Shown here piece by piece: positions 1 to 64,000 of a DNA stretch of 64,000 nt. A program made the position numbers and the translations under genes. How positions within the stretch are numbered: the first letter of the stretch is position 1; each line of letters begins with the position of its first letter. The stretch is from NCBI RefSeq assembly GCF_009189165.1, contig NZ_CP045118.1, positions 248,001 to 312,000 on the forward strand, given 5' to 3'. This stretch comes from Pseudomonas sp. SCB32 (GTDB lineage Bacteria; Pseudomonadota; Gammaproteobacteria; Pseudomonadales; Pseudomonadaceae). Below the pieces are notes generated by a model. That model did no database searches. It was not told where the DNA came from and saw only the letters and a program-made list of their open reading frames with translations.

Positions 1-1
1 C

Positions 2-766
2 CGGCATTATCACAAGATCCCGCAATACATCAAAGAGGTCTCCGGAAAGTATCCGAGGATCATCAGTGATTATTTCCTGCGGCATTATCGAATCAATCTA
101 GAACTGGATGGCCTGATTGTTCACGAGGAACTTCCCCGTGATCTGGAATGCCTGTTCGATTCTCCGCTGGGCAAGTTCGGTTTCACCATGGACCGCGCCC
201 TGCTCACCGAAGTCATCGAGTGTTATTACGGCGGCAAGGTTGTCGCCAATCGCGATACGCCGCCGATCAGCAGCTCCGAGCAGCGCATGCTCGACCGCCT
301 CGGTCTCGACGTGGTGGACCTGTTCGGCCGCGCCCTGCTGGCCGGCGAGTCGGTCGGCCGCCTGCAGCAGATCGACCCCACCTACGAAGAAGTGCAGTGG
401 GAGTACGTCGCCGAGTTCGTCTATGTCAGCCACCTGACCGGCGAACGCTCCTCGCTCTACCTCTACCTGGACAACCCGCTGGCGGACGAGCTCACCCGTC
501 GGCTCGCCGGTCCGCCGTCGCCGCGTCTCTCCGGTAACCCGGTGGCGCACATCAAGCACCTGCCGCTGCGCCTGGACTGCGTGGTCGCCGCCGCGCGCAT
601 GCCGCTCTCGCAGGTGCTCGCCCTGGAACCGGGCGACGTACTGATGATCCGTCCCCTGGAACGCGTCGACGTGCGCGTCAACCAGCAGAAGCTGTTCCGC
701 GGCGCCATCTTCGAAGACGACGGCACCCTGTTCCTCTCCTCCCTGGAAAGCGTGAAAAACCCATGA
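2..766 (+). CDS. fliM: Flagellar motor switch protein FliM, 5'-truncated by the window edge
   Basis: The reading frame is open from base 2, so the true start lies outside the window. About 254 residues are visible: the end of the CheC-like middle domain and the C-terminal SpoA (FliMN) domain, with the IKHLPLRLDCVVAAARMPLS segment near the end. FliM forms the C-ring with FliG and FliN and, in chemotactic motors, binds CheY-P through its N-terminus, which cannot be checked here. The stop overlaps the fliN start (ATGA). Gene order fliM-N-P-Q-R-flhB-A without fliO suggests a secondary, lateral-type flagellum rather than the main polar one. Confidence 0.9.
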   Translation, partial: RHYHKIPQYIKEVSGKYPRIISDYFLRHYRINLELDGLIVHEELPRDLECLFDSPLGKFGFTMDRALLTEVIECYYGGKVVANRDTPPISSSEQRMLDRLGLDVVDLFGRALLAGESVGRLQQIDPTYEEVQWEYVAEFVYVSHLTGERSSLYLYLDNPLADELTRRLAGPPSPRLSGNPVAHIKHLPLRLDCVVAAARMPLSQVLALEPGDVLMIRPLERVDVRVNQQKLFRGAIFEDDGTLFLSSLESVKNP

Positions 767-1134
767 CCGGTTCTCTCTCCGACTCCGAGTTCGAGTCGCT
801 GATCAACGACGGCGACCTCAGCCTGACCCAGGACGCCTCCGACATCCCCGCCGAAGCCATGCGCGCGCCGCTGCCGCAGCAGGACCTGAGCTTCTTCGGC
901 AAGATCCCGGTGAACGTCACCCTGGAAGTCGCCTCGGTGGAGATTTCCCTGAAGGAACTGATGGATGTCGACGCCAATAGCGTGATCATCCTCGACAAGC
1001 TCGCCGGCGAGCCGCTGGACGTGAAGGTCAACGGCGCGCTGTTCGCCAAGGCCGAGGTGGTCGTCATGAACGGCAACTACGGCCTGCGCGTGCTCGAACT
1101 GTGCGGCGCCGGCCTCGACGCCCTGACTGCGTGA
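763..1134 (+). CDS. fliN: Flagellar motor switch protein FliN
   Basis: 123 residues. The N-terminal 45 are acidic and variable; the C-terminal 75 are a SpoA domain (VNVTLEVASVEISLKELMDV to YGLRVLELC). FliN builds the base of the C-ring and docks FliH-FliI export cargo complexes. It overlaps fliM by 4 bases and fliP by 1 base (TGATG), so the operon is tightly coupled. In the polar flagellar operons of pseudomonads fliO normally follows fliN; here fliP follows directly. Confidence 0.93.
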   Translation: MTGSLSDSEFESLINDGDLSLTQDASDIPAEAMRAPLPQQDLSFFGKIPVNVTLEVASVEISLKELMDVDANSVIILDKLAGEPLDVKVNGALFAKAEVVVMNGNYGLRVLELCGAGLDALTA

Positions 1135-1886
1135 TGCTCAGCCGCGTCCTGGCCGCGATTGGCCTTCTCACCCTGCTGCTCTGCCCGCTCCATGTGCAGG
1201 CGGCCGGCGGCGAGGTCACGCTGTTCAATCTCCACGACACGGCGGACGGCCAGGCCTTCAGCGTCAAGCTGCAGATCCTCATCGTCATGACACTGCTGGG
1301 CTTCCTCCCGGCGATGCTCATGCTGATGACCTGCTTCACCCGCTTCGTCATCGTGCTGGCGATCCTGCGCCAGGCCATCGGCCTGCAGCAGAGCCCGCCG
1401 AACAACGTGCTGGTGGGTATCGCCCTGATCATGACGCTGCTGGTGATGCGCCCGGTCTGGCAGGACATCTACGCCAACGCCTACCAGCCCTTCGAGGCCG
1501 ACCAGATCAGCCTGGAAGACGGCCTGGGCCACGCCAAGCAGACGCTGAGCCGCTTCATGCTCGCGCAGACCAATCGTACCTCGCTGGAAACCATGGTCTC
1601 GCTCGCCGGTGAAACCCTGCCGGAGAAACTGGAAGACCTGGACTTCTCCCTGCTGCTGCCGTCCTTCGTGCTCAGCGAGCTGAAGACCGCGTTCCAGCTG
1701 GGCTTCATGATTTTCATCCCGTTCCTGGTGATCGACCTGGTGGTGGCGAGCGTGCTGATGGCAATGGGCATGATGATGCTCTCGCCAATGATGATCTCGC
1801 TGCCGTTCAAGCTGATGATCTTTGTGCTGGTGGACGGCTGGGCCCTGATGATGGGCACGCTGACCAGCAGCGTGCAGCCGTTCTAG
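1134..1886 (+). CDS. fliP: Flagellar export gate protein FliP
   Basis: 250 residues from the ATG that overlaps the fliN stop. A longer frame from 1101 would run through the fliN end and was rejected. A signal peptide (hydrophobic, ending near HVQA-AGG) precedes about four membrane segments, including the signature region MLLMTCFTRFVIVLAILRQA and the C-terminal SPMMISLPFKLMIFVLVDGW. FliP forms the core of the FliPQR export gate in the inner membrane. FliO, the usual FliP assembly chaperone, is not encoded next to it. Confidence 0.95.
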   Translation: MLSRVLAAIGLLTLLLCPLHVQAAGGEVTLFNLHDTADGQAFSVKLQILIVMTLLGFLPAMLMLMTCFTRFVIVLAILRQAIGLQQSPPNNVLVGIALIMTLLVMRPVWQDIYANAYQPFEADQISLEDGLGHAKQTLSRFMLAQTNRTSLETMVSLAGETLPEKLEDLDFSLLLPSFVLSELKTAFQLGFMIFIPFLVIDLVVASVLMAMGMMMLSPMMISLPFKLMIFVLVDGWALMMGTLTSSVQPF

Positions 1887-1905
1887 CGGCCTTTCGGAGA
1901 ACACC

Positions 1906-2178
1906 ATGCTCACCCCGGAAAGCGCCGTCGATATCGTCTCCAACGCCGTGCACATCACCGCGCTGATCGTCTGCGTGCTGATCCTGCCGAGCCTGGTCGG
2001 CGGCCTGCTGATCAGCATTTTCCAGGCGGCCACGCAGATCAACGAACAGATGCTCAGCTTCCTGCCGCGCCTGCTGATCACCCTGGGGATGCTGGTGTTC
2101 GCCGGGCACTGGATCCTGCGCACCCTCTCCGAACTGTTCATCCAGTCGTTCGAGCAGGCGGGCCGGCTGGTCGGCTGA
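1906..2178 (+). CDS. fliQ: Flagellar export gate protein FliQ
   Basis: 90 residues, the normal FliQ length, with two membrane helices (about 15-38 and 50-73) and the family pattern GLLISIFQAATQINEQ between them. A ribosome site (GGAG) lies 8-9 bases before the ATG. It wraps around the FliP-FliR gate. It lies 19 bases after fliP and 4 before fliR, in the same operon. Confidence 0.95.
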   Translation: MLTPESAVDIVSNAVHITALIVCVLILPSLVGGLLISIFQAATQINEQMLSFLPRLLITLGMLVFAGHWILRTLSELFIQSFEQAGRLVG

Positions 2179-2182
2179 CGCC

Positions 2183-2983
2183 ATGCAGCACGGCACATCC
2201 ATCCTCCAGGCCTTCGACTACCTGCAAACGCTGCAGGCCTGGTGGTGGCCCTTCTGCCGGATCATGGCGGTGTTCGGCCTGGCGCCGATCTTCAGCCACA
2301 AGGCGATCCCCATGCGCCTGCGCATCCTCCTGGGTCTCGCGCTGACCGTCGCCCTGGGCGCCGCGCTGCCGCGTCCGCCGGCCATCGACCCGCTGTCCGC
2401 GCAGGGCCTGCTGGTGGCGCTGGAGCAGATCGCCTTCGGCCTGATGCTGGGGCTCTCGCTGATGCTGGTGTTCACCGTGTTCACCCTGGTGGGCGACGTG
2501 ATCTCCACCCAGCTCGGCCTGAGCATGGCGGTGTACAACGACCCCATGAACGGCGTGTCGTCGTCCTCGATCCTCTACCAGCTGTACTTCATCCTGCTGG
2601 TGTTCCTGTTCCTCTCCATCGACGGGCACCTGCTGGTGGTGAGCATCCTCTACCAGAGTTTCATCTACTGGCCGGTGGGCAGCGGCCTGCACTACCTGGG
2701 GCTGGAGTCGGTGGTGGGCAGCCTCGCCTGGGTCTTCGCCGCCGCCGTGCTGATCACCCTGCCGGTGGTGTTCTGCATGACCCTGGTGCAGTTCTGCTTC
2801 GGCTTGCTCAACCGCATTTCGCCAGCGCTCAACCTGTTCTCCCTGGGCTTCCCCATGGCGGTGCTGGCGGGGCTGATGTGCATCTGGCTGACCCTGCCGG
2901 ATATCCCCGAAAACTACCTCAAGCTCACCCGCCAGCTGCTCGATGCAATCGGCGTGATCTTCCGCGAGGGGCGCCATGGCTGA
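2183..2983 (+). CDS. fliR: Flagellar export gate protein FliR
   Basis: 266 residues, of usual length, with about six membrane segments and the typical N-terminal region QAWWWPFCRIMAVFGLAPIF. FliR completes the FliP5-Q4-R1 gate at the centre of the MS ring. Its 3' end overlaps the flhB start by 8 bases, which implies translational coupling. Confidence 0.95.
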   Translation: MQHGTSILQAFDYLQTLQAWWWPFCRIMAVFGLAPIFSHKAIPMRLRILLGLALTVALGAALPRPPAIDPLSAQGLLVALEQIAFGLMLGLSLMLVFTVFTLVGDVISTQLGLSMAVYNDPMNGVSSSSILYQLYFILLVFLFLSIDGHLLVVSILYQSFIYWPVGSGLHYLGLESVVGSLAWVFAAAVLITLPVVFCMTLVQFCFGLLNRISPALNLFSLGFPMAVLAGLMCIWLTLPDIPENYLKLTRQLLDAIGVIFREGRHG

Positions 2984-4109
2984 CCAGCACAGCGCCCAGG
3001 AAAAAACGGAAGAGGCCTCCCAGCAGAAGCTCAAGAAGAGCCGCAAGGACGGCCAGGTCAGCCGCTCCAAGGACCTCTCCACCACGCTTTCGCTGCTGGG
3101 CACCTTGATTGCCCTGAAGGTCTGCGTGCTGCATTTCTACGACGGGCTGAAGGAAGGCTTCGCGCTGTCCTTCATCGATTTGCGGCACAGCGAGATCGGC
3201 CTGGACGACCTGCCGCTGGTACTCGGCCATCACATCGTGCTGTTCATCACCACGCTGCTGCCGCTGCTGGTCACGCCGTTGCTGGTGGTGCTGTTCTCGA
3301 TGATTCCCGGCGGCTGGATCTTTTCCAGCAAGAACTTCATGCCCAAGCTGTCCAAACTCAATCCGATCACCGGCCTGGGCCGCATCTTCTCGATGCAGAA
3401 CTGGACGGAGCTGGCCAAGTCGCTGCTGAAGATCGCGGTGCTGATCGCTGTCGCCCTGTACCAGCTGCACGCCGCGCTTCCCGGTCTGCTGGCATTGCAG
3501 CGCGGCGACGTGCAGGGCTCGATTGGCGCGGCCTTCGGTACTTTCTACGACATCACCCTGTCGCTGCTGGTGGTGTTCATCCTGTTCTCGCTGATCGACA
3601 TCCCGATCCAGTACTTCTTCTTCAAGAAGAAGCTGCGCATGACCAAGCAGGAGCGCAAGGAGGAGCACAAGAATCAGGAAGGCCGCCCCGAGGTGAAGGC
3701 TCGCATCCGCCAGTTGCAGCGCCAGCTGGTGCAACGGCAGATCAACAAGGTGATCAAGACCGCCGACGTGGTGATCGTGAACCCGGTGCACTTTGCCGTG
3801 GCGCTGCGCTACGACCCGAAGAAGGCGCAGGCGCCCTACGTGGTCGCCAAGGGCCTGGACGAGACCGCGCTGTACATCCGCAAGATGGCCAAGGCCCATG
3901 ACCTGGAAGTACTCGAACTGCCGCCGCTGGCCCGCGCCATCTACGCCACCACCCAGGTGAATCAGCAGATTCCGGCGCAGCTGTACAAGGCCGTGGCCCA
4001 CGTTCTGACCTACATCCTCCAGCTCAAGGCCTGGCGCTCCGGGCGCCGCGAACGCCCCGAGCTGATCAGGAACATCCCTATCCCCGAAGAACTGCTGAAC
4101 AGAGTCTGA
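2976..4109 (+). CDS. flhB: Flagellar export switch protein FlhB
   Basis: 377 residues: a charged N-terminus, four membrane helices (about 30-220) and a cytoplasmic domain that sets the hook-to-filament specificity switch by self-cleavage. The cleavage motif is N269-P270-V271-H272, at the canonical position, but Val replaces the usual Thr of NPTH. Asn, Pro and His are intact, so cleavage is expected. The gene overlaps fliR and is 2 bases from flhA. Confidence 0.95.
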   Translation: MADQHSAQEKTEEASQQKLKKSRKDGQVSRSKDLSTTLSLLGTLIALKVCVLHFYDGLKEGFALSFIDLRHSEIGLDDLPLVLGHHIVLFITTLLPLLVTPLLVVLFSMIPGGWIFSSKNFMPKLSKLNPITGLGRIFSMQNWTELAKSLLKIAVLIAVALYQLHAALPGLLALQRGDVQGSIGAAFGTFYDITLSLLVVFILFSLIDIPIQYFFFKKKLRMTKQERKEEHKNQEGRPEVKARIRQLQRQLVQRQINKVIKTADVVIVNPVHFAVALRYDPKKAQAPYVVAKGLDETALYIRKMAKAHDLEVLELPPLARAIYATTQVNQQIPAQLYKAVAHVLTYILQLKAWRSGRRERPELIRNIPIPEELLNRV

Positions 4110-4111
4110 CC

Positions 4112-6208
4112 ATGCGCTTACTGCAGTCACTATTGCCGACCTTCCAGAGCGGCCGCATCGGCATCCCGCTGATCATCCTGTCGATCCTCTCGATGATCAT
4201 CCTGCCCCTGCCGCCGCTGGTACTGGACGCCCTGTTCACCTTCAACATCGTCGTGGCGATCCTGGTGCTGCTGGTCAGCGTGTCGTCGAAGAGTCCGCTG
4301 GATTTTTCCTTGCTGCCCACCGTGGTACTGGTCACCACGCTGCTGCGCCTGACCCTGAACGTCGCCTCCACCCGCGTGGTGCTGCTCGACGGCCACACCG
4401 GCACGGGCGCGGCGGGCAAGGTGATCGAAGCGTTCGGCCACGTGGTGATCGGCGGCAACTTCATCGTCGGCCTGATCGTCTTCGTGATCCTGATGATCAT
4501 CAACTTCATGGTCATCACCAAGGGCGGCGAGCGGATCTCCGAGGTGACCGCGCGCTTCACCCTGGACGCGCTGCCCGGCAAGCAGATGGCCATCGACGCC
4601 GACCTCAACGCCGGCCTGATCGACCAGAACGAGGCCAAGCGCCGCCGTTCGGAGGTGGCCAAGGAAGCCGACTTCTATGGCGCGATGGACGGCGCCTCGA
4701 AGTTCGTCCGCGGCGATGCCATCGCCGGCATCCTGATCCTGCTGATCAACTTGTTCGGCGGCCTGGCCATCGGCGTGTTCCTCTACGACCTGCCGGCGGC
4801 CCAGGCCTTCCAGCGCTACGCCCTGCTGACCATCGGCGACGGCCTGGTGGCGCAGATCCCGGCGCTGCTGCTGTCCACCGCGGCGGCGATCATCGTCACG
4901 CGGGTCAACGAGTCGGCGGAAATCACCAGCCTGGTGCGCAAGCAGATGCTGGCCTCGCCGTCGCTGCTCTACACCGTCGCCGGCATCCTGGTGGTGCTCG
5001 GCCTGGTGCCGGGCATGCCGCATATCGCCTTCTTCGCCTTTGCCGCGCTGGTGGCCTTCATCGCCTGGCGCCTGTCGCTGGCTGGCCCGCCCATCGAGGC
5101 GCAGACGCTGGAGCAGACCCAGGCACTGACGCAGGCGATGGACCAGGAGCGCGCGCAGCAACTGGGCTGGGAGGACATTCCGCTGGTTGAGCGGCTGTCG
5201 ATCTCGCTGGGCTACAAGCTGGTCAGCCTGGTCAACGAGGCCAGCGGCGCACCGCTGCCGCAGCGTATTCGCGGGGTGCGCCAGACGCTCTCGGAGAACC
5301 TCGGCTTCCTCCTGCCGGAAGTGCAGATCCGTGACAGCCTGCGCCTGAAGGCCTCGCAGTACGCCATCCACATCAACGGTGAGCGCATCGACGGCGCGGA
5401 AATCCACGCCGACCGGCTGATGGCGATTCCCTCACCGGAGCTCTACGGCGAGATCGACGGCATCCTCGGCGTCGACCCGGCGTACCGCATGCAGGTGGTG
5501 TGGATCCTGCCGGCGGACAAGTCCCGCGCGCTGAACCTGGGCTACCAGGTGATCGACTGCGCCAGCGTAGTCGCCACGCACCTGAACAAGGTGGTGCGCG
5601 AGCACCTGCCGGACATCTTCAAGCACGACGACGTCGAGCACCTGATGCAGCGCCTGACCCTGCAGGCGCCCAAGCTGGCCGAATCGCTGAAGGCGCAGCT
5701 GACCTACTCGCAGCAGCACCGGGTGTTCCGCCAGCTGCTGCAGGAAGAAGTGCCGCTGAAGGACATCGTCACCATCGCCAGCGCCCTGCTCGAAGGCGGC
5801 GAGACCACCAAGGACCCCGTGCTGCTGGCCTCCGACGTGCGCTACGCGCTGCGCCGCAGCATCGTTTCCTCGATTGCCGGCGACCGCACGGAGCTGACCG
5901 TGTTCGTGCTGGAGAACGCACTGGAGAACACCCTGCTCGGTGCCCTGAGCATCGCCCAGCAGGCTGGTCCGGTGAGCCTGGACAACATTCCGGTGGAACC
6001 CAGCCTGCTCAACCAGCTGCAGCACAGCATGCCGGTGGTGAAGGAGAAACTGCGCAAGGAAGGCCACCCGCCGATCCTTACCGTGATGCCGCAGCTGCGA
6101 CCGCTGCTCGCTCGTTATGCAAGAGTATTCAGCCCGGGGCTGCACGTGCTGTCGCAGAACGAGATTCCGGAGCGGGTAGGGGTGCAGATTCTGGGGACGC
6201 TGGGGTGA
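4112..6208 (+). CDS. flhA: Flagellar export gate protein FlhA
   Basis: 698 residues, full length for FlhA: about eight membrane helices in the first 320 residues, the conserved FHIPEP-type segment (VVITKGGERISEVTARFTLD, then GKQMAIDADLNAGLI) and a C-terminal cytoplasmic domain (about 350-698) that forms the nonameric substrate-docking ring. It is the last gene of the operon; repeats follow. No flhF or fleN follows, unlike the usual polar flagellar cluster, which supports assignment to a secondary flagellar system. Confidence 0.96.
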   Translation: MRLLQSLLPTFQSGRIGIPLIILSILSMIILPLPPLVLDALFTFNIVVAILVLLVSVSSKSPLDFSLLPTVVLVTTLLRLTLNVASTRVVLLDGHTGTGAAGKVIEAFGHVVIGGNFIVGLIVFVILMIINFMVITKGGERISEVTARFTLDALPGKQMAIDADLNAGLIDQNEAKRRRSEVAKEADFYGAMDGASKFVRGDAIAGILILLINLFGGLAIGVFLYDLPAAQAFQRYALLTIGDGLVAQIPALLLSTAAAIIVTRVNESAEITSLVRKQMLASPSLLYTVAGILVVLGLVPGMPHIAFFAFAALVAFIAWRLSLAGPPIEAQTLEQTQALTQAMDQERAQQLGWEDIPLVERLSISLGYKLVSLVNEASGAPLPQRIRGVRQTLSENLGFLLPEVQIRDSLRLKASQYAIHINGERIDGAEIHADRLMAIPSPELYGEIDGILGVDPAYRMQVVWILPADKSRALNLGYQVIDCASVVATHLNKVVREHLPDIFKHDDVEHLMQRLTLQAPKLAESLKAQLTYSQQHRVFRQLLQEEVPLKDIVTIASALLEGGETTKDPVLLASDVRYALRRSIVSSIAGDRTELTVFVLENALENTLLGALSIAQQAGPVSLDNIPVEPSLLNQLQHSMPVVKEKLRKEGHPPILTVMPQLRPLLARYARVFSPGLHVLSQNEIPERVGVQILGTLG

Positions 6209-6256
6209 TGGACCTTTCGAAACGGGTATTTTTCTGAGAGCTCGGCGCGAAGGCTT

Positions 6257-6410
6257 CCCCTCACCCTCACCCTCTCCCGGAGGGAGAGGGGACTGTATCG
6301 TGCAGGCTGATGCTCTCGCGCTCGCCGGCTAACGTCGAAACCACCGCAAAACGCCGATCGGCCCCCTCTCCCTCTGAGCGGGGCGCGCAGCCAGGGTTGG
6401 GGTGAGGGCC
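6257..6410. repeat. Inverted repeat of CCCTCACCC/CTCTCCC type after flhA
   Basis: The left arm (6257-6292) is a run of CCCTCACC and CTCTCCC units with its own small hairpin (CTCTCCCGGAGGGAGAG). The right arm (6361-6410) holds CCCCTCTCCCTC and TTGGGGTGAGGG, largely the reverse complement. Elements of this look recur between pseudomonad genes. It could also fold as a termination structure for the flagellar operon. Confidence 0.55.
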
Positions 6411-6445
6411 AGCCCGAGCGGCGAGCTATCCCGCCTGCCGATCCC

Positions 6446-6808
6446 TCACGACAACCGCGCCCGCCCCAGCAAACTGCGGTTGAAACTCACCGACATCGAG
6501 GTCACCAGCTCGGTGAACGCCGCACTCGGCCGGTCCAGCTTGAAGCCCTGCTCGAAGCGCCCGTACTTGGCGTCCTTCTTCGACCACTGGCAGATGGCGG
6601 TGATGTCGACGGGGCGGGTGTGATCCTCGCGCACCGGGATTTCCAGGCGCATGTCGTAGCAGCTGCCCGGCGCCAGCGGCTCCTCGGTCACCAGCCGCAA
6701 GCCGCCCATCGAGACATCGAGGACCTCCCCCATGGAGTCGCCGCTCAGGCGGTTGATCACGTTGATCTGGCCAATATGGCGGAAGGTCAGTCGGCGGTGC
6801 TTGCGCAT
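6446..6808 (-). CDS. PilZ-domain protein (putative cyclic-di-GMP binding)
   Basis: 120 residues from the ATG at 6808, preceded by AAGAGG at good spacing; a longer frame to 6871 has no better signal. A PilZ fold is suggested by the N-terminal RKHRRLTFR box and the downstream DVSMGGLRLV (the D/NxSxxG motif). Together these are the two c-di-GMP contact motifs of PilZ proteins, although the first has RKHRR instead of the usual RxxxR spacing. It may link c-di-GMP to motility given its position behind a flagellar operon. It is transcribed toward flhA, so it is not in that operon. Confidence 0.75.
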   Translation of the reverse strand: MRKHRRLTFRHIGQINVINRLSGDSMGEVLDVSMGGLRLVTEEPLAPGSCYDMRLEIPVREDHTRPVDITAICQWSKKDAKYGRFEQGFKLDRPSAAFTELVTSMSVSFNRSLLGRARLS

Positions 6809-7179
6809 GGCGGCCTCTTGTAGGGAGCGGGCTCTGGGATGGGCTCTTGAGTGGAAATAACGCGCGCGCATCCTAGCAGCGCCAGGGGCTCAAGCAATCT
6901 CAAAAGCTATCAACTGGCCAGTATTCGGCGGCAAATCGCACCACCTTCCATCGCCCGACCCGCCGCTGCGAGGGTGCAGCGGATAATCTGCAACTTGCGC
7001 TGCGTGATTGCGCAGAGTGCTGCGACTTTGCACACACCCTTTCGCTCCACCCCACGGCGCACGGGCCTTCCAGGCTGGCATGCAACATGCCTTGGTCTTC
7101 TTGAAAGCTGCCTGGTAAGCCTGGGCGGCCGCATCGCCGTGTTGGGAATTTGCATTGGAGATCTGCATTGGAGGGAGAA
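6809..7179. other. Divergent intergenic region
   Basis: 371 bases between the PilZ gene (leftward) and the PAS gene (rightward). No convincing small gene, repeat or strong sigma-70 box was found. It must hold both promoters. The PAS gene ribosome site GGAGGGAGAA sits at its right edge. Confidence 0.4.
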
Positions 7180-8301
7180 ATGGACCCGCTAAAACTGCTG
7201 CTGGACAGGGGCCTGCTGCTGTCCGACAGCCTGACGTCCCAGGGACGCTTCATCGAGGTTTCCGCCGAGCAGACCGACCAGCTCGGCTATCCGCCGGGAT
7301 CGCTGGACGGACAGGGCATCGAGCAGGTCTACACCGCTGAGTCGGTCAATGCACTGCATCAGCTGTTCGCCAGCCCGCCGGCCGACGAGCGCGTGCAGGA
7401 CCTGGAGCTGACCCTGATCCGCCACAACGGCGGCCTGCTGCCGGTGCTCGCCAGCGGCGTGCTGCAATGGCGCGACGGCGAGCCCGCGCGCCTGCACCTG
7501 GTGAAGATGCCGCTAGGGCCGATCAGCCGCCGCCTGGGCGAGCTGCAGAGCGCCAACGAGGTGATGAGCCAGATGCTCTTCAGCGCGCGGGTGGCCTATT
7601 GGTGTATCGAGTTCGCCGAGTCGGTGGACGTGCGTGAAACGCCCGACGAGATCGTCCGCCAGGTGTTCGAGAACCGCTCCTACTGGCGCATGTGCAACCG
7701 CGCCATGGCCAACATCTACGAGATGCCCGCCGACGTCGACTTCAGCGAGCAGCCGGTGCGCCTGTACTGGCCGCGCAGCCCGGCCAACGAGGAATTCGTG
7801 CGCCGCCTGATCGAGGCGGAGTTCCACGTCGACGGCGCGCTGTCGGTGGACCGCCGCCACGACGGCTCGCCGGCCTACGTGGAAAACGACGTGCGCGCCA
7901 GCATCCACAACGGCCGCATGCTGCGCATGTGGGGCAGCCTGCGCGACGTCAGCCAGGAGCTGCGCATGCAGCACGACGCCGAGCAGCGCATCGAGGCACT
8001 GCGCCGGGTGTTCGACGCGGTGCCCGACGCCGTGCTGGTGATCGACGAGCAGGCCCAGCCGCAGTGGCGCAACGCGGCCTTCGAGCAGACCTTCGGCATC
8101 ACCCGCGCCGCCGGCCTGGCCTCGACCCTGAACCGCCTGCCGCTGCCCGAGCGCACCTGGCAGCTGCTCGACCTGCCGGACCAGTTCGGCAACTACCTGT
8201 CCTTCAACAGTCATTGCTCGCGCATCCTCATCCGCGAGGGCGTGGCCTGGCGCGTCTTCGTGCTGCGCCAGGCGAACGCCGCGACGGAGCTGCATCCATG
8301 A
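7180..8301 (+). CDS. PAS-domain sensory protein without output domain
   Basis: 373 residues from the ATG behind GGAGGGAGAA; the upstream in-frame ATG at 7150 lacks a site. Three PAS-like segments are visible: about 10-115, 120-265 (with an MCNRAMANIYEMP stretch) and 270-365 (RRVFDAVPDAVLVIDEQAQPQW). There is no kinase, GGDEF or HTH domain and no membrane segment, so it is a cytosolic sensor that must act through a partner. Its stop overlaps the start of the sigma-54 activator (ATGA), making that regulator the obvious partner. Confidence 0.75.
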   Translation: MDPLKLLLDRGLLLSDSLTSQGRFIEVSAEQTDQLGYPPGSLDGQGIEQVYTAESVNALHQLFASPPADERVQDLELTLIRHNGGLLPVLASGVLQWRDGEPARLHLVKMPLGPISRRLGELQSANEVMSQMLFSARVAYWCIEFAESVDVRETPDEIVRQVFENRSYWRMCNRAMANIYEMPADVDFSEQPVRLYWPRSPANEEFVRRLIEAEFHVDGALSVDRRHDGSPAYVENDVRASIHNGRMLRMWGSLRDVSQELRMQHDAEQRIEALRRVFDAVPDAVLVIDEQAQPQWRNAAFEQTFGITRAAGLASTLNRLPLPERTWQLLDLPDQFGNYLSFNSHCSRILIREGVAWRVFVLRQANAATELHP

Positions 8302-9734
8302 GCGAGGAAGGTTTCTTCGCGCCCCCGCGCATGGGCATGCGCTCCTCGATCAGCGCCTCCGGGGAGATGCTCTCCGCGCTGCTGGAGACCCCGGCGCTGC
8401 ACGCGCTGCTGGACAGCTTCAGCGAGGCGGTGATCGTCTGCGATGGCGACTCGCGGGTGCGCTTCATCAACCTCGCGGCCGAGCGGGTCAACCGCGTCAC
8501 CCGTGTCGATGTGCTGGGCCTGACGGATGCCGACTTCTTTCAGCGCTCGGCCCTGCAGTTCGACGACTTCCTGCAGGTCCTGCGACGCGGCGGCAAGAGT
8601 GCGCTGACCCGCTCCCGCGATGGCCGGGTGTTTCTCACTCGCGCCCAGGCGGTGCCCACCGGCGCCTATGAAAAGCCCTACAGTCTGCTGATCCAGCGTG
8701 AGTACGAGGCGGGCACCGCCAGCAGCCCGCGCAGCCCGTCCGGACGCGCCTCGACCGCCGACCTGCCAGGCCTGGGCGATCCGCAGGACAACGCGCTGCA
8801 CATGTCGCCGCTGCTGTCTTCGATCGCCGACATGGGCGTGCGCGCCTTCCGCCGCCGCGCGCGCCTGTTGCTGCTCGGCGAGCCCGGCGTGGGGAAGACC
8901 GCCATCGCCCGACACATCCACCGCGCCGCCGGCTGGGGCGACCGGCCCTTCATCGACGTGAACTGCGCGAGCATCCCGGAGACCCTGTTCGAGTCGGAGA
9001 TGTTCGGCTACGAGCGCGGCGCCTTCACCGGCGCGCTGCAATCGGGCAAGCGCGGCTACATCGAGAGTGCCTCGGGCGGCACGCTGTTCCTTGACGAGAT
9101 CGGCGAGATTCCGCTGCAGGTGCAGGCCAAGCTGCTCAAGTTCCTTGAGGACGGCACCATCCAGCCGGTGGGCTCGCCGCTGTCCAAGCAGGTCCAGGTG
9201 CAGGTGATCGCCGCCACCAACAAGGACCTGCGCGCCCTGGTGGCTGCCGGCGAATTCCGCGCCGACCTCTACTACCGCCTGGCCGTGCTGCCGGTGGAAA
9301 TCCCGCCGCTGCGCGCCCACCGCGATGACCTGCCGGTGCTGATGGACATCCTCCTGGCGCGCATCAACCGCGACCGCCAGCCGCCGCTGCGGCTGTCCTC
9401 GGCCTGCCGCGAGCGCCTGCTGGGTTACGACTTCCCCGGCAATATCCGCGAGCTGGTGAACATTTTCGAGCGCTTGGCCGTGCTGGCCGACGACGTGGCC
9501 GAAGAACTGCACCTGCCGTCGGAATTGCTCGGTGCTCCCGTTGCCGGCAGCCCGATCGCCGCCGACGAACCGGCCGCGGCCATCGACGACCAGCCGCTCA
9601 AGGCCCAGGTACAGCGCTACGAGCGCCAGGTGATCCTGCGCGCGGTGCGCCTGTGCGGCAGCAAGCGCAAGGCGGCGATCCACCTGGGCATCGACGTCGG
9701 CACGCTGATCCGCAAGCTGCAGCGCGACGAGTGA
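8298..9734 (+). CDS. Sigma-54-dependent transcriptional activator with PAS domain
   Basis: 478 residues. A PAS domain (about 35-130) is followed by an AAA+ sigma-54 interaction domain with Walker A GEPGVGKT, the GAFTGA loop that touches sigma-54 (in ERGAFTGALQ), Walker B TLFLDEIGE and the arginine-finger region. A C-terminal Fis-type HTH ends in HLGIDVGTLIRKLQRDE. It lacks a receiver domain, so control is probably by ligand or by the coupled PAS protein. A sigma-54-type promoter lies about 380 bases downstream, ahead of the N-demethylase operon, its probable target. Confidence 0.9.
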   Translation: MSEEGFFAPPRMGMRSSISASGEMLSALLETPALHALLDSFSEAVIVCDGDSRVRFINLAAERVNRVTRVDVLGLTDADFFQRSALQFDDFLQVLRRGGKSALTRSRDGRVFLTRAQAVPTGAYEKPYSLLIQREYEAGTASSPRSPSGRASTADLPGLGDPQDNALHMSPLLSSIADMGVRAFRRRARLLLLGEPGVGKTAIARHIHRAAGWGDRPFIDVNCASIPETLFESEMFGYERGAFTGALQSGKRGYIESASGGTLFLDEIGEIPLQVQAKLLKFLEDGTIQPVGSPLSKQVQVQVIAATNKDLRALVAAGEFRADLYYRLAVLPVEIPPLRAHRDDLPVLMDILLARINRDRQPPLRLSSACRERLLGYDFPGNIRELVNIFERLAVLADDVAEELHLPSELLGAPVAGSPIAADEPAAAIDDQPLKAQVQRYERQVILRAVRLCGSKRKAAIHLGIDVGTLIRKLQRDE

Positions 9735-9778
9735 GCGCTGCCCCTTCCCGGCGCGCGTAGGAGCAACTGTCTTTTGGG

Positions 9779-9855
9779 CTCCCGCGTTCGCGGGAGTGAC
9801 GTTTCATGCACTGCCGCTCTATACATGTCTTCCTCGCGAACGCGGGGACCCAGAA
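9779..9855. repeat. Inverted repeat built on CCCGCGTTCGCGGG
   Basis: CTCCCGCGTTCGCGGGAG at 9779-9796 is a perfect short hairpin. About 35 bases later CTCGCGAACGCGGGGACC returns the same sequence inverted. This type of element (often seen as GGGAATGACG with CGCGAACGCGGG) is dispersed in proteobacterial genomes. It may serve as the terminator of the activator gene. Confidence 0.5.
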
Positions 9856-9861
9856 GACAAC

Positions 9862-9932
9862 GTAGGAGCGGACTCCGTCCGCGATAGGTTCGCATCGCGC
9901 CGGATACCATCGCGGACAGAGTCCGCTCCTAC
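9862..9932. repeat. REPIN-like palindromic repeat
   Basis: A 23-base arm at 9862-9884 (begins GTAGGAGCGGACTCC) and its reverse complement at 9910-9932 match at 22 of 23 positions, separated by 25 bases. This is the layout of Pseudomonas REP doublets that are mobilised by RAYT transposases. No RAYT gene is in the window. Confidence 0.75.
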
Positions 9933-10113
9933 GCAAATCCCATCCACGGCATGCATCCGCGGGACCACCCGGTCACGCCGCCTTGCCGCGTCCGGCAAAA
10001 ACGCCCCTGCGACAATCCACCGCTGCAAGCCTGCCTACAGTCGTTGTCATTTCTGCTTACACCTCTGTGTCTGTTTTTTGATTTTATCCTTTATTTTCAA
10101 TGACTTAACTATT

Positions 10114-10129
10114 TGGCATAGCCTGTGCT
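10114..10129 (+). promoter_or_regulatory. Sigma-54 (RpoN) promoter for the N-demethylase operon
   Basis: TGGCAT-AGCCT-GTGCT matches the consensus TGGCAC-N5-TTGCW. The invariant GG (10115-10116) and GC (10127-10128) have the required spacing. It lies about 95 bases before the first gene of the operon and downstream of a sigma-54 activator gene, on the right strand. The transcription start would be near 10140. Confidence 0.75.
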
Positions 10130-10223
10130 CTGTGTATCTCCGACCCGTGGCCGTGCACGGGTCCTCGAATCGCGCCAGCGCTCCTGACTTCAGGGCGCCG
10201 GCAGTTCTGGAGGCACAAGAACA

Positions 10224-10823
10224 ATGCTCATCACAGGTATCAAGAGCCGGCCGGTCTACGACCAGTTGCGCCCGCTCGCAGGTGGTCACCACCACATCAT
10301 CGCCGGCCAGGGCAGCGGCGGCGCCGCCATGCTCCGCCTGCTCGCCGAGATGCCGCGCAGCGCGCCCATCCGCGTGCTGTATTCCACCGAATCCTTCTCT
10401 GGCCAGGATCACCTCGCCGCGCTGCGCGACCTCACCGACGTGGAGCTTTCGATCTACCCGAGCAACCGCGCGCTGGTCGATGACCTGCACGCGCTGCTGG
10501 GCCAGTCGCGCATGGGCACCCGCCTTTACCTGGCCGGTTCCGAGAGCTTCATCGGCACCGCCATGCAGGCCGCCGACGCGATCAACCTGAACAAGGACGA
10601 AGTGCTGCGCGAGCACGCCGGCTCCTTCGTGCGCCGCGTCTGGTGCGTGCATTGCGACGGCTACACCGAGAACGTCACCCAGCGTGTCTTCGAGTGCCCG
10701 CACTGCGCCCGCACCCTGGTGGTCCGCGACCACTACTCCCGCCGCCTGGCCGCCTTCCAGGCGGTGAAGGCCGACGCCGAAGTCCCCGGCGAACTGCCCG
10801 ATGCCGAGGAGCTCGACACATGA
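10224..10823 (+). CDS. DmmA-like subunit of a heme-dependent oxidative N-demethylase
   Basis: 199 residues. The start follows TTCTGGAGG at correct spacing. The N-terminal 140 residues form an alpha/beta domain with a glycine-rich turn (AGQGSGGAAML). The C-terminus carries a zinc-ribbon-like pair CVHC and CPHC (about 146-165). This layout is that of the dimethylamine monooxygenase subunit DmmA family, a small partner in the multi-subunit enzyme. The gene overlaps the reductase by 4 bases (ATGA) and sits first behind the sigma-54 promoter. Confidence 0.75.
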   Translation: MLITGIKSRPVYDQLRPLAGGHHHIIAGQGSGGAAMLRLLAEMPRSAPIRVLYSTESFSGQDHLAALRDLTDVELSIYPSNRALVDDLHALLGQSRMGTRLYLAGSESFIGTAMQAADAINLNKDEVLREHAGSFVRRVWCVHCDGYTENVTQRVFECPHCARTLVVRDHYSRRLAAFQAVKADAEVPGELPDAEELDT

Positions 10824-11788
10824 GCCAGTCCAACGGAACCCTGAATGTCCGCGTCACCCGTATCGAGCAGGTGACCCCGGAAATCAAGCGCTTCACCCTG
10901 GCCTCCACCAGCGGTGCGCACCTGACGCCGTTCTCCGGCGGCAGCAACGTCGTGGTGCTGATGCCCCACGCCAGCGGCACCTACCGCAACGCCTACTCGC
11001 TGATGAGTTCGCCCTACGACGCCAGCGCCTACCAGATCGCCGTGCGCCGCGTGGAAGAAGGCCGTGGCGGTTCGAAGCACATGCACGACGTGGTGAAGGA
11101 AGGCGACGAGCTGGAAATCCTCCGCCCGGTGAACCTGTTCCCGCTGAGCAAGCACGCGCGCCTGCACCTGTTCATCGCCGGCGGGGTGGGCATCACCCCG
11201 GTTTGCTCGCAACTGGCTGAGCTGCGCCTGCGCGGCACGCCCTTCGAGGTGCACCTGGCGGTGCGCGGCGACGCCCATGCGCGCCTGGGTGAAGAACTGC
11301 TGCGGGAATACGGCGACGCTGTGCGCCTGTACCGCGATGACCGCGGCGAGCGCCTGAACATCTCCGCCGTGCTGGCGGACCGGCCGCTGGGCAGCGACGT
11401 CTACGTCTGCGGGCCCGAGGGCATGATCCAGGCGACTATCGACGCCGCCCACGCCCACGGCTGGACCGACAGCCATATCCACTACGAGCGCTTCCTCGAA
11501 CAGGGCAGCGTCGGCGAGGCGTTCCAGGTCACCCTGGCGCGCAGCGGCGCGACCATCGACGTGTCGCCCGACCAGAGCCTGCTGGAAGCCGCCGAGGCCG
11601 CCGGCCACGAAATCCCCTACCTGTGCCGCGGCGGCGCCTGCGGCATGTGCGAGACCAACGTCCTGGAGCTGGACGGAGAAATCCTCCACACCGACGACTG
11701 GCTGTCCGACGAGGACAAGGCCGCCAACACCAAGATCATGCCCTGCGTGTCGCGTGCCAAGTGCTCGCGGCTGGTCATCGACTGCTGA
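10820..11788 (+). CDS. DmmB-like ferredoxin reductase (flavin, NAD(P)H, 2Fe-2S)
   Basis: 322 residues with the phthalate-dioxygenase-reductase architecture: a flavin-binding barrel (RNAYSLMSSP near residue 55), an NAD-binding domain (FIAGGVGITPV and YVCGPEGM) and a C-terminal plant-type 2Fe-2S domain with cysteines in CRGGACGMC plus a later MPCVSRAKC. It would pass electrons from NAD(P)H to the heme subunit encoded next. Among homologues it could serve other oxygenases, but the operon partners fix the role. Confidence 0.85.
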   Translation: MSQSNGTLNVRVTRIEQVTPEIKRFTLASTSGAHLTPFSGGSNVVVLMPHASGTYRNAYSLMSSPYDASAYQIAVRRVEEGRGGSKHMHDVVKEGDELEILRPVNLFPLSKHARLHLFIAGGVGITPVCSQLAELRLRGTPFEVHLAVRGDAHARLGEELLREYGDAVRLYRDDRGERLNISAVLADRPLGSDVYVCGPEGMIQATIDAAHAHGWTDSHIHYERFLEQGSVGEAFQVTLARSGATIDVSPDQSLLEAAEAAGHEIPYLCRGGACGMCETNVLELDGEILHTDDWLSDEDKAANTKIMPCVSRAKCSRLVIDC

Positions 11789-11802
11789 GCCGGAGAACGA
11801 CC

Positions 11803-12819
11803 ATGACCATCCAATTCCGCCCCGACGAAACCTACCGCGACGACTACACCTACGCGAACAGCCAGGCCTGCATCGACCGCGCGCCCTGGCCCTTCCCGGA
11901 CGACGAGTACATGTACTCGATGAACCTGGAGCCGCACGTCTCGGTGGGCAACGATGCCTTCCGCGCAGTGTTCGACATCGATGAGCACTACATCAGCGAG
12001 TGTCGCGACCGTGCGATCACCCTGGAGAAAGACCCGGGCATGCACTACGTCTCCGCGCCGCACATGATGGAGGCGCAGTGGGACCTGCTCGAACTGATCA
12101 TGGAGTCCTACGCCAAGGATTACCCGGAGTACTTCTCCCTGGAGAAGGACGGCACCCGCTGGCACTGGACCAACAAGCTGCTGAACATCGACGACACCTT
12201 CACCTTCGGTGATCCGTCGACCCTGCCCTTTGAACCGATGGAGTACGTCACCCGCCAGGCCCAGGGCGACTGGGTCCTGCAGGAAGAGCGCGACGGCACC
12301 CTGTACTGGGGCGCGGGCATCGCCACCCAGCGTGCCGACTACTCGCTGCGCTTCAACCTGGGCATGGCCTGGCACGAGTTCCACGGCCCGGTGCCGCTGG
12401 TGAAGGAAACCGGCATGCTCGACCGCGCGCTGAAGTTCCTCCTGCGCCTGCGCAATGGCCATCCGGTGCGCCGCCTGAACTGGTCGCTGACCGTCAATCC
12501 GCGCCTGGACGTGTCCGCCGAGTCGCTGCCCGAGTGGGCGCCGGATCGCACCACGGTGACCGCCGAGAACGCCGGGCATAAGGTCTACTTGCGCATCGAG
12601 CTGCAGCCGCTGCACCGTCTGCCGCGCAGCAACGCCATCGTGTTCCCGATCCGCACCTACCTGCTGAGCCTGGAAGACATCGCCACCAACCCGGCGTGGG
12701 CCAAGCGCATGCACCGCGTGCTCAAGTCCCTGAACCAGGAACTGGTCGACTACAAGGGCTTCACTCGCTACCACCAGCAGGCGGTGCAGTGGCTCTCGCA
12801 GTTCGACGACGGCCAGTAA
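11803..12819 (+). CDS. Heme-dependent oxidative N-demethylase catalytic subunit (DUF3445)
   Basis: 338 residues, a full-length DUF3445 protein. Members characterised in Pseudomonas mendocina oxidise dimethylamine to methylamine and formaldehyde, using heme held in a PAS-like fold. Visible family features include the N-terminal PWPFPDDEY region, the EKDPGMHYVSAPHM region and the HRLPRSNAIVFPIRTYLL stretch near the end. It follows the reductase by 14 bases with GGAGAACG as ribosome site. The natural substrate here is not established; the neighbouring permease suggests an imported amine or N-methyl amino acid. Confidence 0.85.
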   Translation: MTIQFRPDETYRDDYTYANSQACIDRAPWPFPDDEYMYSMNLEPHVSVGNDAFRAVFDIDEHYISECRDRAITLEKDPGMHYVSAPHMMEAQWDLLELIMESYAKDYPEYFSLEKDGTRWHWTNKLLNIDDTFTFGDPSTLPFEPMEYVTRQAQGDWVLQEERDGTLYWGAGIATQRADYSLRFNLGMAWHEFHGPVPLVKETGMLDRALKFLLRLRNGHPVRRLNWSLTVNPRLDVSAESLPEWAPDRTTVTAENAGHKVYLRIELQPLHRLPRSNAIVFPIRTYLLSLEDIATNPAWAKRMHRVLKSLNQELVDYKGFTRYHQQAVQWLSQFDDGQ

Positions 12820-12943
12820 CTCTCCACCAAGAGCAAAGCCGCGCAGTACACACAACTACAAACCCGAAAAGGGAACCGGCGGGCGTCGTGAGGCCCGCTG
12901 GTTGATTGCCTTCTGCCCATCAACCCCCCGAGAGGAAACAACG

Positions 12944-14473
12944 ATGAGTGGGTCTCCTGCCAAGCGTGCCGCTGGCGTAACCGATTCCGATGCCGAGCAG
13001 CTTGCCGCGCTCGGCTACAGCTCCAACTTCGAACGCAGCATGAGCCTGTGGGAGAACTTCTCCCTGGGCTTCACCTACCTGTCGCCGGTCGTCGGCGTCT
13101 ACACCCTGTTCGGCCTGTGCCTGGCCGCCGGTGGGCCGCCGATGTTCTGGACCTACCTGCTGATCGGCCTGGGCCAGATGCTGGTGTGCCTGGTGTTCTG
13201 CGAAGTGGTCTCGCAATTCCCGATCTCCGGGGGCGTCTACCCCTGGGCGCGCCGCCTGGTGGGCAAGCGCTGGGCGTGGATGGTGGGCTGGGTCTATGCC
13301 TGGGCGCTGTGCACCTCCATCGCTGGCATCGCCGTGGGCGCCAGCCCCTACATGGCCGCCATGCTCGGCCTGGAAATGCACGGTAGCGCCGCCATCGGCA
13401 TCGCCCTGGCGCTGATCGCGCTGACCACCGTGCTCAACCTCAGCGGCACCAAGCTGCTCGCTCGCGTCGCCATGTTCGGCTTCCTCTGCGAGCTGGGTGG
13501 GGCACTGCTGGTGGGCGGCTACCTGCTGATCTTCGAGCGCCACAACGACTTCAGCGTGCTGTTCAACACCTTCGACATCAAGATCGACGGCAGCTACTGG
13601 CCGGCGTTCCTCGCCGCGTCCCTGGCGGGGCTGTTCCAGTACTACGGCTTCGAGGCCTGCGGTGACGTCGCCGAGGAAACCCCGAACCCGGGCACGATGA
13701 TCCCCAAGACCATGCGCATGACCATCTACATCGGCGGCGCAGCCGCGATGTTCGCGTGCCTGGCGCTGATCCTCTCGGTGCCGGACATCCAGCGTGTGAT
13801 CCACGGTGAAGACACCGACCCGGTCAACACCATCCTCGCCAACGCCTTCGGCCCGGTGGGCTCGAAGCTGGTGATGGCGGTGGTGATGGTGTCCTTCGTG
13901 TCCTGCGTGCTGAGCCTGCAGGCCGCCGCCAGCCGCCTGCTATTCGCCTACGCCCGCGACGAGATGATCGTCGGCAGCAAGGCCCTGTCCAAGCTGAACG
14001 GCAACCACGTACCGGCCGTCGCGCTGGTGGTGGCCGGTGTGATGCCGGCGGCCATCGTCTGCCTGGGCCTGTTCATGGCGGACGCCGTGGCCACCATTGT
14101 CGGCTTCGCCGCGATCGGCATCTACGTGTCCTTCCAGCTGATCGTCATCGCCGCGCTGATCGCCCGCGCCAAGGGCTGGTTGCCGGGCGGGCAGTTCAGC
14201 CTGGGCAAGTGGGGCGTGCCGGTGAACATCGCGGCGCTGGTCTACGGCGTGGCGGCGATCACCAACATGGTCTGGCCGCGCACCCCGGATGCGCCCTGGT
14301 ACATGAACTACTCGATGATCCTCACCACCGTGGTCGTACTTGGCGCGGGCCTTGTCTACATGCTGCTGGCCAAGCCCTATGACAAGGGCACCGCACCGGC
14401 GGGCGACGCCCACCGGATCTCCGGCCGCCAACTATCCGCGCGCGCTTCGGGCGCGCTGACCGAACCGGCTTGA
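12944..14473 (+). CDS. APC-family amino acid/amine permease
   Basis: 509 residues from the ATG behind GAGAGGAAACAACG. About twelve membrane segments and the APC signature near the N-terminus (ENFSLGFTYLSPVVGVYTLF) place it with GABA-permease/choline-type amino acid transporters. FQYYGFEACGDVAEETPNPG is the conserved helix 6 to loop region. It lies 124 bases after the demethylase and probably imports that enzyme's substrate. A strong terminator follows. Confidence 0.85.
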   Translation: MSGSPAKRAAGVTDSDAEQLAALGYSSNFERSMSLWENFSLGFTYLSPVVGVYTLFGLCLAAGGPPMFWTYLLIGLGQMLVCLVFCEVVSQFPISGGVYPWARRLVGKRWAWMVGWVYAWALCTSIAGIAVGASPYMAAMLGLEMHGSAAIGIALALIALTTVLNLSGTKLLARVAMFGFLCELGGALLVGGYLLIFERHNDFSVLFNTFDIKIDGSYWPAFLAASLAGLFQYYGFEACGDVAEETPNPGTMIPKTMRMTIYIGGAAAMFACLALILSVPDIQRVIHGEDTDPVNTILANAFGPVGSKLVMAVVMVSFVSCVLSLQAAASRLLFAYARDEMIVGSKALSKLNGNHVPAVALVVAGVMPAAIVCLGLFMADAVATIVGFAAIGIYVSFQLIVIAALIARAKGWLPGGQFSLGKWGVPVNIAALVYGVAAITNMVWPRTPDAPWYMNYSMILTTVVVLGAGLVYMLLAKPYDKGTAPAGDAHRISGRQLSARASGALTEPA

Positions 14474-14564
14474 TCGCAACGTTGACGCAATTCGGGCCAT
14501 ACGCCTGAGGGGCTGCGTCTGGTCCGTCATTGTCTTCCCCCGTGACGGACCCCTGCGTTTGCGC

Positions 14565-14604
14565 AACGGACCGCCATCCCCGTGATGGTCGGTCCGTTTT
14601 TTTT
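14565..14604 (+). terminator. Rho-independent terminator of the N-demethylase operon
   Basis: AACGGACCG-CCATC / GATGG-TCGGTCCGTT hairpin followed by a run of eight T. It lies about 90 bases after the permease stop. Confidence 0.9.
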
Positions 14605-14624
14605 ATGCCCGGCGACGCGGCTTT

Positions 14625-14703
14625 GTAGGATGGGTGGAGCTTGCGATACCCATGCTGTCCGTGCGCCGAATCGATGGGTATCGCTGCGCTCCACCGATCC
14701 TAC
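14625..14703. repeat. Palindromic GTAGGATGGGT repeat
   Basis: The left half begins GTAGGATGGGTGGAGC and the right half ends GCTCCACCGATCCTAC, with inner arms GATACCCAT and ATGGGTATC. A second copy of the same family lies at 24617-24705. Such elements are dispersed in Pseudomonas genomes. Confidence 0.7.
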
Positions 14704-14736
14704 GATCAATCCCCTCCCGAACGATTGCGCCAGGGC

Positions 14737-15666
14737 TCAGCGGGCAATCCACAGCAGGCACAGGGACAGGGTCACCAGCGACCCCAGCGTCGATACCAGG
14801 ATGCTCCGCGACACCACCGCCGCCTCGCGCTGGTAGTACTCGGCGAGCATGAACGGACCGGTGCCGGTGGGCAGCGCGCTGAGCAGCAGCGCCGAATCCG
14901 CCCACAGCGGCGGCAGGTCGAAGACCTTGTAGGCGAGGAAACCGGTCAACAGAGGCTGGCCGACCAGCTTGATCGCCACCAGCGGCCAGGCGCCGACCTG
15001 CTCGCCCTCCTGCTTCTGCGCCAGGAACAGGCCGAGGGACACCAGCGCGCAGGGCGTGGTGGCGGCGGCCAGCATGTCGAGGAAGTGCAGCAGCGGTTCC
15101 GGCAGGCCGATGCCGCTGGCAGCCCAGAGTCCGCCGATGATGGGCGACACCACCAGCGGGTTCTTGCCCAGCGCCTTCAGCACCACGGCAATGGCGCGGC
15201 CGACGTGCTTCTCGGTCTGCAAGCCGACCTCGATACAGACCACGGCGATGGCGAACAGCACGCAGACCACCAGCAAGGATGCGATCAGCGCCGGCTCCAG
15301 GCCGTCCTGGCCGAACACCAGCAGGCACAACGGGATGCCCATGTAGCCGGTGTTGGCGTAGGACGCGCTGAGCCCGTCGATGCTCGCCGCCGGCAGCGCG
15401 CGGCCCTGCAGCAGGCGCCAGGCGAGGGTGGCGAAGAACACCAGCAGGCAGCCGCCGGTGAAGGCGGCCAAGAAACCTGGCTGCCAGATTTCCGCCCAGG
15501 TCGCGGTGGCGGTGACCTTGAACAGCAGCGCCGGCAGACACAGCCAGACCACCAGCCGGTTGATCTCCGAGGCCGCCTGCGGGCCGAGGCGGTTGGTGCG
15601 CCGGCACAGCCAGCCGACCAGGATCAGCGCGAAGATCGGCAGGACGACGGACAGGACGTGGGACAT
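14737..15666 (-). CDS. AEC-family auxin efflux carrier-like transporter
   Basis: 309 residues with about ten hydrophobic helices, starting MSHVLSVVLPIFALILVGWL, and the family segments SYANTGYMGIPL and LPTGTGPFMLAEYY. AEC members move small organic acids. The start is the ATG at 15666; longer frames are shadows of the SDR region. It is downstream of the SDR on the same strand; the organosulfur cluster begins further upstream. Confidence 0.85.
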   Translation of the reverse strand: MSHVLSVVLPIFALILVGWLCRRTNRLGPQAASEINRLVVWLCLPALLFKVTATATWAEIWQPGFLAAFTGGCLLVFFATLAWRLLQGRALPAASIDGLSASYANTGYMGIPLCLLVFGQDGLEPALIASLLVVCVLFAIAVVCIEVGLQTEKHVGRAIAVVLKALGKNPLVVSPIIGGLWAASGIGLPEPLLHFLDMLAAATTPCALVSLGLFLAQKQEGEQVGAWPLVAIKLVGQPLLTGFLAYKVFDLPPLWADSALLLSALPTGTGPFMLAEYYQREAAVVSRSILVSTLGSLVTLSLCLLWIAR

Positions 15667-15746
15667 GGTGGCACAACCGGACAGCGGAACGGCTGGCGAG
15701 CATAGGGGCCGAGGTTGCCGCCGTCCAATGCGACCTCGGTCTGGGC

Positions 15747-16427
15747 TCAGACGCGCCCGCTGACCGGGATGCAGGCGCCGGTGATCGCCGCCGCGTCGTC
15801 CGAGGCGAGGAACAGCAGGGTCGCCGCCAGTTGCTCCGGGCGTACCCAGCGGTCGAACTCGGCGTCGGGCATGTCGGCGCGGTTCTGCGGGGTGTCGATG
15901 ATGCTCGGCATCAGCGCGTTGACGGTAATGCGCGCATCTTTCAACTCTTCGGCCAGCGCCTCGGTCAGGCGCATCACACCCGCCTTGGAGGCCGCATAGG
16001 CACCGGTTCCCAGCGCTGCGCGGGTGGCGGCGGCCGCCGCGATATTGAGGATGCGCCCGTGGCCGCGCGCCTTCAGGTGTGCCAGCGCGGCCTGGCTGGA
16101 GACCACGGCGGTGCGCAGGTTGATGCGGTACATCAGGTCCCAGGTGTCGACGTCGCCATCGGCCAGGGTTTCCCAGTGGAAGCCGCCGGCCACGTTGATC
16201 AGCGCGTCGAGCCCTCCGAAATGCTCGCTGGCGCGGTCGATGGCGGCACGCGCGGCGGGACCGTCGGTCAGGTCGACGCCGCCCAGGGACAGCGCGCCGG
16301 CCTGTGGATAACGTGGGCTGACGGCCCGGTCGAGCAGCGCAACCTGCCAGCCGGCGTCGGCGAAGGCCTGGCCGACCACGCTGCCCAGGTGGCCGAAGCC
16401 TCCGGTGATGGCGACGATCTTGTTCAT
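15747..16427 (-). CDS. SDR-family oxidoreductase, catalytic Ser replaced by Ala
   Basis: 226 residues. A nucleotide-binding TGGFGHLG motif lies near residue 8, NVAGG near 79, and the active-site pair Y144-x3-K148 is present. The position 13 residues before the Tyr, normally Ser, is Ala131. The start MNK at 16427 was chosen because it gives the usual short N-terminus before the beta-strand. Substrate unknown. It is separated by about 105 bases from the ABC ATPase gene upstream and could be co-transcribed with it. Confidence 0.8.
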   Translation of the reverse strand: MNKIVAITGGFGHLGSVVGQAFADAGWQVALLDRAVSPRYPQAGALSLGGVDLTDGPAARAAIDRASEHFGGLDALINVAGGFHWETLADGDVDTWDLMYRINLRTAVVSSQAALAHLKARGHGRILNIAAAAATRAALGTGAYAASKAGVMRLTEALAEELKDARITVNALMPSIIDTPQNRADMPDAEFDRWVRPEQLAATLLFLASDDAAAITGACIPVSGRV

Positions 16428-16533
16428 GGAGTGCACCCTCAAGGCATTGGAAGAGCGGCACTTATAGGATTAGCACGGCGCACGGAGAAAGGTCGCCGAC
16501 GACAGATGCAGGGACGGATCGGGACGTGCCGGC

Positions 16534-17343
16534 CTAGCCGTGCATCAACTCGCCCAGCAGCTCGTCCTTGAGCCGTTGCAGCAGTGGCTCCCCGCGCTGG
16601 CGTGGGTGCGGCAGGTCGACCCGCACCTCATGGCGAATCCGCCCCGGCCGCGCGTCCATGACGATCACCCGGTCGCCCAGGTACAGCGCCTCTTCCACGT
16701 CGTGGGTGACCATGATCATGGTGCTGCGCTGCTGCACCCAGATGCGCTGCAACTCATGCTGCAGGCGTACGCGGGTGAGGGCGTCGAGGGCGCCGAAGGG
16801 TTCGTCCAGCAGCAACACCTTGGGCCGGGTGATCAGCGCGCGGGCGATGGCGGCGCGCTGCGCCATGCCGCCGGAGAGCTGGTGCGGGTAGGCCTGTTCG
16901 AAGCCGGTCAGGCCCACCAGTTCAAGGTGATCCGCCACTAATTCGCGCTTTTCGGCGCGGCTCAGCGTGTGGTTCTTCAGCGCCAGGGCGACGTTTTCCT
17001 GCACCGTCTTCCAGGGGAACAGGCGGTGGTCCTGGAACACGATGCCACGCTCCAGGCCGGTGCCGGTCACGGCTTGGCCGTCCAGCAGGATGCGCCCGCT
17101 GTAGTCGTTCTCCAGGCCGACGATCAGCCTCAACAACGAGGATTTGCCGCAGCCGCTGGCGCCGACGATGCTGACGAACTCGCCGGGGCGCACCGCCAGG
17201 TCGATGTTCTGCAGCACTGGCAGGCTGCGGCCGTCGATGGAATAGGCCTTGCTCAGGCCCTGGATGGCCAGCGCGCCGTGTTGCGCCTGCTGGGCCGGAA
17301 GGAGGGCGGGGTCGAGGATCGCGTTCATTGTCTGTGCACTCAT
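16534..17343 (-). CDS. ABC transporter ATPase, SsuB/TauB type
   Basis: 269 residues: Walker A GASGCGKSS, Q-loop IVFQDHRLFPW, signature LSGGMAQR, Walker B VLLLDEPFGALD and H-loop VTHDVEEAL. This is the nitrate/sulfonate/taurine importer subfamily. An internal ATG at 17328 is an alternative start. It is last of the transporter genes and powers the two permeases encoded just upstream. The only Cys is in the P-loop. Confidence 0.9.
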   Translation of the reverse strand: MSAQTMNAILDPALLPAQQAQHGALAIQGLSKAYSIDGRSLPVLQNIDLAVRPGEFVSIVGASGCGKSSLLRLIVGLENDYSGRILLDGQAVTGTGLERGIVFQDHRLFPWKTVQENVALALKNHTLSRAEKRELVADHLELVGLTGFEQAYPHQLSGGMAQRAAIARALITRPKVLLLDEPFGALDALTRVRLQHELQRIWVQQRSTMIMVTHDVEEALYLGDRVIVMDARPGRIRHEVRVDLPHPRQRGEPLLQRLKDELLGELMHG

Positions 17344-17369
17344 GGCAGGTAGGCCAAATTCGGATAGCG

Positions 17370-18131
17370 CTAGCGCAGGTTGCGCCAGCGCAGCAGGTGG
17401 CGCGCTGCGCGGGCGAACAGCTGGTTCATGGCGTAGCCGAGCAGGCCGATGCTGAGCACGCCGATCACCACGATCTCCATGCGCGAGCCGGTCTCGGCGT
17501 TCATCATCAGGTTGCCCAGGCCCATGCCGGTGGAGAGGAACAGCTCGCAGCCCACCGAGCTGACCCAGGCGAAGGCCAGCGCATGCAGCACGCCGTTGCT
17601 CAGGCTGGGCAGCGCGCCGGGCAGCAGCACTTCGCGGAACTGCTGCCACGGGCCGAAGGCATACAGGCGGCCGACTTCGCGGTAGCGCTTCTCCACGTCG
17701 CGGAAGCCCTCGAAGGCGTTCAGCGTCATCGGGTAGAAGGCGGCGAGGCTGACGATCAGCACCTTGGACGGCTCGCCACTGCCGAACCACAGGGCGATCA
17801 GCGGGATCAGGCCGAGGATCGGCACCTGGCGAATGGTGTGGTACAGCGGTGCGAACAGCCGCTCCAGCGGTCGCGACAGGGCCATGCCGGCGCCCAGCGC
17901 GAAGCCGGCGAGCACGCCCAGCAGCAGGCCGAGGCAGGTGCGTTGCAGGCTGGCGGCGACGCTCAGCCACAGCTCGCCGGTTCGGATCAGCTCGACGAAG
18001 CCGGCGCCGATGCGCTCCAGTGGTACGAAGGCGTAAGCGGCGCTGGCGCCCTGTTGCGACTGCCAGTGCCAGGCGGCGATCAGCAGCGCCGGCAACAGCA
18101 GCCCGCGCAGGCTCTTGAGAAATCGGATCAT
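17370..18131 (-). CDS. ABC transporter permease, SsuC/TauC type (first of two)
   Basis: 253 residues with six membrane segments and the cytoplasmic EAA-type loop (GFRDVEKRYREVGRLYAFG, PGALPSLSNGV). Its start overlaps the stop of the neighbouring permease (ATGA), so the two are coupled and probably form a heterodimer. It belongs to the sulfonate/taurine/nitrate importer family. Confidence 0.88.
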   Translation of the reverse strand: MIRFLKSLRGLLLPALLIAAWHWQSQQGASAAYAFVPLERIGAGFVELIRTGELWLSVAASLQRTCLGLLLGVLAGFALGAGMALSRPLERLFAPLYHTIRQVPILGLIPLIALWFGSGEPSKVLIVSLAAFYPMTLNAFEGFRDVEKRYREVGRLYAFGPWQQFREVLLPGALPSLSNGVLHALAFAWVSSVGCELFLSTGMGLGNLMMNAETGSRMEIVVIGVLSIGLLGYAMNQLFARAARHLLRWRNLR

Positions 18132-18886
18132 GGCGTCGGTCTCCAGCGCAGCAAGCGCTTCTCCAGCAGGCGGAAGGCGAAGTCGAGGACGAAGCCGATG
18201 GCTCCGGTGACCACCACGCCGACCATCACGATGTCGATGCGCAGCATCTGCCGGCTCAGTTCGATCATCTGCCCCAGGCCGCTGTCGGCGGCGAGCAGTT
18301 CGGCGGCCACCAGCACCATCCAGGCGCGGCTCAGGCTGATGCGCAGGCCGGTGACGATGGGCGGCGCGGCGGCGGGGAAGGCGACGTCGCGCAGCAGGCT
18401 CCAGAGCGGCAGGCGGTACACGCTGGCGACCTCGAAGTAGCCGCGCGGAATGCCCTTCACGCCCTCGCTGGCGGCCAGCGCCACGGGGAAGAAGGCGGCC
18501 TTGGTGACGATCAGGATCTTGAAGGTTTCCTCCACGCCGAAGAACAGGATGAACATTGGGATCAGCGCAATCGACGGCACCTGGCGCAGGGTGTGGAACA
18601 GCGGCGCGCAGTAGGCTTCCACAGTTTTCGACAGGGCCATGGCGGTGCCCAGCAGCAGCCCGCCGACGGCGCCGATGGAGAAGCCGATGGCCAGGCGCGA
18701 CAGGCTGTGCACCACGTGCTCGCGCAGCTCGCCGCTGGCCAGCAGGTCCTGGAAGCTGGCCCATACCTCCGCCGGCGGCACCAGCAATTGCGGCGGGAAC
18801 CAGCCGGCGCGGGCGGCGATGAACCAGGCCAGCAGCAGGAGCAGCGGCGAGGCGAACCAGCTCAGGCGATCAAGGGTTTTGCTCAT
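18128..18886 (-). CDS. ABC transporter permease, SsuC/TauC type (second of two)
   Basis: 252 residues with six membrane segments, related to the adjacent permease. The coupling loop is seen as EGVKGIPRGYFEVASVY with AFPAAAPPIVTG. It starts 3 bases after the end of the MFS gene in the leftward operon. Two different permease subunits rather than one is less common in sulfonate systems, which usually encode a single SsuC. Confidence 0.88.
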   Translation of the reverse strand: MSKTLDRLSWFASPLLLLLAWFIAARAGWFPPQLLVPPAEVWASFQDLLASGELREHVVHSLSRLAIGFSIGAVGGLLLGTAMALSKTVEAYCAPLFHTLRQVPSIALIPMFILFFGVEETFKILIVTKAAFFPVALAASEGVKGIPRGYFEVASVYRLPLWSLLRDVAFPAAAPPIVTGLRISLSRAWMVLVAAELLAADSGLGQMIELSRQMLRIDIVMVGVVVTGAIGFVLDFAFRLLEKRLLRWRPTP

Positions 18887-18889
18887 CTC

Positions 18890-20101
18890 TCAACCCTCCT
18901 GGCCGAGCAATGGCCCGGCGCTCTGGCGGCGCTGCTTGCGTTGCCAGCAGAACAGCGCGGCCAGCAGCACCAGGGGAATCCAGCAGAGGAACAGGTTGCC
19001 CAGCCCGACGAAGTGGCTGATCGCCCCGCCCAGCAGCGCGCCGGAAAAACTGCCGGACATGGAGGCGAGGTTGAACAGCCCGGAAATCTTGCTCTTGTCC
19101 ATGGCGTGCTCGCCCAACTGGGCCATGTTCACCAGGTGGATGAGCGCCGCCGCCGCGCTGAGCAGCACGCCGCCCAGGGCCAGCAGCCAGTAGTCGCGGG
19201 CGACGCCGAGCAACAGCAGGGCGGCCAGCGCCGCCGTGAGACTGCCGACGTAGGCCAGTCGGCGGCCGCTGCGCTCGATCAGGTAGCCGAAGCCGAACAG
19301 CCCGAGCACCGAGGCCAGGCCCTGGATCATCACCAGGCTCACCGCCTGGCCTTGCGAGAGGCCGGCGACTTCCATCGCCAGCAGCAGGATGAAGGTGCCG
19401 AACAGCGCGCTGGTGGCGGCGCTGAGCAGTTCGATCAGGCAGCTCTCGGCGATCTCGACATTGGCCAGCATGGCGCTGACCTGTTGCAGCAGTCCGCCGG
19501 TGGCGACAGCCACTGGCACGTCTTCGGCAGGTGCTTCGCCTTCCCAGAAACCGAGGCTGTAGAAGGCCATCAGGCCGAAGCACAGGCCGATGGCGGCAAA
19601 GCCCCAGGTGAAGCTCGCCGCGCCACTCAGCCAATTGCCCAGCAGCGGGCCGAGCAGGCCCATGCCCAGGGTCAGCGAGCCGCGGTACCAGCCGGCCTTG
19701 TCGTTGCCGATGCGCTTGAGCTGGCGCAGGAAGGCGCTGTTCATGGCGACGATGCGGAAGGGGATGCACAGGCCGATCAGCAGGCGTGCTGCGGCCAGCC
19801 ACAGCCAGCCACCGAACAACGGAATGACCAGGTTCAGCAGCATCGGCCCGAGGCTGGCGAGGAAGTACACCCGGCGTGCGCCGAAGCGGGCGATGACGAA
19901 GCCGGCCGGCAGGGTGAGGATCACCATGCCCAGCGCCTCCATGGCCGAGATGATGCCGATCTGCATGGCATTGGCGCCGATGCTGATGGCGTAGAGCGTG
20001 GTGACGATCTTCGCCATGCCGATGGTGGCGCCGCTGAACGCCGCCAGCAGCATGAAGTTGAGCAGGAAGGCGGCGGGCCGCGCCGGGCTAGATGGCGACA
20101 T
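18890..20101 (-). CDS. MFS transporter
   Basis: 403 residues with about twelve helices. The family loop between helices 2 and 3 reads PAGFVIARFGARRVYFL. It overlaps the DszB-like gene upstream by 14 bases and so belongs to the sulfur operon. It may export the desulfonated product or a toxic intermediate. Membrane proteins of the cluster keep several Cys and Met, unlike its soluble proteins. Confidence 0.8.
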   Translation of the reverse strand: MSPSSPARPAAFLLNFMLLAAFSGATIGMAKIVTTLYAISIGANAMQIGIISAMEALGMVILTLPAGFVIARFGARRVYFLASLGPMLLNLVIPLFGGWLWLAAARLLIGLCIPFRIVAMNSAFLRQLKRIGNDKAGWYRGSLTLGMGLLGPLLGNWLSGAASFTWGFAAIGLCFGLMAFYSLGFWEGEAPAEDVPVAVATGGLLQQVSAMLANVEIAESCLIELLSAATSALFGTFILLLAMEVAGLSQGQAVSLVMIQGLASVLGLFGFGYLIERSGRRLAYVGSLTAALAALLLLGVARDYWLLALGGVLLSAAAALIHLVNMAQLGEHAMDKSKISGLFNLASMSGSFSGALLGGAISHFVGLGNLFLCWIPLVLLAALFCWQRKQRRQSAGPLLGQEG

Positions 20102-21143
20102 CGATTTTCCCCAGCAGGGCTTCCAGCGGGCGCGGATCGATCCAGTCGTCGACACTGAAGTCTTTACCGATGAACTCCCAGCGCTGGAGAAAGGCGGTGA
20201 GGTCGCGCAGGGCGTTGACCGAGCGCTCCGCCAGATTGGTCTGCAGGCGCAGGTGGGCATCCTCGCCATAGGCGCTGGCGACCCAGAATTCGCTGGTGTT
20301 CAGCTCGCGGGCGAGGAAGCGGCGGGTCTCTTCGGGATGCGCCCAGGCCCACTGCTCGGCGCGCAGCACGGTGTCGAGCACCCGCACGGCGGCATCGAAA
20401 TGCTCGTCCAGCAGTTGCTGGTCGACGGTCAGGGTACGCGGCGTGCCGATGTTCGAGCGCACCAGCGGCTCGGGATGCGAGCCGACGTCCAGCACCACGT
20501 GCAGGCCGAACTCATGGGCCAGCTGCAGGCCGTGGGCGCCCTTGAGGAAGATGGCGTCGATGTCGCCGCGCAGCAGGCCGATCAGCTCGTTGTTGCGCTG
20601 CACCACGCGGTTGCCCTTGAGCGCCACCTGGGCGCCGAACACGTGGCGCACCGGGTCGTCGCTGTAGGTGCCGCCGTAGGGGTAGTCCACCAGTTCGACG
20701 TCGCGCACCTCCAGGCCTTCCAGGCGCAGGGCGTTTTCCAGGCCGCGCAGGGACTGGGCGCGGGTGAAGTCGATCTGCACGTTGGCCCACTTCGGCAGGC
20801 CGAAGCGCCGGTGGCGCAGGTCGCGGATGCTGCGCACGCCGCTGTCCGGCGCGCTGACGATGAGCTGCACCTCGTCGCTCCAGGACAGCCCGACCACCCG
20901 CGTGCGCGAGCCGCTGGCGCGGGCCCAGATGGCCGGGATGTTGCCGCCGTGGCGTACGGAGTAGGGCAGGTGATGGTCGAAGTGCGCCTCGCGCACCTCG
21001 CGTTCGGAGGACTCGCGCAGCGACTGGATGCGCGTGCCGAAGGGGCGGAAGGCCTGGGCCAGACGCCCGGATTCGACGGCGATGCCGAGTCCCGTTGGGA
21101 CGGGGCTGTGGGTGTACCAGAGGGTTTCCAGCGGTGTGCTCAT
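20088..21143 (-). CDS. DszB-like protein 1 (SBP fold; nucleophile position is Ser)
   Basis: 351 residues, closely similar to the product of the next gene upstream. By alignment from memory with Rhodococcus DszB (2'-hydroxybiphenyl-2-sulfinate desulfinase, active residues Cys27, His60, Arg70), the matching residues are Ser13 (in THSPVP), His54 and Arg64 (in VRHGGNIPAIW). With Ser at the nucleophile position it may be a non-catalytic binding protein. It has no signal peptide, so it is probably not a periplasmic receptor. It contains no Cys and only the initiator Met. Confidence 0.75.
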   Translation of the reverse strand: MSTPLETLWYTHSPVPTGLGIAVESGRLAQAFRPFGTRIQSLRESSEREVREAHFDHHLPYSVRHGGNIPAIWARASGSRTRVVGLSWSDEVQLIVSAPDSGVRSIRDLRHRRFGLPKWANVQIDFTRAQSLRGLENALRLEGLEVRDVELVDYPYGGTYSDDPVRHVFGAQVALKGNRVVQRNNELIGLLRGDIDAIFLKGAHGLQLAHEFGLHVVLDVGSHPEPLVRSNIGTPRTLTVDQQLLDEHFDAAVRVLDTVLRAEQWAWAHPEETRRFLARELNTSEFWVASAYGEDAHLRLQTNLAERSVNALRDLTAFLQRWEFIGKDFSVDDWIDPRPLEALLGKIDVAI

Positions 21144-21162
21144 GGACGCTCGATTTTGTTCT

Positions 21163-21226
21163 GGAACCCCTCTCCCCCTTTTTTGAAGAGAGGGCGGAGA
21201 GGGGCAGGGGAGAGGGCTCGCCCTCG
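21163..21226. repeat. CCCCTCTCCCCC / GAGAGGGGCAGGGG inverted repeat
   Basis: The pyrimidine-rich arm CCCCTCTCCCCC with a T tract is followed by GAGAGGGCGGAGAGGGGCAGGGGAGAGGG. It resembles the repeat after flhA (6257-6410). It lies between the two DszB-like genes, so the operon may be partly uncoupled here. Confidence 0.5.
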
Positions 21227-21235
21227 CAACGTTGT

Positions 21236-22288
21236 TCAGCTCGCCTTCTGGGTCAGGCTGCGCAGGGCTTCCAGCGGGCGCGGGTCGATCCACTCGCGCA
21301 CGTCAAAGCGCGTCGGAATGAAGTTCCAGCGCTGCAGGAAGTCGGTGAAGTCCTGCAGGGCGAGGATCGAGCCTTCGTCGAGGTTGGTGCGCAGGCGCAG
21401 GTGGGCGTCCTCGCCATAGGCGGTGGCGACCCAGAACTCGCTGCTGTTGGTTTCCCGCGCCAGGTAGCGGCGAGTGTCGTCCGGGTGCTGGTGCGCCCAG
21501 TCCTCCGCGCGCAACACCGAGGCGAGGATCGCGGTGGCGGCGTCCGGATGCTGTTCCAGCAGATTGAGGTCGACGCTCAGGGTGCGCGGCGTGCCGTTGT
21601 TGGCGCGGATCAGCGGCTCCGGATGCGCGCCGGTGTCGATCACTGTGTGCAGGCCGAACTGCTGCGCCAGCTGCACGGCGTGGGCGCCCTTGAGAAAAAT
21701 CGCATCGACCGCGCCACGTAACAGCCCGACCAGCTCCGGATTCTGGCTGCGCCGGCGGCTGCCGCCGTGGCCGGTGATGCCGACGATATTGCTGGGAGCC
21801 TCGTCGCTGAAAGTGCCCTTCAGACCGAAGTCCACCAGTTCGACGTCGCGCACTTCCAGGCCTTCCAGGCGCAGGGCGTTCTCCAGGCCGCGGATGGCCT
21901 GGGCGCGGGTGAAGTCGATCTGCGCGCCGCTCCAGTCCGGCAGGCCGAAGCGCCGGCCCTTGAGGTCGCGCACGGTGCGGATGCCGCTCTCGGCGGTGGT
22001 CAGGATCAGTTGTGCTTCATCGGCCCAGGACAGGCCGATCACGCGGGTCTCGCGGCCGCTGGCGCGGGCCCAGATGGCCGGGATGTTGCCGCCGTGGCGC
22101 ACCGAGTTCTGCAGGGTGTGGTCGAAGTGCGACTCGCGCACCGCCTGGTCGCCGGACTCGCGCAGCGACTTGATCTGCGTGCCCTGCTCGGCGAGGGCTT
22201 CTTCCAGCCAGCCTTTCTGCACGGCGATGCCAAGGCCCGTGGGAACCGGGCAGCGGGTGTACCAGAGGGTATCGAGGGGACGGGACAT
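21236..22288 (-). CDS. DszB-like protein 2, predicted sulfinate desulfinase
   Basis: 350 residues. It keeps all three DszB active positions: Cys13 (TRCPVP), His54 (ESHFD) and Arg64 (VRHGGN), with the same 10-residue His-Arg spacing as DszB. Cys13 is the only cysteine in the protein, in a cluster whose proteins otherwise avoid sulfur. It starts 17 bases after the monooxygenase gene, behind AAGGAG. A sulfonate-oxidising flavoenzyme followed by a C-S cleaving desulfinase would be logical, but no substrate is known. Annotation pipelines would usually call it an ABC substrate-binding protein; it lacks a signal peptide. Confidence 0.75.
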   Translation of the reverse strand: MSRPLDTLWYTRCPVPTGLGIAVQKGWLEEALAEQGTQIKSLRESGDQAVRESHFDHTLQNSVRHGGNIPAIWARASGRETRVIGLSWADEAQLILTTAESGIRTVRDLKGRRFGLPDWSGAQIDFTRAQAIRGLENALRLEGLEVRDVELVDFGLKGTFSDEAPSNIVGITGHGGSRRRSQNPELVGLLRGAVDAIFLKGAHAVQLAQQFGLHTVIDTGAHPEPLIRANNGTPRTLSVDLNLLEQHPDAATAILASVLRAEDWAHQHPDDTRRYLARETNSSEFWVATAYGEDAHLRLRTNLDEGSILALQDFTDFLQRWNFIPTRFDVREWIDPRPLEALRSLTQKAS

Positions 22289-22305
22289 GTGCAGCTCCTT
22301 GTGGG

Positions 22306-23460
22306 TCAGGCGCGGGCCTTGAGTTCGTGGATGTCGGCGCGTTTGCCTTGCACCAGCGGCAGGACTTCCTGGCCGATGCGCAGGGCTTCTTCCAGGTGCG
22401 GGTTGCCGGCGAGGATGAAGGTGGAGAAACCGGCGTCGCGGTATTCGGCGAGGCGCTCGGCGACGTTTTCGTGGCTGCCCACAAGGCCGATGGTCGGACC
22501 CGGCTTGGCCTTGCCGAAGCCGGCCCAGAGGTTTGGGCCGAGGATCAGGTCGTCGAAACGCTCGACGTTCTGGTGGTAGGCGGTCTGCCGCGCGGCGCCG
22601 ACCGAATCCGAGCCGGTGGCGAAGTTCTTGATGAAGGCGCTGGTGCGCGCGTCGATGCGCTCGTACTGGCGGCGCAGCTCGCTCCAGGCGGCCTCTTCGG
22701 TCTCGCGGGCGAACAGGTCGATGCGGATGCCGAAGCGGATCTCGCGGCCCTGTTTGTCGGCGAGCTCGCGTACGCGCTCCAGGTGCGGCTTGAGCTTGTC
22801 GATGGGTTCGGCCCAGTTCAGGTAGACGTCGGCATGTTTTGCCGCGACGTCCAGCGCCGGGTCGGAGAAGCCGGAGAAGTACACGCCGGGCTTGCGCACG
22901 TTCTTCAGCGCGATGGGCAGCGAGCCGTTCTCCAGTTGGTAAATATCGCCCTGATAGGAGAACTGCTCGTTCTTCCACAGGCCGTCGATGATGTCGAGGA
23001 ACTCGCCGGTGCGCTGGTAGCGCTTGTCGTGCTCGAGGAAGTCGCCGTTGGCGCGCTGGCTGGCGGGGTTGCCGCCGGTGATGATGTTCCACTCCAGACG
23101 GTCGCGGGACAGGTGCTGGAGGATCGCCGCCTGCTGCGCGGCGTAGGCCGGCAGGGTCCAGGCGGCCTGGAAGGCGATCAGGAACTTGATCCGGCGGGTC
23201 TCGCGGGCCAGGGCGGCGGCGGCGATCCACGGCTCCGGCCCGGTGGGCAGCAGCGCGCCCTCGAAGCCGGCGATCTCGGCGGCCTTGGCCACCTGGGCGA
23301 TGTAGTCGATGTAGGTGAAGCCGTCCGGCTCACCGTTGGGCAGGCGGCCCGGAGCGATGTTGCCGGGGCGCGAGAGGTGGCTGCCGCGGTTGTTCTTGTC
23401 CGAGGCGAGATAGGGACCGTCGCTGCCCAGCGGCAGTCGCCAGAAGAATTCGGTGCTCAT
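22306..23460 (-). CDS. SsuD-like FMNH2-dependent monooxygenase (LLM class)
   Basis: 384 residues, the length of alkanesulfonate monooxygenase SsuD, with the LLM barrel segments FGIR, NIITGGNP and NLWAGFGK. SsuD converts R-SO3 to aldehyde plus sulfite using reduced FMN. Of the SsuD active residues, the Arg of FGIR is kept, but the following His is Asp (FGIRID) and the Cys54 region reads PTGPEPW without Cys, so the substrate may differ. No SsuE-type flavin reductase is encoded nearby. It contains no Cys and only one Met. Confidence 0.85.
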   Translation of the reverse strand: MSTEFFWRLPLGSDGPYLASDKNNRGSHLSRPGNIAPGRLPNGEPDGFTYIDYIAQVAKAAEIAGFEGALLPTGPEPWIAAAALARETRRIKFLIAFQAAWTLPAYAAQQAAILQHLSRDRLEWNIITGGNPASQRANGDFLEHDKRYQRTGEFLDIIDGLWKNEQFSYQGDIYQLENGSLPIALKNVRKPGVYFSGFSDPALDVAAKHADVYLNWAEPIDKLKPHLERVRELADKQGREIRFGIRIDLFARETEEAAWSELRRQYERIDARTSAFIKNFATGSDSVGAARQTAYHQNVERFDDLILGPNLWAGFGKAKPGPTIGLVGSHENVAERLAEYRDAGFSTFILAGNPHLEEALRIGQEVLPLVQGKRADIHELKARA

Positions 23461-23799
23461 GGCCTTGCTCCTTTACGTTGCGGGGGCAGCGTCGTGCTGC
23501 TCGTGCAAGGTGTTGAGCAAGGGCTGTGCCCAAAGGCTGCAGGCCAGGCCGTGCGCGGCCTTCAGGGTGGTGTGCTGCTGCGGCAGCAGGGCGTTTGTCT
23601 GTACAGCAGCAGTGGGTCAGCAGGGGATGCTGGGCGGGCAGCAATTTTTCCCGTTCAGCCGCGGCTAGTGTGCTGGTGAAACCGAATTTACTTCGTAACT
23701 AGATGATTAATATGATTATTTTTTAATGGCACAAGTCCTGCTCAGTCACTGGAACACCGCCATGCGGTTCATCCATCCCCGACTGCCAGGAGGCATTCC
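23461..23799. promoter_or_regulatory. Divergent promoter region of the sulfur cluster, with possible leader ORF
   Basis: 339 bases between the leftward monooxygenase operon and the rightward aldolase gene. The AT-rich centre (about 23,690-23,725) contains TTACTTCGTAA, a small palindrome in a position fit for a regulator such as CysB. On the minus strand a frame from a TTG at 23644 encodes three consecutive Cys codons (TGC TGC TGT, in LTHCCCTDK) followed by a perfect CTGCTGCCGCAGCAG hairpin. This looks like a cysteine-sensing leader but is unproven. Confidence 0.4.
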
Positions 23800-24531
23800 A
23801 TGTCCACCCTCGACCCGCAACTCGCCAGCCAGCTCGAACAGGTCCGCCGCGACTTCGCCAAGGCCTTCCGCGTGCTCAAGGAAACCCGCACCCTCACCGC
23901 CACCAACACCTACCAGGCCTATGTGCGCGTGCCGGACAGCGACAAGGTGATCGCCGTCCATGCACCCAGCCCCTGGGCCGACGACCAGGAGATCCGCGCG
24001 GTGGTCGCCACCTATGACGGCGAGGTGATCCTCGACGAAAGCATCCCCGGCGCGACCCCGCTCAGCGGCCGTGGTGCAGGCGGCAACGGCAAGCGCTACG
24101 CGGCGATCTTCCAGGCGCGCCCGGAGGTGAACGTGGTGATCCACGTGCACACCGCCTACCTCGGCGGCTGGGCCAGCGCCCACCGCGTGCTGCCGATCCG
24201 CTACGCCGCCTCGCAGCGCGTGACCCTGGCCCGCGAGCTGCCGATCTACATCGACCGCCGCCAACCCGAGCCGCTGTTCATCCTCGACAAGCTCGCCGAG
24301 AACCCGCACACCCCGGCCATCCTCGAAGCCAACGGCGGCGCGACCTTCTGGGGCGACGACCTGATCAAGGCGTCCAAGCTGATCCTGCTGCTGGAGGAAG
24401 GCGCCTACTTCCAGGGCCTCGCCGAAAGCCTCGGCGGCTCCCAGGAATTCGGCCCCGGCGTGCTGGAACAGCAGTGGAAGATGACCGGCCTCTGGGAGCA
24501 GGGCCAGAAGCTGCTGGGCGCGGCGGCCTGA
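23800..24531 (+). CDS. Class II aldolase/adducin-family protein
   Basis: 243 residues starting behind CAGGAGGCATTCC. The metal-site motif HVHTAYLGGWAS (around 112-120) and a preceding SGRGAGGNGKRY phosphate/substrate loop fit the class II aldolase/adducin fold (L-fuculose-phosphate aldolase, RhaD, MtnB). It is the only rightward gene of the sulfur cluster. It has no Cys and two Met. It might act on the carbon skeleton or aldehyde released after desulfonation; the substrate is unknown. Confidence 0.8.
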   Translation: MSTLDPQLASQLEQVRRDFAKAFRVLKETRTLTATNTYQAYVRVPDSDKVIAVHAPSPWADDQEIRAVVATYDGEVILDESIPGATPLSGRGAGGNGKRYAAIFQARPEVNVVIHVHTAYLGGWASAHRVLPIRYAASQRVTLARELPIYIDRRQPEPLFILDKLAENPHTPAILEANGGATFWGDDLIKASKLILLLEEGAYFQGLAESLGGSQEFGPGVLEQQWKMTGLWEQGQKLLGAAA

Positions 24532-24546
24532 TTTTCTTCCCCGCAT

Positions 24547-24575
24547 GAAAAAGCCCTCTTGCGAGGGCTTTTTTG
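24547..24575 (+). terminator. Rho-independent terminator after the aldolase gene
   Basis: AAAAAGCCCTC-TTGC-GAGGGCTTTTTTG hairpin with a T run, 15 bases after the stop. The A-rich left flank means it could also stop transcripts coming from the right. Confidence 0.9.
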
Positions 24576-24616
24576 TGGGGGCTTTCGTAGGAGCGGCATA
24601 GAGCAATGTCGAAGGC

Positions 24617-24705
24617 GTAGGATGGGTAGAGCCTGCGAAACCCATCGTTACCTACGCCGTGGGTGCCTGTGATTGATGGGTTTCGCTTCGCTCTACCCAT
24701 CCTAC
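24617..24705. repeat. Palindromic GTAGGATGGGT repeat, second copy
   Basis: The left half starts GTAGGATGGGTAGAGC and the right half ends GCTCTACCCATCCTAC, with inner arms CGAAACCCATC and GATGGGTTTCG. Same family as 14625-14703. Fragments of the GTAGGAGC REP type flank it at about 24,586 and 24,727, so this gap is a nest of repeats. Confidence 0.7.
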
Positions 24706-24739
24706 GAAGACTGCCAAAGACAGTTGCTCCTACGTTTCA

Positions 24740-25816
24740 TCAGGGCTTGGCTGCGACTGAGGGCCCGGCGCTGCGCTGCCAGAAGCTCTCCAGTTGCAGA
24801 TCCTTCAACCCCTGCTCGACGAACTTCGGCTCCAGCAGATCCTCCACCTTCACGTCGCCCCGGATCAGTTTCGCCTTCAGGCTGTAGGCGGTCCCGTCGC
24901 TGTAATGCTGGCGCAGGGCATCGTCGTAGAGCGGCGAGAAATGCGCCGCCCAGGGTTCGCCCGCGACTTCCCGCTGCAGCACGTTGAGCGGCACGCCGGA
25001 ACGGGCCTGTGCCTCCTGGTAAGCCGCCTGGTTGGCGTCCTGCGACACCCACCACGCGGCTTTCAGGTAGGCGTCCACCACCAGTTGGGTGAGGTCCGGA
25101 TGTTCCTTGACGAAGTCGCGCGCGCCCCAGAGTTCGGCGCGCATCTTCCAATCGGCCGGGGCCTGCTTGCTCGACCAGATGATCCGGCCGACCTGCTTGT
25201 CTTCCAGCAGGAAGGCGTCGCTCAGGGTGAAGAACGCATCCACCCGCCCGGCGCTCAGCGCGGCTGCGCCGGCCTGGGGGTTGAGGTTGAAGATGCGAAA
25301 GTCCTCGAAGCGCAGGCCGTTGGCCTCCAGCAACTTGGCGAACGACAGCTCCCACGGCCGGCCACGGTGCAGGGCAATGCGCTTGCCCTTGAGGTCGACG
25401 ATGGACTTGGCCGGGGAGCCCGGTGGCACCACCAGGTAGACGTTGTTGCCGATGCCGCCGGGGGCGATCAGCTGGGTCTGCACCCCGGAGGCGTTGGCGA
25501 TGATCGACGGCAAATCTCCGTAGAAGGCGAAGTCGATGCGCTTGTTGGCGAATTCCTCGTTGACGAAGGTGCCCACCGAGGCGGTGGCGGCGGGCACCCA
25601 TTCCAGCTTGATGCCGCGCTGGGCGAGTTGCTGGTCCAGCCATTTGTCACGCGCGATGACGTAGGCCGGGCCGTTGAAGGTGATCTGGCCGGCGTTGGCA
25701 TAAGCCACGGTGGCGATGCGCAGGGTGGTCGGCTGCTCGGCGGCCGCAACCTGGCCGGCGAGCAGCAGGGCGGCGACTGGCAGCAGCCGGCGCAACGTGC
25801 GATGGATCAGGGACAT
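24740..25816 (-). CDS. Periplasmic sulfonate-type substrate-binding protein (SsuA-like)
   Basis: 358 residues with a signal peptide (cleavage near VAA-AEQP) and a type-2 binding fold of the SsuA/TauA/NrtA class: LRIATVAYAN, IDFAFYGDLPSIIA, DLKGKRIALHRG. It delivers ligand to the ABC permeases encoded 6 kb further along the same strand. It follows the TonB receptor gene by 14 bases. It has no Cys and two Met. Confidence 0.88.
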   Translation of the reverse strand: MSLIHRTLRRLLPVAALLLAGQVAAAEQPTTLRIATVAYANAGQITFNGPAYVIARDKWLDQQLAQRGIKLEWVPAATASVGTFVNEEFANKRIDFAFYGDLPSIIANASGVQTQLIAPGGIGNNVYLVVPPGSPAKSIVDLKGKRIALHRGRPWELSFAKLLEANGLRFEDFRIFNLNPQAGAAALSAGRVDAFFTLSDAFLLEDKQVGRIIWSSKQAPADWKMRAELWGARDFVKEHPDLTQLVVDAYLKAAWWVSQDANQAAYQEAQARSGVPLNVLQREVAGEPWAAHFSPLYDDALRQHYSDGTAYSLKAKLIRGDVKVEDLLEPKFVEQGLKDLQLESFWQRSAGPSVAAKP

Positions 25817-25830
25817 GGTGATTACCTCGC

Positions 25831-28056
25831 TCAGAAGTCGGTGGTGACCGAGACGCCGAAGGTGCGCGGGTCGCCGAACATCAGGCCGGCAGTCTGGTAG
25901 CCGCCCGGCAGGGTGTGGTTGCGGTATTCCTTGTCGGTCAGGTTGTTCACGTAGGCGGTGACGCGGGTGGTTTCGCCCGGCAGTTCGTAGGTCACCCGCG
26001 CGTTGCCCAGGGTGTAGCCGCCGCTGCGCATGTTGGCGCTCTGGTCGTTGCTGAAGAAGTACTGGCGGCTGCGGGTGTCCCAGTCGGTGCCGAGGATCAC
26101 CGCGCCGCCGACGTTCAGCGGAATGCGGTAGTCGGCGCCGAGCACCGCCGAGACGTTGGGCGCGCGAACGAAACTGTTGCCGGAGTAGTCGTTGGGGCCG
26201 GAGGTGTAGTCAGTGAACTCGGTGTGCAGCAGGCCCAGGCCGAAATTGACGTGGAGGTTCTGCAACGGAATGGCTTCGAGCTCGAACTCTGCGCCGTAGG
26301 CCTCGCCCTGGGCGCCGTTGGCCAGGCGCGAGACGGTCTGGTTGTTCACCGCGGTGACGATGTTGAGCTGGATGTCCTCGTAGTCGTAATAGAACAGGCT
26401 GGCGTTGGCGTTCAGGCGGCCGTCCAGCCATTCCGACTTCAGGCCCAGCTCGTAGGAGGTGAGGTATTCCGGGTCCACCGTGGCGACGGTGGCCTGGCTG
26501 GTCACGCCGGTGTTGTAGCCGCCGGAGCGGAAGCCGCGGGCATAGCGGAAGTAGGCGCGGGCGTTGTTGGAGATGCGGTACTCCGGGGTCAGGTCCCAGC
26601 TGTAGTCGCTCCAGGTGTTGCTCTCGTCCTGGCTGGCGTTGGCGACCAGTTGCGAGAGGACGTTGTCCTGCTTCCACCAGTCGCCGTTGCCGAACACCGC
26701 GGGGCCGCGGTTCTGCAGGCGCAGCAGGTCGATGTCCTTGGTTTCGCGGGTCCAGCGCAGGCCGGCGGTGAGGCTGAAGTCGTCGGTGAAGTTGTAGGTG
26801 GTGCTGCCGAAGATGGCGTAGCTCTCGGTCTGCTGGTCGTAGCTGACGTTGTTGTAGTAGCGCGGGATGTACGGGTTGGTCAGCGCTGCGCTGGCGTTTT
26901 CCGCCTGCAGGTCCTCGTTGAAGTAGTGGAAGCCCAGCACCCAGTTCAGCCGGTCGGTGCGCGGCGAGGCCAGGCGAAACTCCTGGGAATACTGCTGGCT
27001 GTCGGCATAGCCGTAGCTGCGCTGCAGCTCCAGCGGGGTGTTGTCGCTGTCGGTCCAGCCGTCGCGGGTGAAGTGTTCGAAGGCGGTGATGGAGGTCAGC
27101 TCCAGGTCGCCCAGTTGCCAGACCAGGTTGAGGTTGCTGCCCAGTTGGTCGATCTCGGCCTGGTACTTGGCGTTGAAGTTGGCCTTGCCCAGTTTCGGGT
27201 CGATGGAATAGCCAAACTGGTTGGTGCCGTCCGGGCGGGTGCCGTAGCTGACGGTGTTGTAGCTGGCGGTGTCGTGGTAGTGGCGGGCGTGCAGGTTGAG
27301 GTTGGCGTCGAGGTTGTCGTTGACCCGCGCGGCGAACTGCAGGCGCACGGCGTCATCTTCCAGCGCGCCCTGGTCGTCGTTGTCGTTGATGTTCTCGGTG
27401 TAGCCGTCACGGCCCTGGTGATGGAAGGACAGGCGGCCGGCCAGCTTGTCGTCCACCAGCGCGTCGCTCACCGCGCCTTCGACGATGCGGTTGGCGTAGT
27501 TGCCCATGTCGACCTTGAAGTAGCCCTCGGGGCTGAAGGTCGGCTTGCGCGAGATGAAGTTGATCGCGCCGCCCGTGGTGTTCTTGCCCCACAGGGTGCC
27601 CTGCGGGCCGCGCAGCACTTCCACGCGCTCCTGGTCGAACAGCGGGAAGCCCGTGGCACTGATGTTGGCGATGTAGACGTCGTCGACATAGATGCCGATC
27701 GGGCTGACGGTGTTGGCGCCCTGATCGCCGGTGCCCAGGCCGCGAATCCACCAGCGCGGGCGGCCGTGGCCGTCGGTGGTGCCCGCCGAGGCGTTGGGCG
27801 TGTAGCGGGTCACTTCGTTGGCCGATTGCAGGGAGGCGTCGCGGATCTTCTCGCCGCTGAGCACGGTGATCGGCGCCGGCACGTCCTGCACCGACTCCTC
27901 GCGCTTCTGCGCGGTGACCACCACCTTGCCCAGGGTCGGCGCGGCGCTGCTGTCGTTGTTCTGCCGGGTATCGCTGTCGTCCGCCACGGCGCTCTGGCTG
28001 GCGAGTCCCCCCAGACTCAGGACGATGGCGAGGGAAAGGGTACTGCGTTTGAACAT
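25831..28056 (-). CDS. TonB-dependent outer membrane receptor
   Basis: 741 residues. A signal peptide (to about SAVA-DDSD) leads to a TonB-box-like stretch (TLGKVVVTAQKREES), a plug domain (VLRGPQGTLWGKNTTGGAINFIS) and a 22-strand barrel ending in aromatic Phe (GVSVTTDF). Its position with a sulfonate-type binding protein suggests uptake of an organosulfur compound (sulfate-ester receptors of the SftP type are a precedent), not iron. It has no Cys and only four Met in 741 residues, a sulfur-sparing composition. Confidence 0.9.
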   Translation of the reverse strand: MFKRSTLSLAIVLSLGGLASQSAVADDSDTRQNNDSSAAPTLGKVVVTAQKREESVQDVPAPITVLSGEKIRDASLQSANEVTRYTPNASAGTTDGHGRPRWWIRGLGTGDQGANTVSPIGIYVDDVYIANISATGFPLFDQERVEVLRGPQGTLWGKNTTGGAINFISRKPTFSPEGYFKVDMGNYANRIVEGAVSDALVDDKLAGRLSFHHQGRDGYTENINDNDDQGALEDDAVRLQFAARVNDNLDANLNLHARHYHDTASYNTVSYGTRPDGTNQFGYSIDPKLGKANFNAKYQAEIDQLGSNLNLVWQLGDLELTSITAFEHFTRDGWTDSDNTPLELQRSYGYADSQQYSQEFRLASPRTDRLNWVLGFHYFNEDLQAENASAALTNPYIPRYYNNVSYDQQTESYAIFGSTTYNFTDDFSLTAGLRWTRETKDIDLLRLQNRGPAVFGNGDWWKQDNVLSQLVANASQDESNTWSDYSWDLTPEYRISNNARAYFRYARGFRSGGYNTGVTSQATVATVDPEYLTSYELGLKSEWLDGRLNANASLFYYDYEDIQLNIVTAVNNQTVSRLANGAQGEAYGAEFELEAIPLQNLHVNFGLGLLHTEFTDYTSGPNDYSGNSFVRAPNVSAVLGADYRIPLNVGGAVILGTDWDTRSRQYFFSNDQSANMRSGGYTLGNARVTYELPGETTRVTAYVNNLTDKEYRNHTLPGGYQTAGLMFGDPRTFGVSVTTDF

Positions 28057-28407
28057 GGTGTCCCCAAGGGCGGCGAAAGGACGGCCGGCTCTGTGGTGCT
28101 CGGTCGTCGCCGCAAGGCATCAAGCTGTTATTGCGTTGCTCATGTGCTGGCTCACGCGTGATAAGGCCGGTTGGCTTGATGGGGACATCGCAACATCCGT
28201 ACCGCTTTGTGGGCTGATTGCAATGCATTGATATTAAAGGTGTTTTTATTTCTGCTGGCGCGGTGTTGCTGCTGGGGAAGCAGCCCGTGCTGGCCGGTCG
28301 CTGCCTGGGCAACAGTGCGGCAGCAGGTCATCCCGCTTTTGTCGAAAGGCCTCGGGAACGCCATCTGCCGCTGCTAAGCTGAAGCCTTGCAAGACCTGGA
28401 GATGGTG
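28057..28407. other. Divergent intergenic region
   Basis: 351 bases between the TonB receptor gene (leftward) and the phosphatase gene (rightward). The middle part (about 28,195-28,260) is AT-rich and probably holds the receptor promoter. No small gene or clear repeat was seen. Confidence 0.4.
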
Positions 28408-29145
28408 ATGAATACCCTCTTGCCGGAACGCCCCCTGCAACGCTTCGCGCGCAACCTGCGTGGCCGTGATTTCGTGGTCGGGGATGTGCATGGCCACTTC
28501 GAACTGCTTGAACGCCTGCTGAAGCGGGTGGCGTTCGATACCGTCGCTGACCGTCTGTTCGCCGCGGGTGACCTGGTGGACCGCGGACCCTATTCGGCGC
28601 GCGTGCTGGAGTGGCTGGAGCACCCCTGGTTCGCTTCGGTGCGCGGCAACCATGAGCAACTGGTGATCGACTCGGTGCTGGCCGGCGACGACCGCGACCT
28701 GCATTACCGCAATGGCGGCGTCTGGCTCTACGCGTTGCCGCAGGCGGAGCGCGAGCGCATCGCCCGGCGCCTGCAACGCCTGCCGCTGGCCATCGAGGTG
28801 GAAATCGCGACGGGCCGCCGCATTGGCATCATCCACGCCGAAGCGCCGATCTCGTCGGCCTTCCCGGACTGGGACAGCGGCATGGCGGCGTTGGCCGGAG
28901 AGCTGGGCAGCGCCGCCCGACGCAACGCGGCGGCAATGGCGATGTGGGCGCGCACCCGTGTCGAGGATGAGGACGATACGCAAGTGCCTGGCCTTGAGCG
29001 TCTGTATGTCGGCCATACGGCGCAGAGCCGGGTGCGCCGACTGGGTAACACGCACTACATCGACACCGGTAGCGGCTACGCCGACGGTGCCCTGAGCCTG
29101 GTGGACCTGCACAGCGGGGCGGTGGAAGCGGCGACCGCGCGCTGA
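28408..29145 (+). CDS. Serine/threonine protein phosphatase, PrpA/lambda-phosphatase type
   Basis: 245 residues. The metallophosphatase motifs are present in order: GDVHGH, GDLVDRGP, RGNHE and a late H (IIHAEAP and VGHT). This is the short bacterial PPP type related to lambda phosphatase and E. coli PrpA/PrpB. The ATG at 28408 was chosen because GGAG sits 6 bases before it; the ATG at 28402 is too close. Physiological substrate unknown. Confidence 0.85.
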   Translation: MNTLLPERPLQRFARNLRGRDFVVGDVHGHFELLERLLKRVAFDTVADRLFAAGDLVDRGPYSARVLEWLEHPWFASVRGNHEQLVIDSVLAGDDRDLHYRNGGVWLYALPQAERERIARRLQRLPLAIEVEIATGRRIGIIHAEAPISSAFPDWDSGMAALAGELGSAARRNAAAMAMWARTRVEDEDDTQVPGLERLYVGHTAQSRVRRLGNTHYIDTGSGYADGALSLVDLHSGAVEAATAR

Positions 29146-29163
29146 GCAGCCGCCGGTGTTCGC

Positions 29164-29598
29164 TTACTCGCCGCGGATGTATTGCTCCAGCTGGCGGATC
29201 AGGTCGGCCTGCTCGGCGATGGACGCCTTTACCAGGTCGCCGATCGACAGCAGACCCAGCAGCTCGCCGTTCTCCACCACCGGCAGGTGGCGCAGGTGGC
29301 GTTCGGTCATGATGCTCATGCACTTGTCGATGTTCAGGTGGGTGTCCACGGTGATCACCGGCGCGGTCATCACGGTGCGGACCTGCGTGTCCTCCGAGCT
29401 GCGACCCTTGAGCGCCAGGCGCCGGGCGTAGTCGCGCTCGCTGAAGAAACCGACCACCTGGTTGGCCTCCACCACCGGCAAGCCGCCGAGGTTCTTGTCC
29501 GCCATCAGGCGCAATGCATCGATCACCAGCGCGTCCGGGCCAATGGTGTAAACCTGCTGGTCCGCCTTGGCGTTCAACAGCTGAGCCACATTCTTCAT
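29164..29598 (-). CDS. CBS-domain-pair protein
   Basis: 144 residues consisting almost entirely of two CBS domains (about 10-65 and 75-130: LGGLPVVEANQVVGFFSERDYAR and LRHLPVVENGELLGLLSIGDLV). CBS pairs bind adenosyl ligands such as AMP or SAM and regulate partners; none is fused here. It starts behind AGGGGGCAGG. It converges on the phosphatase gene 18 bases away. Confidence 0.85.
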   Translation of the reverse strand: MKNVAQLLNAKADQQVYTIGPDALVIDALRLMADKNLGGLPVVEANQVVGFFSERDYARRLALKGRSSEDTQVRTVMTAPVITVDTHLNIDKCMSIMTERHLRHLPVVENGELLGLLSIGDLVKASIAEQADLIRQLEQYIRGE

Positions 29599-29765
29599 TC
29601 CTGCCCCCTTTCGTCGTCTCGTAGCGCGTTGCCCGAGGTTCAATAGAGAATCGTGGACAGATGCCGATCCGGCAAGGTCGGAAAGCGGCGCCGACTGCAA
29701 TGAAAACGTCATGCACCGGCACGGCGATTTATACTGTCTCCCCACTCCTGCTTTGCTAATCGGCC

Positions 29766-29945
29766 ATGACTGACGAAGACCGCGACCTTCCCGAGCCCGA
29801 ACACGACCACCTGCTCGATCTCGACGACGACCTCGACAGCCTGCTGGACGCGGACGCGGCGTATTTCGACGACCATCCGGAAGATGATGAGCCGGAGGAA
29901 TACCACTCGGGCCTGGACGACGAGGACGATTGGCTGGAAGACTGA
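29766..29945 (+). CDS. Small, extremely acidic protein
   Basis: 59 codons, ATG to TGA. More than half of the residues are Asp or Glu (for example DLDDDLDSLLDADAAYFDD and GLDDEDDWLED), and there is only one basic residue besides His. Codon use is GC-rich in the third position like its neighbours, which supports coding. No strong ribosome site is seen. Function not recognised; an acidic mimic of nucleic acid or a chaperone-like peptide is possible. Confidence 0.6.
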   Translation: MTDEDRDLPEPEHDHLLDLDDDLDSLLDADAAYFDDHPEDDEPEEYHSGLDDEDDWLED

Positions 29946-30010
29946 TTCCAGACGGTTTCTTTGCATCGTGAAGTGCTGGCAGAATGCCCCCGACTATAAG
30001 AGGGATCACC

Positions 30011-30742
30011 ATGCGCTACCTCCCCATCGTCCTGAGCCTTGCCTTGCTGGGCGGCTGCTCCTCCTCGGTCCGCACTGACGAGCGCGGCGCCCCCATCTCC
30101 CTGTACCGTGATACACGGCATAACCTGGTGGTGAACTTCCAGCCCGATGCCCAGGTGGCGGCCAACCCGCGCTGGCGTCTGCTCATGAATGGCTGGCGCG
30201 AGGCGCTGCGTGAAGAGGCGAGCTCGGCTGACTATCAGTTCTCGGTACAGGACGGCGAACCGCGCGCCACGGAAACTCTGTCCACTCTGGTGGTGATCGA
30301 GGTCGGCGCCGGCCACAGCGCCAACAACCGTCCGCGCGCCGAAGAGGGCGAATGGGTCACCTCCACCGTGCGCTACCACGACGGATTGACCGGCCAGCTG
30401 CTCGCCTCGCGCCGCTACGACAGCCAGGCGCAAGCCAGCGGCGATCTGTTCGCCGCGATGGGCTCCTCGCAGCTCGATGCGGTGTCCGAGCAGATCGTCG
30501 AGGAAATCACCGGCGCCCTGCTGGTCGCCCGTCCTTCCCGACCGCTGCCGTTGCCCACGACGCCCGCCGCGCCGGTCTCGCCGCCACAGAGCGTGCCCGC
30601 TCCCGCCGCTCCCACGGCGATCGAAACCGTCGCCCACGCGACCCCGCCGCGGAGTCAGGAGCAGCAGCTCTTCGAATTACAGCAGCGCAACCTGCCTTAC
30701 GAGCAGTATCGGGACGAGTACCGGCGGATCATGGGGCACTGA
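30011..30742 (+). CDS. Predicted outer membrane lipoprotein with C-terminal SHOCT-like motif
   Basis: 243 residues. A lipobox (LALLGGC, Cys19) follows a short hydrophobic signal; the ATG at 30011 gives the proper signal length. A central beta-rich domain (about 35-165) is followed by a Pro/Ala-rich linker and a final helix (EQQLFELQQRNLPYEQYRDEY) similar to SHOCT tails. Function not known. Confidence 0.75.
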   Translation: MRYLPIVLSLALLGGCSSSVRTDERGAPISLYRDTRHNLVVNFQPDAQVAANPRWRLLMNGWREALREEASSADYQFSVQDGEPRATETLSTLVVIEVGAGHSANNRPRAEEGEWVTSTVRYHDGLTGQLLASRRYDSQAQASGDLFAAMGSSQLDAVSEQIVEEITGALLVARPSRPLPLPTTPAAPVSPPQSVPAPAAPTAIETVAHATPPRSQEQQLFELQQRNLPYEQYRDEYRRIMGH

Positions 30743-30745
30743 CGG

Positions 30746-31342
30746 CTACCAGAACCAGCCGCCGGTCGACAGCTCCTGTTCGCAGCTCTTGTACTGGGTG
30801 CTGTACAGCGAGGCGCGCGCCTGGACCTTCTGCGACACCTTCTTCAGCCAGGGCTTGGCGTCGTAGCTACGCTGGCGATAGCCGCCCCAACCCTCGTGGT
30901 AGTTCAGGTACTGGCCATAGGCGTCCCATTTGGAGACACGGTTAACGCTGGCGGTCTTCTGCATGTACCAGCCCATGAAGTCCAGCGCGTCGGCGAAGTC
31001 ATCGCGGTCGGCGCCCCAGTCCCCGGCATCCTTCTTGTAGTCCGCCCACGTCTCGTCCTTGGCCTGGGCGTAGCCATAGGCTGAACTGACCCGGCCCCAA
31101 GGGATGAAACCGAGGAAGTAGTAGCGAGGCGGCAGGGCGTCGTGCTTGAAGGACGACTCCTGGTACATCATCGCCATCGGCACCTGGATCGGCGCGCCCC
31201 AGCGCTTCTGCATCTTCAGCGCCGCTTCGTGCCATTCAGGCTTTTCGCGAAAGATCTCGCAGAGGTTTTCGGGATTCGCGGGAGGCTTGGTGGCGCAACC
31301 GGCAAGGGCCAGGAGCAGGGCTGGCATCGAGAGCCGAAGCAT
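30746..31342 (-). CDS. Lytic transglycosylase-like (SLT) lipoprotein
   Basis: 198 residues with a lipobox (LALAGC, Cys15). MMYQESSFKHDALPP carries the catalytic Glu of SLT-type enzymes, and SSAYGYAQAKDETW is the downstream G-x-x-Q-like motif. A WYMQKTASVNRVSKWDAYGQYLNYHEGWGG-type region follows near 130-160. It probably cuts peptidoglycan in the outer membrane periplasmic face. Its upstream side is the left end of the integrated element. Confidence 0.8.
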   Translation of the reverse strand: MLRLSMPALLLALAGCATKPPANPENLCEIFREKPEWHEAALKMQKRWGAPIQVPMAMMYQESSFKHDALPPRYYFLGFIPWGRVSSAYGYAQAKDETWADYKKDAGDWGADRDDFADALDFMGWYMQKTASVNRVSKWDAYGQYLNYHEGWGGYRQRSYDAKPWLKKVSQKVQARASLYSTQYKSCEQELSTGGWFW

Positions 31343-31463
31343 TGGCGGTTTATCCTTTTCGCGCGCGATGGCAGCAGGCTTATACAGCCTTTGGGGGCGG
31401 AGATGAATCGTATGGAGTCGAGGGACGCGCCGCGAAGCACAAGTCTGCACAGCCAGAAACAGG

Positions 31464-31544
31464 AAAGCCCGCACAGGGCGGGCTTTTCAGGTGGTTTCGC
31501 AGACTGCTTGAGACAGCTCGAAACAGGTAGATGGCCCAGGCGGG
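31464..31544. repeat. Left attachment repeat (att) with tRNA-like remnant
   Basis: AAAGCCCGCACAGGGCGGGCTT at 31464-31485 and GAAACAGGTAGATGGC at 31520-31535 are exact copies of 44229-44250 and 44285-44300. The stretch between is about 70 percent identical with no gaps. After the GATGGC the left copy lacks three bases (GCA) and then continues CCAGGCGGG before decaying, so it holds a degraded tRNA 3' end. The hairpin is also the original host terminator. Confidence 0.8.
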
Positions 31545-31603
31545 CCTCTAACCTGTTCTGTATGTAATTGATATATTTGATATTTTTACTTTTATGAAAT
31601 TTC

Positions 31604-31624
31604 TGGTGTACATGCTGGTGTACA
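31604..31624. promoter_or_regulatory. Integrase arm-type sites, left end
   Basis: Two direct copies of TGGTGTACA start at 31604 and 31616, 12 bases apart. The same pair with the same 12-base spacing occurs inside the right end (44161 and 44173). Paired sites inside both attachment ends are the layout of arm sites for tyrosine integrases. Confidence 0.6.
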
Positions 31625-31981
31625 CGGTGCGCGCTGCTGGCCTCGATATCGACCAGTTTCTGTCTAGATTTCGGGCATAGCCGACTTCCCTCGGAAACCC
31701 CCCACCCACCCATTTTTCCCGCCGTTGTAAACGGAGTTCCTAACGTCGTTCGAGGCTTATAGGGATCGGGAGTTTTTGACTCCCCCCCTATATGAAATTT
31801 CGGCGAGCGGATCGATGTGCCTCCCTAGGTCGTTCGGACAAGAGTAGCCGCCAAGGATTGGACACCCCCCTGTCTACTGATATCTACAACGCCTCAGAGC
31901 ACCATGCATAGACTTCCATCGCTGTTGGCATCCCCCTCTAGCGGGGCGGGGGGAGGCGACTCCATATCTGTCAAAGCTTCT

Positions 31982-32103
31982 GTGTTCTTGGTGTTCTTGG
32001 TGTTCTGCAACGACCGAGAGTCAGTAGTAGCGCCGCTTTCAGCGGTGGAACACAATGGTGGTGAAGGTGGAACACAATGTGTACGGAGCACCAATGGTGT
32101 TCC
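31982..32103. repeat. Iteron cluster, left end of the element
   Basis: Three tandem 9-base units GTGTTCTTG/GTGTTCTTG/GTGTTCTGC (31982-32008) are followed by two copies of GGTGGAACACAATG (32044 and 32066) and GGTGTTCC (32096). The core GGTGTTC(C/T) or its complement recurs at the other end (42670-42866). In P4 the alpha replication protein binds short iterons at ori and crr; this is the likely analogue. The rest of 31545-32308 holds an AT-rich stretch and a GGGAGT-TTTTG-ACTCCC hairpin but no gene. Confidence 0.65.
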
Positions 32104-32308
32104 CAGTTCGTGATTGCATTGCGCTTGACCTAAGAGTTGCTTCCCTCATGACCAATGAGTGTTGAGCGCACTTGAATATGATTGGCCGGTCCACGTCGAG
32201 GCCAGACAGCCACAGGCGAAAAGGCCAATTTCGTACGTGTAGGGCACGGACTTCATCTGCAGTTTTTGGAAGGGCGCAAGGAAATCACACTACATGGAGC
32301 GGAAATAG

Positions 32309-35300
32309 ATGAGCGCAACCAATCCGGCAATGAAAATGCCCGAGCTGTTAGTATTCGCCAGGTCGCTCACTGCTGGTTTTGTCGCAGCGGAAATTTTCCG
32401 CACGGCGTTCTATCTGGGCGCGAACTTCGCTCCGACCTTGTCCGATACAGACCTCTGGTTAAGGTTTGGTGGGATACTGGTCACATTGCTCGTGTGTTTT
32501 GCCTACGCATTCAAGCGGGATGCGCATGTCGCAGCTGCACGAATGGCCCGCAGCCTGCGTCTAGACCTGCTATTCGCGATTGGCATCGGTATTTGGACAA
32601 ACGAGCTGGCCTCGCCTTGGCTGGATAAAGTCCATACAGCACTGAGGGGCGCTGATCCAAATTGGGCGCCTGCAATCTTCCTGCTGCTCTTTGCCGTGCT
32701 GCTATCGCCGCTGATTCAACAGTATTGGCCTAGATCTCAAAAAGACGTACCGCAGCTGTACTTCATTGCTGATGAGGAAATCAGCGGCGAGGAAGAGGAC
32801 CTGTTAGCGAGCGGAGCACAGGCCAAATCGTTCGCGGAGACTGTTCTTGCAAGCGGTGCACACCCGGGACTCGTCTTTGGGATAGATGGGCCGTGGGGGG
32901 TTGGCAAAACAAGCTTCATCAATCTCGCTGAACGCTACTGGGCATGCGCGGAAGACAAAGCCATCGTTTGTAGATTTGAGCCTCTTCGATATGCATCAGA
33001 ACCTGATCTTGCGGATCGCTTGATTCGCGACTTGTCTGCCGCGATTCAACGGAAGGTCTTCGCTCCAGAGTTTCGGCCTGCAGCATCCCGGTACTCCCGG
33101 TTAATAAAGGGAAAAGCCGATGTGTCGTTCCTTGGCTTCAAGCTTTCCCTAGAGCCCTCGCAGGAAACTGTTGATGAACTGCTAGATGATATTGACGAGG
33201 TACTTAGGCGCATCGGTCGGCGCGTAATAATCGTCATTGACGACCTTGACCGCTTGGATGCGAAGACAACAAACAATGTGCTGTTCGCAACGAGGCAGAC
33301 GTTCAAGCTTTCACAGGCCACCTATGTCCTTTGCTATGACACGGAGGTCCTTGTTGCAGGCCACGATGAAGGTTCAAGAGCGAGGGAATTCCTAGAAAAA
33401 TTTGTGACGGTTAAATTGAACTTATTTGTTGACAGCTCCAGTATTCGGGACTTCCTGCGGCGGGACTGGCAGCGTGCGGAGAATCAGTTGGGTTCGATTC
33501 CTTCCGATACCATGTTGAAGCTTGGTGCTGTTCTCAATGAGCTGTCGGACATCCTCGACGGGAGCTTAGCTGCAAACTACCTACCCCTGGTGGGGGACCT
33601 GCGCAAAGTGAAACGCTTTGTCAATTCCATGCTACTTATGCAAATCGAGCGGAGCGATCTAGGTCGGACGGATTTTAGTAAGCGAGATCTTATCAATCTC
33701 ATGCTTTTGAATTTGAACTACCCGGGCTTGTTTAGGCGAATCTACGCGGAAGAAACCGAGGGGCGTAGTGGGGTCTTCTCGATTCGACGGGAGTACGGAG
33801 AGCAAGAGTTCAAGAACTCGACCGAATTCACGGGGGTCATGCAGGCCCACAAGGGGGCAGCAGGATTCTTGCTGGGGCAACTCTTTGACGTCATGAGCCT
33901 TGAGCTCAACGAGCGACACGGCATCGACGAGGCTGATCTTAGATCGCGCGCGTGCTTCAACCATGATGGCTTCAGGAATCTGGAGGCGTATCTCAAGCTC
34001 ATTGTGCGATTCGCGACGCCCGAACCCCAAAATACATTTGTGCTGTATCAGAAGGCTGTGGAGCGTGTACAGAAGGGGGTGCCTATTGTCTCAGTATTGA
34101 CGTCGTCTGAGTTTCTCCTGGAGCAAGGGGAGCACTCGCATGATCAGTTCTGGAGGGTGCTGGTAAATCAGTCTTATGGTCTCACTCGTGCGGTCGCCGA
34201 AGACGCTATAAATACGCTTGTGAGCTATCTGCCGCGCTATTCGATGATTGCAAATGAAGATCGGGGACTGCGACAAAGGTCGATCTATTCGCTCTTGCGG
34301 CTTCTAGATCGTGCTGGGTGGGGAAGAACTGACGGGCGCCGCGTTACGAACTCTCCGGAGAATATTGTAGAGATCGCACGTAGGATATTTGGTGAGGGCG
34401 AATATAAGGGTAAGGGACTTATTCAGCGTCTTGCCAATAGCGAGCGTGGCGTACTCGGATGGAATGACCTGTTGATGTTCCGGCTCAACTGCTCCGCAGA
34501 TCGTCAGGGACAACTGCATAATTTGCATTCAGCCCTCATCCTTCATGAGGACGCAAATGCTGCGACAACCGGGGTGGTCAGTAATCTTGCATTGATGGGC
34601 ATGCGGAGAATTTCTCAAGAAATATTCGCACTTTTCCGAAAGGTCTACATTGAATCAGGGCGAAATTTTTATTCAGAAGTTGACGATGTTCCATTTGAAG
34701 CATTTCTTGGTGACGGCTCCTCTAATTTAGGTAACTACATTTTAGCTGGCCAACAGCTTGAGCAAGGCTCCGCGTCTCTTGGTGAACGCGTTTCTGTGGT
34801 GCGCTCGATTGTAAAGTCTTTCGTCATTTATCAACTGAGCAACTCGCTGCCGCCAAATGGGGCTGGGCCGGGCTGTGGGCATTACGACGAGAGTGGAGTG
34901 GGCGATAGTGGCGGTATAGCCAGATTGATGAACAAGTACGTATTTGGCGTTTGTTTTAACCCTGCTCTCCATCCTGATAACGCACTCCACTTCCTTGACT
35001 ACTGTCTGTCGAAACTGAGTAGCTCCTTCTTTTCTGGTCTAGACGAGGAAGGTTACTTTGCCACCAAGGCTGAACTTCCTGGTGGTCTTGATCCGATGGA
35101 AATGGGGCGCTATTGGGGGGTACATCAGAAGCAAATCCGCCAACGAGTTCTGCTCGTCGAAGAAAGACAGGTAGTTACGTCCGGCTACATAGCTACATAT
35201 GCCGGGGATTTGGAAGGTGTTTTCACCGTGCTTGATGAACTAGCTGCCGAGGCTGCAACGGCACAGGAGCGGCACGAGGACCTTCCTATTGCTCGACTTG

Positions 35301-35332
35301 AGGAGGACAGGGCCGGCAGGGGAGAGCAATAA
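32309..35332 (+). CDS. KAP-family P-loop NTPase with N-terminal membrane segments
   Basis: 1007 residues. Four hydrophobic segments (about 12-36, 49-68, 84-99, 118-137) precede a KAP NTPase domain with Walker A GPWGVGKTS (194-202, K200) and Walker B VIIVIDDLDRL (DD at 311-312). A long C-terminal region (about 420-1007) has no domain I recognise. KAP NTPases are membrane-linked STAND-like ATPases; PifA of plasmid F, which excludes phage T7, is one. AT-richer codon use than the host marks it as acquired cargo. It stands alone on the plus strand, so a single-gene defence or exclusion role is plausible but inferred. Confidence 0.85.
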   Translation: MSATNPAMKMPELLVFARSLTAGFVAAEIFRTAFYLGANFAPTLSDTDLWLRFGGILVTLLVCFAYAFKRDAHVAAARMARSLRLDLLFAIGIGIWTNELASPWLDKVHTALRGADPNWAPAIFLLLFAVLLSPLIQQYWPRSQKDVPQLYFIADEEISGEEEDLLASGAQAKSFAETVLASGAHPGLVFGIDGPWGVGKTSFINLAERYWACAEDKAIVCRFEPLRYASEPDLADRLIRDLSAAIQRKVFAPEFRPAASRYSRLIKGKADVSFLGFKLSLEPSQETVDELLDDIDEVLRRIGRRVIIVIDDLDRLDAKTTNNVLFATRQTFKLSQATYVLCYDTEVLVAGHDEGSRAREFLEKFVTVKLNLFVDSSSIRDFLRRDWQRAENQLGSIPSDTMLKLGAVLNELSDILDGSLAANYLPLVGDLRKVKRFVNSMLLMQIERSDLGRTDFSKRDLINLMLLNLNYPGLFRRIYAEETEGRSGVFSIRREYGEQEFKNSTEFTGVMQAHKGAAGFLLGQLFDVMSLELNERHGIDEADLRSRACFNHDGFRNLEAYLKLIVRFATPEPQNTFVLYQKAVERVQKGVPIVSVLTSSEFLLEQGEHSHDQFWRVLVNQSYGLTRAVAEDAINTLVSYLPRYSMIANEDRGLRQRSIYSLLRLLDRAGWGRTDGRRVTNSPENIVEIARRIFGEGEYKGKGLIQRLANSERGVLGWNDLLMFRLNCSADRQGQLHNLHSALILHEDANAATTGVVSNLALMGMRRISQEIFALFRKVYIESGRNFYSEVDDVPFEAFLGDGSSNLGNYILAGQQLEQGSASLGERVSVVRSIVKSFVIYQLSNSLPPNGAGPGCGHYDESGVGDSGGIARLMNKYVFGVCFNPALHPDNALHFLDYCLSKLSSSFFSGLDEEGYFATKAELPGGLDPMEMGRYWGVHQKQIRQRVLLVEERQVVTSGYIATYAGDLEGVFTVLDELAAEAATAQERHEDLPIARLEEDRAGRGEQ

Positions 35333-35369
35333 TTCATAGCTTAAACCGAGTGGCCCGGACTGGTTGTGC

Positions 35370-35927
35370 TCACTTGTTCCAGTGGCGCTTGATGGTTGGC
35401 AGACTTAGACCAAGCTCGGTCATTGCCTGACTCTGGCTCATCCCCATAGCCTTGCAAGCTTGCACAGCTTTAGTGGTATCCAGAGCCTCAGGCCGCCCGG
35501 CCTTCTTGGTGCTGCGCGCCAAACCTTCTCGGGTGCGTTCCTTAATCCGGTCGCGCTCGAAGGCGGCGACAGCAGCCAGCACAGTGAGTTGTAGTTTTCC
35601 GGCTGCACTTGTCAGGTCAACGCCGTCCAGGTCGAGGCTCCGCACATGGATGGATCGAGCGCTAAAGGCCTCGATGGTCGCCAGGACATCTTGAACATCG
35701 CGACCTAACCGGTCCAGCTTGAGTACTACGAGCATGTCTCCCGCCTCCATGCGATCAGCCATCTTGGAGAACTCAACGCGCTGCAGCGCTGGCACTCCCC
35801 CAGACACTTGCTCGGCAAACCAGCGGTGCGGCTGAATATCGAAGCCCTTCTGCTGAAGCGCGATCAACTGGTTGTCGGTGGACTGCTCCAGAGTTGAAAC
35901 GCGGCCGTATGCAAATACGCGGTTCAT
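35370..35927 (-). CDS. Serine recombinase (resolvase/invertase family)
   Basis: 185 residues from the ATG at 35927. The catalytic region YGRVSTLEQ (Ser near residue 9), VLKLDRLGRDVQDV and the arm helix FERDRIKERTREGLA are typical of small resolvase/invertases. The C-terminal HTH reads MGMSQSQAMTELGLSLPTIKRH. Upstream lies an array of GGTATCAA inverted repeats that looks like its recombination site. It may resolve dimers of the element or invert or excise a segment. It converges with the KAP gene. Confidence 0.9.
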   Translation of the reverse strand: MNRVFAYGRVSTLEQSTDNQLIALQQKGFDIQPHRWFAEQVSGGVPALQRVEFSKMADRMEAGDMLVVLKLDRLGRDVQDVLATIEAFSARSIHVRSLDLDGVDLTSAAGKLQLTVLAAVAAFERDRIKERTREGLARSTKKAGRPEALDTTKAVQACKAMGMSQSQAMTELGLSLPTIKRHWNK

Positions 35928-35940
35928 GGCTTGCCCTGTT

Positions 35941-36058
35941 GGTGTCATATAAGGTGGGCTCATTTTTGTTTGGTATCAATAATGAGTCAACCCGCACTTG
36001 TTGATACCAAGGGATAAGGGGCTTCCTCTGGTATCAACAAGGGGTCGGTTTGTGATAC
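35941..36058. repeat. Probable res-type recombination site
   Basis: CTTGTTGATACCA (35997-36009) and TGGTATCAACAAG (36029-36041) are a perfect 13-base inverted repeat with a 19-base spacer. Further half-sites are GGTATCAATAATG (from 35972) and TGTGATACC (to 36058). The array lies directly before the serine recombinase gene, the usual place of res subsites. Confidence 0.65.
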
Positions 36059-36111
36059 CGGTGCGCGCTAACGCAACTGAATGGGCCAAAGCTCAATGCA
36101 GGCCACAGGGG

Positions 36112-39006
36112 TCAGGCTGCAGCAGCCAGGGCATCCGCCTCATCAGCAAACAGCTTGGCGGCATCCACCACATAGGCGCGGGCCTTAGGAATGCCAGGCA
36201 AGGCGAGAGTCTGCGAGGCTTTGCCGTCATTGCTTGGCTGCAGTATCTCCCGCTCAACTAACACCCGGTTTACGTTGCGCAGGTTCATGCCCTTGAACAC
36301 CTCGTCACGCCAAGCGGTGGGCAGCAAGTAGTAGGTTGTAGTTGTGTATTGGGCATCTCCATAGCTGTGCTCGACCGTGCGCCGGAAGCCAAGACGGTCC
36401 GTGGTGCGTGGGGCATGTTCGTCAACCTTCGCCGCTACACTGTCCCATCGGGTGAAGCGGCCTTCGCCGTAGCGCTCAATGTTAATGCGCAGTCGCCGGA
36501 TGATCTCATCACCCTCCAGATTGCCCGCACCCCCACGCTCGGCCAGCCATGAACTCAGACAAACCCGCGCAGCAGTGAGCGCCGTGCCATCAGGCCAGCC
36601 GGTGACACCTAGTGCTGTGGCCAACTCTCCCGCTGCAGCCGCCAATCCGAATCGAGCGGCGGCGCGTTGAGCCTGGCCGCTGGCGTTGGCTGGCAATGCC
36701 TCGGCGGTGAAGCGCTCCACCGTACTGCGCACCATGGCGGCATAGCCACGCAGCTTGCCCGGCTCGCAGAGGGCCGACAGGAAGGCCAGTGCCGGCGTAC
36801 CGTAGAACTTGCCCACACGAGCCTTTAGGGTATCGGACAGCGCGGCTGCATCCTCAAAGCCATGCAGTACCTCGAACAGCCCAAGGCCCTTGCTGGCGTC
36901 GGCCGGCACAGCCAGCATCCGTACTTCCATGCCAGCTTTCAGCTCCTTGTGCGCTTCAGCCATGTGCTGGGCCAAGGTCTTTTCTCCGGTGGAGAGGAAT
37001 AGCAATCGCCACTCCTGTACCTGGCGGCCAGCCATGCCTCGGTCATTGGCGCGGGCTTTGCCGGTGCCGTTGCCAAGCATGTACACCGTTTCGCCGATGA
37101 TGCGCGGGTCGCACATACCGATCTCGTCCAGCACTAGCAGCCCGTCCGAATGAGCCGCCGCAATACTCTCCAATGCGTTGTCCGTAGAACGCCAGGAACG
37201 CACCAGGCGCGGCCCTCCCCAAACCGAGGCAGCGACCTGCAGGTGCGTGGTCTTGCCGCCCGAGCTGTCGCCGTAAAGGTGGAAGCCGCCCGACTCAGCA
37301 CCCAGCAGATGCAGCAGGGGGCCGGCGAGGGCCGTGCAGACCACGAACGCCAGGCGGTGATTGCCCACGCACAGTGAACCGATTTGCTGTTGCCACTGAT
37401 CCAGGGTGCCTGCCTGGCTAATAGGTGGGAGCTGGGCGCCGGCTTCGTAGAAGTGCAGGTGCTCCGCGCTTTGGCCTATCTGTCGATCCGGCAGAAGGTA
37501 GGCATCGCCGTGCCAGCCCAGGCGCATGACTAGGCGAGCACGCTCGCTGCTGTCATAGCCTTGCAGGTAGCTCTGCAAGTCGTTTCGCGAATTGCGGGCG
37601 GTGCGTAGCGGTGCCAGGCGTAGGCCCATATCAACCAACGGCCCCAGAACATCCTTGCCAAAGTCCCCAGCCATGCAGCGTTGGGGAATGTTCAGCCGCT
37701 TGCTGGCTCCGTCCGGATCATCGAACTCCACCAACAGCCCCCAACCATGGCCCTTGTCATCGCGGGTGCGGGCCAGGATCTCCAGGCGGGAACACACCGG
37801 CCGCGCTTCGCCATCCTCGCTGGCATAGAACACCCCTTCAGCCGTGACGCGGAAGCCGGCCGGTACCGGCTTGGGCTTTTCTTCTGGTGCCGGAGTGCTG
37901 TTGGAGCGTGGCTTGCGGAGTTTTTGGGGCTCGACTGAAGTTGTAGTCGGAGTAAGAGCGAATAACTCCCCGGTGCGTTCCAGCTCGGCCAGGTGCGCTG
38001 CAGTCCAGCCCTTGGCTAGGGCATCGGCGGCGTCGTCGCCCTCGGCCCACTCGCCGCCTGGGGTAAAGGACGGTCGCGCGCCGTCGAGGCCCGGCCGCTG
38101 GCCGAACACTGTCAGCGCCACCGGGCGGACTGAGGTGATCCCGAGCTGACGCAGATGCTCGGCCAGGGCATCCATGCATTTGAGGCCTGGTGCGTCATTG
38201 TCAGGCCACAACAGCACGTCGCGTCCCGCCAGCGGGGTGAAGTCGGCCTTCTGCCAAGAGTTGGTTCCGTTGGGCCAGCAGGTGGCAACGTAGCTGGGCA
38301 GTAGCTCGGCGGCGGCATCGGCGGCCTTCTCACCCTCGCACATCACCACGGGCGCCGTCGGCCGGTTTGAAAGTTCGTCCAGACGCAGCAGCGGGCGCGG
38401 TTCGGGCAGTCCCTGCCAGCGCCAACACGACGCGCCGCCGCCCGACGGTTGGCACCAGGTGAGCGGGGCGAACACTTTGCGCGGCGCGCCGCTGTCGTCC
38501 AGCCCTAGGTCGAAACGATACAGCACCATCACCGGCAAGCCATCGGCGCTCCGGTAGATCCACACCTTCGACGGCTTGCCGTTCTTCCCGTGCTGCTTGG
38601 GGATCTTGCGCATAGCCTCATCAGGGATCGGGATCACGGCCTTCCAGGCCGGCTTGCCGGCCGTACTGTTGGCCGGCGCGGTGGTGGTGCTAGCAGTACC
38701 GGCCGTGACGCCGAGGAAGTCCGCCAGCTTGTTGCAGGCGCCTACTTCGCTGCCGCCGTCCAGGTAGCGCACTAGATCGATCAGGTCGCCGCCCTTGTCG
38801 CCTGTGGCGAAGTCGCTCCAGGTGCCCTTGGCCAGGTTCACCTTGAGCGAGCCGGCGTGTTTGTCGGCCCGCGTGGGGTTGGGGGCAGTGTATTCCTTGC
38901 CGCTGTCTACACGTTGGCCACCGGGGAGCCAATGAGCCAGAACACGCTCGATGGCCTGCAGGGAGGCGCGCTTAACTTGCGCGAATGTCGGATGCTTTGC
39001 AGTCAT
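36112..39006 (-). CDS. Primase-helicase (Toprim plus DUF927), P4 alpha-like replication protein
   Basis: 964 residues. The N-terminal part resembles P4-type primases, with a Toprim segment (VVMCEGEKAADAA near 220 and LLWPDNDAPG near 270). A DUF927 ATPase follows with Walker A GDSSGGKTT (K585) and Walker B GLLVLDEIGM. The last 150 residues are probably DNA binding. It should prime and unwind the element's own origin. It is last in an operon of four genes, each overlapping the next by ATGA, controlled by the C4-type RNA upstream. Confidence 0.88.
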   Translation of the reverse strand: MTAKHPTFAQVKRASLQAIERVLAHWLPGGQRVDSGKEYTAPNPTRADKHAGSLKVNLAKGTWSDFATGDKGGDLIDLVRYLDGGSEVGACNKLADFLGVTAGTASTTTAPANSTAGKPAWKAVIPIPDEAMRKIPKQHGKNGKPSKVWIYRSADGLPVMVLYRFDLGLDDSGAPRKVFAPLTWCQPSGGGASCWRWQGLPEPRPLLRLDELSNRPTAPVVMCEGEKAADAAAELLPSYVATCWPNGTNSWQKADFTPLAGRDVLLWPDNDAPGLKCMDALAEHLRQLGITSVRPVALTVFGQRPGLDGARPSFTPGGEWAEGDDAADALAKGWTAAHLAELERTGELFALTPTTTSVEPQKLRKPRSNSTPAPEEKPKPVPAGFRVTAEGVFYASEDGEARPVCSRLEILARTRDDKGHGWGLLVEFDDPDGASKRLNIPQRCMAGDFGKDVLGPLVDMGLRLAPLRTARNSRNDLQSYLQGYDSSERARLVMRLGWHGDAYLLPDRQIGQSAEHLHFYEAGAQLPPISQAGTLDQWQQQIGSLCVGNHRLAFVVCTALAGPLLHLLGAESGGFHLYGDSSGGKTTHLQVAASVWGGPRLVRSWRSTDNALESIAAAHSDGLLVLDEIGMCDPRIIGETVYMLGNGTGKARANDRGMAGRQVQEWRLLFLSTGEKTLAQHMAEAHKELKAGMEVRMLAVPADASKGLGLFEVLHGFEDAAALSDTLKARVGKFYGTPALAFLSALCEPGKLRGYAAMVRSTVERFTAEALPANASGQAQRAAARFGLAAAAGELATALGVTGWPDGTALTAARVCLSSWLAERGGAGNLEGDEIIRRLRINIERYGEGRFTRWDSVAAKVDEHAPRTTDRLGFRRTVEHSYGDAQYTTTTYYLLPTAWRDEVFKGMNLRNVNRVLVEREILQPSNDGKASQTLALPGIPKARAYVVDAAKLFADEADALAAAA

Positions 39007-39263
39007 CGACTACCTCCCTTTCCCATCAGGCCGCGCACGGATGCGTCAATCAGGGCCTTTGCCATCTCATTCAGGTATTGGACGGCGAACACCTCCTTTC
39101 CTGGCGCCTCGCTCTCACTAACGGTGATGGTCAGCTCGTGCATACAACCCAAAATGTTGGAGGCCTGCTCCAGCGCATCGACGACATCCACGCCAGGGTT
39201 CACCGAAAAGAGGCCGTATCCAAAGGGCTCGGCAAATGTCTTAGCAACTGGGGGGCGGCTCAT
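39003..39263 (-). CDS. Small DUF3077-like protein
   Basis: 86 residues. The pattern LFSVNPGVDVVDALEQASNILGCM and the later AVQYLNEMAKALIDASV resemble DUF3077/DUF6124 proteins, which are common and uncharacterised in Pseudomonas. Its stop overlaps the primase start by 4 bases and its start overlaps the preceding gene by 4, so it is translated with the replication operon. Confidence 0.65.
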   Translation of the reverse strand: MSRPPVAKTFAEPFGYGLFSVNPGVDVVDALEQASNILGCMHELTITVSESEAPGKEVFAVQYLNEMAKALIDASVRGLMGKGGSR

Positions 39264-39487
39264 TTGGCACCTCCTTCCAGCTCGGCGAAGTGTTTCGCTT
39301 CGGAGTGGAGAATCTCCGCCCAGTCATCGATATAGGTTTGCGCGATACAAGCCAGGGCTTCCCTGTCCATCTCACTGGCATGCTGGATCGCTCGGATCAT
39401 GGCGCCGAGCCGTACGAGTACATCACTTGCGGCTTCGAGCTGGATTGACGCGCGTTCGAACTCCCTTGCTTGCGGCTGAAAGCTCAT
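39260..39487 (-). CDS. Small hypothetical protein of the replication operon
   Basis: 75 residues, mostly helical with heptad-like hydrophobic spacing (ASDVLVRLGAMIRAIQHASEMD). The start at 39487 overlaps the stop of the 54-residue gene; longer frames run into the regulatory RNA and were rejected. No family recognised. Confidence 0.6.
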   Translation of the reverse strand: MSFQPQAREFERASIQLEAASDVLVRLGAMIRAIQHASEMDREALACIAQTYIDDWAEILHSEAKHFAELEGGAK

Positions 39488-39648
39488 TGCGCACCCCCTA
39501 CCGCCTCCAGGGCGCGAGCCTTGGCCATGTGGTTGTTGTAGCGAGCGAGACGGGTGGAGAGGCTGGAATTCGCGCAGAGGGCGGCCAAGGCCATAGCCTT
39601 GTGCGCAGCGGCGCGTGCGGACGGATTGAGGGCGTGCGAGTGCTTCAT
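39484..39648 (-). CDS. Small hypothetical protein, first gene of the replication operon
   Basis: 54 residues (MKHSHALNPSARAAAHKAMA at the start), basic and helical. GGAG lies about 9 bases before the ATG and overlaps the b2 target of the C4-type RNA, so its translation is the likely point of control. Overlaps the next gene by ATGA. Function not recognised. Confidence 0.6.
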   Translation of the reverse strand: MKHSHALNPSARAAAHKAMALAALCANSSLSTRLARYNNHMAKARALEAVGGAQ

Positions 39649-39706
39649 GGGGGGTAGCTCCAATTTCGTCGTAGGAGCTGCCACGAACCGTCGCCAAACG
39701 GTGGGA

Positions 39707-39787
39707 GGTGGCAGCTGTGCGCAGGTTGGCGAACCGGGGAAATTGGAACCCGGCAGACCCGAAGGTCTCCCACGCACAGCCGCCACC
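39707..39787 (-). ncRNA. C4-type antisense RNA controlling the replication operon
   Basis: The outer stem pairs GGTGGC-GCTGTGCG with CGCACAGC-GCCACC (39707-39720 and 39773-39787). Inside are the hairpins AGACC-TTCG-GGTCT and CCGGG/CCCGG. On the minus strand the loops expose b' CCAATTTC (complement of 39739-39746) and a' TCGCCAA (complement of 39726-39732). Complementary targets occur twice: a1 39864-39871 and b1 39847-39854 upstream, a2 39691-39698 and b2 39660-39667 downstream near the first start codon. This is the C4 arrangement of phages P1/P7, related to P4 CI RNA. Confidence 0.85.
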
Positions 39788-39807
39788 ATAGAGCGACATA
39801 GCAGGCA

Positions 39808-39841
39808 CAAAAAAAGCGCCAGCAATGGTCTTGGGGCGCTT
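39808..39841 (-). terminator. Terminator inside the C4 leader
   Basis: On the minus strand AAGCGCC and GGCGCTT form a stem followed by a run of seven T. It lies between the a1/b1 targets and the C4-type RNA, so it could stop leader transcripts before the operon. Confidence 0.75.
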
Positions 39842-39901
39842 GTGCGCCAATTTCATTCTCGGGTCGCCAAACCCGGCCACGGGATTTACCGTGACGGCCG
39901 C

Positions 39902-39930
39902 AGCGTAGCGCGCCGGTCTGCGCGGTGCAA
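39902..39930 (-). promoter_or_regulatory. Possible sigma-70 promoter of the C4/replication operon
   Basis: On the minus strand TTGCAC is followed after 17 bases by TACGCT (complements of 39925-39930 and 39902-39907). It lies about 30 bases before the a1 target. The match to consensus is fair, not strong. Confidence 0.4.
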
Positions 39931-40007
39931 GCAGTCCGGCTTGCGGGTTGTTGGGGTAGGGCATAGACTGGCCTCTCGGTTCGTTGGTCGCGGGCTGAAA
40001 GAGTTCA

Positions 40008-40037
40008 AACGCCTCCGGTTGCAGCCGGGGGCGTTTT
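40008..40037 (-). terminator. Terminator of the 42.6-40.0 kb operon
   Basis: AACGCC-T-CCGG and CCGG-G-GGCGTT form a stem with T-rich flanks on both sides. It lies just after the stop of the gene ending at 40040, separating it from the replication operon promoter. Confidence 0.65.
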
Positions 40038-40039
40038 CG

Positions 40040-40363
40040 TTAGTGGCGTGCTGAAGGATCGAAGCGCAGCACCAACTTCGGCAGGTAGCCGTCGCGGATC
40101 ATCATTCGGGCATTGGTGTACAGCTCGGCGATCTGCTCATTGGCGAGCGCCGGGGACAGCGGGGCACAGTGCAGCGCGAGCACACACCAGGTCGCGTCCG
40201 GCCAGCGGATCACGAATACGTCAGCTCCCCGATCTTCCTGCTGTTGTCGATAGCGTTCCAACCGGCGCATGTTGGTGCCCGATAGCCCAACCATTCGTAG
40301 TGCCTCGAACGGCAGCGGCTCCCCCTTGCCTGCAGCGGAAGAGGGCATTGGTCGAGCGCTCAT
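40040..40363 (-). CDS. Hypothetical protein of the satellite regulatory operon
   Basis: 107 residues from the ATG that overlaps the preceding stop (TGATG). It contains a possible HTH-like helix pair (LRMVGLSGTNMRRLERYRQQ) and a beta segment (DVFVIRWPDATWCVLALHC). No family recognised. Last gene of the leftward operon. Confidence 0.6.
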   Translation of the reverse strand: MSARPMPSSAAGKGEPLPFEALRMVGLSGTNMRRLERYRQQQEDRGADVFVIRWPDATWCVLALHCAPLSPALANEQIAELYTNARMMIRDGYLPKLVLRFDPSARH

Positions 40364-41034
40364 CAGGCGGCCCCCTTCATCAGGGTCAGCAGGGGCGGGT
40401 CGCCCAAGTCTCCGCGCAACCAAGCATTGATTCGTGCATCCGAGGCCAGCAACTGGCGGCGCCGGTCATTCAGCTCTGCCTGTCGGCGCTCGACTGCGGC
40501 CTGTACTTCGCTGGCCAGGTCGTGCACTTCAGCAGGAGGCGACTCGGCCCCGGGTAGTGCAACGCCGCACGCCCCCGGCGAGCGCTGCAGTCGGGTGGCG
40601 GCCGCATGACTGGCGCTTGCGGCCTGGCGCTCGGCTTCAAGCTCGGTTTCAACATGCTCCGCCCAGGTGGCGGCATCGTTCACGTACCCATGCGGCTGCG
40701 GCAGGTGGTACACCACCCACGGCTTGATGCGGCCCGACGCCTCCAATGCTTTGATTTCGGCCGGCTTCATGGCGAACTGGCCATCACCGATGACCTTGCC
40801 GAATTCGGTGCGCACTACATGCCGCAACAGATCCACTACGTCATAGGGATGCACTTCCAACGGCAGTGCCAAGCCATCGGCGTTGATGAACACGGCCGTC
40901 CGTTCGAGCGGATTCCAGCACACAGCGGCAATGGTCAGTGCTCGGCGGTTGATTTCATACGGGCTGGCCATGCGAAAGCCCATATTTGTGGGGTCGAAGT
41001 AAGGGCCCTTGAAGGGCATGCGGGAGTACTTCAT
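40363..41034 (-). CDS. Hypothetical protein of the satellite regulatory operon
   Basis: 223 residues. The N-terminal half is globular (MGFRMASPYEINRRALTIAA, then VHPYDVVDLLRHVVRTEFG); the C-terminal half is a long charged helix rich in Ala, Glu and Arg (EVQAAVERRQAELNDRRRQ), probably a coiled coil. It overlaps both neighbours by 1-4 bases. No domain recognised. Confidence 0.65.
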   Translation of the reverse strand: MKYSRMPFKGPYFDPTNMGFRMASPYEINRRALTIAAVCWNPLERTAVFINADGLALPLEVHPYDVVDLLRHVVRTEFGKVIGDGQFAMKPAEIKALEASGRIKPWVVYHLPQPHGYVNDAATWAEHVETELEAERQAASASHAAATRLQRSPGACGVALPGAESPPAEVHDLASEVQAAVERRQAELNDRRRQLLASDARINAWLRGDLGDPPLLTLMKGAA

Positions 41035-41378
41035 GCGGCCACCTCCCGGCGGGCTGCAATCCGCCCACGTACCCAGGCCTGCACCTCTGCCAATACCCAG
41101 GCCACAGGAGCGCCGCGCGCGGTGCTGTCGCTCAGCGGCACTGGCCTGGGAAAGGTCGGGTCATCCTTCAGACGCTTGTACACCGTGGTACGGTGCAGGC
41201 CAGTGATAGTGAGCAGTTCCGGCATGCGCACCAACGTGGCGGCTGGGTCGAAGAGTTGGGTGGGAGTGGCGACCGGGCTGGCGCTGGGGCGCAGCGGCTG
41301 GACCTTGCTGGCGCCAACCGAGAGCGGGCCAGCAGGTAAAGGGCTGGCGACTTGTTGGGGGCGTTTCGTCTTGGCCAT
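41031..41378 (-). CDS. AlpA-family regulator/excisionase-like protein
   Basis: 115 residues. After a Pro-rich leader of about 45 residues comes a winged-HTH of the AlpA type: LLTITGLHRTTVYKRLKDDPTFPRP then VAWVLAEVQAWVRGR. AlpA proteins switch satellite and prophage genes or act as excisionases. It overlaps the next gene upstream (TAATG) and the one downstream (ATGA). Confidence 0.8.
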   Translation of the reverse strand: MAKTKRPQQVASPLPAGPLSVGASKVQPLRPSASPVATPTQLFDPAATLVRMPELLTITGLHRTTVYKRLKDDPTFPRPVPLSDSTARGAPVAWVLAEVQAWVRGRIAARREVAA

Positions 41379-41623
41379 TACGCCACCCCCTTCATGCCAG
41401 GGGCGGTGCTGGTGCGAGCCTGGCTTTCCAACCATGCTGTTACGTCGCTACGGCGGTAGCGTACCCGGCCTCCAATTTTCAGATAGGGCAGCGGGTTGCG
41501 TCCGGAGCTGCGCCAAGCGGCCAAGGTGCGATGAGAGAGCCCAAGGGCTGTAGCCACTTGCTCCGGGGTCAGCAGATCAGCAGGAACAAGCCCTGCCAAC
41601 GCTTCATAGACATGGTTCTGCAT
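41378..41623 (-). CDS. HTH_17/excisionase-like DNA-binding protein
   Basis: 81 residues with the MerR-like excisionase fold: LLTPEQVATALGLSHRTLAAWRSSG then PYLKIGGRVRYRRSDVTAWLE. It probably bends DNA at the element's ends for excision or controls its promoters. It is followed by the AlpA-type gene with a 1-base overlap; two such small HTH genes in tandem may be antagonists. Confidence 0.8.
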   Translation of the reverse strand: MQNHVYEALAGLVPADLLTPEQVATALGLSHRTLAAWRSSGRNPLPYLKIGGRVRYRRSDVTAWLESQARTSTAPGMKGVA

Positions 41624-41718
41624 GGTCTTTCCTCGTCGGTTATTGACGCGGAAAGAGTCGGGGAGAAGGCCGCTCCTCACCATGTAATTAAAATAAGCCG
41701 CCTACTTGGCAGTTGGCT

Positions 41719-42564
41719 TTACTTACCTTTGCTGCCTCGCCAGCCTGGCGGTCTGTACCCCGGCCAATGCTCAGGCGCCGGCCAATGCACAGGGTCGGAA
41801 AGAGGTGAGCGCCGTATGCTGGCCTTGTTAGTGGCACGGTAAAGGCTCATGCCTGGGCCAAGCGCATTGCCGGACTCGTCTATGCCGCCCTTGATCGCCC
41901 ACTGTCGAGGCACCCAATCCGGGCGCAAGCGGCAGGCCTCCCAGCATGCGGCCAACCAGCTATCAGAGATACCCGGTACATCGTGCCGGTATATATCGAC
42001 AGCCAACGCGTACAGCTCGCGGATAGCAGCCCCCATAGTGCCAGCCGGGCGGCCCCTGCTGCGCTTTGCCAGACCGCCATTCCGCTCAAGATCATCAACC
42101 AAGGCAGCGGCCAGTGGATTGTCACGCAACTCAGGCCACCACAATTCCAGCTCATTGAGGCTTTTGCCCTGAGCAGCCAGATACTCAAGGTGCCGGTATT
42201 CCTCGTCACGCGCCCACTGCAGATAACGTTCATACCACTCCAGTGCCTGCAGGTCGGACGAACCGACAACATCAGAGCGGTTGATGCCGATACTCTCAAG
42301 GTGTTTCAGCCAGTTAGGGAATGCCCAAAGGCTATGAGTGAACTCAGAAAGCTCTGCTGAACCTGGCTTAGATGAAAACACCAACAGGCCCTGCTCTCTC
42401 AGCACCAAAGCATGCCCAGGCAGCACGACCTCATACTTAACACCCAGCTCAAGGCGCCGGCCCTGCAGCAGTTCCATGTCATATAGCGTGCACTCGCCAG
42501 CGACTCGCCAGGGGCGGCCGTTCACATAAAACAAGAACGTTATTCTGCAGTCATGCCTCTGCAT
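41719..42564 (-). CDS. Hypothetical protein of the satellite, 281 residues
   Basis: The ATG at 42564 behind GGGGGG was chosen because the frame further upstream (to 42864) runs through the iterons and looks non-coding. Features: a beta-rich N-terminus (ITFLFYVNGRPWRVAGECTLYDMELLQG), a helical middle (QALEWYERYLQWARDEEYRHLEYL) and an AT-hook-like KRSRGRPAG. No family recognised. First gene of the leftward regulatory operon next to the integrase. Confidence 0.6.
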   Translation of the reverse strand: MQRHDCRITFLFYVNGRPWRVAGECTLYDMELLQGRRLELGVKYEVVLPGHALVLREQGLLVFSSKPGSAELSEFTHSLWAFPNWLKHLESIGINRSDVVGSSDLQALEWYERYLQWARDEEYRHLEYLAAQGKSLNELELWWPELRDNPLAAALVDDLERNGGLAKRSRGRPAGTMGAAIRELYALAVDIYRHDVPGISDSWLAACWEACRLRPDWVPRQWAIKGGIDESGNALGPGMSLYRATNKASIRRSPLSDPVHWPAPEHWPGYRPPGWRGSKGK

Positions 42565-42669
42565 CTGCCCCCCGCCCCATTCAGCGCCTCGACCACAGCG
42601 CCGCAATACGCTGCCGTTCTCCACAGGCCATATTCGCCCTGGCCTCCAGGGCAGAGCAGGACCAGTGTC

Positions 42670-42866
42670 GTGTTCCGCCTGGCCTGTTGCTGGTGCAGCC
42701 CCGATCTGCCTCGAAGTGTTCCGCTCCAGCCCTGCCCAAGGTGAAACACCTTTGGCGCCTGGAACACCAAGTGTTCCGACTTGTGCAGCAAGGTGTTCCA
42801 TTGCGGGAGGCCACGCCGTTACTGGCTTGCGGTGATTCCGGAACACCTGGAACACCTGGAACACCG
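42670..42866. repeat. Iteron cluster, right end of the element
   Basis: GTGTTCC or its complement occurs at 42670, 42716, 42761, 42771 and 42792, then three tandem 9-base units GGAACACCT/GGAACACCT/GGAACACCG at 42840-42866. The same core is clustered at the left end (31982-32103), again with a triplet of 9-base units. Likely origin or replication-control sites for the primase-helicase. The gap 42565-42894 has no other feature. Confidence 0.7.
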
Positions 42867-42894
42867 ATTTTTTGAGGGGTACGGGTATGCATCC

Positions 42895-44130
42895 TTACAC
42901 CGCCTTGCCGAAGCTGCCCTTTACTACGTTATCCAGCTCCAGCTCGTCCAGGTAGTCGGCGTACCACTGCATCATGGTGCGGCGCTGCTCGATATAGATC
43001 GCCTTGTTGTATACCCCGGCTACGCCGTCCTCTGCGTGGGATAGCTGCGCCTCGACGTGCTCCTTGGCAAAGCCATGCTCGCGCAGGGTGGTGGAGGCAA
43101 TGTGGCGGAATCCATGACCGGTCTGTCGGCCTTCGTATCCCATGCGCCGCAAGGCCATGTTGAAGACCATATTGCTGCGTGGCTGGGTGCGGTCGTTGCG
43201 GCCAGGGAAGAGCAGGGGATAGGCACCTGTAAGGGTGTGCAGTTGCTTGAGGGTTTCGAGCACCTGGCGGGACAGTGGCACGGTGTGCGGCCGGCGTTTC
43301 TTCATGCGGTCGGCTGGGATGTGCCAGAGGCCGGCGTCACGGTCGAATTCTTCCCAGCGGGCTTCGCGCAGTTCGCTGGGACGAACCCCTGTGAGCATCA
43401 GTAGGCGCAACCCAAGGCGCACATCATGAGCATGGGGATACGCGGCAACGGCCCGCAGGAGGGCAGGCAGTTCCTTGGCGGAGACGTGGGCGTAGTTCTC
43501 TGCCGCCTTGGTCTGCAGGAAGCGGCTCAGGCCATCCAAGGGATTGTGCACGGCGCGACCGGTGACTCGGGCCAGGTCGTAGATTTCTTTGCAGGATCGG
43601 CGCACCCGGCCCATCTGTTCAATGATGCCCTTCTGCTCCATGCCCTTGAAGAACTCCATCCACTCGATGGGCAGTATCTCTGTGTACAGGCGCTTGCCGA
43701 ACACAGGGAAGGCGTGCAGTTCCAGGGCGCCGACGGTGCGCTTGGCGGTGTTCTCCGCCCAACCAGGTAGTCGAACCTCGATCCATTCCCGGGCCAGCGC
43801 TTCGAAGGTGCTGTTGGCGGCATCCAGCTCGGAAGCCTTGCGAGCGTGCTTGGTGGCGAGAGGGCTTTTCCCGTCAGCGGCGTCGGCGCGCAGTTCGGCA
43901 GCTTTCTGCCTGGCGGCCGATCCGCTGACTTCTGGGTAACTGCCCAGGCCGAGCCAGGACCATTTCCCGTCCGGTTTCTTGTAGCGGAAGTTCCAGGATT
44001 TCTGACCGTTGGGCTTCACTCGGATGTACAGGCCGTTGCCGTCGAGCTCCCTGTAAGGGGTGCTTTCAGGCTCTAGGCCAGCCAAGGTCGTGTCCGCCAG
44101 GGGGCGGCGCTTGATCCCGCTTCGTTTCAT
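42895..44130 (-). CDS. int: P4-type tyrosine integrase
   Basis: 411 residues. The DUF4102-like N-terminal domain (DGNGLYIRVKPNGQKSWNFRY) is followed by a core-binding domain and a catalytic domain with Arg in LTGVRPSELREARW, H-x-x-R in GHGFRH, a later His (QLSHAEDG) and the nucleophile Tyr in the AVYNKAIYIEQRR region. It lies 166 bases from the tRNA-Arg 3' end, the normal place for a tRNA-specific integrase. Confidence 0.93.
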   Translation of the reverse strand: MKRSGIKRRPLADTTLAGLEPESTPYRELDGNGLYIRVKPNGQKSWNFRYKKPDGKWSWLGLGSYPEVSGSAARQKAAELRADAADGKSPLATKHARKASELDAANSTFEALAREWIEVRLPGWAENTAKRTVGALELHAFPVFGKRLYTEILPIEWMEFFKGMEQKGIIEQMGRVRRSCKEIYDLARVTGRAVHNPLDGLSRFLQTKAAENYAHVSAKELPALLRAVAAYPHAHDVRLGLRLLMLTGVRPSELREARWEEFDRDAGLWHIPADRMKKRRPHTVPLSRQVLETLKQLHTLTGAYPLLFPGRNDRTQPRSNMVFNMALRRMGYEGRQTGHGFRHIASTTLREHGFAKEHVEAQLSHAEDGVAGVYNKAIYIEQRRTMMQWYADYLDELELDNVVKGSFGKAV

Positions 44131-44160
44131 CCTTGTACACCGCTGGTTCGAATTTTCTTC

Positions 44161-44181
44161 AGGTGTACACGCTGGTGTACA
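44161..44181. promoter_or_regulatory. Integrase arm-type sites, right end
   Basis: AGGTGTACA at 44161 and TGGTGTACA at 44173, 12 bases apart, mirror the pair at 31604 and 31616. A third partial copy (TTGTACACC) is at 44133. They sit between the integrase start and the attachment repeat. Confidence 0.6.
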
Positions 44182-44228
44182 TGGCGGTCAAGGCTAGAGG
44201 GAGATAAGTAGAGACAGCTAGAGACAAG

Positions 44229-44312
44229 AAAGCCCGCACAGGGCGGGCTTCTTGGGGTGTTTCGTGAACTGTTAGAGACAGCCCGAAACAGGTAGATGGC
44301 GCACCAGGCGGG
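44229..44312. repeat. Right attachment repeat (att) overlapping tRNA-Arg 3' end
   Basis: Matches the left repeat at a constant 12,765-base offset. It contains the tRNA terminator hairpin AAAGCCCGCACAGGGCGGGCTT and ends within the T-arm of the tRNA. The element keeps the tRNA intact on this side. Confidence 0.8.
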
Positions 44313-44373
44313 ATTCGAACCCACGACCCCTGCCTTCGGAGGGCAGTACTCTATCCAGCTGAGCTACTGGTGC
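44297..44373 (-). tRNA. tRNA-Arg (anticodon CCG)
   Basis: 77 bases on the minus strand: acceptor GCACCAG pairing with CTGGTGC, discriminator G and encoded CCA. The anticodon stem CTGCC/GGCAG surrounds loop CTCCGAA, and the T-loop is TTCGAAT. It is the integration target of the P4-like element. Confidence 0.95.
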
Positions 44374-45032
44374 GTATGCCGCGGCTGGCGCGGCAGGCCG
44401 CAATCATACGCATCTCACGTGCGGGCGTCCAATGCAGGTACGCTCGTTCATGATATCGAACGAAAAGTGCCGCTTGTCGGTAGAAATGCGCCGAAAAGGC
44501 TCTGCTACCGGATACCTTCGTGGGTTTTGTCGAACAAGCTCTTGCCCTTTGCAGTCAAGGGCCCTAGGATTCGTTTGAGATTTCAAACGCCTCCCCATCA
44601 CAACAACAGGAGACCGGAGAATTGGCATCACACCAGCCGGCCAACCGCCTGCGGGATGACATTCTTCCGTTGTGCCAACCGCTTGTCTTCAATGACAGCA
44701 GGTCCCTGTGCGGCTTCCGTCGATCAGCGTACCGGAAGGTTGTGGGGCAGAGGTCTTCCTGGATTCAATCCAGGAATCCGTGCGTGAGCGAGATGGACCA
44801 GACCGGGCAATGACCCGGGTCTGTGTTTTTTCGTGTCCGCATGCCGAGCGAACTAAGAGCCGTTCGCCTGGCGTCGCCCCCTTGCAGTGGCGACCTTCGC
44901 CTCTGGCGCCGACAGTGGTCGGTCGGGGCGAATGAACGGCAGAGACTGCGGTCTCTCCATTCCAGACAACTAGACGGGCGGGACTCGAGGTAGACCCGCC
45001 GTCCACAGGCTTTCCTCGAAAGGAGACAGGTC
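44374..45032. other. Long leader/intergenic region before gabD
   Basis: 659 bases without a convincing gene. A 63-codon frame from a TTG at 44622 is possible but has weak coding signs. Structured pieces are the CCTGGATTCAATCCAGG hairpin (44758-44774), the terminator at 44799-44831, GAGACTGCGGTCTC (about 44,943) and a GGCGGG/CCCGCC hairpin just before gabD. Confidence 0.4.
44799..44831 (+). terminator. Rho-independent terminator without an obvious upstream gene
   Basis: CAGACCGGG / CCCGGGTCTG stem (one bulged base) followed by a TGTGTTTTTT tract. It may end an unannotated small RNA or a small gene in 44400-44800, or act as an attenuator for gabD. Confidence 0.7.
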
Positions 45033-46484
45033 ATGCAACTCAAAGACGCCAAGCTGTTCCGCCAACAGGCTTATATCGACGGTTCCTGGGTCGACGCGGA
45101 TGGTGGCAAGACCATCAACGTGAACAACCCGGCCACCAACGAGATCATCGGCACCGTGCCGAAGATGGGCGCTGCCGAGACCCGTCGCGCTATCGAAGCC
45201 GCCGACAAGGCCCTGCCGGCCTGGCGTGCGCTGACCGCGAAAGAGCGCGCCAACAAGCTGCGCAAGTGGTTCGACCTGATGATCGAGAACCAGGACGACC
45301 TGGCTCGCCTGATGACCATCGAGCAGGGCAAGCCGCTGACCGAAGCCAAGGGCGAGATCGCCTACGCCGCCTCCTTCCTCGAGTGGTTCGGCGAAGAAGC
45401 CAAGCGCATCTACGGCGACACCATTCCGGGCCACCAGCCCGACAAGCGCATCATCGTGATCAAGCAGCCGATCGGCGTGACCGCGGCCATCACCCCGTGG
45501 AACTTCCCGTCCGCGATGATCACCCGTAAAGCCGGCCCGGCCCTGGCCGCTGGCTGCACCATGGTGCTCAAGCCCGCTTCGCAGACCCCGTACTCCGCCC
45601 TGGCCCTGGCCGAGCTGGCCGAGCGCGCCGGCATTCCGAAGGGCGTGTTCAGCGTCGTCACCGGCAGCGCCGGCGAAGTCGGCGGTGAGCTGACCAGCAA
45701 CCCGATCGTGCGCAAGCTGACCTTCACCGGTTCGACCGAAATCGGCCGCCAGCTGATGGCCGAATGCGCCAAGGACATCAAGAAAGTGTCCCTGGAACTG
45801 GGCGGCAACGCTCCGTTCATCGTGTTCGACGATGCCGACCTGGACGCCGCCGTCGAAGGCGCGCTGATCTCCAAGTACCGCAACAACGGCCAGACCTGCG
45901 TCTGCGCCAACCGCCTGTACGTACAGGACGGCGTGTACGATGCCTTCGTCGAGAAGCTGAAGGTTGCCGTGGCCAAGCTGAACATCGGCAACGGCCTGGA
46001 GCAGGGTATCACCACCGGTCCGCTGATCGACTCCAAAGCCGTTGCCAAGGTCGAAGAGCACATCGCCGACGCCGTCTCCAAGGGCGCCAAGATTCTCTCC
46101 GGCGGCAAGCCGCACGCCCTGGGTGGCACCTTCTTCGAGCCGACCATCCTGGTCGACGTACCGAAGAGCGCCCTGGTGTCCAAGGACGAGACCTTCGGCC
46201 CGCTGGCGCCGGTGTTCCGCTTCAAGGACGAGGCCGAAGTCATCGCCATGTCCAACGACACCGAATTCGGTCTGGCTTCCTATTTCTACGCCCGTGACCT
46301 GGCCCGCGTGTTCCGCGTGGCCGAGCAGCTGGAATACGGCATGGTGGGCATCAACACCGGCCTGATCTCCAACGAAGTGTCGCCGTTCGGCGGTATCAAG
46401 GCTTCGGGCCTGGGCCGCGAAGGTTCGAAGTACGGTATCGAGGACTACCTCGAGATCAAGTACCTCTGCCTCGGCGGTATCTGA
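45033..46484 (+). CDS. gabD: NADP-dependent succinate-semialdehyde dehydrogenase
   Basis: 483 residues, of usual GabD length. Aldehyde dehydrogenase motifs: FTGSTEIG (cofactor), LELGGNAPF (catalytic Glu) and GQTCVCANR (catalytic Cys). It oxidises succinate semialdehyde to succinate, the second step of GABA breakdown. It starts behind AAAGGAGACAGGTC. gabT follows 200 bases later on the same strand. Confidence 0.95.
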   Translation: MQLKDAKLFRQQAYIDGSWVDADGGKTINVNNPATNEIIGTVPKMGAAETRRAIEAADKALPAWRALTAKERANKLRKWFDLMIENQDDLARLMTIEQGKPLTEAKGEIAYAASFLEWFGEEAKRIYGDTIPGHQPDKRIIVIKQPIGVTAAITPWNFPSAMITRKAGPALAAGCTMVLKPASQTPYSALALAELAERAGIPKGVFSVVTGSAGEVGGELTSNPIVRKLTFTGSTEIGRQLMAECAKDIKKVSLELGGNAPFIVFDDADLDAAVEGALISKYRNNGQTCVCANRLYVQDGVYDAFVEKLKVAVAKLNIGNGLEQGITTGPLIDSKAVAKVEEHIADAVSKGAKILSGGKPHALGGTFFEPTILVDVPKSALVSKDETFGPLAPVFRFKDEAEVIAMSNDTEFGLASYFYARDLARVFRVAEQLEYGMVGINTGLISNEVSPFGGIKASGLGREGSKYGIEDYLEIKYLCLGGI

Positions 46485-46686
46485 GCTGATTTTTCCGTGG
46501 GCGCGCGGGTGGCAGGCAAGAGCTGACAGCCACCTTCGCGTCGGCGTTTTCCGGTGGTAGCACCGGACAACCCGTCTGGCGGGCCGCAAGTTCCACGACA
46601 GTCGATCATCGTATGCTGTCGCGTGAGGCTTCTCCCCGCTTTCATCCTTTGATCCGGTCGCCCGATGAGCGGCCACTGAGGAAGCT

Positions 46687-47967
46687 ATGAGCAAAACCAA
46701 CGAATCCCTGCTGCAACGTCGTCAGGCCGCCGTACCGCGCGGTGTAGGCCAGATCCACCCGGTCGTCGCCGAGCGCGCCGAGAACTCCACCGTGTGGGAC
46801 GTCGAAGGTCGTGAGTACATCGACTTCGCCGGCGGCATTGCCGTACTGAACACCGGCCACCTGCACCCGAAAGTAGTTGCCGCCGTTCAGGAACAACTGA
46901 CCAAGCTGTCCCACACCTGCTTCCAGGTGCTGGCGTACGAGCCCTACATCGAGCTGGCCGAAGAGATCGCCAAGCGCGTTCCGGGCAACTTCCCGAAGAA
47001 GACCCTGCTGGTCACCTCCGGCTCCGAAGCCGTTGAAAACGCCGTCAAGATCGCCCGTGCCGCCACCGGTCGCGCTGGCGTGATCGCCTTCACCGGCGCC
47101 TACCACGGCCGTACCATGATGACCCTGGGCCTGACCGGCAAGGTCGTTCCGTACTCCGCTGGCATGGGCCTGATGCCGGGCGGCATCTTCCGTGCCCTGG
47201 CTCCGTGCGAACTGCACGGCGTGAGCGAAGACGAGTCGATCGCCAGCATCGAGCGCATCTTCAAGAACGACGCTCAGCCGCGCGACATCGCCGCCATCAT
47301 CATCGAGCCGGTTCAGGGCGAGGGTGGCTTCTACGTCAACTCCAAGCCGTTCATGCAGCGCCTGCGCGCCCTGTGCGACGAGCACGGCATCCTGCTGATC
47401 GCTGACGAAGTACAGACTGGCGCTGGCCGTACCGGCACCTTCTTCGCCACCGAGCAGCTGGGCATCGTTCCGGACCTGACCACGTTCGCCAAGTCCGTTG
47501 GCGGCGGCTTCCCGATCTCCGGCGTTGCCGGCAAGGCCGAGATCATGGACGCCATCGCTCCGGGCGGCCTGGGCGGCACCTACGCCGGTAGCCCGATCGC
47601 TTGCGCCGCGGCCCTGGCCGTGCTGAAAGTGTTCGACGAAGAGAAGCTGCTGGACCGTTCGCAAGCTGTTGGCGAGCGCCTGAAGGCTGGTCTGCGCGAC
47701 ATCCAGGCCAAGCACAAGGTGATCGGCGACGTTCGTGGCCTGGGTTCGATGATCGCCATCGAGCTGTTCGAAGGCGGCGACCACAACAAGCCGGCCGCTG
47801 AACTGGTCAGCAAGATCGTGGTTCGCGCCCGTGAGAAAGGTCTGATCCTGCTCTCCTGCGGCACCTACTACAACGTCATTCGCTTCCTGATGCCGGTAAC
47901 CATCCCGGACGCCCAGCTGGACAAGGGCCTGGCCATCCTGGCCGAGTGCTTCGACGAGCTGGCCTGA
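46687..47967 (+). CDS. gabT: 4-aminobutyrate aminotransferase
   Basis: 426 residues. Class III aminotransferase with the PLP lysine in TTFAKSVGGGFPISG and the Asp region LLIADEVQTGAGRTG. It moves the amino group of GABA to 2-oxoglutarate, giving succinate semialdehyde for GabD. Starts behind GAGGAAGCT. A strong terminator ends the gabDT unit. Confidence 0.95.
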   Translation: MSKTNESLLQRRQAAVPRGVGQIHPVVAERAENSTVWDVEGREYIDFAGGIAVLNTGHLHPKVVAAVQEQLTKLSHTCFQVLAYEPYIELAEEIAKRVPGNFPKKTLLVTSGSEAVENAVKIARAATGRAGVIAFTGAYHGRTMMTLGLTGKVVPYSAGMGLMPGGIFRALAPCELHGVSEDESIASIERIFKNDAQPRDIAAIIIEPVQGEGGFYVNSKPFMQRLRALCDEHGILLIADEVQTGAGRTGTFFATEQLGIVPDLTTFAKSVGGGFPISGVAGKAEIMDAIAPGGLGGTYAGSPIACAAALAVLKVFDEEKLLDRSQAVGERLKAGLRDIQAKHKVIGDVRGLGSMIAIELFEGGDHNKPAAELVSKIVVRAREKGLILLSCGTYYNVIRFLMPVTIPDAQLDKGLAILAECFDELA

Positions 47968-47993
47968 GCCTTGACGGTTTAGCCGCTGTAATG

Positions 47994-48023
47994 AAAAAGG
48001 CCCGCGAAAGCGGGCCTTTTTTT
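47994..48023 (+). terminator. Rho-independent terminator of gabDT
   Basis: AAAAAGGCCCGC-GAAA-GCGGGCCTTTTTTT, a perfect hairpin with a T run, 27 bases after the gabT stop. Confidence 0.95.
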
Positions 48024-48192
48024 GTGCCCGAATTTGATGGCGCTCATGGGAAAGCACCTCGGCTTTGGACTACGCTGCGCATTATTCCGTAGGCCTTGGC
48101 CGGCGGCATCCGAGGAAGCGCAGGCCGGCAAGGACCGCTCTGGATCGGTTGTTCGTGCCGGCGTCTGGCGTCTGTCTCGAACGAGGTGATCC

Positions 48193-49389
48193 ATGAGCGT
48201 TTCTCCCGGTGTGTTGGTTGCGGCCAGCGATCCCTGGAGCCGCGAACTGCTGAGCCAATTGGTACTCAGCGTGCGTTGCGATGCCAATGTGCAATTCTGC
48301 GAGGACGGCCTGGCGGCAATCGATGCCTGCCGACGGCAGCCGTTCGCCCTGGTGCTGGCCGAGCAGGAACTGCCCGGCAGCGACGGCCTGGAGCTGCTGC
48401 GTCAGGTCCGCGCTTTGCGTCGGGGCCCGGCAGCCCAGCCTTTCATCCTGATCAGCGCGAAGGCGGACGCCGCCAGTGTTCGCGCGGCGCTGCCGTTGGC
48501 GCCGACGGCCTATATGGTGAAGCCGTATAACGCCGAGAACCTGCGTGAGCGCCTGCGCGCCCTGTTGCTGGCGCCGGGGGAGAGCGTCGTCTGCGAGTTG
48601 CCGACACTGGAGCAGAGCCTGTCGCTCGGGCGCTTCCTGCAGACCGAGCGGGATGCCGCCGAGGGTGCGCCGCTGATGGGCGAGGTCGGCAAGGCGGTGA
48701 GCCGCTGCATGGAGGCCAGGGACATCAACCTGGAGATGCTCGAGCAGGATTTCGGTCATGATCCGCAGATCACCGCCTGCCTGATTTCCGCCGCCAATAG
48801 TGCCGCCCGGCATGTGGGCATGCCTTGCCAGACGTTTTTGCAGGCGCTGTCGCGGCTGGGCGTGGCCCATGCCCTGAACATGATGCTGGCGGTGGCCTTG
48901 CAGCGCGCCGCCACGCTGGATGATCCGCTGCTCATAGAACGCGCCGAACGCTTCTGGCAGCTCTCGCGCCACACGGCTGACGGTGCCTTCGCGTTGGCCG
49001 AGTCGCTGGGCGCGGACGCCGATCGCTGCTTCACGGCGGGACTGTTGCACTGCCTGGGTGACCTGGCGTTGCTGCGCAGCCTGCAGGATTGGGGGAGTGC
49101 GGGTGGAGCGCTCAGTGAGAGCGAAGTGGACGCGGCGCTGGCCGAACATGGCGCCAGCTTCGGCTCGGCGCTGCGTACCCGCTGGCGTCTGCCGCTGGAG
49201 CTGCGCAACCTGATCGCGGCGGCCTACGCCATCAATGGCGGCGTGCTCAGCCGCGAGGCGCTGATCGTCAACCTCGCCGCCAGCGCGGCGCGCCTGCCGG
49301 AGGCCGAGTTGCCGAGCCTGGCGGAGCACAAGGCGGTGCGCATGCTGCAACTGACGTCGGCGCAGCTGGGCTTTCTCAGCAGAAGCTGA
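48193..49389 (+). CDS. Response regulator with degenerate receiver and HDOD output domain
   Basis: 398 residues. Receiver domain at about 5-125. The usual phospho-acceptor Asp is Glu57 (LVLAEQELPGSDG) and the acidic pair is reduced to SD (AASDPW), while Lys110 (YMVKPY) is kept. This suggests a receiver locked in an active-like state. An HDOD domain (about 145-340; NSAARHVGMPCQTFLQALSRLGV) lacks the metal HD motifs of true phosphodiesterases. HDOD proteins act in signalling and stress pathways. Role here unknown. Confidence 0.85.
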   Translation: MSVSPGVLVAASDPWSRELLSQLVLSVRCDANVQFCEDGLAAIDACRRQPFALVLAEQELPGSDGLELLRQVRALRRGPAAQPFILISAKADAASVRAALPLAPTAYMVKPYNAENLRERLRALLLAPGESVVCELPTLEQSLSLGRFLQTERDAAEGAPLMGEVGKAVSRCMEARDINLEMLEQDFGHDPQITACLISAANSAARHVGMPCQTFLQALSRLGVAHALNMMLAVALQRAATLDDPLLIERAERFWQLSRHTADGAFALAESLGADADRCFTAGLLHCLGDLALLRSLQDWGSAGGALSESEVDAALAEHGASFGSALRTRWRLPLELRNLIAAAYAINGGVLSREALIVNLAASAARLPEAELPSLAEHKAVRMLQLTSAQLGFLSRS

Positions 49390-49396
49390 GGAGGGG

Positions 49397-49422
49397 ATGG
49401 CCGCGTCTGGCGACGCGGCCAT
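49397..49422. terminator. Bidirectional terminator between the regulator and argH
   Basis: ATGGCCGCGTC-TGGC-GACGCGGCCAT perfect stem between two convergent genes. Confidence 0.75.
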
Positions 49423-49428
49423 TTGCAC

Positions 49429-50823
49429 TCAGCGTGCGGTCAGCAGTTCCTTGCCACGCACGACGGCGGCACGAACCTGCTTGGGCGCGGTGCCGCCAAT
49501 GTGGTCGCGGGCGTTCACCGAGCCTTCCAGGGTCAGCACGGCAAACACGTCGTCGCTGATCTGGTCGCTGAACTGGCGCAGTTCGTCCAGGCTCATCTCG
49601 GCCAGGTCCTTGCCGCTGTCCACGCCGTACTTCACCGCGTGGCCAACGATCTCGTGGCAGTCGCGGAAGGGCAGGCCCTTGCGTACCAGGTAGTCGGCGA
49701 GGTCGGTGGCGGTGGAGAAGCCGCGACGGGCCGCTTCGCGCATGATTTCGCGCTTGGGCTTGATCGCTGGAACCATGTCGGCGAAGGCGCGCAGGCTGTC
49801 GCGCAGGGTGTCGGCGGCGTCGAACAGCGGTTCCTTGTCTTCCTGGTTGTCCTTGTTGTACGCCAGCGGCTGGCCCTTCATCAGGGTCAGCAGGCCGGCC
49901 AGGTGGCCGAACACGCGACCGGATTTGCCGCGCACCAGTTCGGGCACGTCGGGGTTCTTCTTCTGCGGCATGATCGAGGAGCCGGTGCAGAAGCGGTCGG
50001 GCAGGTCGATGAACTGGAACTGGGCGCTGGTCCACAGCACCAGCTCTTCGGAGAAGCGCGACAGGTGCATCATCGCCACGGCGGCGGCAGCGCAGAATTC
50101 GATGGCGAAGTCACGGTCGGAAACACCGTCCAGCGAGTTGCCGGAGATGGCTTCGAAGCCGAGCAACTCGCAGGTGATGGTGCGGTCGATCGGGTAGGTA
50201 GTGCCGGCCAGCGCGGCGCTGCCCAGGGGCATGCGGTTGGCGCGCTTGCGGCAGTCCACCAGGCGCTCGTAGTCGCGGCTGAGCATTTCGAACCAGGCCA
50301 GCAGGTGGTGGCCGAAGGTCACCGGCTGGGCGGTCTGCAGGTGGGTGAAGCCGGGCATGATGGTGTCCGCTTCGGCTTCCGCGAGGCCCAGCAGGCCCTG
50401 CTGCAGGCGGGTGATCTCGGCGAGGATCAGGTCGATCTCGTCGCGCAGCCACAGGCGGATGTCGGTGGCCACCTGGTCGTTGCGCGAGCGGCCGGTGTGC
50501 AGCTTCTTGCCGGTGACGCCGATGCGGTCGGTCAGGCGCGCCTCGATGTTCATGTGCACGTCTTCCAGGTCGACGCGCCAGTCGAAGTTGCCGGCCTCGA
50601 TCTCGCTCTGGATCTGCTTGAGGCCATCGATGATGGTGTCGCGCTCTGCGTCGGTCAGCACGCCGACCTTGGCCAGCATGGTGGCGTGGGCGATGGAGCC
50701 CATGATGTCGTGGCGGTAGAGGCGCTTGTCGAAGTCGACAGAAGCGGTGAAGCGGGCGACAAAGGCATCGACGGGCTCGCTGAAGCGGCCGCCCCAGGAC
50801 TGGTTGGTCTTCTCTACGCTCAT
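49429..50823 (-). CDS. argH: Argininosuccinate lyase
   Basis: 464 residues. The fumarase/aspartase superfamily signature [12 protein letters not shown] is intact, as are the N-terminal WGGRF and HTGRSRNDQ motifs. It splits argininosuccinate to arginine and fumarate, the last step of arginine synthesis. The start MSVEKTNQ at 50823 is the family's; the frame to 50877 lacks a site. Divergent from algZ, as in P. aeruginosa. Confidence 0.96.
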
Positions 50824-51053
50824 GGATTTCTCTCGCGGAAACGGGCAGGCGCGGCGCGCGGCCTGCATGACGGGCAAAGTGCGACGATAATAGCAGGCTG
50901 AAGGACAAAACCGGCGGCGCTTTGGCGGTTGGGGTGGGGGAGCGGCGGGGAATCGTCGCGCGGCCCCGGCCGATCCTTGCGCTGCCCGACATTTCCCGGC
51001 TCTGGACGCACGCCGCGCTTGCCGCCGTGCGGACGCTTACGGAAACTGCGTCG

Positions 51054-52124
51054 ATGCCCATACTTGCGAAGACCGGCGCCCGGCCGGCACCCGAAGACGA
51101 CTTCTTCATTCCCGAACTGTGCCAGCCCGAAGCGCTGTTCAGCCTGGTTGTGCTGGCCGAGATGCTGGTGCTGGTGATCGTGCTCGCCGAGCCGATGACG
51201 CCGAGTTTCAACTGGGTGCGTCTGTCGCTGATCTCGCTTTTCGTGCAGTGGAACGTGCTGCTCTCGGCCGGCCTGCTGTGCCGGCTGCGGCCGCTGCTGG
51301 CGCGCTGGCCGGCGTGGCGCGCCGGGGCGATCAGCTGCGCGCTGGTGGTGGCGCTGACCCTCGCCTGCACGGCGGCGGCCGACTATCTCTCCCTCGGCGG
51401 GGCGATCTCGCGCACCGGCGAGGTGAATCTTTACCTGCGCCATGCATTGATCGCCCTCATCATGTCCACCCTGTTGCTACGCTACTTTTATCTCCTGAGC
51501 CAATGGCGGCGTCAGGAACAGGCCGAACTGCGGGCGCGGATCGAGTCGCTGCAGGCGCGTATCCGTCCGCATTTCCTGTTCAACAGCTTGAACAGCATCG
51601 CCAGCCTGATCGAGCTCGACCCGGGCAAGGCCGAGCAGGCGGTGCTGAATCTGTCGGACCTGTTCCGTGCCAGCCTGGCCAAGCCGGGAACATTAATTTC
51701 CTGGGGAGAGGAACTCGAGTTGGCCAGACGCTATCTTTCCATAGAGCAGTTTCGTCTTGGCGACCGGTTGCAGATGGACTGGCAGGTGAGCGACGTGCCC
51801 GACGGCGTGCCGATTCCCCAGCTGACGCTGCAGCCCTTGCTGGAGAACTCGTTGATTTATGGCATCCAGCCGCGGATCGAAGGCGGGCTGGTGAAAGTTG
51901 AGGCGGACTACCGTGACGGTGTGTTCCAGCTCTGTGTGAGCAACCCGTACGACGAGTCGACGCAGACCTTGCCCACGAAGGGGACCAAGCAGGCGCTGCA
52001 AAATATTGCAGCGCGACTTGCGGCACTTTTCGGGCCAAAAGCTAGTCTCAGCGTCGAGCGCCGTGACGGACGGCACTACACCTGTCTACGCTATCCTTGT
52101 GCGCGTCTCATGCAGGAAGCCTGA
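51054..52124 (+). CDS. algZ: Sensor histidine kinase AlgZ (FimS)
   Basis: 356 residues. About four membrane helices (about 35-140) precede an unorthodox LytS-type kinase domain with H-box RPHFLFNSLNSIASLIE and N-box PLLENSLIYGI. It pairs with AlgR to control alginate, type IV pili and twitching. The start at 51054 matches the expected length; the longer frame to 50922 covers the argH promoter. algR follows 4 bases later. Confidence 0.93.
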   Translation: MPILAKTGARPAPEDDFFIPELCQPEALFSLVVLAEMLVLVIVLAEPMTPSFNWVRLSLISLFVQWNVLLSAGLLCRLRPLLARWPAWRAGAISCALVVALTLACTAAADYLSLGGAISRTGEVNLYLRHALIALIMSTLLLRYFYLLSQWRRQEQAELRARIESLQARIRPHFLFNSLNSIASLIELDPGKAEQAVLNLSDLFRASLAKPGTLISWGEELELARRYLSIEQFRLGDRLQMDWQVSDVPDGVPIPQLTLQPLLENSLIYGIQPRIEGGLVKVEADYRDGVFQLCVSNPYDESTQTLPTKGTKQALQNIAARLAALFGPKASLSVERRDGRHYTCLRYPCARLMQEA

Positions 52125-52128
52125 GCTT

Positions 52129-52875
52129 ATGAATGTCCTGATCGTCGATGACGAACCCCTGGCGCGAGAGCGCCTGGCCCGGTTGGTAGGGCAAATGGAC
52201 GGCTATCGCGTCCTCGAGCCTTCTGCCAGCAACGGTGAAGAAGCGCTGACGCTGATCGACAGCCTGAAGCCGGATATCGTCCTGCTGGATATCCGCATGC
52301 CCGGCCTGGACGGGCTTCAGGTGGCGGCCAAGCTGTGCGAGCGCGAAGCCCCGCCGGCGGTGATCTTCTGTACCGCCCATGATGAATTCGCCCTGGAAGC
52401 GTTCCAGGTCAGCGCGGTCGGCTACCTGGTCAAGCCGGTCCGCAGCGAGGACCTGGCCGACGCCCTGAATAAGGCCTCGCGGCCCAACCGCGTGCAGCTG
52501 GCGGCGCTGACCAAGCCCCCGGCGGCCGGTGGCCCCGGCCCGCGCAGCCACATCAGCGCACGGACCCGCAAGGGCATCGAGCTGATTCCGCTGGAAGACG
52601 TGATCTTCTTCATTGCCGACCACAAGTACGTGACCCTGCGCCACGCCGGTGGCGAGGTGCTCCTGGACGAGCCGCTGAAGGCGCTGGAAGACGAGTTCGG
52701 CGACCGTTTCGTGCGCATCCACCGCAACGCGCTGGTCTCCCGCGAGCGCATCGAACGCCTGCAGCGCACTCCGCTGGGGCACTTCCAGCTGTACCTCAAG
52801 GGGCTCAACGGCGACGCACTGACCGTTAGCCGCCGGCATGTCGCGGGCGTACGGCGACTCATGCATAACCTGTAG
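52129..52875 (+). CDS. algR: LytTR-type response regulator AlgR
   Basis: 248 residues, as in P. aeruginosa. The receiver starts MNVLIVDDEPLARERL, with phospho-acceptor Asp in VLLDIRMPGLDG. The C-terminal LytTR DNA-binding domain (about 145-245) ends in VSRRHVAGVRRLMHNL. It regulates algD, fimU-pil genes and others. Confidence 0.96.
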   Translation: MNVLIVDDEPLARERLARLVGQMDGYRVLEPSASNGEEALTLIDSLKPDIVLLDIRMPGLDGLQVAAKLCEREAPPAVIFCTAHDEFALEAFQVSAVGYLVKPVRSEDLADALNKASRPNRVQLAALTKPPAAGGPGPRSHISARTRKGIELIPLEDVIFFIADHKYVTLRHAGGEVLLDEPLKALEDEFGDRFVRIHRNALVSRERIERLQRTPLGHFQLYLKGLNGDALTVSRRHVAGVRRLMHNL

Positions 52876-52987
52876 CGACACAGTGCCGCATTGGGCGTGA
52901 AGCCTGGGCCCACCGCCCGGGTTTCTGCGCGCGCGAGCTGTTATGATGCGGGCAGTCTCTTGCACGCTTTAATGCACGGAAATGCCC

Positions 52988-53929
52988 ATGTCCTCTCGCG
53001 AAATCCGTATCGCCACGCGCCAGAGCGCGCTGGCCCTGTGGCAGGCCGAATACGTCAAGGCCCGCCTGGAGCAGGCCCATCCCGGCCTGGTCGTTACCCT
53101 TCTGCCGATGACCAGCCGCGGCGACAAGCTGCTCGACGCGCCGCTGGCGAAGATTGGCGGCAAGGGCCTGTTCGTCAAGGAACTGGAGACCGCGCTGCTG
53201 GAGAACGAGGCGGATATCGCCGTGCACTCCATGAAGGACGTGCCGATGGATTTCCCCGAAGGCCTGGGCCTGTACTGCATCTGCGAGCGTGAAGATCCGC
53301 GCGACGCCTTCGTCTCCAACACTTACGCCAGCCTCGATGAGCTGCCCGCCGGCAGCGTGGTCGGAACCTCCAGCCTGCGCCGCCAGGCACAGCTGCTGGC
53401 CAGCCGGCCGGACCTGCAGATCCGCTTCCTGCGCGGCAACGTCAACACCCGCCTGGCCAAGCTGGATGCCGGCGACTACGACGCCATCATCCTCGCCGCC
53501 GCCGGTTTGATCCGCCTCGGTTTCGAGGACCGCATCCGTTCTTGCATCAGTGTCGAAGCCAGCCTGCCTGCTGGTGGCCAGGGCGCGGTGGGCATCGAAT
53601 GTCGCACCGTCGACAGCGAAATCCATGCGCTGCTCAAGCCGCTGCACCATGCTGATACCGCGGTGCGCGTCACGGCCGAACGTGCCCTGAACAAGCGCCT
53701 CAATGGCGGCTGCCAGGTGCCGATCGCCTGCTACGCAGTGCTCGAAGGCGACCAGTTGTGGCTGCGCGGCCTGGTTGGCCAGCCTGATGGTACCCAGCTA
53801 CTGCGGGCCGAGGCGCGTGCGCCGCAGGCCGACGCCGAAGCGCTCGGCGTGAAGGTGGCCGAGGACCTGCTGGGGCAGGGCGCCCAGGAAATCCTCACGG
53901 CGGTGTACGGCGAGGCCGATCACCCGTGA
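52988..53929 (+). CDS. hemC: Hydroxymethylbilane synthase (porphobilinogen deaminase)
   Basis: 313 residues with [12 protein letters not shown] at the start, the dipyrromethane cofactor Cys in LNGGCQVPI and the conserved [12 protein letters not shown]. It condenses four porphobilinogens to hydroxymethylbilane in heme and siroheme synthesis. The ATG at 52988 (MSSREIR) was preferred to that at 52982. Overlaps hemD by 4 bases. Confidence 0.96.
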
Positions 53930-54696
53930 GCCGCTGGCGGCTGCTGCTGACTCGTCCCGAGGACGAGTGCGCGGCGTTGGCCGCGAGCCTCGGCGAGGCA
54001 GGCATCCACAGCGCCAGCCTGCCGTTGCTGGTGATTGCCGCCCGTGAGGAGTCGCCGGCCGAACGCAGCCTGATCCTTGACCTGGATCGCTACTGCGCGG
54101 TTATCGTGGTCAGCAAGCCGGCTGCGCGCCTGGGTCTTGAGCGGCTGGACCGCTATTGGCCGCAACCGCCGCTGACCCAGAGCTGGTTCACGGTGGGCGC
54201 GGCGACCGCAGCTATCCTCGAAGATTACGGCCTGACCGTGCACTACCCCGCAGACGGCGATGACAGCGAGGCCCTGTTGAGGTTGCCGGCGCTGGAACAG
54301 GCCCTGAAGGTGCATGATCCGAAGGTGCTGATCCTGCGCGGCGAAGGTGGCCGAGAATTCCTCGCCGATTGCCTGCGCGGCCAAGGCGTGATGGTCGACT
54401 ATCTGGAACTCTACCGGCGCGAATTGCCGTCCTATCCACCGAGTGAGTTGCTGAGGCGCATCCGGGAAGAGCACCTGAACGCGGTGGCAGTCAGCAGCGG
54501 GCAGGGGCTGGAATATCTTCATCGCCTGGCGGAGCAGGACTGGCCGCAGGTAAGTGCCCTGCCGCTGTTCGTGCCGAGTCCCCGCGTGGCCGAGCAGGCC
54601 CGCGAGCTGGGCGCGCAGCGGGTGATCGATTGCCGGGGCGCCAGCGCTGCGGCATTGATGGAGGCGCTGCGAAGCGCCGACAAGAACAATTTCTGA
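53926..54696 (+). CDS. hemD: Uroporphyrinogen-III synthase
   Basis: 256 residues from a GTG that overlaps the hemC stop (GTGA). Two-domain alpha/beta fold: the [13 protein letters not shown] start, a cross-over around [11 protein letters not shown] and [20 protein letters not shown]. It closes and inverts ring D to make uroporphyrinogen III. Poorly conserved in sequence; identity rests on position and fold. Confidence 0.93.
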
Positions 54697-54711
54697 GCGA
54701 AGGATGGATCT

Positions 54712-55821
54712 GTGAGCGAAGCCGTCACTCCCCAAGAGACTCCCACTCCGACCAATCCGGCCCGTGAGCCTGCGCCGCGTAAAGGCGGCACCGGCATTGC
54801 CCTGCTGGCCCTGCTGGTCGGCGCCGCCGGCCTTGCCGCGGGCGGCTGGGGTGTCTGGCAAGTCCAGCAGCTGAAGGCTGCCGAGCAGCAGCGTGCAGCC
54901 CAACTGGAGGATGCGCGCGGTCAGGCGCAGAGCGTGCAGAACAGCAACAGCCAGCTGAGCAAGCGCCTGGATGCCCTGCCGACCGCCGATGAACTCGAAG
55001 CCCGCCGCCGTCTGGTGGTGGAGCTGCAGGGCGACCAGCAGCAGCTGTCCAAGCAGCTCAAGCAGGTGCTGGGCCAGAGCCGCCAGCAGTGGCGCCTCGC
55101 CGAAGCCGAGCACCTGCTGCGTCTGGCCGCGCTGCGCCTGTCCGCGCTGCAGGATATCGACAGCGCGACCGAGTTGGTGCAGGGCGCCGATGACATCCTG
55201 CGCATGCAGAACGATCCGGGTGCCTTCGCCGCCCGTGCGCAGCTGGCCAAGAGCCTGGAAGCGCTGCGCAGCCTGCCGCGTCCGGATCGCACCGGCCTGT
55301 TCCTGCAACTGGGTGCCCTGCGTGACCAGGCCGCACAGCTGCAACCGCTCAATCCGGCGTTCAAGGCCGATGAGAACGGCACCGCCGCGAGCATCGCCTG
55401 GGGCGATGGCAGCGGCACCTGGGACCAGTGGTGGGAGCGCATCTCCCGCTACGTCCGTATCGATTTCAATGCCGGCCAGGACATCCGTCCGCTGCTCTCC
55501 GGTCAGCAGCTCGATCGAGTGCGCCTGGCACTGAACCTTGCGCTGGAGCAGGCGCAGTGGGCCGCCCTGAACGGCAAGCAGGAGGTCTACCAGCAGTCGC
55601 TGAAACAGGCCCGGCAGATCGTCGGCGATTTCTTCAATGCCGATCTCGCCGACAGCCGTGCCCTGGTCGCGCGCCTCGAGGAGCTGAGCGGCCAGGCAGT
55701 CACCGTGCAGGCGCCGGACCTGGGCCCGGCCCTTAGCTCGCTGCAGGCCTACCTCTCCCGTCGCGACGCCGCTGCCGCGCAGCAGGAAGGCGTCACGCCT
55801 GACGCGGGGACCCAGCCATGA
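54712..55821 (+). CDS. hemX: HemX-family membrane protein
   Basis: 369 residues from a GTG (54712). One membrane anchor (about 28-50) precedes a long periplasmic part with a coiled coil (60-130). It has been called a uroporphyrin-III C-methyltransferase by old annotations, but no methyltransferase motif is visible. Its role in the heme operon is unclear. Overlaps hemY by ATGA. Confidence 0.9.
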   Translation: MSEAVTPQETPTPTNPAREPAPRKGGTGIALLALLVGAAGLAAGGWGVWQVQQLKAAEQQRAAQLEDARGQAQSVQNSNSQLSKRLDALPTADELEARRRLVVELQGDQQQLSKQLKQVLGQSRQQWRLAEAEHLLRLAALRLSALQDIDSATELVQGADDILRMQNDPGAFAARAQLAKSLEALRSLPRPDRTGLFLQLGALRDQAAQLQPLNPAFKADENGTAASIAWGDGSGTWDQWWERISRYVRIDFNAGQDIRPLLSGQQLDRVRLALNLALEQAQWAALNGKQEVYQQSLKQARQIVGDFFNADLADSRALVARLEELSGQAVTVQAPDLGPALSSLQAYLSRRDAAAAQQEGVTPDAGTQP

Positions 55822-57050
55822 GCCGCGTCTATGTGCTGATCCTGGCTGTCGTGCTCGCCGCCACTCTGATCGGGCTGGCCGTTGCCGAGCAGTCGGGCTA
55901 CGTGCTGATCGCCTACAAGAGCTTCCGTTACGAATCCAGCCTGTGGACCTTCCTTGCGCTGTTGGTGGTGCTCTGGGCGGTATACCTGGCCCTGCGCGTG
56001 GTGTTGCGCCTGTTGGGTGTTTCCGGGCGGGTGGTCAATCCCTGGTCGCGCTTCAACCGTCGCCGCCGTTCGCTGCTGGCCGAGGAGAACGGCCAGCGTG
56101 ATCTCGCCGAAGGCCACTGGCAGCAGGCGCTGCGTCACCTGCGCCGTGCCGCCGAGCTGAGCGAGCGTCCGCTGCCGCACTTCCTGGGCGCCGCCCGTGC
56201 AGCCAACGAGCTGGGCAAGACCGAAGAATGCGATGAGCTGCTCGATCATGCCCTGAAACGTGAGCCAAGCGCCGAGCTGGCCGTGGGCCTGACCCGCGCC
56301 CAGCTGCTGATCAACCGTGGCGACGTCAGTCAGGCTCGCGGCGTGCTGGACAAGCTGCACCAGGACCAACCGCGCCATCCCACCGTGCTGCGCCTGCTCC
56401 AGCAGTTGTACGTCAGCCTGCACGACTGGCAGGCGCTCTGCGTGTTGCTGCCTGAGCTGCGCAAGGAGCGTGTGCTGCAGAACGCCGAGCTGGCCGACCT
56501 TGAGCGCCGCAGCTGGATCGCTTCATTGGGCGAGGCCGGTGAGCAGGGCGTGGGTCAGGGCGAGAGCAGCCTGCAACCGCTGACCCAGCGCTGGCAGAAC
56601 GCGCCGGCAAATCTGCGCGCGCAGCCGCCGCTGGTGGCTGCGTACGCCGAGCAGTTGCTGCGCCTGGGCGCGCCGGAAGAGGCCGAAGAGGTGCTGCGCA
56701 AGGCGCTCAAGGAAGGCTACGACAGTCGCCTGGTGCACCTGTACGGCCGTGCCCGTGGCCGCGATGGGGCGCATCAGCTGAAGACCGCCGAAAGCTGGCT
56801 GAAGCAGCAAGGGGACGATCCCGAGCTGCTGCTCACCCTGGGGCGCCTGAGCCTGCAGAACAAGCTGTGGGGCAAGGCGCGCGAGTACCTGGAGGCCAGC
56901 CTCGCCCGCCAGCGCAGCGCGGAAACGTGCGCCGAATTCGCGCGCCTGCTGGCGCAACTGGGCGAGGTGGAGCGCAGCAACCAGCTGTTCCAGGAAGGCC
57001 TGGGCCTGCTGGTGCCGTCGGCCCCACTGCCGGTGGCGGTTCGGGCCTGA
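55818..57050 (+). CDS. hemY: HemY-type TPR membrane protein
   Basis: 410 residues with two N-terminal membrane helices (about 5-25 and 40-65) and TPR-like repeats from about 90 to 400. This is the proteobacterial HemY, not the Bacillus protoporphyrinogen oxidase of that name. It may scaffold late heme enzymes. Last gene of hemCDXY. Confidence 0.9.
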   Translation: MSRVYVLILAVVLAATLIGLAVAEQSGYVLIAYKSFRYESSLWTFLALLVVLWAVYLALRVVLRLLGVSGRVVNPWSRFNRRRRSLLAEENGQRDLAEGHWQQALRHLRRAAELSERPLPHFLGAARAANELGKTEECDELLDHALKREPSAELAVGLTRAQLLINRGDVSQARGVLDKLHQDQPRHPTVLRLLQQLYVSLHDWQALCVLLPELRKERVLQNAELADLERRSWIASLGEAGEQGVGQGESSLQPLTQRWQNAPANLRAQPPLVAAYAEQLLRLGAPEEAEEVLRKALKEGYDSRLVHLYGRARGRDGAHQLKTAESWLKQQGDDPELLLTLGRLSLQNKLWGKAREYLEASLARQRSAETCAEFARLLAQLGEVERSNQLFQEGLGLLVPSAPLPVAVRA

Positions 57051-57064
57051 TCCCGATGCATGAG

Positions 57065-57091
57065 AAAACGGCGCCTGCGGGCGCCGTTTTC
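57065..57091. terminator. Bidirectional terminator after hemY
   Basis: AAAACGGCGCC-TGC-GGGCGCCGTTTT, a stem flanked by A and T runs that serves both hemY and the convergent dehydrogenase gene. Confidence 0.9.
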
Positions 57092-57096
57092 GTTTC

Positions 57097-58182
57097 TCAG
57101 GGCTTGGCGTAGGTGATGCGGTAGATCGCCCCGTTCTGGTCGTCGCTCACCAGCAGCGCGCCGTCGGGCGCCACCAGCACGTCGACCGGACGGCCGAGAA
57201 CCGTCTCGTCAGCGGCCAGCCAGCCTTCGGCGAATACGCTCTGGCGCTTGAGCGAGCCGTCGGCGTTGAGCTCCACACGCGCCACGCGATAGCCGATCTT
57301 CCGGCTGCGGTTCCAGGAACCGTGCTCGGCGATGAACAGGTTGTTGCGATACTCCGGCGGGAACTGGTCCCCGGTGTAGAAACGCAGCCCGAGCGACACC
57401 ACATGGGGACCCAGCTTGGCCACCGGCGGGGTGAAGGCGGAGCAGGGCGTCTTGCCTTCCACGGGATCGGCAAGGTCGCCTTGGTGACAGTCGGGGAAGC
57501 CGAAGTCCTCGCCGGTCCGGCTGAGCTTGTTCAGCTCGTCGCTGGGCAGGTCATCGCCGAGCAAATCGCGGCCGTTGTCGGTGAACCAGAGCTGATGCGT
57601 CTGTGGGTGCCAGGTGAAGCCGACGGTGTTGCGGACGCCGTAGGCGACCACTTCGCGGGCGCTGCCATCGGTGTTCATGCGTTGCAGGTTGGCGTAGCGC
57701 TGGCGGTCCGGACGGCAGATGTTGCAGGGCGCGCCCACCGGGACATAGAGCTTGCCGTCGGGCCCGAATGCGATGAATTTCCAGCCGTGCGCCGTCTCGG
57801 AAGGGAACTGCGCGGGCAGCGTCTCGGGCTTGGGCGGTGCGTCGAGGCGCTTCTCGATGGCGCGCAACACGACGACGCGGCTGACGGCCGAGACGTACAG
57901 GTCGCCCGCACGGAAGGCAACGCCCACCGGCATCTGCAGATTCTCCGCTACGATCGAGACGCGGCCATCCGGACGCACTGCGTAGACCTTGCCGGCGCCC
58001 ATGCTGCCGACGAACAGGGTGCCCGCATCCCCCCAGGTCATGGTGCGTGCGCCGGGCACCTGGTCGGTGAGCAGGCTGATGTGAAAGCCCACTGGCAGTC
58101 GGATATGATCCAGGACGCTGTCCGAATTGGCTGGCGGGCTGATCAGGCACAACAGCGCAAAAATCGGCAGCGGACGACGCAT
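57097..58182 (-). CDS. PQQ-dependent sugar dehydrogenase-like (sorbosone dehydrogenase family) protein
   Basis: 361 residues with a signal peptide (to about NSDS). Six-bladed propeller features of the glucose/sorbosone dehydrogenase family: LPVGFHISLL, VPVGAPCNIC, YGVRNTVGFTWHPQTHQLWFTDNGRD and FIAEHGSWNRS. Predicted periplasmic oxidoreductase that may need PQQ. Substrate unknown. Confidence 0.85.
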   Translation of the reverse strand: MRRPLPIFALLCLISPPANSDSVLDHIRLPVGFHISLLTDQVPGARTMTWGDAGTLFVGSMGAGKVYAVRPDGRVSIVAENLQMPVGVAFRAGDLYVSAVSRVVVLRAIEKRLDAPPKPETLPAQFPSETAHGWKFIAFGPDGKLYVPVGAPCNICRPDRQRYANLQRMNTDGSAREVVAYGVRNTVGFTWHPQTHQLWFTDNGRDLLGDDLPSDELNKLSRTGEDFGFPDCHQGDLADPVEGKTPCSAFTPPVAKLGPHVVSLGLRFYTGDQFPPEYRNNLFIAEHGSWNRSRKIGYRVARVELNADGSLKRQSVFAEGWLAADETVLGRPVDVLVAPDGALLVSDDQNGAIYRITYAKP

Positions 58183-58296
58183 GGCATGGATTCCCGGATG
58201 AGTGCCACCGGCAGTTTAGACAGCCGCCTTGAAACGGCGTTGGTCTTTCCTCTACCGTAGCGCCCTTCCTGCAGCAGCCCAATCAGCGGAGCCGCC

Positions 58297-58779
58297 ATGA
58301 ACCTGGCCAGCCCTCGTTCCCTGTTCTTCCTTGCCTTCCTCGCCTGCGCCGCCATGCTCGGCACCGGCTTCTACCTGCAATACGTGGTCGGGCTGGAGCC
58401 GTGCCCGTTGTGCATCCTGCAGCGCATCTTCTTTGCTGGCGCCGGGCTCTTCGCGCTGATCGCCGGGCTGCATGGCCGCGGCCCTCGCGTGTACTCGGTG
58501 CTGATCCTGCTCTGCTCGCTGGCCGGTGCCGGCACCGCGGGCCGCCAGATCTGGCTGCAGACCCTGCCGCCGGATCAGCTGCCGGCCTGTCTGCCGCCGC
58601 TGGATTACATGCTGGAAAGCATGCCCTACACCAAGATCATCTACACGATGTTCCACGGTTCGGCCGATTGCGCCGAGATCAGCTGGACCCTGCTCAGCCT
58701 GAGCATCCCGGAGTGGAGCCTGCTCGCCTTCATCGGCTTCTCGCTGTTCGCCATCCTCCAGTTCTTCCGCCGCGGCTGA
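58297..58779 (+). CDS. dsbB: Disulfide bond formation protein, DsbB/DsbH family
   Basis: 160 residues with four membrane helices. The first redox pair is CPLC (Cys36, Cys39); the second pair lies in the periplasmic loop (ACLPPL and SADCAEI). It reoxidises DsbA with quinone. In P. aeruginosa the homologue at this position is named DsbH, and a separate main DsbB exists elsewhere. Confidence 0.9.
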   Translation: MNLASPRSLFFLAFLACAAMLGTGFYLQYVVGLEPCPLCILQRIFFAGAGLFALIAGLHGRGPRVYSVLILLCSLAGAGTAGRQIWLQTLPPDQLPACLPPLDYMLESMPYTKIIYTMFHGSADCAEISWTLLSLSIPEWSLLAFIGFSLFAILQFFRRG

Positions 58780-59033
58780 GCGTCGCAGCCTTTCTGACCC
58801 TGGTCTGCGCTGTCTGGCGCAGGCCAGAGAGGCCGCGGCCTGACGATTAAACGCTCGTATGAATTTTCCGCGCGCCTGTGGCTTGAAGGCAGAATCGGGC
58901 GGGCATACTCTGGATTTCCATTCCGCCGGAAAGCCGCCGCCGAAGAAAACCAATCACGCGGATGCCGAGGTTCGACAGAATTTTGTCCCGGGGCGGACAT
59001 TGCCGGGACGGCGACAAGGGAAGTGAGGACAAC

Positions 59034-59501
59034 ATGCTCGAGAGCTGCCGTAATGCCCAGGAACGTTGGGGAGGCGTACACCAGCTGATCGACCGCTGGC
59101 TGCGGGATCGACATGAATTGGTCCGGGCATTCGATTCCCTGGACGGTGTCCAGGCGCCGAAGACCAACGCCGAGTCCCTGCAGAGCTTTTGCCAGCTCCT
59201 GCTCGACTATGTGTCGGCAGGGCACTTCGAAGTCTACGAACAGCTGATGAACGAAGCGCAGGCCTTCGGTGATACCCGAGGTCTGGAACTGGCCAAGCAG
59301 ATCTACCCCCGTCTCGAAACCATCACCGCCAATGCACTCAACTTCAACGACCGCTGCGACAACGGCGATTGCCGCGAAGGCACCTGCCTGACCAGCGAGT
59401 TGAAGAGTCTGCGCCAGCAACTGCACGAACGCTTCGAACTGGAGGATTGCCTGATCGAGGTGCTGCACAACGCCCACGAACAGAAGGTCGCCACGGCCTG
59501 A
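59034..59501 (+). CDS. algQ: Anti-sigma-70 factor/alginate regulator AlgQ (Rsd family)
   Basis: 155 residues, all helical, with the Rsd-type segments [14 protein letters not shown] and [21 protein letters not shown]. Rsd/AlgQ binds region 4 of the housekeeping sigma factor and favours alternative sigma factors. The start MLESC is behind GTGAGGAC; an upstream ATG (58962) was rejected. Confidence 0.94.
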
Positions 59502-59520
59502 TCGACGCACCGGGTGTGAA

Positions 59521-59557
59521 AGCGGCGCGAGCGCTTGAAGCGATCGCGCCGTTTTTG
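59521..59557. terminator. Terminator between algQ and the FKBP gene
   Basis: CGGCGCGA / TCGCGCCG stem with an inner GCGCTTGAAGC loop and a TTTTTG tail, between convergent genes. Confidence 0.85.
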
Positions 59558-59559
59558 TT

Positions 59560-60207
59560 TCAGCGACTCTCCAGCAGTTCGATCTCGAAAACCAAAGCTG
59601 CGTAGGGCGGAATCAGGTCGCCGGCCCCGTCGGCGCCATACGCCTGTGCCGAAGGCACCACCACTCTCCAGCGCGCGCCCACCGGCATCGCTTGCAGCGC
59701 CGTGCGCCAACCGGGAATGACTGCGTCGAGACGGAACCATTGCGGCGAGGTACTGGCGTCGAACGGGCTGCCGTCCGCCAGGCTGCCGCTGTAGTTCACC
59801 CGTGCTTCGCGCAGCTGCGGATTGCTCTCGCCATGCCCTGCTTTCAACTCGCTGATCAGTACGCCGCCCGGCAATTCATGGATGCCGTAGCGAGCCTTTT
59901 CATTGACGAGAAAACGCATCTCCGCAGCCCTTTGGGCGTCGGCGGATTCCTCAGGTGCAGAGGCATTCTGCTGCTGATCATGGGCGTCGAGCACGCTCGC
60001 CATGCGCTCGGGCGGCAGCGCCAGTGGCTCGCCGCGATAGCTCTGGCGCAGGCCTTCCAGCAGGTCGCCGATGGCGATGCCGGGCACCTCCTGGTGCAGT
60101 CGTTCGCCCAGTTGCACGCCTAGGCTGTACGCCAGTTCGTCCTTGGGTGGTGCGGCGCTCACCATCAGAGGGGCGAGCAGCAAGCAGAGCGGAGCAAGAC
60201 GAAGCAT
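59560..60207 (-). CDS. FKBP-type peptidyl-prolyl isomerase, periplasmic
   Basis: 215 residues: a signal peptide (cut near VSA-APP), an N-terminal dimerisation domain of the FkpA/Mip type (AYSLGVQLGERLHQE) and a C-terminal FKBP domain (VNYSGSLADGSPFDAS, VIPGWRTALQAMPVGARW, IPPYAALVFEIELL). It assists folding in the periplasm. In P. aeruginosa the same gene sits between algQ and algP. Confidence 0.9.
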   Translation of the reverse strand: MLRLAPLCLLLAPLMVSAAPPKDELAYSLGVQLGERLHQEVPGIAIGDLLEGLRQSYRGEPLALPPERMASVLDAHDQQQNASAPEESADAQRAAEMRFLVNEKARYGIHELPGGVLISELKAGHGESNPQLREARVNYSGSLADGSPFDASTSPQWFRLDAVIPGWRTALQAMPVGARWRVVVPSAQAYGADGAGDLIPPYAALVFEIELLESR

Positions 60208-60334
60208 GGGTTCTCTCGGCTGTGAAATCGGCTGGAGATTATGCCCGGCGCGGGCTCCAGCTCAATCAGGACAGTGGCGAGCGGCTTCTGACGGGGCTAG
60301 TATGGGCGCAACCACGTCCGCCAGGAGGCACGTC

Positions 60335-61417
60335 ATGTCGGCCAACAAGAAACCTGTCACTACCCCTTTGCACCTGTTGCAGCAGTTGTCCCACAGCCTG
60401 ATCGATCACCTCGAAGATGCCTGCAAGCAGGCCCTCGTCGACGCCGAGAAGCTCCTCGCCAAGCTCGAGAAACAACGCGGCAAGGCACAAGAGAAGCTGC
60501 ACAACGCACGCACCAAACTGCAGGATGCCACCAAGGCAGGTAAGGCCAAGGCACAGGCCAAGGCGAAGTCCGCCATCGCCGAGCTGGACGATGCGCTGGA
60601 AACCCTGAAGACCCGCCAGACCGAAACCCGTGCCTACATCGCCAACCTCAAGCGCGATGTGCAGGAGAGCCTGAAACTCGCCCAGGGCGTGGCCAAGGTG
60701 AAGGAAGCTGCAGTCAAGTCCCTGACCAACCGCAAGCCGGTCGCTGCTGCCAAACCGGTTGCCAAGCCCGCCGCTAAACCGGCTGCCAAGGCTGCTGCAG
60801 CCAAGCCCGCCGCTGCGAAGCCTGCCGCCAAGCCGGCTGCCAAAGCTGCCGCTGCGAAGCCCGCTGCCAAAGCCGCTGCTGCCAAGCCTGCCGCTAAACC
60901 GGCTGCCAAAGCCGCCGCCGCGAAGCCTGCCGCTAAACCGGCCGCGAAGCCTGCTGCTGCCAAGCCTGCCGCTAAACCGGCTGCCAAAGCTGCCGCCGCG
61001 AAGCCTGCCGCTAAACCGGCCGCGAAGCCTGCTGCTGCCAAGCCTGCCGCTAAACCGGCTGCCAAAGCTGCCGCCGCGAAGCCTGCCGCTAAACCGGCCG
61101 CGAAGCCTGCTGCTGCCAAGCCCGCCGCTAAACCGGCCGCGAAGCCCGCTGCTGCCAAGCCCGCCGCTAAGCCGGCCGCCAAGCCTGCTGCTGCCAAGCC
61201 TGCCGCCAAACCGGCTGCCAAGCCTGCTGCTGCCAAGCCGGCCGCCAAACCGGCCGCCAAGCCCGCTGCTGCCAAACCAGTTGCCGCCAAGCCGGCCGCT
61301 CCGGTAGCACCTGCCGCGCCGGCTGCTCAGCCGACTGCTCCGGCCGCAGCTCCTGCTGCCAGCGCCACTCCGGCACCGGCCGCTCCGGCCAGCAACACCA
61401 CCTCCAGCGCCTCCTAA
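60335..61417 (+). CDS. algP: Histone H1-like regulator AlgP (AlgR3)
   Basis: 360 residues from the ATG behind CAGGAGGCAC. The N-terminal 140 residues form a charged helical coiled coil; about 150-325 is a KPAA-type repeat domain of Lys, Pro and Ala like eukaryotic histone H1 tails; the last 40 are Ala/Pro. It binds DNA and affects alginate gene expression. Repeat number is expected to vary between strains. Confidence 0.95.
   Translation: MSANKKPVTTPLHLLQQLSHSLIDHLEDACKQALVDAEKLLAKLEKQRGKAQEKLHNARTKLQDATKAGKAKAQAKAKSAIAELDDALETLKTRQTETRAYIANLKRDVQESLKLAQGVAKVKEAAVKSLTNRKPVAAAKPVAKPAAKPAAKAAAAKPAAAKPAAKPAAKAAAAKPAAKAAAAKPAAKPAAKAAAAKPAAKPAAKPAAAKPAAKPAAKAAAAKPAAKPAAKPAAAKPAAKPAAKAAAAKPAAKPAAKPAAAKPAAKPAAKPAAAKPAAKPAAKPAAAKPAAKPAAKPAAAKPAAKPAAKPAAAKPVAAKPAAPVAPAAPAAQPTAPAAAPAASATPAPAAPASNTTSSAS
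60914..61147 (+). repeat. 78-base tandem repeat inside algP
   Basis: The unit starting GCCGCCGCGAAGCCTGCCGC recurs at 60914, 60992 and 61070, a 78-base (26-residue) period. Shorter KPAA-coding units of 12-15 bases extend on both sides (about 60,740-61,290). In-frame gain or loss is expected from recombination or slippage. Confidence 0.85.
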
Positions 61418-61420
61418 GGC

Positions 61421-61885
61421 TCAGGAGAGGCTCGCCGCGATGCGCAGGGTATCCCGCGCATCGCGGCGCAAGCTTCCCGCGTCACCCGCCGCTGCTTCCA
61501 GCCAGCGCGCCAAGTCTTCCGCTACACCTCGCGGCCAATCCTTCGCCCGGCTCTCCAAGCGCTCCAGCAGTACTTTCTCCGCATCCAGTTCGAGTTGCTT
61601 GAGCCGCTCCCGCAGCGATGCCAGGGATGCATCCTGCCGAGCCAGTTCTCGCCAGTGCTGACGCAGCGATCGCAGCGGTACCACCACGACCTCGCGCCAG
61701 TCCCGCGCCGTGCATTCCAACGCGTTCATTCGTGCGTCCTCGAAGGCCACCCCGGAGCTTCCCAGCCAGGCTGATGCGAGCAGCAGGCAGACGTCCGCGC
61801 CGCCTTCCTGCAGCGACAGGCAAGCCGCCTTGATCCCCTCGCGGGCGTAGAGTTTCAGTGCATACGACCAGACATCATCAGACAT
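61421..61885 (-). CDS. TIGR02444-family hypothetical protein
   Basis: 154 residues, helical, starting MSDDVWSYALKLYAREGIKAACLSLQE, typical of this small conserved pseudomonad/gammaproteobacterial family found next to algP and the ABC-F gene. Function unknown. It ends 3 bases from the algP stop and is divergent from the ABC-F gene. Confidence 0.85.
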   Translation of the reverse strand: MSDDVWSYALKLYAREGIKAACLSLQEGGADVCLLLASAWLGSSGVAFEDARMNALECTARDWREVVVVPLRSLRQHWRELARQDASLASLRERLKQLELDAEKVLLERLESRAKDWPRGVAEDLARWLEAAAGDAGSLRRDARDTLRIAASLS

Positions 61886-61932
61886 AGAGCACCCACAGCG
61901 ATTGCCAGGCGAAGCTGATAAACTCCGCCGCC

Positions 61933-63843
61933 ATGATTCGACTACAAAATCTTACGCTACAGCGTGGCCCCCAGCGCTTGCTGGAAGGTGCCGAACTCAC
62001 CCTGCACGCCGGACAGAAAGTCGGCCTGATCGGCGCCAACGGCGCCGGCAAGTCGAGCCTGTTTGCCCTGCTGCGCGGCCAGCTCGGCCAGGACTCCGGC
62101 GACTGCTACCTGCCGGCGGACTGGCGCATCGCGCACATGCGCCAGGAGGTCGATACCCTCGACCGCCTCGCCGTCGACTACGTGCTCGACGGCGACGTGC
62201 ACCTGCGCAAGATCCAGGCGGACCTCGTCGCGGCCGAAGAGGCCCACGATGGCACCGCCCTGGCGCGCCTGCACAGCGAACTGGACAGCGCCGACGGATA
62301 CACCGCCGACGCCCGCGCGCGCAAGCTGCTGGCGGGCCTGGGCTTCACCCCCGAGCAGATGGATCGCCGCGTTGGCGACTTCTCCGGTGGCTGGCGGATG
62401 CGCCTGAACCTGGCGCAGGCGCTGATGTGCCCGTCCGAACTGCTGCTGCTCGACGAACCGACCAACCACCTCGATCTCGACGCCATCCTCTGGCTGGAAG
62501 AGTGGCTCAAGGGCTACCCGGGCACGCTGCTGCTGATCTCCCACGACCGCGATTTCCTCGACGCCGTGGTGGACAACATCGCCCACCTCGAACAGCGCAA
62601 GCTGACCCTGTATCGGGGCGGCTACTCGGCCTTCGAGCGCACCCGCGCCGAACGTCTCGCCCAGCAGCAACAGGCGTACGAGAAGCAGCAGGCGCAGCGC
62701 GCGCACATGGAAAAGTACATTGCCCGCTTCCGCGCCCAGGCCACCAAAGCCCGCCAGGCGCAGAGCCGGATCAAGGCGCTGGAGCGACTCGAAGAGCTGG
62801 CGCCGGCCCACATCGATTCGCCGTTCGACTTCGCCTTCCGCGAGTCCGACAAGATTTCCAGCCCGCTGCTCAACCTCTCCGAAGCCCGCCTGGGCTACGG
62901 CGACAAGACCGTGCTGGAGAAGGTCAAGCTGCAGCTGGTGCCTGGCGCGCGCATCGGCCTGCTCGGCCCCAACGGCGCGGGCAAGTCGACCCTGATCAAG
63001 ACCCTGTCCGGCGATCTGTCGCTGCTCTCCGGCGAGCTCGGTCGTGGCGAGAACCTCGCCATCGGCTATTTTGCCCAGCATCAGCTCGACTCGCTGGACC
63101 CCAAGGCAAGCCCGCTGCTGCACCTGGCTCGCATCGCCCCAGCCGAGCGCGAGCAGACCCTGCGCGACTTCCTCGGTGGCTTCGACTTCCGCGGCGAGCG
63201 CTGCGACGAGCCGGTCGTGAATTTCTCCGGTGGCGAGAAGGCGCGCCTGGCCCTGGCGCTGATCGCCTGGCAGAAGCCCAACCTGTTGCTGCTCGACGAA
63301 CCGACCAACCACCTCGACCTGGAAATGCGCCTGGCGCTGACCCTGGCGCTGCAGGAATTCTCCGGCGCCGTGGTGGTGGTGTCCCACGATCGTCACCTGC
63401 TCAAGAGCACCACCGACGAATTCCTGCTGGTGGCCGACGGGCGCATCCAGGAATTCGACGGCGACCTCGACGACTATGCCCGCTGGCTGGTGGATTTCCG
63501 TGCCCGCCAGACGCCGTCTGCGCCTGCAGCACCGGCAGGCGACAAGACCGACAAGCGCGCCCAGCGCCAGGCCGCCGCCGCCCTGCGCCAGCAGCTCGCC
63601 CCGCACAAGCGCGAGGCGGACAAGCTGGAGAAGGAGCTGGGCAAGGTCCACGAACAGCTTGCCGAACTGGAAGAGCGCCTGGGCGACAGCGCGCTCTACG
63701 AGGCCTCGCGCAAGGACGAACTGCGCGACCTGCTGGCTCGCCAGGCGACTCTCAAGACCCGTGAAAGCGAGCTGGAAGAGGACTGGCTGATGGCGCTGGA
63801 AACCCTCGAGGAATTGCAGCGCCAGCTCGAGGACAGCGAGTAA
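61933..63843 (+). CDS. ABC-F family ATPase (YheS/Uup-like)
   Basis: 636 residues with two ABC cassettes and no membrane segments: Walker A GANGAGKSS and GPNGAGKST, signatures FSGGWRMR and FSGGEKAR, Walker B LLLLDEPTNHLDLD and LLLLDEPTNHLDLE. The linker and C-terminal coiled coil (about 525-636) are typical of ribosome-acting ABC-F proteins. It belongs to the housekeeping YheS-like branch rather than a resistance type, judged from the domain plan only. Confidence 0.92.
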   Translation: MIRLQNLTLQRGPQRLLEGAELTLHAGQKVGLIGANGAGKSSLFALLRGQLGQDSGDCYLPADWRIAHMRQEVDTLDRLAVDYVLDGDVHLRKIQADLVAAEEAHDGTALARLHSELDSADGYTADARARKLLAGLGFTPEQMDRRVGDFSGGWRMRLNLAQALMCPSELLLLDEPTNHLDLDAILWLEEWLKGYPGTLLLISHDRDFLDAVVDNIAHLEQRKLTLYRGGYSAFERTRAERLAQQQQAYEKQQAQRAHMEKYIARFRAQATKARQAQSRIKALERLEELAPAHIDSPFDFAFRESDKISSPLLNLSEARLGYGDKTVLEKVKLQLVPGARIGLLGPNGAGKSTLIKTLSGDLSLLSGELGRGENLAIGYFAQHQLDSLDPKASPLLHLARIAPAEREQTLRDFLGGFDFRGERCDEPVVNFSGGEKARLALALIAWQKPNLLLLDEPTNHLDLEMRLALTLALQEFSGAVVVVSHDRHLLKSTTDEFLLVADGRIQEFDGDLDDYARWLVDFRARQTPSAPAAPAGDKTDKRAQRQAAAALRQQLAPHKREADKLEKELGKVHEQLAELEERLGDSALYEASRKDELRDLLARQATLKTRESELEEDWLMALETLEELQRQLEDSE

Positions 63844-63956
63844 TGGAGAGGGCGCCTGCTGAGTTGCAACGGGCGCCCGACATGTTCTTCCAGCGGCCCA
63901 TCGGCCGCTGTCGCGCACCGAACCTCCCCACCACCTTCTGACGGACTCCCCTCACT

Positions 63957-64000
63957 ATGGAATGGCTCACAAGTCCTGAAATCTGGGTCGCCTTTCTGAC
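63957..64000 (+). CDS. Start of a TerC-family membrane protein (cut by window edge)
   Basis: Fourteen full codons: MEWLTSPEIWVAFL. This matches the typical N-terminus of TerC/YkoY integral membrane proteins. The remainder is outside the window, so the call rests on a short match. The preceding gap has a GGGCGCC/GGCGCCC hairpin (about 63,849-63,878) that may end the ABC-F transcript. Confidence 0.5.
   Translation, partial: MEWLTSPEIWVAFL

Follow-up and report, generated by a model that had tools for sequence, protein, structure and literature searches.

A putative organosulfur-uptake cluster of Pseudomonas with enzymes and surface proteins almost free of cysteine and methionine

The SfnR/sfnFG sulfone regulon of Pseudomonas putida is controlled by SfnR, whose targets are sigma54 -24/-12 promoters. 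A known organosulfur enzyme is DszB, the 2'-hydroxybiphenyl-2-sulfinate desulfinase of Rhodococcus IGTS8 (PDB 2de2 and 2de3). One study describes the role of its Cys27, and the C27S mutation is reported to inactivate it (PMC6100217). Sulfur sparing itself is already known; in the sulfur-sparing response reported for Rhodococcus IGTS8, the enzymes of sulfur acquisition contain little or no Cys and Met (PMC8557817). Here we describe a gene cluster (Table 1) in a 64,000-nucleotide stretch of the genome of Pseudomonas sp. SCB32 (hereafter the window; contig NZ_CP045118.1, positions 248,001 to 312,000). The cluster appears to serve sulfur uptake from an organic compound, and the near absence of sulfur from its enzymes and surface proteins fits tuning to sulfur scarcity. 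Three features appear to be new: a conserved Cys/Ser pair of desulfinase-like proteins, the arrangement of the sigma54-type sequences, and the abrupt end of the depletion at the transporter genes. The titles and abstract openings searched, with subscription papers mostly outside the search, contained nothing on the cluster or on a conserved Ser paralogue of DszB; the parts examined of a P. donghuensis transcriptome study (PMC10256816) and of a P. putida RB-TnSeq study (PMC10949508) held nothing on the cluster.

Table 1. Features of the cluster, in window coordinates
Feature	Position	Strand	Properties	Family or basis
ABC ATP-binding subunit	16534..17328	-	not depleted	
ABC permease 2	17370..18131	-	not depleted	syntenic orthologues
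SsuC-like ABC permease 1	18128..18886	-	not depleted	
MFS transporter	18890..20101	-	14-base overlap with D2 end; 4.98% Cys+Met	
DszB-like 2 (D2)	20088..21143	-	351 aa; 0 Cys, start Met only; Ser13 at Cys27 position	
D2 Ser13 codon	21105..21107	-	AGC	
DszB-like 1 (D1)	21236..22288	-	350 aa; 1 Cys, start Met only	PDB 2de2
D1 Cys13 codon	22250..22252	-	TGC; sole Cys codon in the six genes	
SsuD-like flavin monooxygenase	22306..23460	-	384 aa; 0 Cys, start Met only	PF00296
Predicted sigma54-type -24/-12, monooxygenase operon	23516..23531	-	71 nt before ATG	
Repeated TGCTG/CAGCA half-sites between divergent promoters	23576..23644	.	candidate activator-binding region	conserved columns
Predicted sigma54-type -24/-12, aldolase-like gene	23727..23742	+	73 nt before ATG	
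Class II aldolase-like protein	23800..24531	+	243 aa; 0 Cys, 2 Met with start	PF00596
SsuA-like periplasmic binding protein	24740..25816	-	358 aa; 0 Cys, 1 non-start Met	PF09084
TonB-dependent outer-membrane receptor	25831..28056	-	741 aa; 0 Cys, 4 Met with start	PF00593, PF07715
Predicted sigma54-type -24/-12, receptor gene	28189..28204	-	148 nt before ATG	

Cluster and background genes were predicted with a home-made gene caller. The receptor, binding protein, aldolase-like protein, monooxygenase, D1 and D2 (2,427 aa in total) contain 1 Cys and 11 Met, 6 of the latter being initiators; initiators excluded, 6 Cys+Met are left in 2,421 residues. These independent gene calls gave numbers identical to those of the initial annotation. 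Its further statement that the membrane transporters of the cluster are not depleted is borne out by contents of 2.28 to 4.98% (ATPase, 2.28%; permeases, 2.79 and 3.57%; MFS transporter, highest). As background we used 680 genes predicted in a set of forty 20-kb stretches spaced evenly over the 6.31-Mb genome (~13% of it), in which Cys+Met make up 2.92% of residues; the median is 2.89% among the 463 sampled genes of at least 200 aa. For each of the six products, two to six of these 463 are equally low or lower, and taken as a block of six genes the cluster has 0.25% Cys+Met, while the minimum among 480 sampled blocks is 0.63%, in the ssu operon. Within this sample, the six thus fall in the extreme low tail, as had been anticipated.

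A frame control places the depletion at the protein level. In-frame ATG, TGC and TGT triplets number 6 of 2,421 in the six genes versus 2.89% in the sample, a decrease of ~12-fold, and in the other two frames they drop by a quarter and a half (6.2% versus 8.2% and 0.95% versus 1.85%). Base composition therefore accounts for only a small part of the effect, and an artefact of it is ruled out as the main cause.

It could also be argued that the composition is set by the protein families concerned (exported receptors, binding proteins, luciferase-like enzymes) and not by sulfur economy. Low values are common among the TonB receptors of this genome (0.33 to 3.06%), and that of the cluster is the second lowest of 10; the receptor by itself is thus weak evidence. 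HemX (54712-55821), an unrelated protein with 0.27% Cys+Met, exemplifies that a lone low-sulfur protein is not diagnostic. However, both the monooxygenase (0.00%) and the aldolase-like protein (0.41%) lie below all seven of their other family members in the same genome (0.78 to 4.79% and 1.45 to 6.40%, respectively). The binding protein (0.28%) lies below six family members outside the ssu, tau and ats-like loci (1.41 to 4.21%), while four proteins from those loci have 0.00 to 0.89%. D1 and D2, for which the family control is limited to the binding-protein family, share its fold, yet no signal sequence was found by reading their sequences. Finally, only 6 of the 463 sampled genes have a Cys+Met content that does not exceed the highest among the six products, and 5 of these belong to the ssu and tau stretches, leaving one elsewhere. 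The same-genome paralogues lead us to reject family habit as the full explanation for the monooxygenase, the aldolase-like protein and the binding protein; it stands for the receptor. For the cluster as a whole we consider it very unlikely.

The ssu and tau stretches, in which key genes were named by NCBIfam, contribute 18 of the 463 sampled genes; 5 of the six lowest genes come from them, as do 6 of the ten lowest and 8 of the twenty lowest. Parts of the ats-like and msu operons are also low in Cys+Met. Oxidation protection offers a different reading, in which Met and Cys would be a liability near peroxyflavin, reduced flavin and sulfite: the most extreme depletion is that of a flavin monooxygenase, a peroxiredoxin adjoins ssu, and antioxidant defences are reported to be induced by sulfur starvation (PMC12581299). 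Nevertheless, the cluster, ssu and tau binding proteins are equally depleted without such chemistry, and another luciferase-family enzyme of this genome carries 18 Cys+Met, leaving oxidation protection with a slim chance.

Conservation was counted over 80 related loci. In the 68 orthologues of the monooxygenase, 26,128 residues include just 3 Cys+Met, and the corresponding numbers are 37 in 25,228 for D2, 107 in 28,005 for D1 (80 of them the active-site Cys), 31 in 7,258 for the aldolase-like protein and 39 in 11,124 for the receptor, whose 15 orthologues sharing 70% identity or more are all free of Cys. The transporters of the related loci contain 2.3 to 5.0%. In this genome the permeases encoded by ssu and tau (1.08 to 1.52%) lie below the cluster transporters, so the normal composition of the latter is not simply a membrane effect. 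An SfnB/DszC-like oxidoreductase lies near 29 of the 80 loci (28 of the copies at least 79% identical to the query copy), a sigma54 activator without a sensor domain is found near 11 (54 to 100% identity), and a nitroreductase near 9. The msu operon of this genome has a gene that, read from its sequence, resembles such an activator; within the window, neither the cluster nor its flanks contained a recognisable sigma54 activator gene. The AEC and SDR genes at 14737-16427 were rejected as cluster members (AEC in 1 of the 80 loci; SDR in 2, one only 29% identical).

The single Cys of the six products lies in D1, which probably needs it, judging from the alignment to DszB (PDB 2de2; E = 1e-11), where Cys13, His54 and Arg64 correspond to Cys27, His60 and Arg70. 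Each of the three is present in all 81 D1 copies, as are the Arg and both Gly residues of the RxGG motif (RHGG in the window). The structure model of D1 has a pLDDT of 84.4. D2 is predicted to adopt the DszB fold, its model having about a quarter identity to DszB. It departs from DszB at Cys27, where 73 of 73 copies carry a derived Ser, and the equivalents of His60 and Arg70 (His54 and Arg64) are intact in all 73. A decaying pseudogene was rejected because these two residues are kept and the columns of D2 are better conserved than those of D1 (mean, 87% versus 82%). That D2 is a working enzyme with its catalytic Cys swapped for Ser (Arg-Cys to His-Ser), still acting in the pathway, seems to us an unlikely though not negligible reading. 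If so, sulfur sparing would have reached an active site, and the tandem would pair a Cys-dependent C-S enzyme with a Cys-free one, the two working one after the other or as a heteromer.

The monooxygenase matches the SsuD structure 1nqk (E = 5e-69) and scores below the NCBIfam equivalog cut-off for SsuD (TIGR03565; 300.1 versus 518.2 bits), a mark exceeded by two other enzymes encoded in this genome (637 and 644 bits), and below that for the dimethylsulfone monooxygenase SfnG (TIGR04021; 145 versus 383 bits). Five aligned relatives with solved structures share the His of RxH and the Tyr of SGYPH; the monooxygenase and its orthologues have Asp at the first position (69 of 69) and Asn at the second (68 of 69), so the reaction of the cluster enzyme may differ. 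Class II aldolases possess a set of metal-ligand His residues. Judged against its genome paralogues, the aldolase-like protein has an incomplete set: HxH is retained, and Gly replaces the HG-motif His found in all seven other aldolase-family proteins. Among 61 sequences, counting that of the window, NGG is conserved in at least 97%, and M228, the only non-start Met, is kept in 60. The best PDB match of the binding protein (E = 2.4e-102) is 3uif, which carries the annotation sulfonate-binding protein. The cluster might instead serve a carbon or nitrogen source or the import of an unrelated anion, the sulfur theme being merely one of homology; its sequence points to no particular substrate, and the monooxygenase and aldolase-like protein differ in residues from their named relatives. 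Against this, SsuD, SsuA and DszB are the closest relatives with solved structures, the SfnB/DszC-like neighbours recur in the 29 loci mentioned, and the composition is held in common with the ssu and tau genes and parts of the ats-like and msu operons. We therefore assign a use unrelated to sulfur a very low probability.

All three putative transcription units bear conserved sigma54-type -24/-12 sequences, which are predicted promoters with scores of 19.0 to 19.5 on a home-made scale. A threshold of 14 is reached by 356 of 449 sampled genes, and counts were made at 19; 16 to 17 of the 449 reach the score of the three cluster units. At least 19 is scored by 68 of 69 monooxygenase upstream regions versus 16 of 449 sampled genes, by 15 of 15 orthologous receptor regions and 44 of 47 for a more distant receptor, and by 27 of 30 close and 5 of 30 distant aldolase-like orthologues. 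The distant aldolase-like orthologues are often placed after D3. One other upstream region of the window, that of the gene at 59560-60165, also scores 19.0. The half-site palindrome between the divergent promoters is complete in 44 of 69 regions. A genome scan for TTGCTG-N3-CAGCAA as a single genome-wide activator motif was uninformative (32 one-mismatch sites versus 10 for the reversed pattern; 0 exact). The sampled ssu and tau genes themselves lack a clear sigma54 element; a sigma54 switch shared with them is thus unsupported.

The initial annotation had linked the depletion to sulfur and proposed a cluster under sulfur-starvation control, selected for low sulfur cost. The first point agrees with low Cys+Met marking sulfur-scavenging genes in this genome, ssu and tau being among the lowest sampled. 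Low sulfur cost is favored by a depletion that is kept across orthologues, with normal transporter genes at the same loci, and starvation control is compatible with the promoter-like sequences and with the SfnB/DszC-like or sigma54-activator neighbours of some loci.

The sequences show the composition and how well it is conserved, together with homology, the residues of the active sites, promoter-like sequences and synteny; what we say of expression, chemistry, substrate and selection as the cause is inferred. The cluster is likely switched on through sigma54 in sulfur starvation and serves to import one organosulfur compound or class, which would be cleaved by the SsuD-like monooxygenase and a DszB-like desulfinase. 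When sulfate and cysteine are exhausted, an SfnR-type activator would turn on three sigma54 promoters, for the receptor and binding protein, for the monooxygenase, D1, D2 and transporters, and for the aldolase-like gene. The compound would enter through the TonB receptor, the SsuA-like binding protein and the ABC transporter, and the flavin monooxygenase would oxidise it at the C-S bond to a sulfinate. D1 may then free the sulfinate group as sulfite, using its single Cys in the way that DszB uses Cys27, and D2 may bind the same kind of ligand without Cys chemistry, serving as a partner subunit, as a carrier or as the catalyst of a different step. Selection would have stripped nearly all Cys and Met other than those functionally needed, because, as we propose, these abundant products are made only under sulfur limitation. 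Counting against this explanation, the transporter genes are undepleted though syntenic and probably co-transcribed, and permeases from ssu and tau contain less Cys+Met.

The cluster offers a clear natural example of proteome economy, in which the scavenged element is purged from the scavenging machinery and the remainder marks function; a single sequence statistic thereby indicates both regulon membership and catalytic residues. The conserved Cys/Ser pair provides a test of the desulfinase fold without cysteine, relevant to biodesulfurization, and the clean boundary between spared and unspared proteins inside one operon makes it testable whether cost selection scales with protein abundance.

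Among known systems, the SfnR/sfnFG regulon resembles the cluster in its sigma54-type promoters and in that part of the orthologous clusters have SfnB-like and activator genes nearby, and differs in that the cluster monooxygenase is not SfnG by the cut-off. SsuD and MsuD are matched by PF00296 over nearly the whole length and by SsuA-like and SsuC-like neighbours; they have a Cys-bearing loop that the cluster monooxygenase lacks. DszB shares with D1 its fold, the Cys27/His60/Arg70 set and RxGG, and it too is reported to have one Cys and no Met (PMC8557817). Unlike DszB, the cluster has a tandem pair with a Ser paralogue and an SsuD-like partner instead of DszA, and the SfnB/DszC-like gene is near only 29 of the 80 relatives' clusters. 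Beyond the Rhodococcus IGTS8 case, the depletion described here is conserved over 80 loci and ends abruptly at the transporter genes.

Cys and Met are nearly absent from six products of the cluster, namely the TonB receptor, the SsuA-like binding protein, the SsuD-like monooxygenase, the two DszB-like proteins D1 and D2, and the class II aldolase-like protein. The initial annotation's count for them (2,427 residues, 1 Cys, and 11 Met including 6 initiators) was exact, which leaves 6 Cys+Met in 2,421 residues (0.25%). For background, we called genes in forty 20-kb stretches placed at even intervals along this one-contig genome (6.31 Mb; the window is bases 248001-312000); in the resulting 680 genes, Cys+Met account for 2.92% of residues. 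A naive binomial for the pooled products gives 1.5e-23, a value that conveys scale only, because residues are not independent. As had been predicted, each product lies in the low tail of the sample, with 2 to 6 of 463 genes (200+ aa) equally low or lower. Stretches holding the alkanesulfonate (ssu) and taurine (tau) scavenging genes contribute 18 of these 463 genes and supply 5 of the 6, 6 of the 10, and 8 of the 20 lowest; NCBIfam identifies an alkanesulfonate monooxygenase, an SsuA-family protein, a taurine-binding protein, and taurine dioxygenase there. HemX (0.27%) and HemY (0.73%) are also very low, and neither is known to take part in sulfur scavenging, a reminder that a low value in an individual protein may have another cause.

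Features of the cluster, the window, and two other sampled stretches of the genome
Feature	Position	Strand	Remarks
TonB receptor, SsuA-like binding protein	28056 to 24740	minus	
Class II aldolase-like gene	23800-24531	plus	amid minus-strand genes of the cluster
SsuD-like monooxygenase, D1, D2, MFS transporter, two ABC permeases, ATPase	23460 to 16534	minus	
D1	21236-22288	minus	
D2	20088-21143	minus	
MFS, permease, and ATPase genes	16534-20101	minus	
KAP-family P-loop protein	32309-35332		1,007 aa; few kb past receptor gene
DUF927 protein	36112-39006		964 aa; few kb past receptor gene
KAP-family/DUF927 region	32309-35332 and 36112-39006		possibly mobile or defence region
HemX, HemY	54712-57050		
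360-aa protein	60335-61417		Lys/Ala-rich start; 0.28% Cys+Met; no Pfam match; looks coiled-coil or histone-like
Probable further sulfur-starvation cluster	L215:2091-16075 (genome 128-142 kb)		sulfatase-like protein (1.68% Cys+Met); binding protein and two TauD-type proteins (no Cys/Met past start); TonB receptor (0.50%)
Sigma54-activator protein	L026:4211-5107		298 aa; one Cys/Met; some kb from tau genes; no N-terminal sensor domain found; candidate SfnR-type regulator, itself sulfur-spared

The depletion is strongest in the reading frame: ATG, TGC, and TGT make up 6 of 2,421 in-frame codons versus 2.89% in the sample; the other two frames show reductions of one quarter and one half. The claim that depletion exceeds the family norm holds for the monooxygenase (0.00% versus 0.78-4.79% in seven other members in this genome) and the aldolase-like protein (0.41% versus 1.45-6.40% in seven). 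It also holds for the binding protein (0.28%) against six other members (1.41-4.21%), its value falling among those of four ssu, tau, and ats-like binding proteins (0.00-0.89%). The receptor, second lowest of ten, is not exceptional. Selection for sulfur cost is the probable cause of the depletion in the cluster.

A public-genome scan with a six-sequence alignment yielded 181 relatives, and the best 80 loci were kept; these are related rather than independent, since 71 carry the name Pseudomonas. The nearest named loci belong to Pseudomonas pseudonitroreducens, P. nitroreducens, and relatives. With identity thresholds of our own and matches covering <70% of the query dropped, Cys+Met numbered 3 in 26,128 residues of monooxygenase orthologues (n = 68), 37 in 25,228 for D2 (n = 72), 107 in 28,005 for D1 (n = 80), 31 in 7,258 for the aldolase-like protein (n = 30), 29 in 6,150 for the binding protein (n = 18), and 39 in 11,124 for the receptor (n = 15). 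The few residues left are themselves conserved. In the aldolase-like protein, M228 occurs in 60 of 61 sequences (close and distant relatives and the window), and in D1, Cys13, equivalent to DszB Cys27, occurs in 81 of 81. D2 has Ser at that position, and among the best 80 of the 181 relatives this paralogue was found in Pseudomonas and Stutzerimonas loci only. Eight loci outside Pseudomonas (L155, L167, L178, L179, L181, L182, L188, and L191; Duganella, Janthinobacterium, metagenome bins, and others) carry a D1 that keeps the Cys but lack a close D2.

The cluster transporters are not depleted, as the initial annotation stated (permeases 2.79 and 3.57%), and orthologues in cluster loci agree (permeases 3.4 and 4.3%, ATPase 2.3%, MFS 5.0%). 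Depletion ends at the D2/MFS border despite a 14-base overlap of the two genes. The ssu and tau permeases are lower (1.08-1.52%) than those of the cluster. Our guess at the reason for the boundary would be lower abundance of the cluster transporters.

Alignment of 25 of 69 monooxygenase/aldolase-like intergenic regions revealed two divergent -24/-12 sequences, which we scored against a sigma54 consensus with our own weights. Scores of at least 19 were obtained 50-90 nt before the monooxygenase ATG in 68 of 69 regions and upstream of the receptor in all 15 close orthologues and 44 of the 47 distant ones. Upstream of the aldolase-like gene, a score of 19 was reached in 27 of 30 close orthologues and 18 in all 30, with only 5 of 30 distant ones at 19 or above; distant genes often sit after D3. 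For comparison, 449 sampled genes preceded by a gap of 80 bases or more included 16 that reached 19 within 250 nt and 17 that did so within 300 nt. The three units in the window score 19.5, 19.0, and 19.5, and one unrelated window gene likewise scores 19.0; by the same score, sampled ssu and tau genes mostly have no comparable sequence. The stretch separating the divergent promoter-like sequences contains repeated TGCTG/CAGCA half-sites, which form a full palindrome in 44 of 69 regions. We infer that the cluster is under starvation control.

The monooxygenase fails the SsuD cut-off and lacks residues common to five solved relatives, and in the aldolase-like protein a histidine present in its seven paralogues is missing, so each probably has a function different from the one its name implies. 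Related loci commonly share the gene order monooxygenase-D1-D2-(MFS or receptor)-permeases-ATPase, and in many of them the aldolase-like gene is divergent. The 80 loci also include a second receptor (36 loci, mean 0.12% Cys+Met), a sigma54 activator (11), a nitroreductase (9, mean 0.00%), and an SfnB/DszC-like oxidoreductase (29). Sulfur sparing is in print for a desulfurizing bacterium, whose DszB has one Cys and no Met (PMC8557817, section 11). Loci with the SfnB/DszC-like oxidoreductase resemble a 4S-like set, in which oxidation would be followed by flavin-monooxygenase C-S cleavage and then by desulfination.
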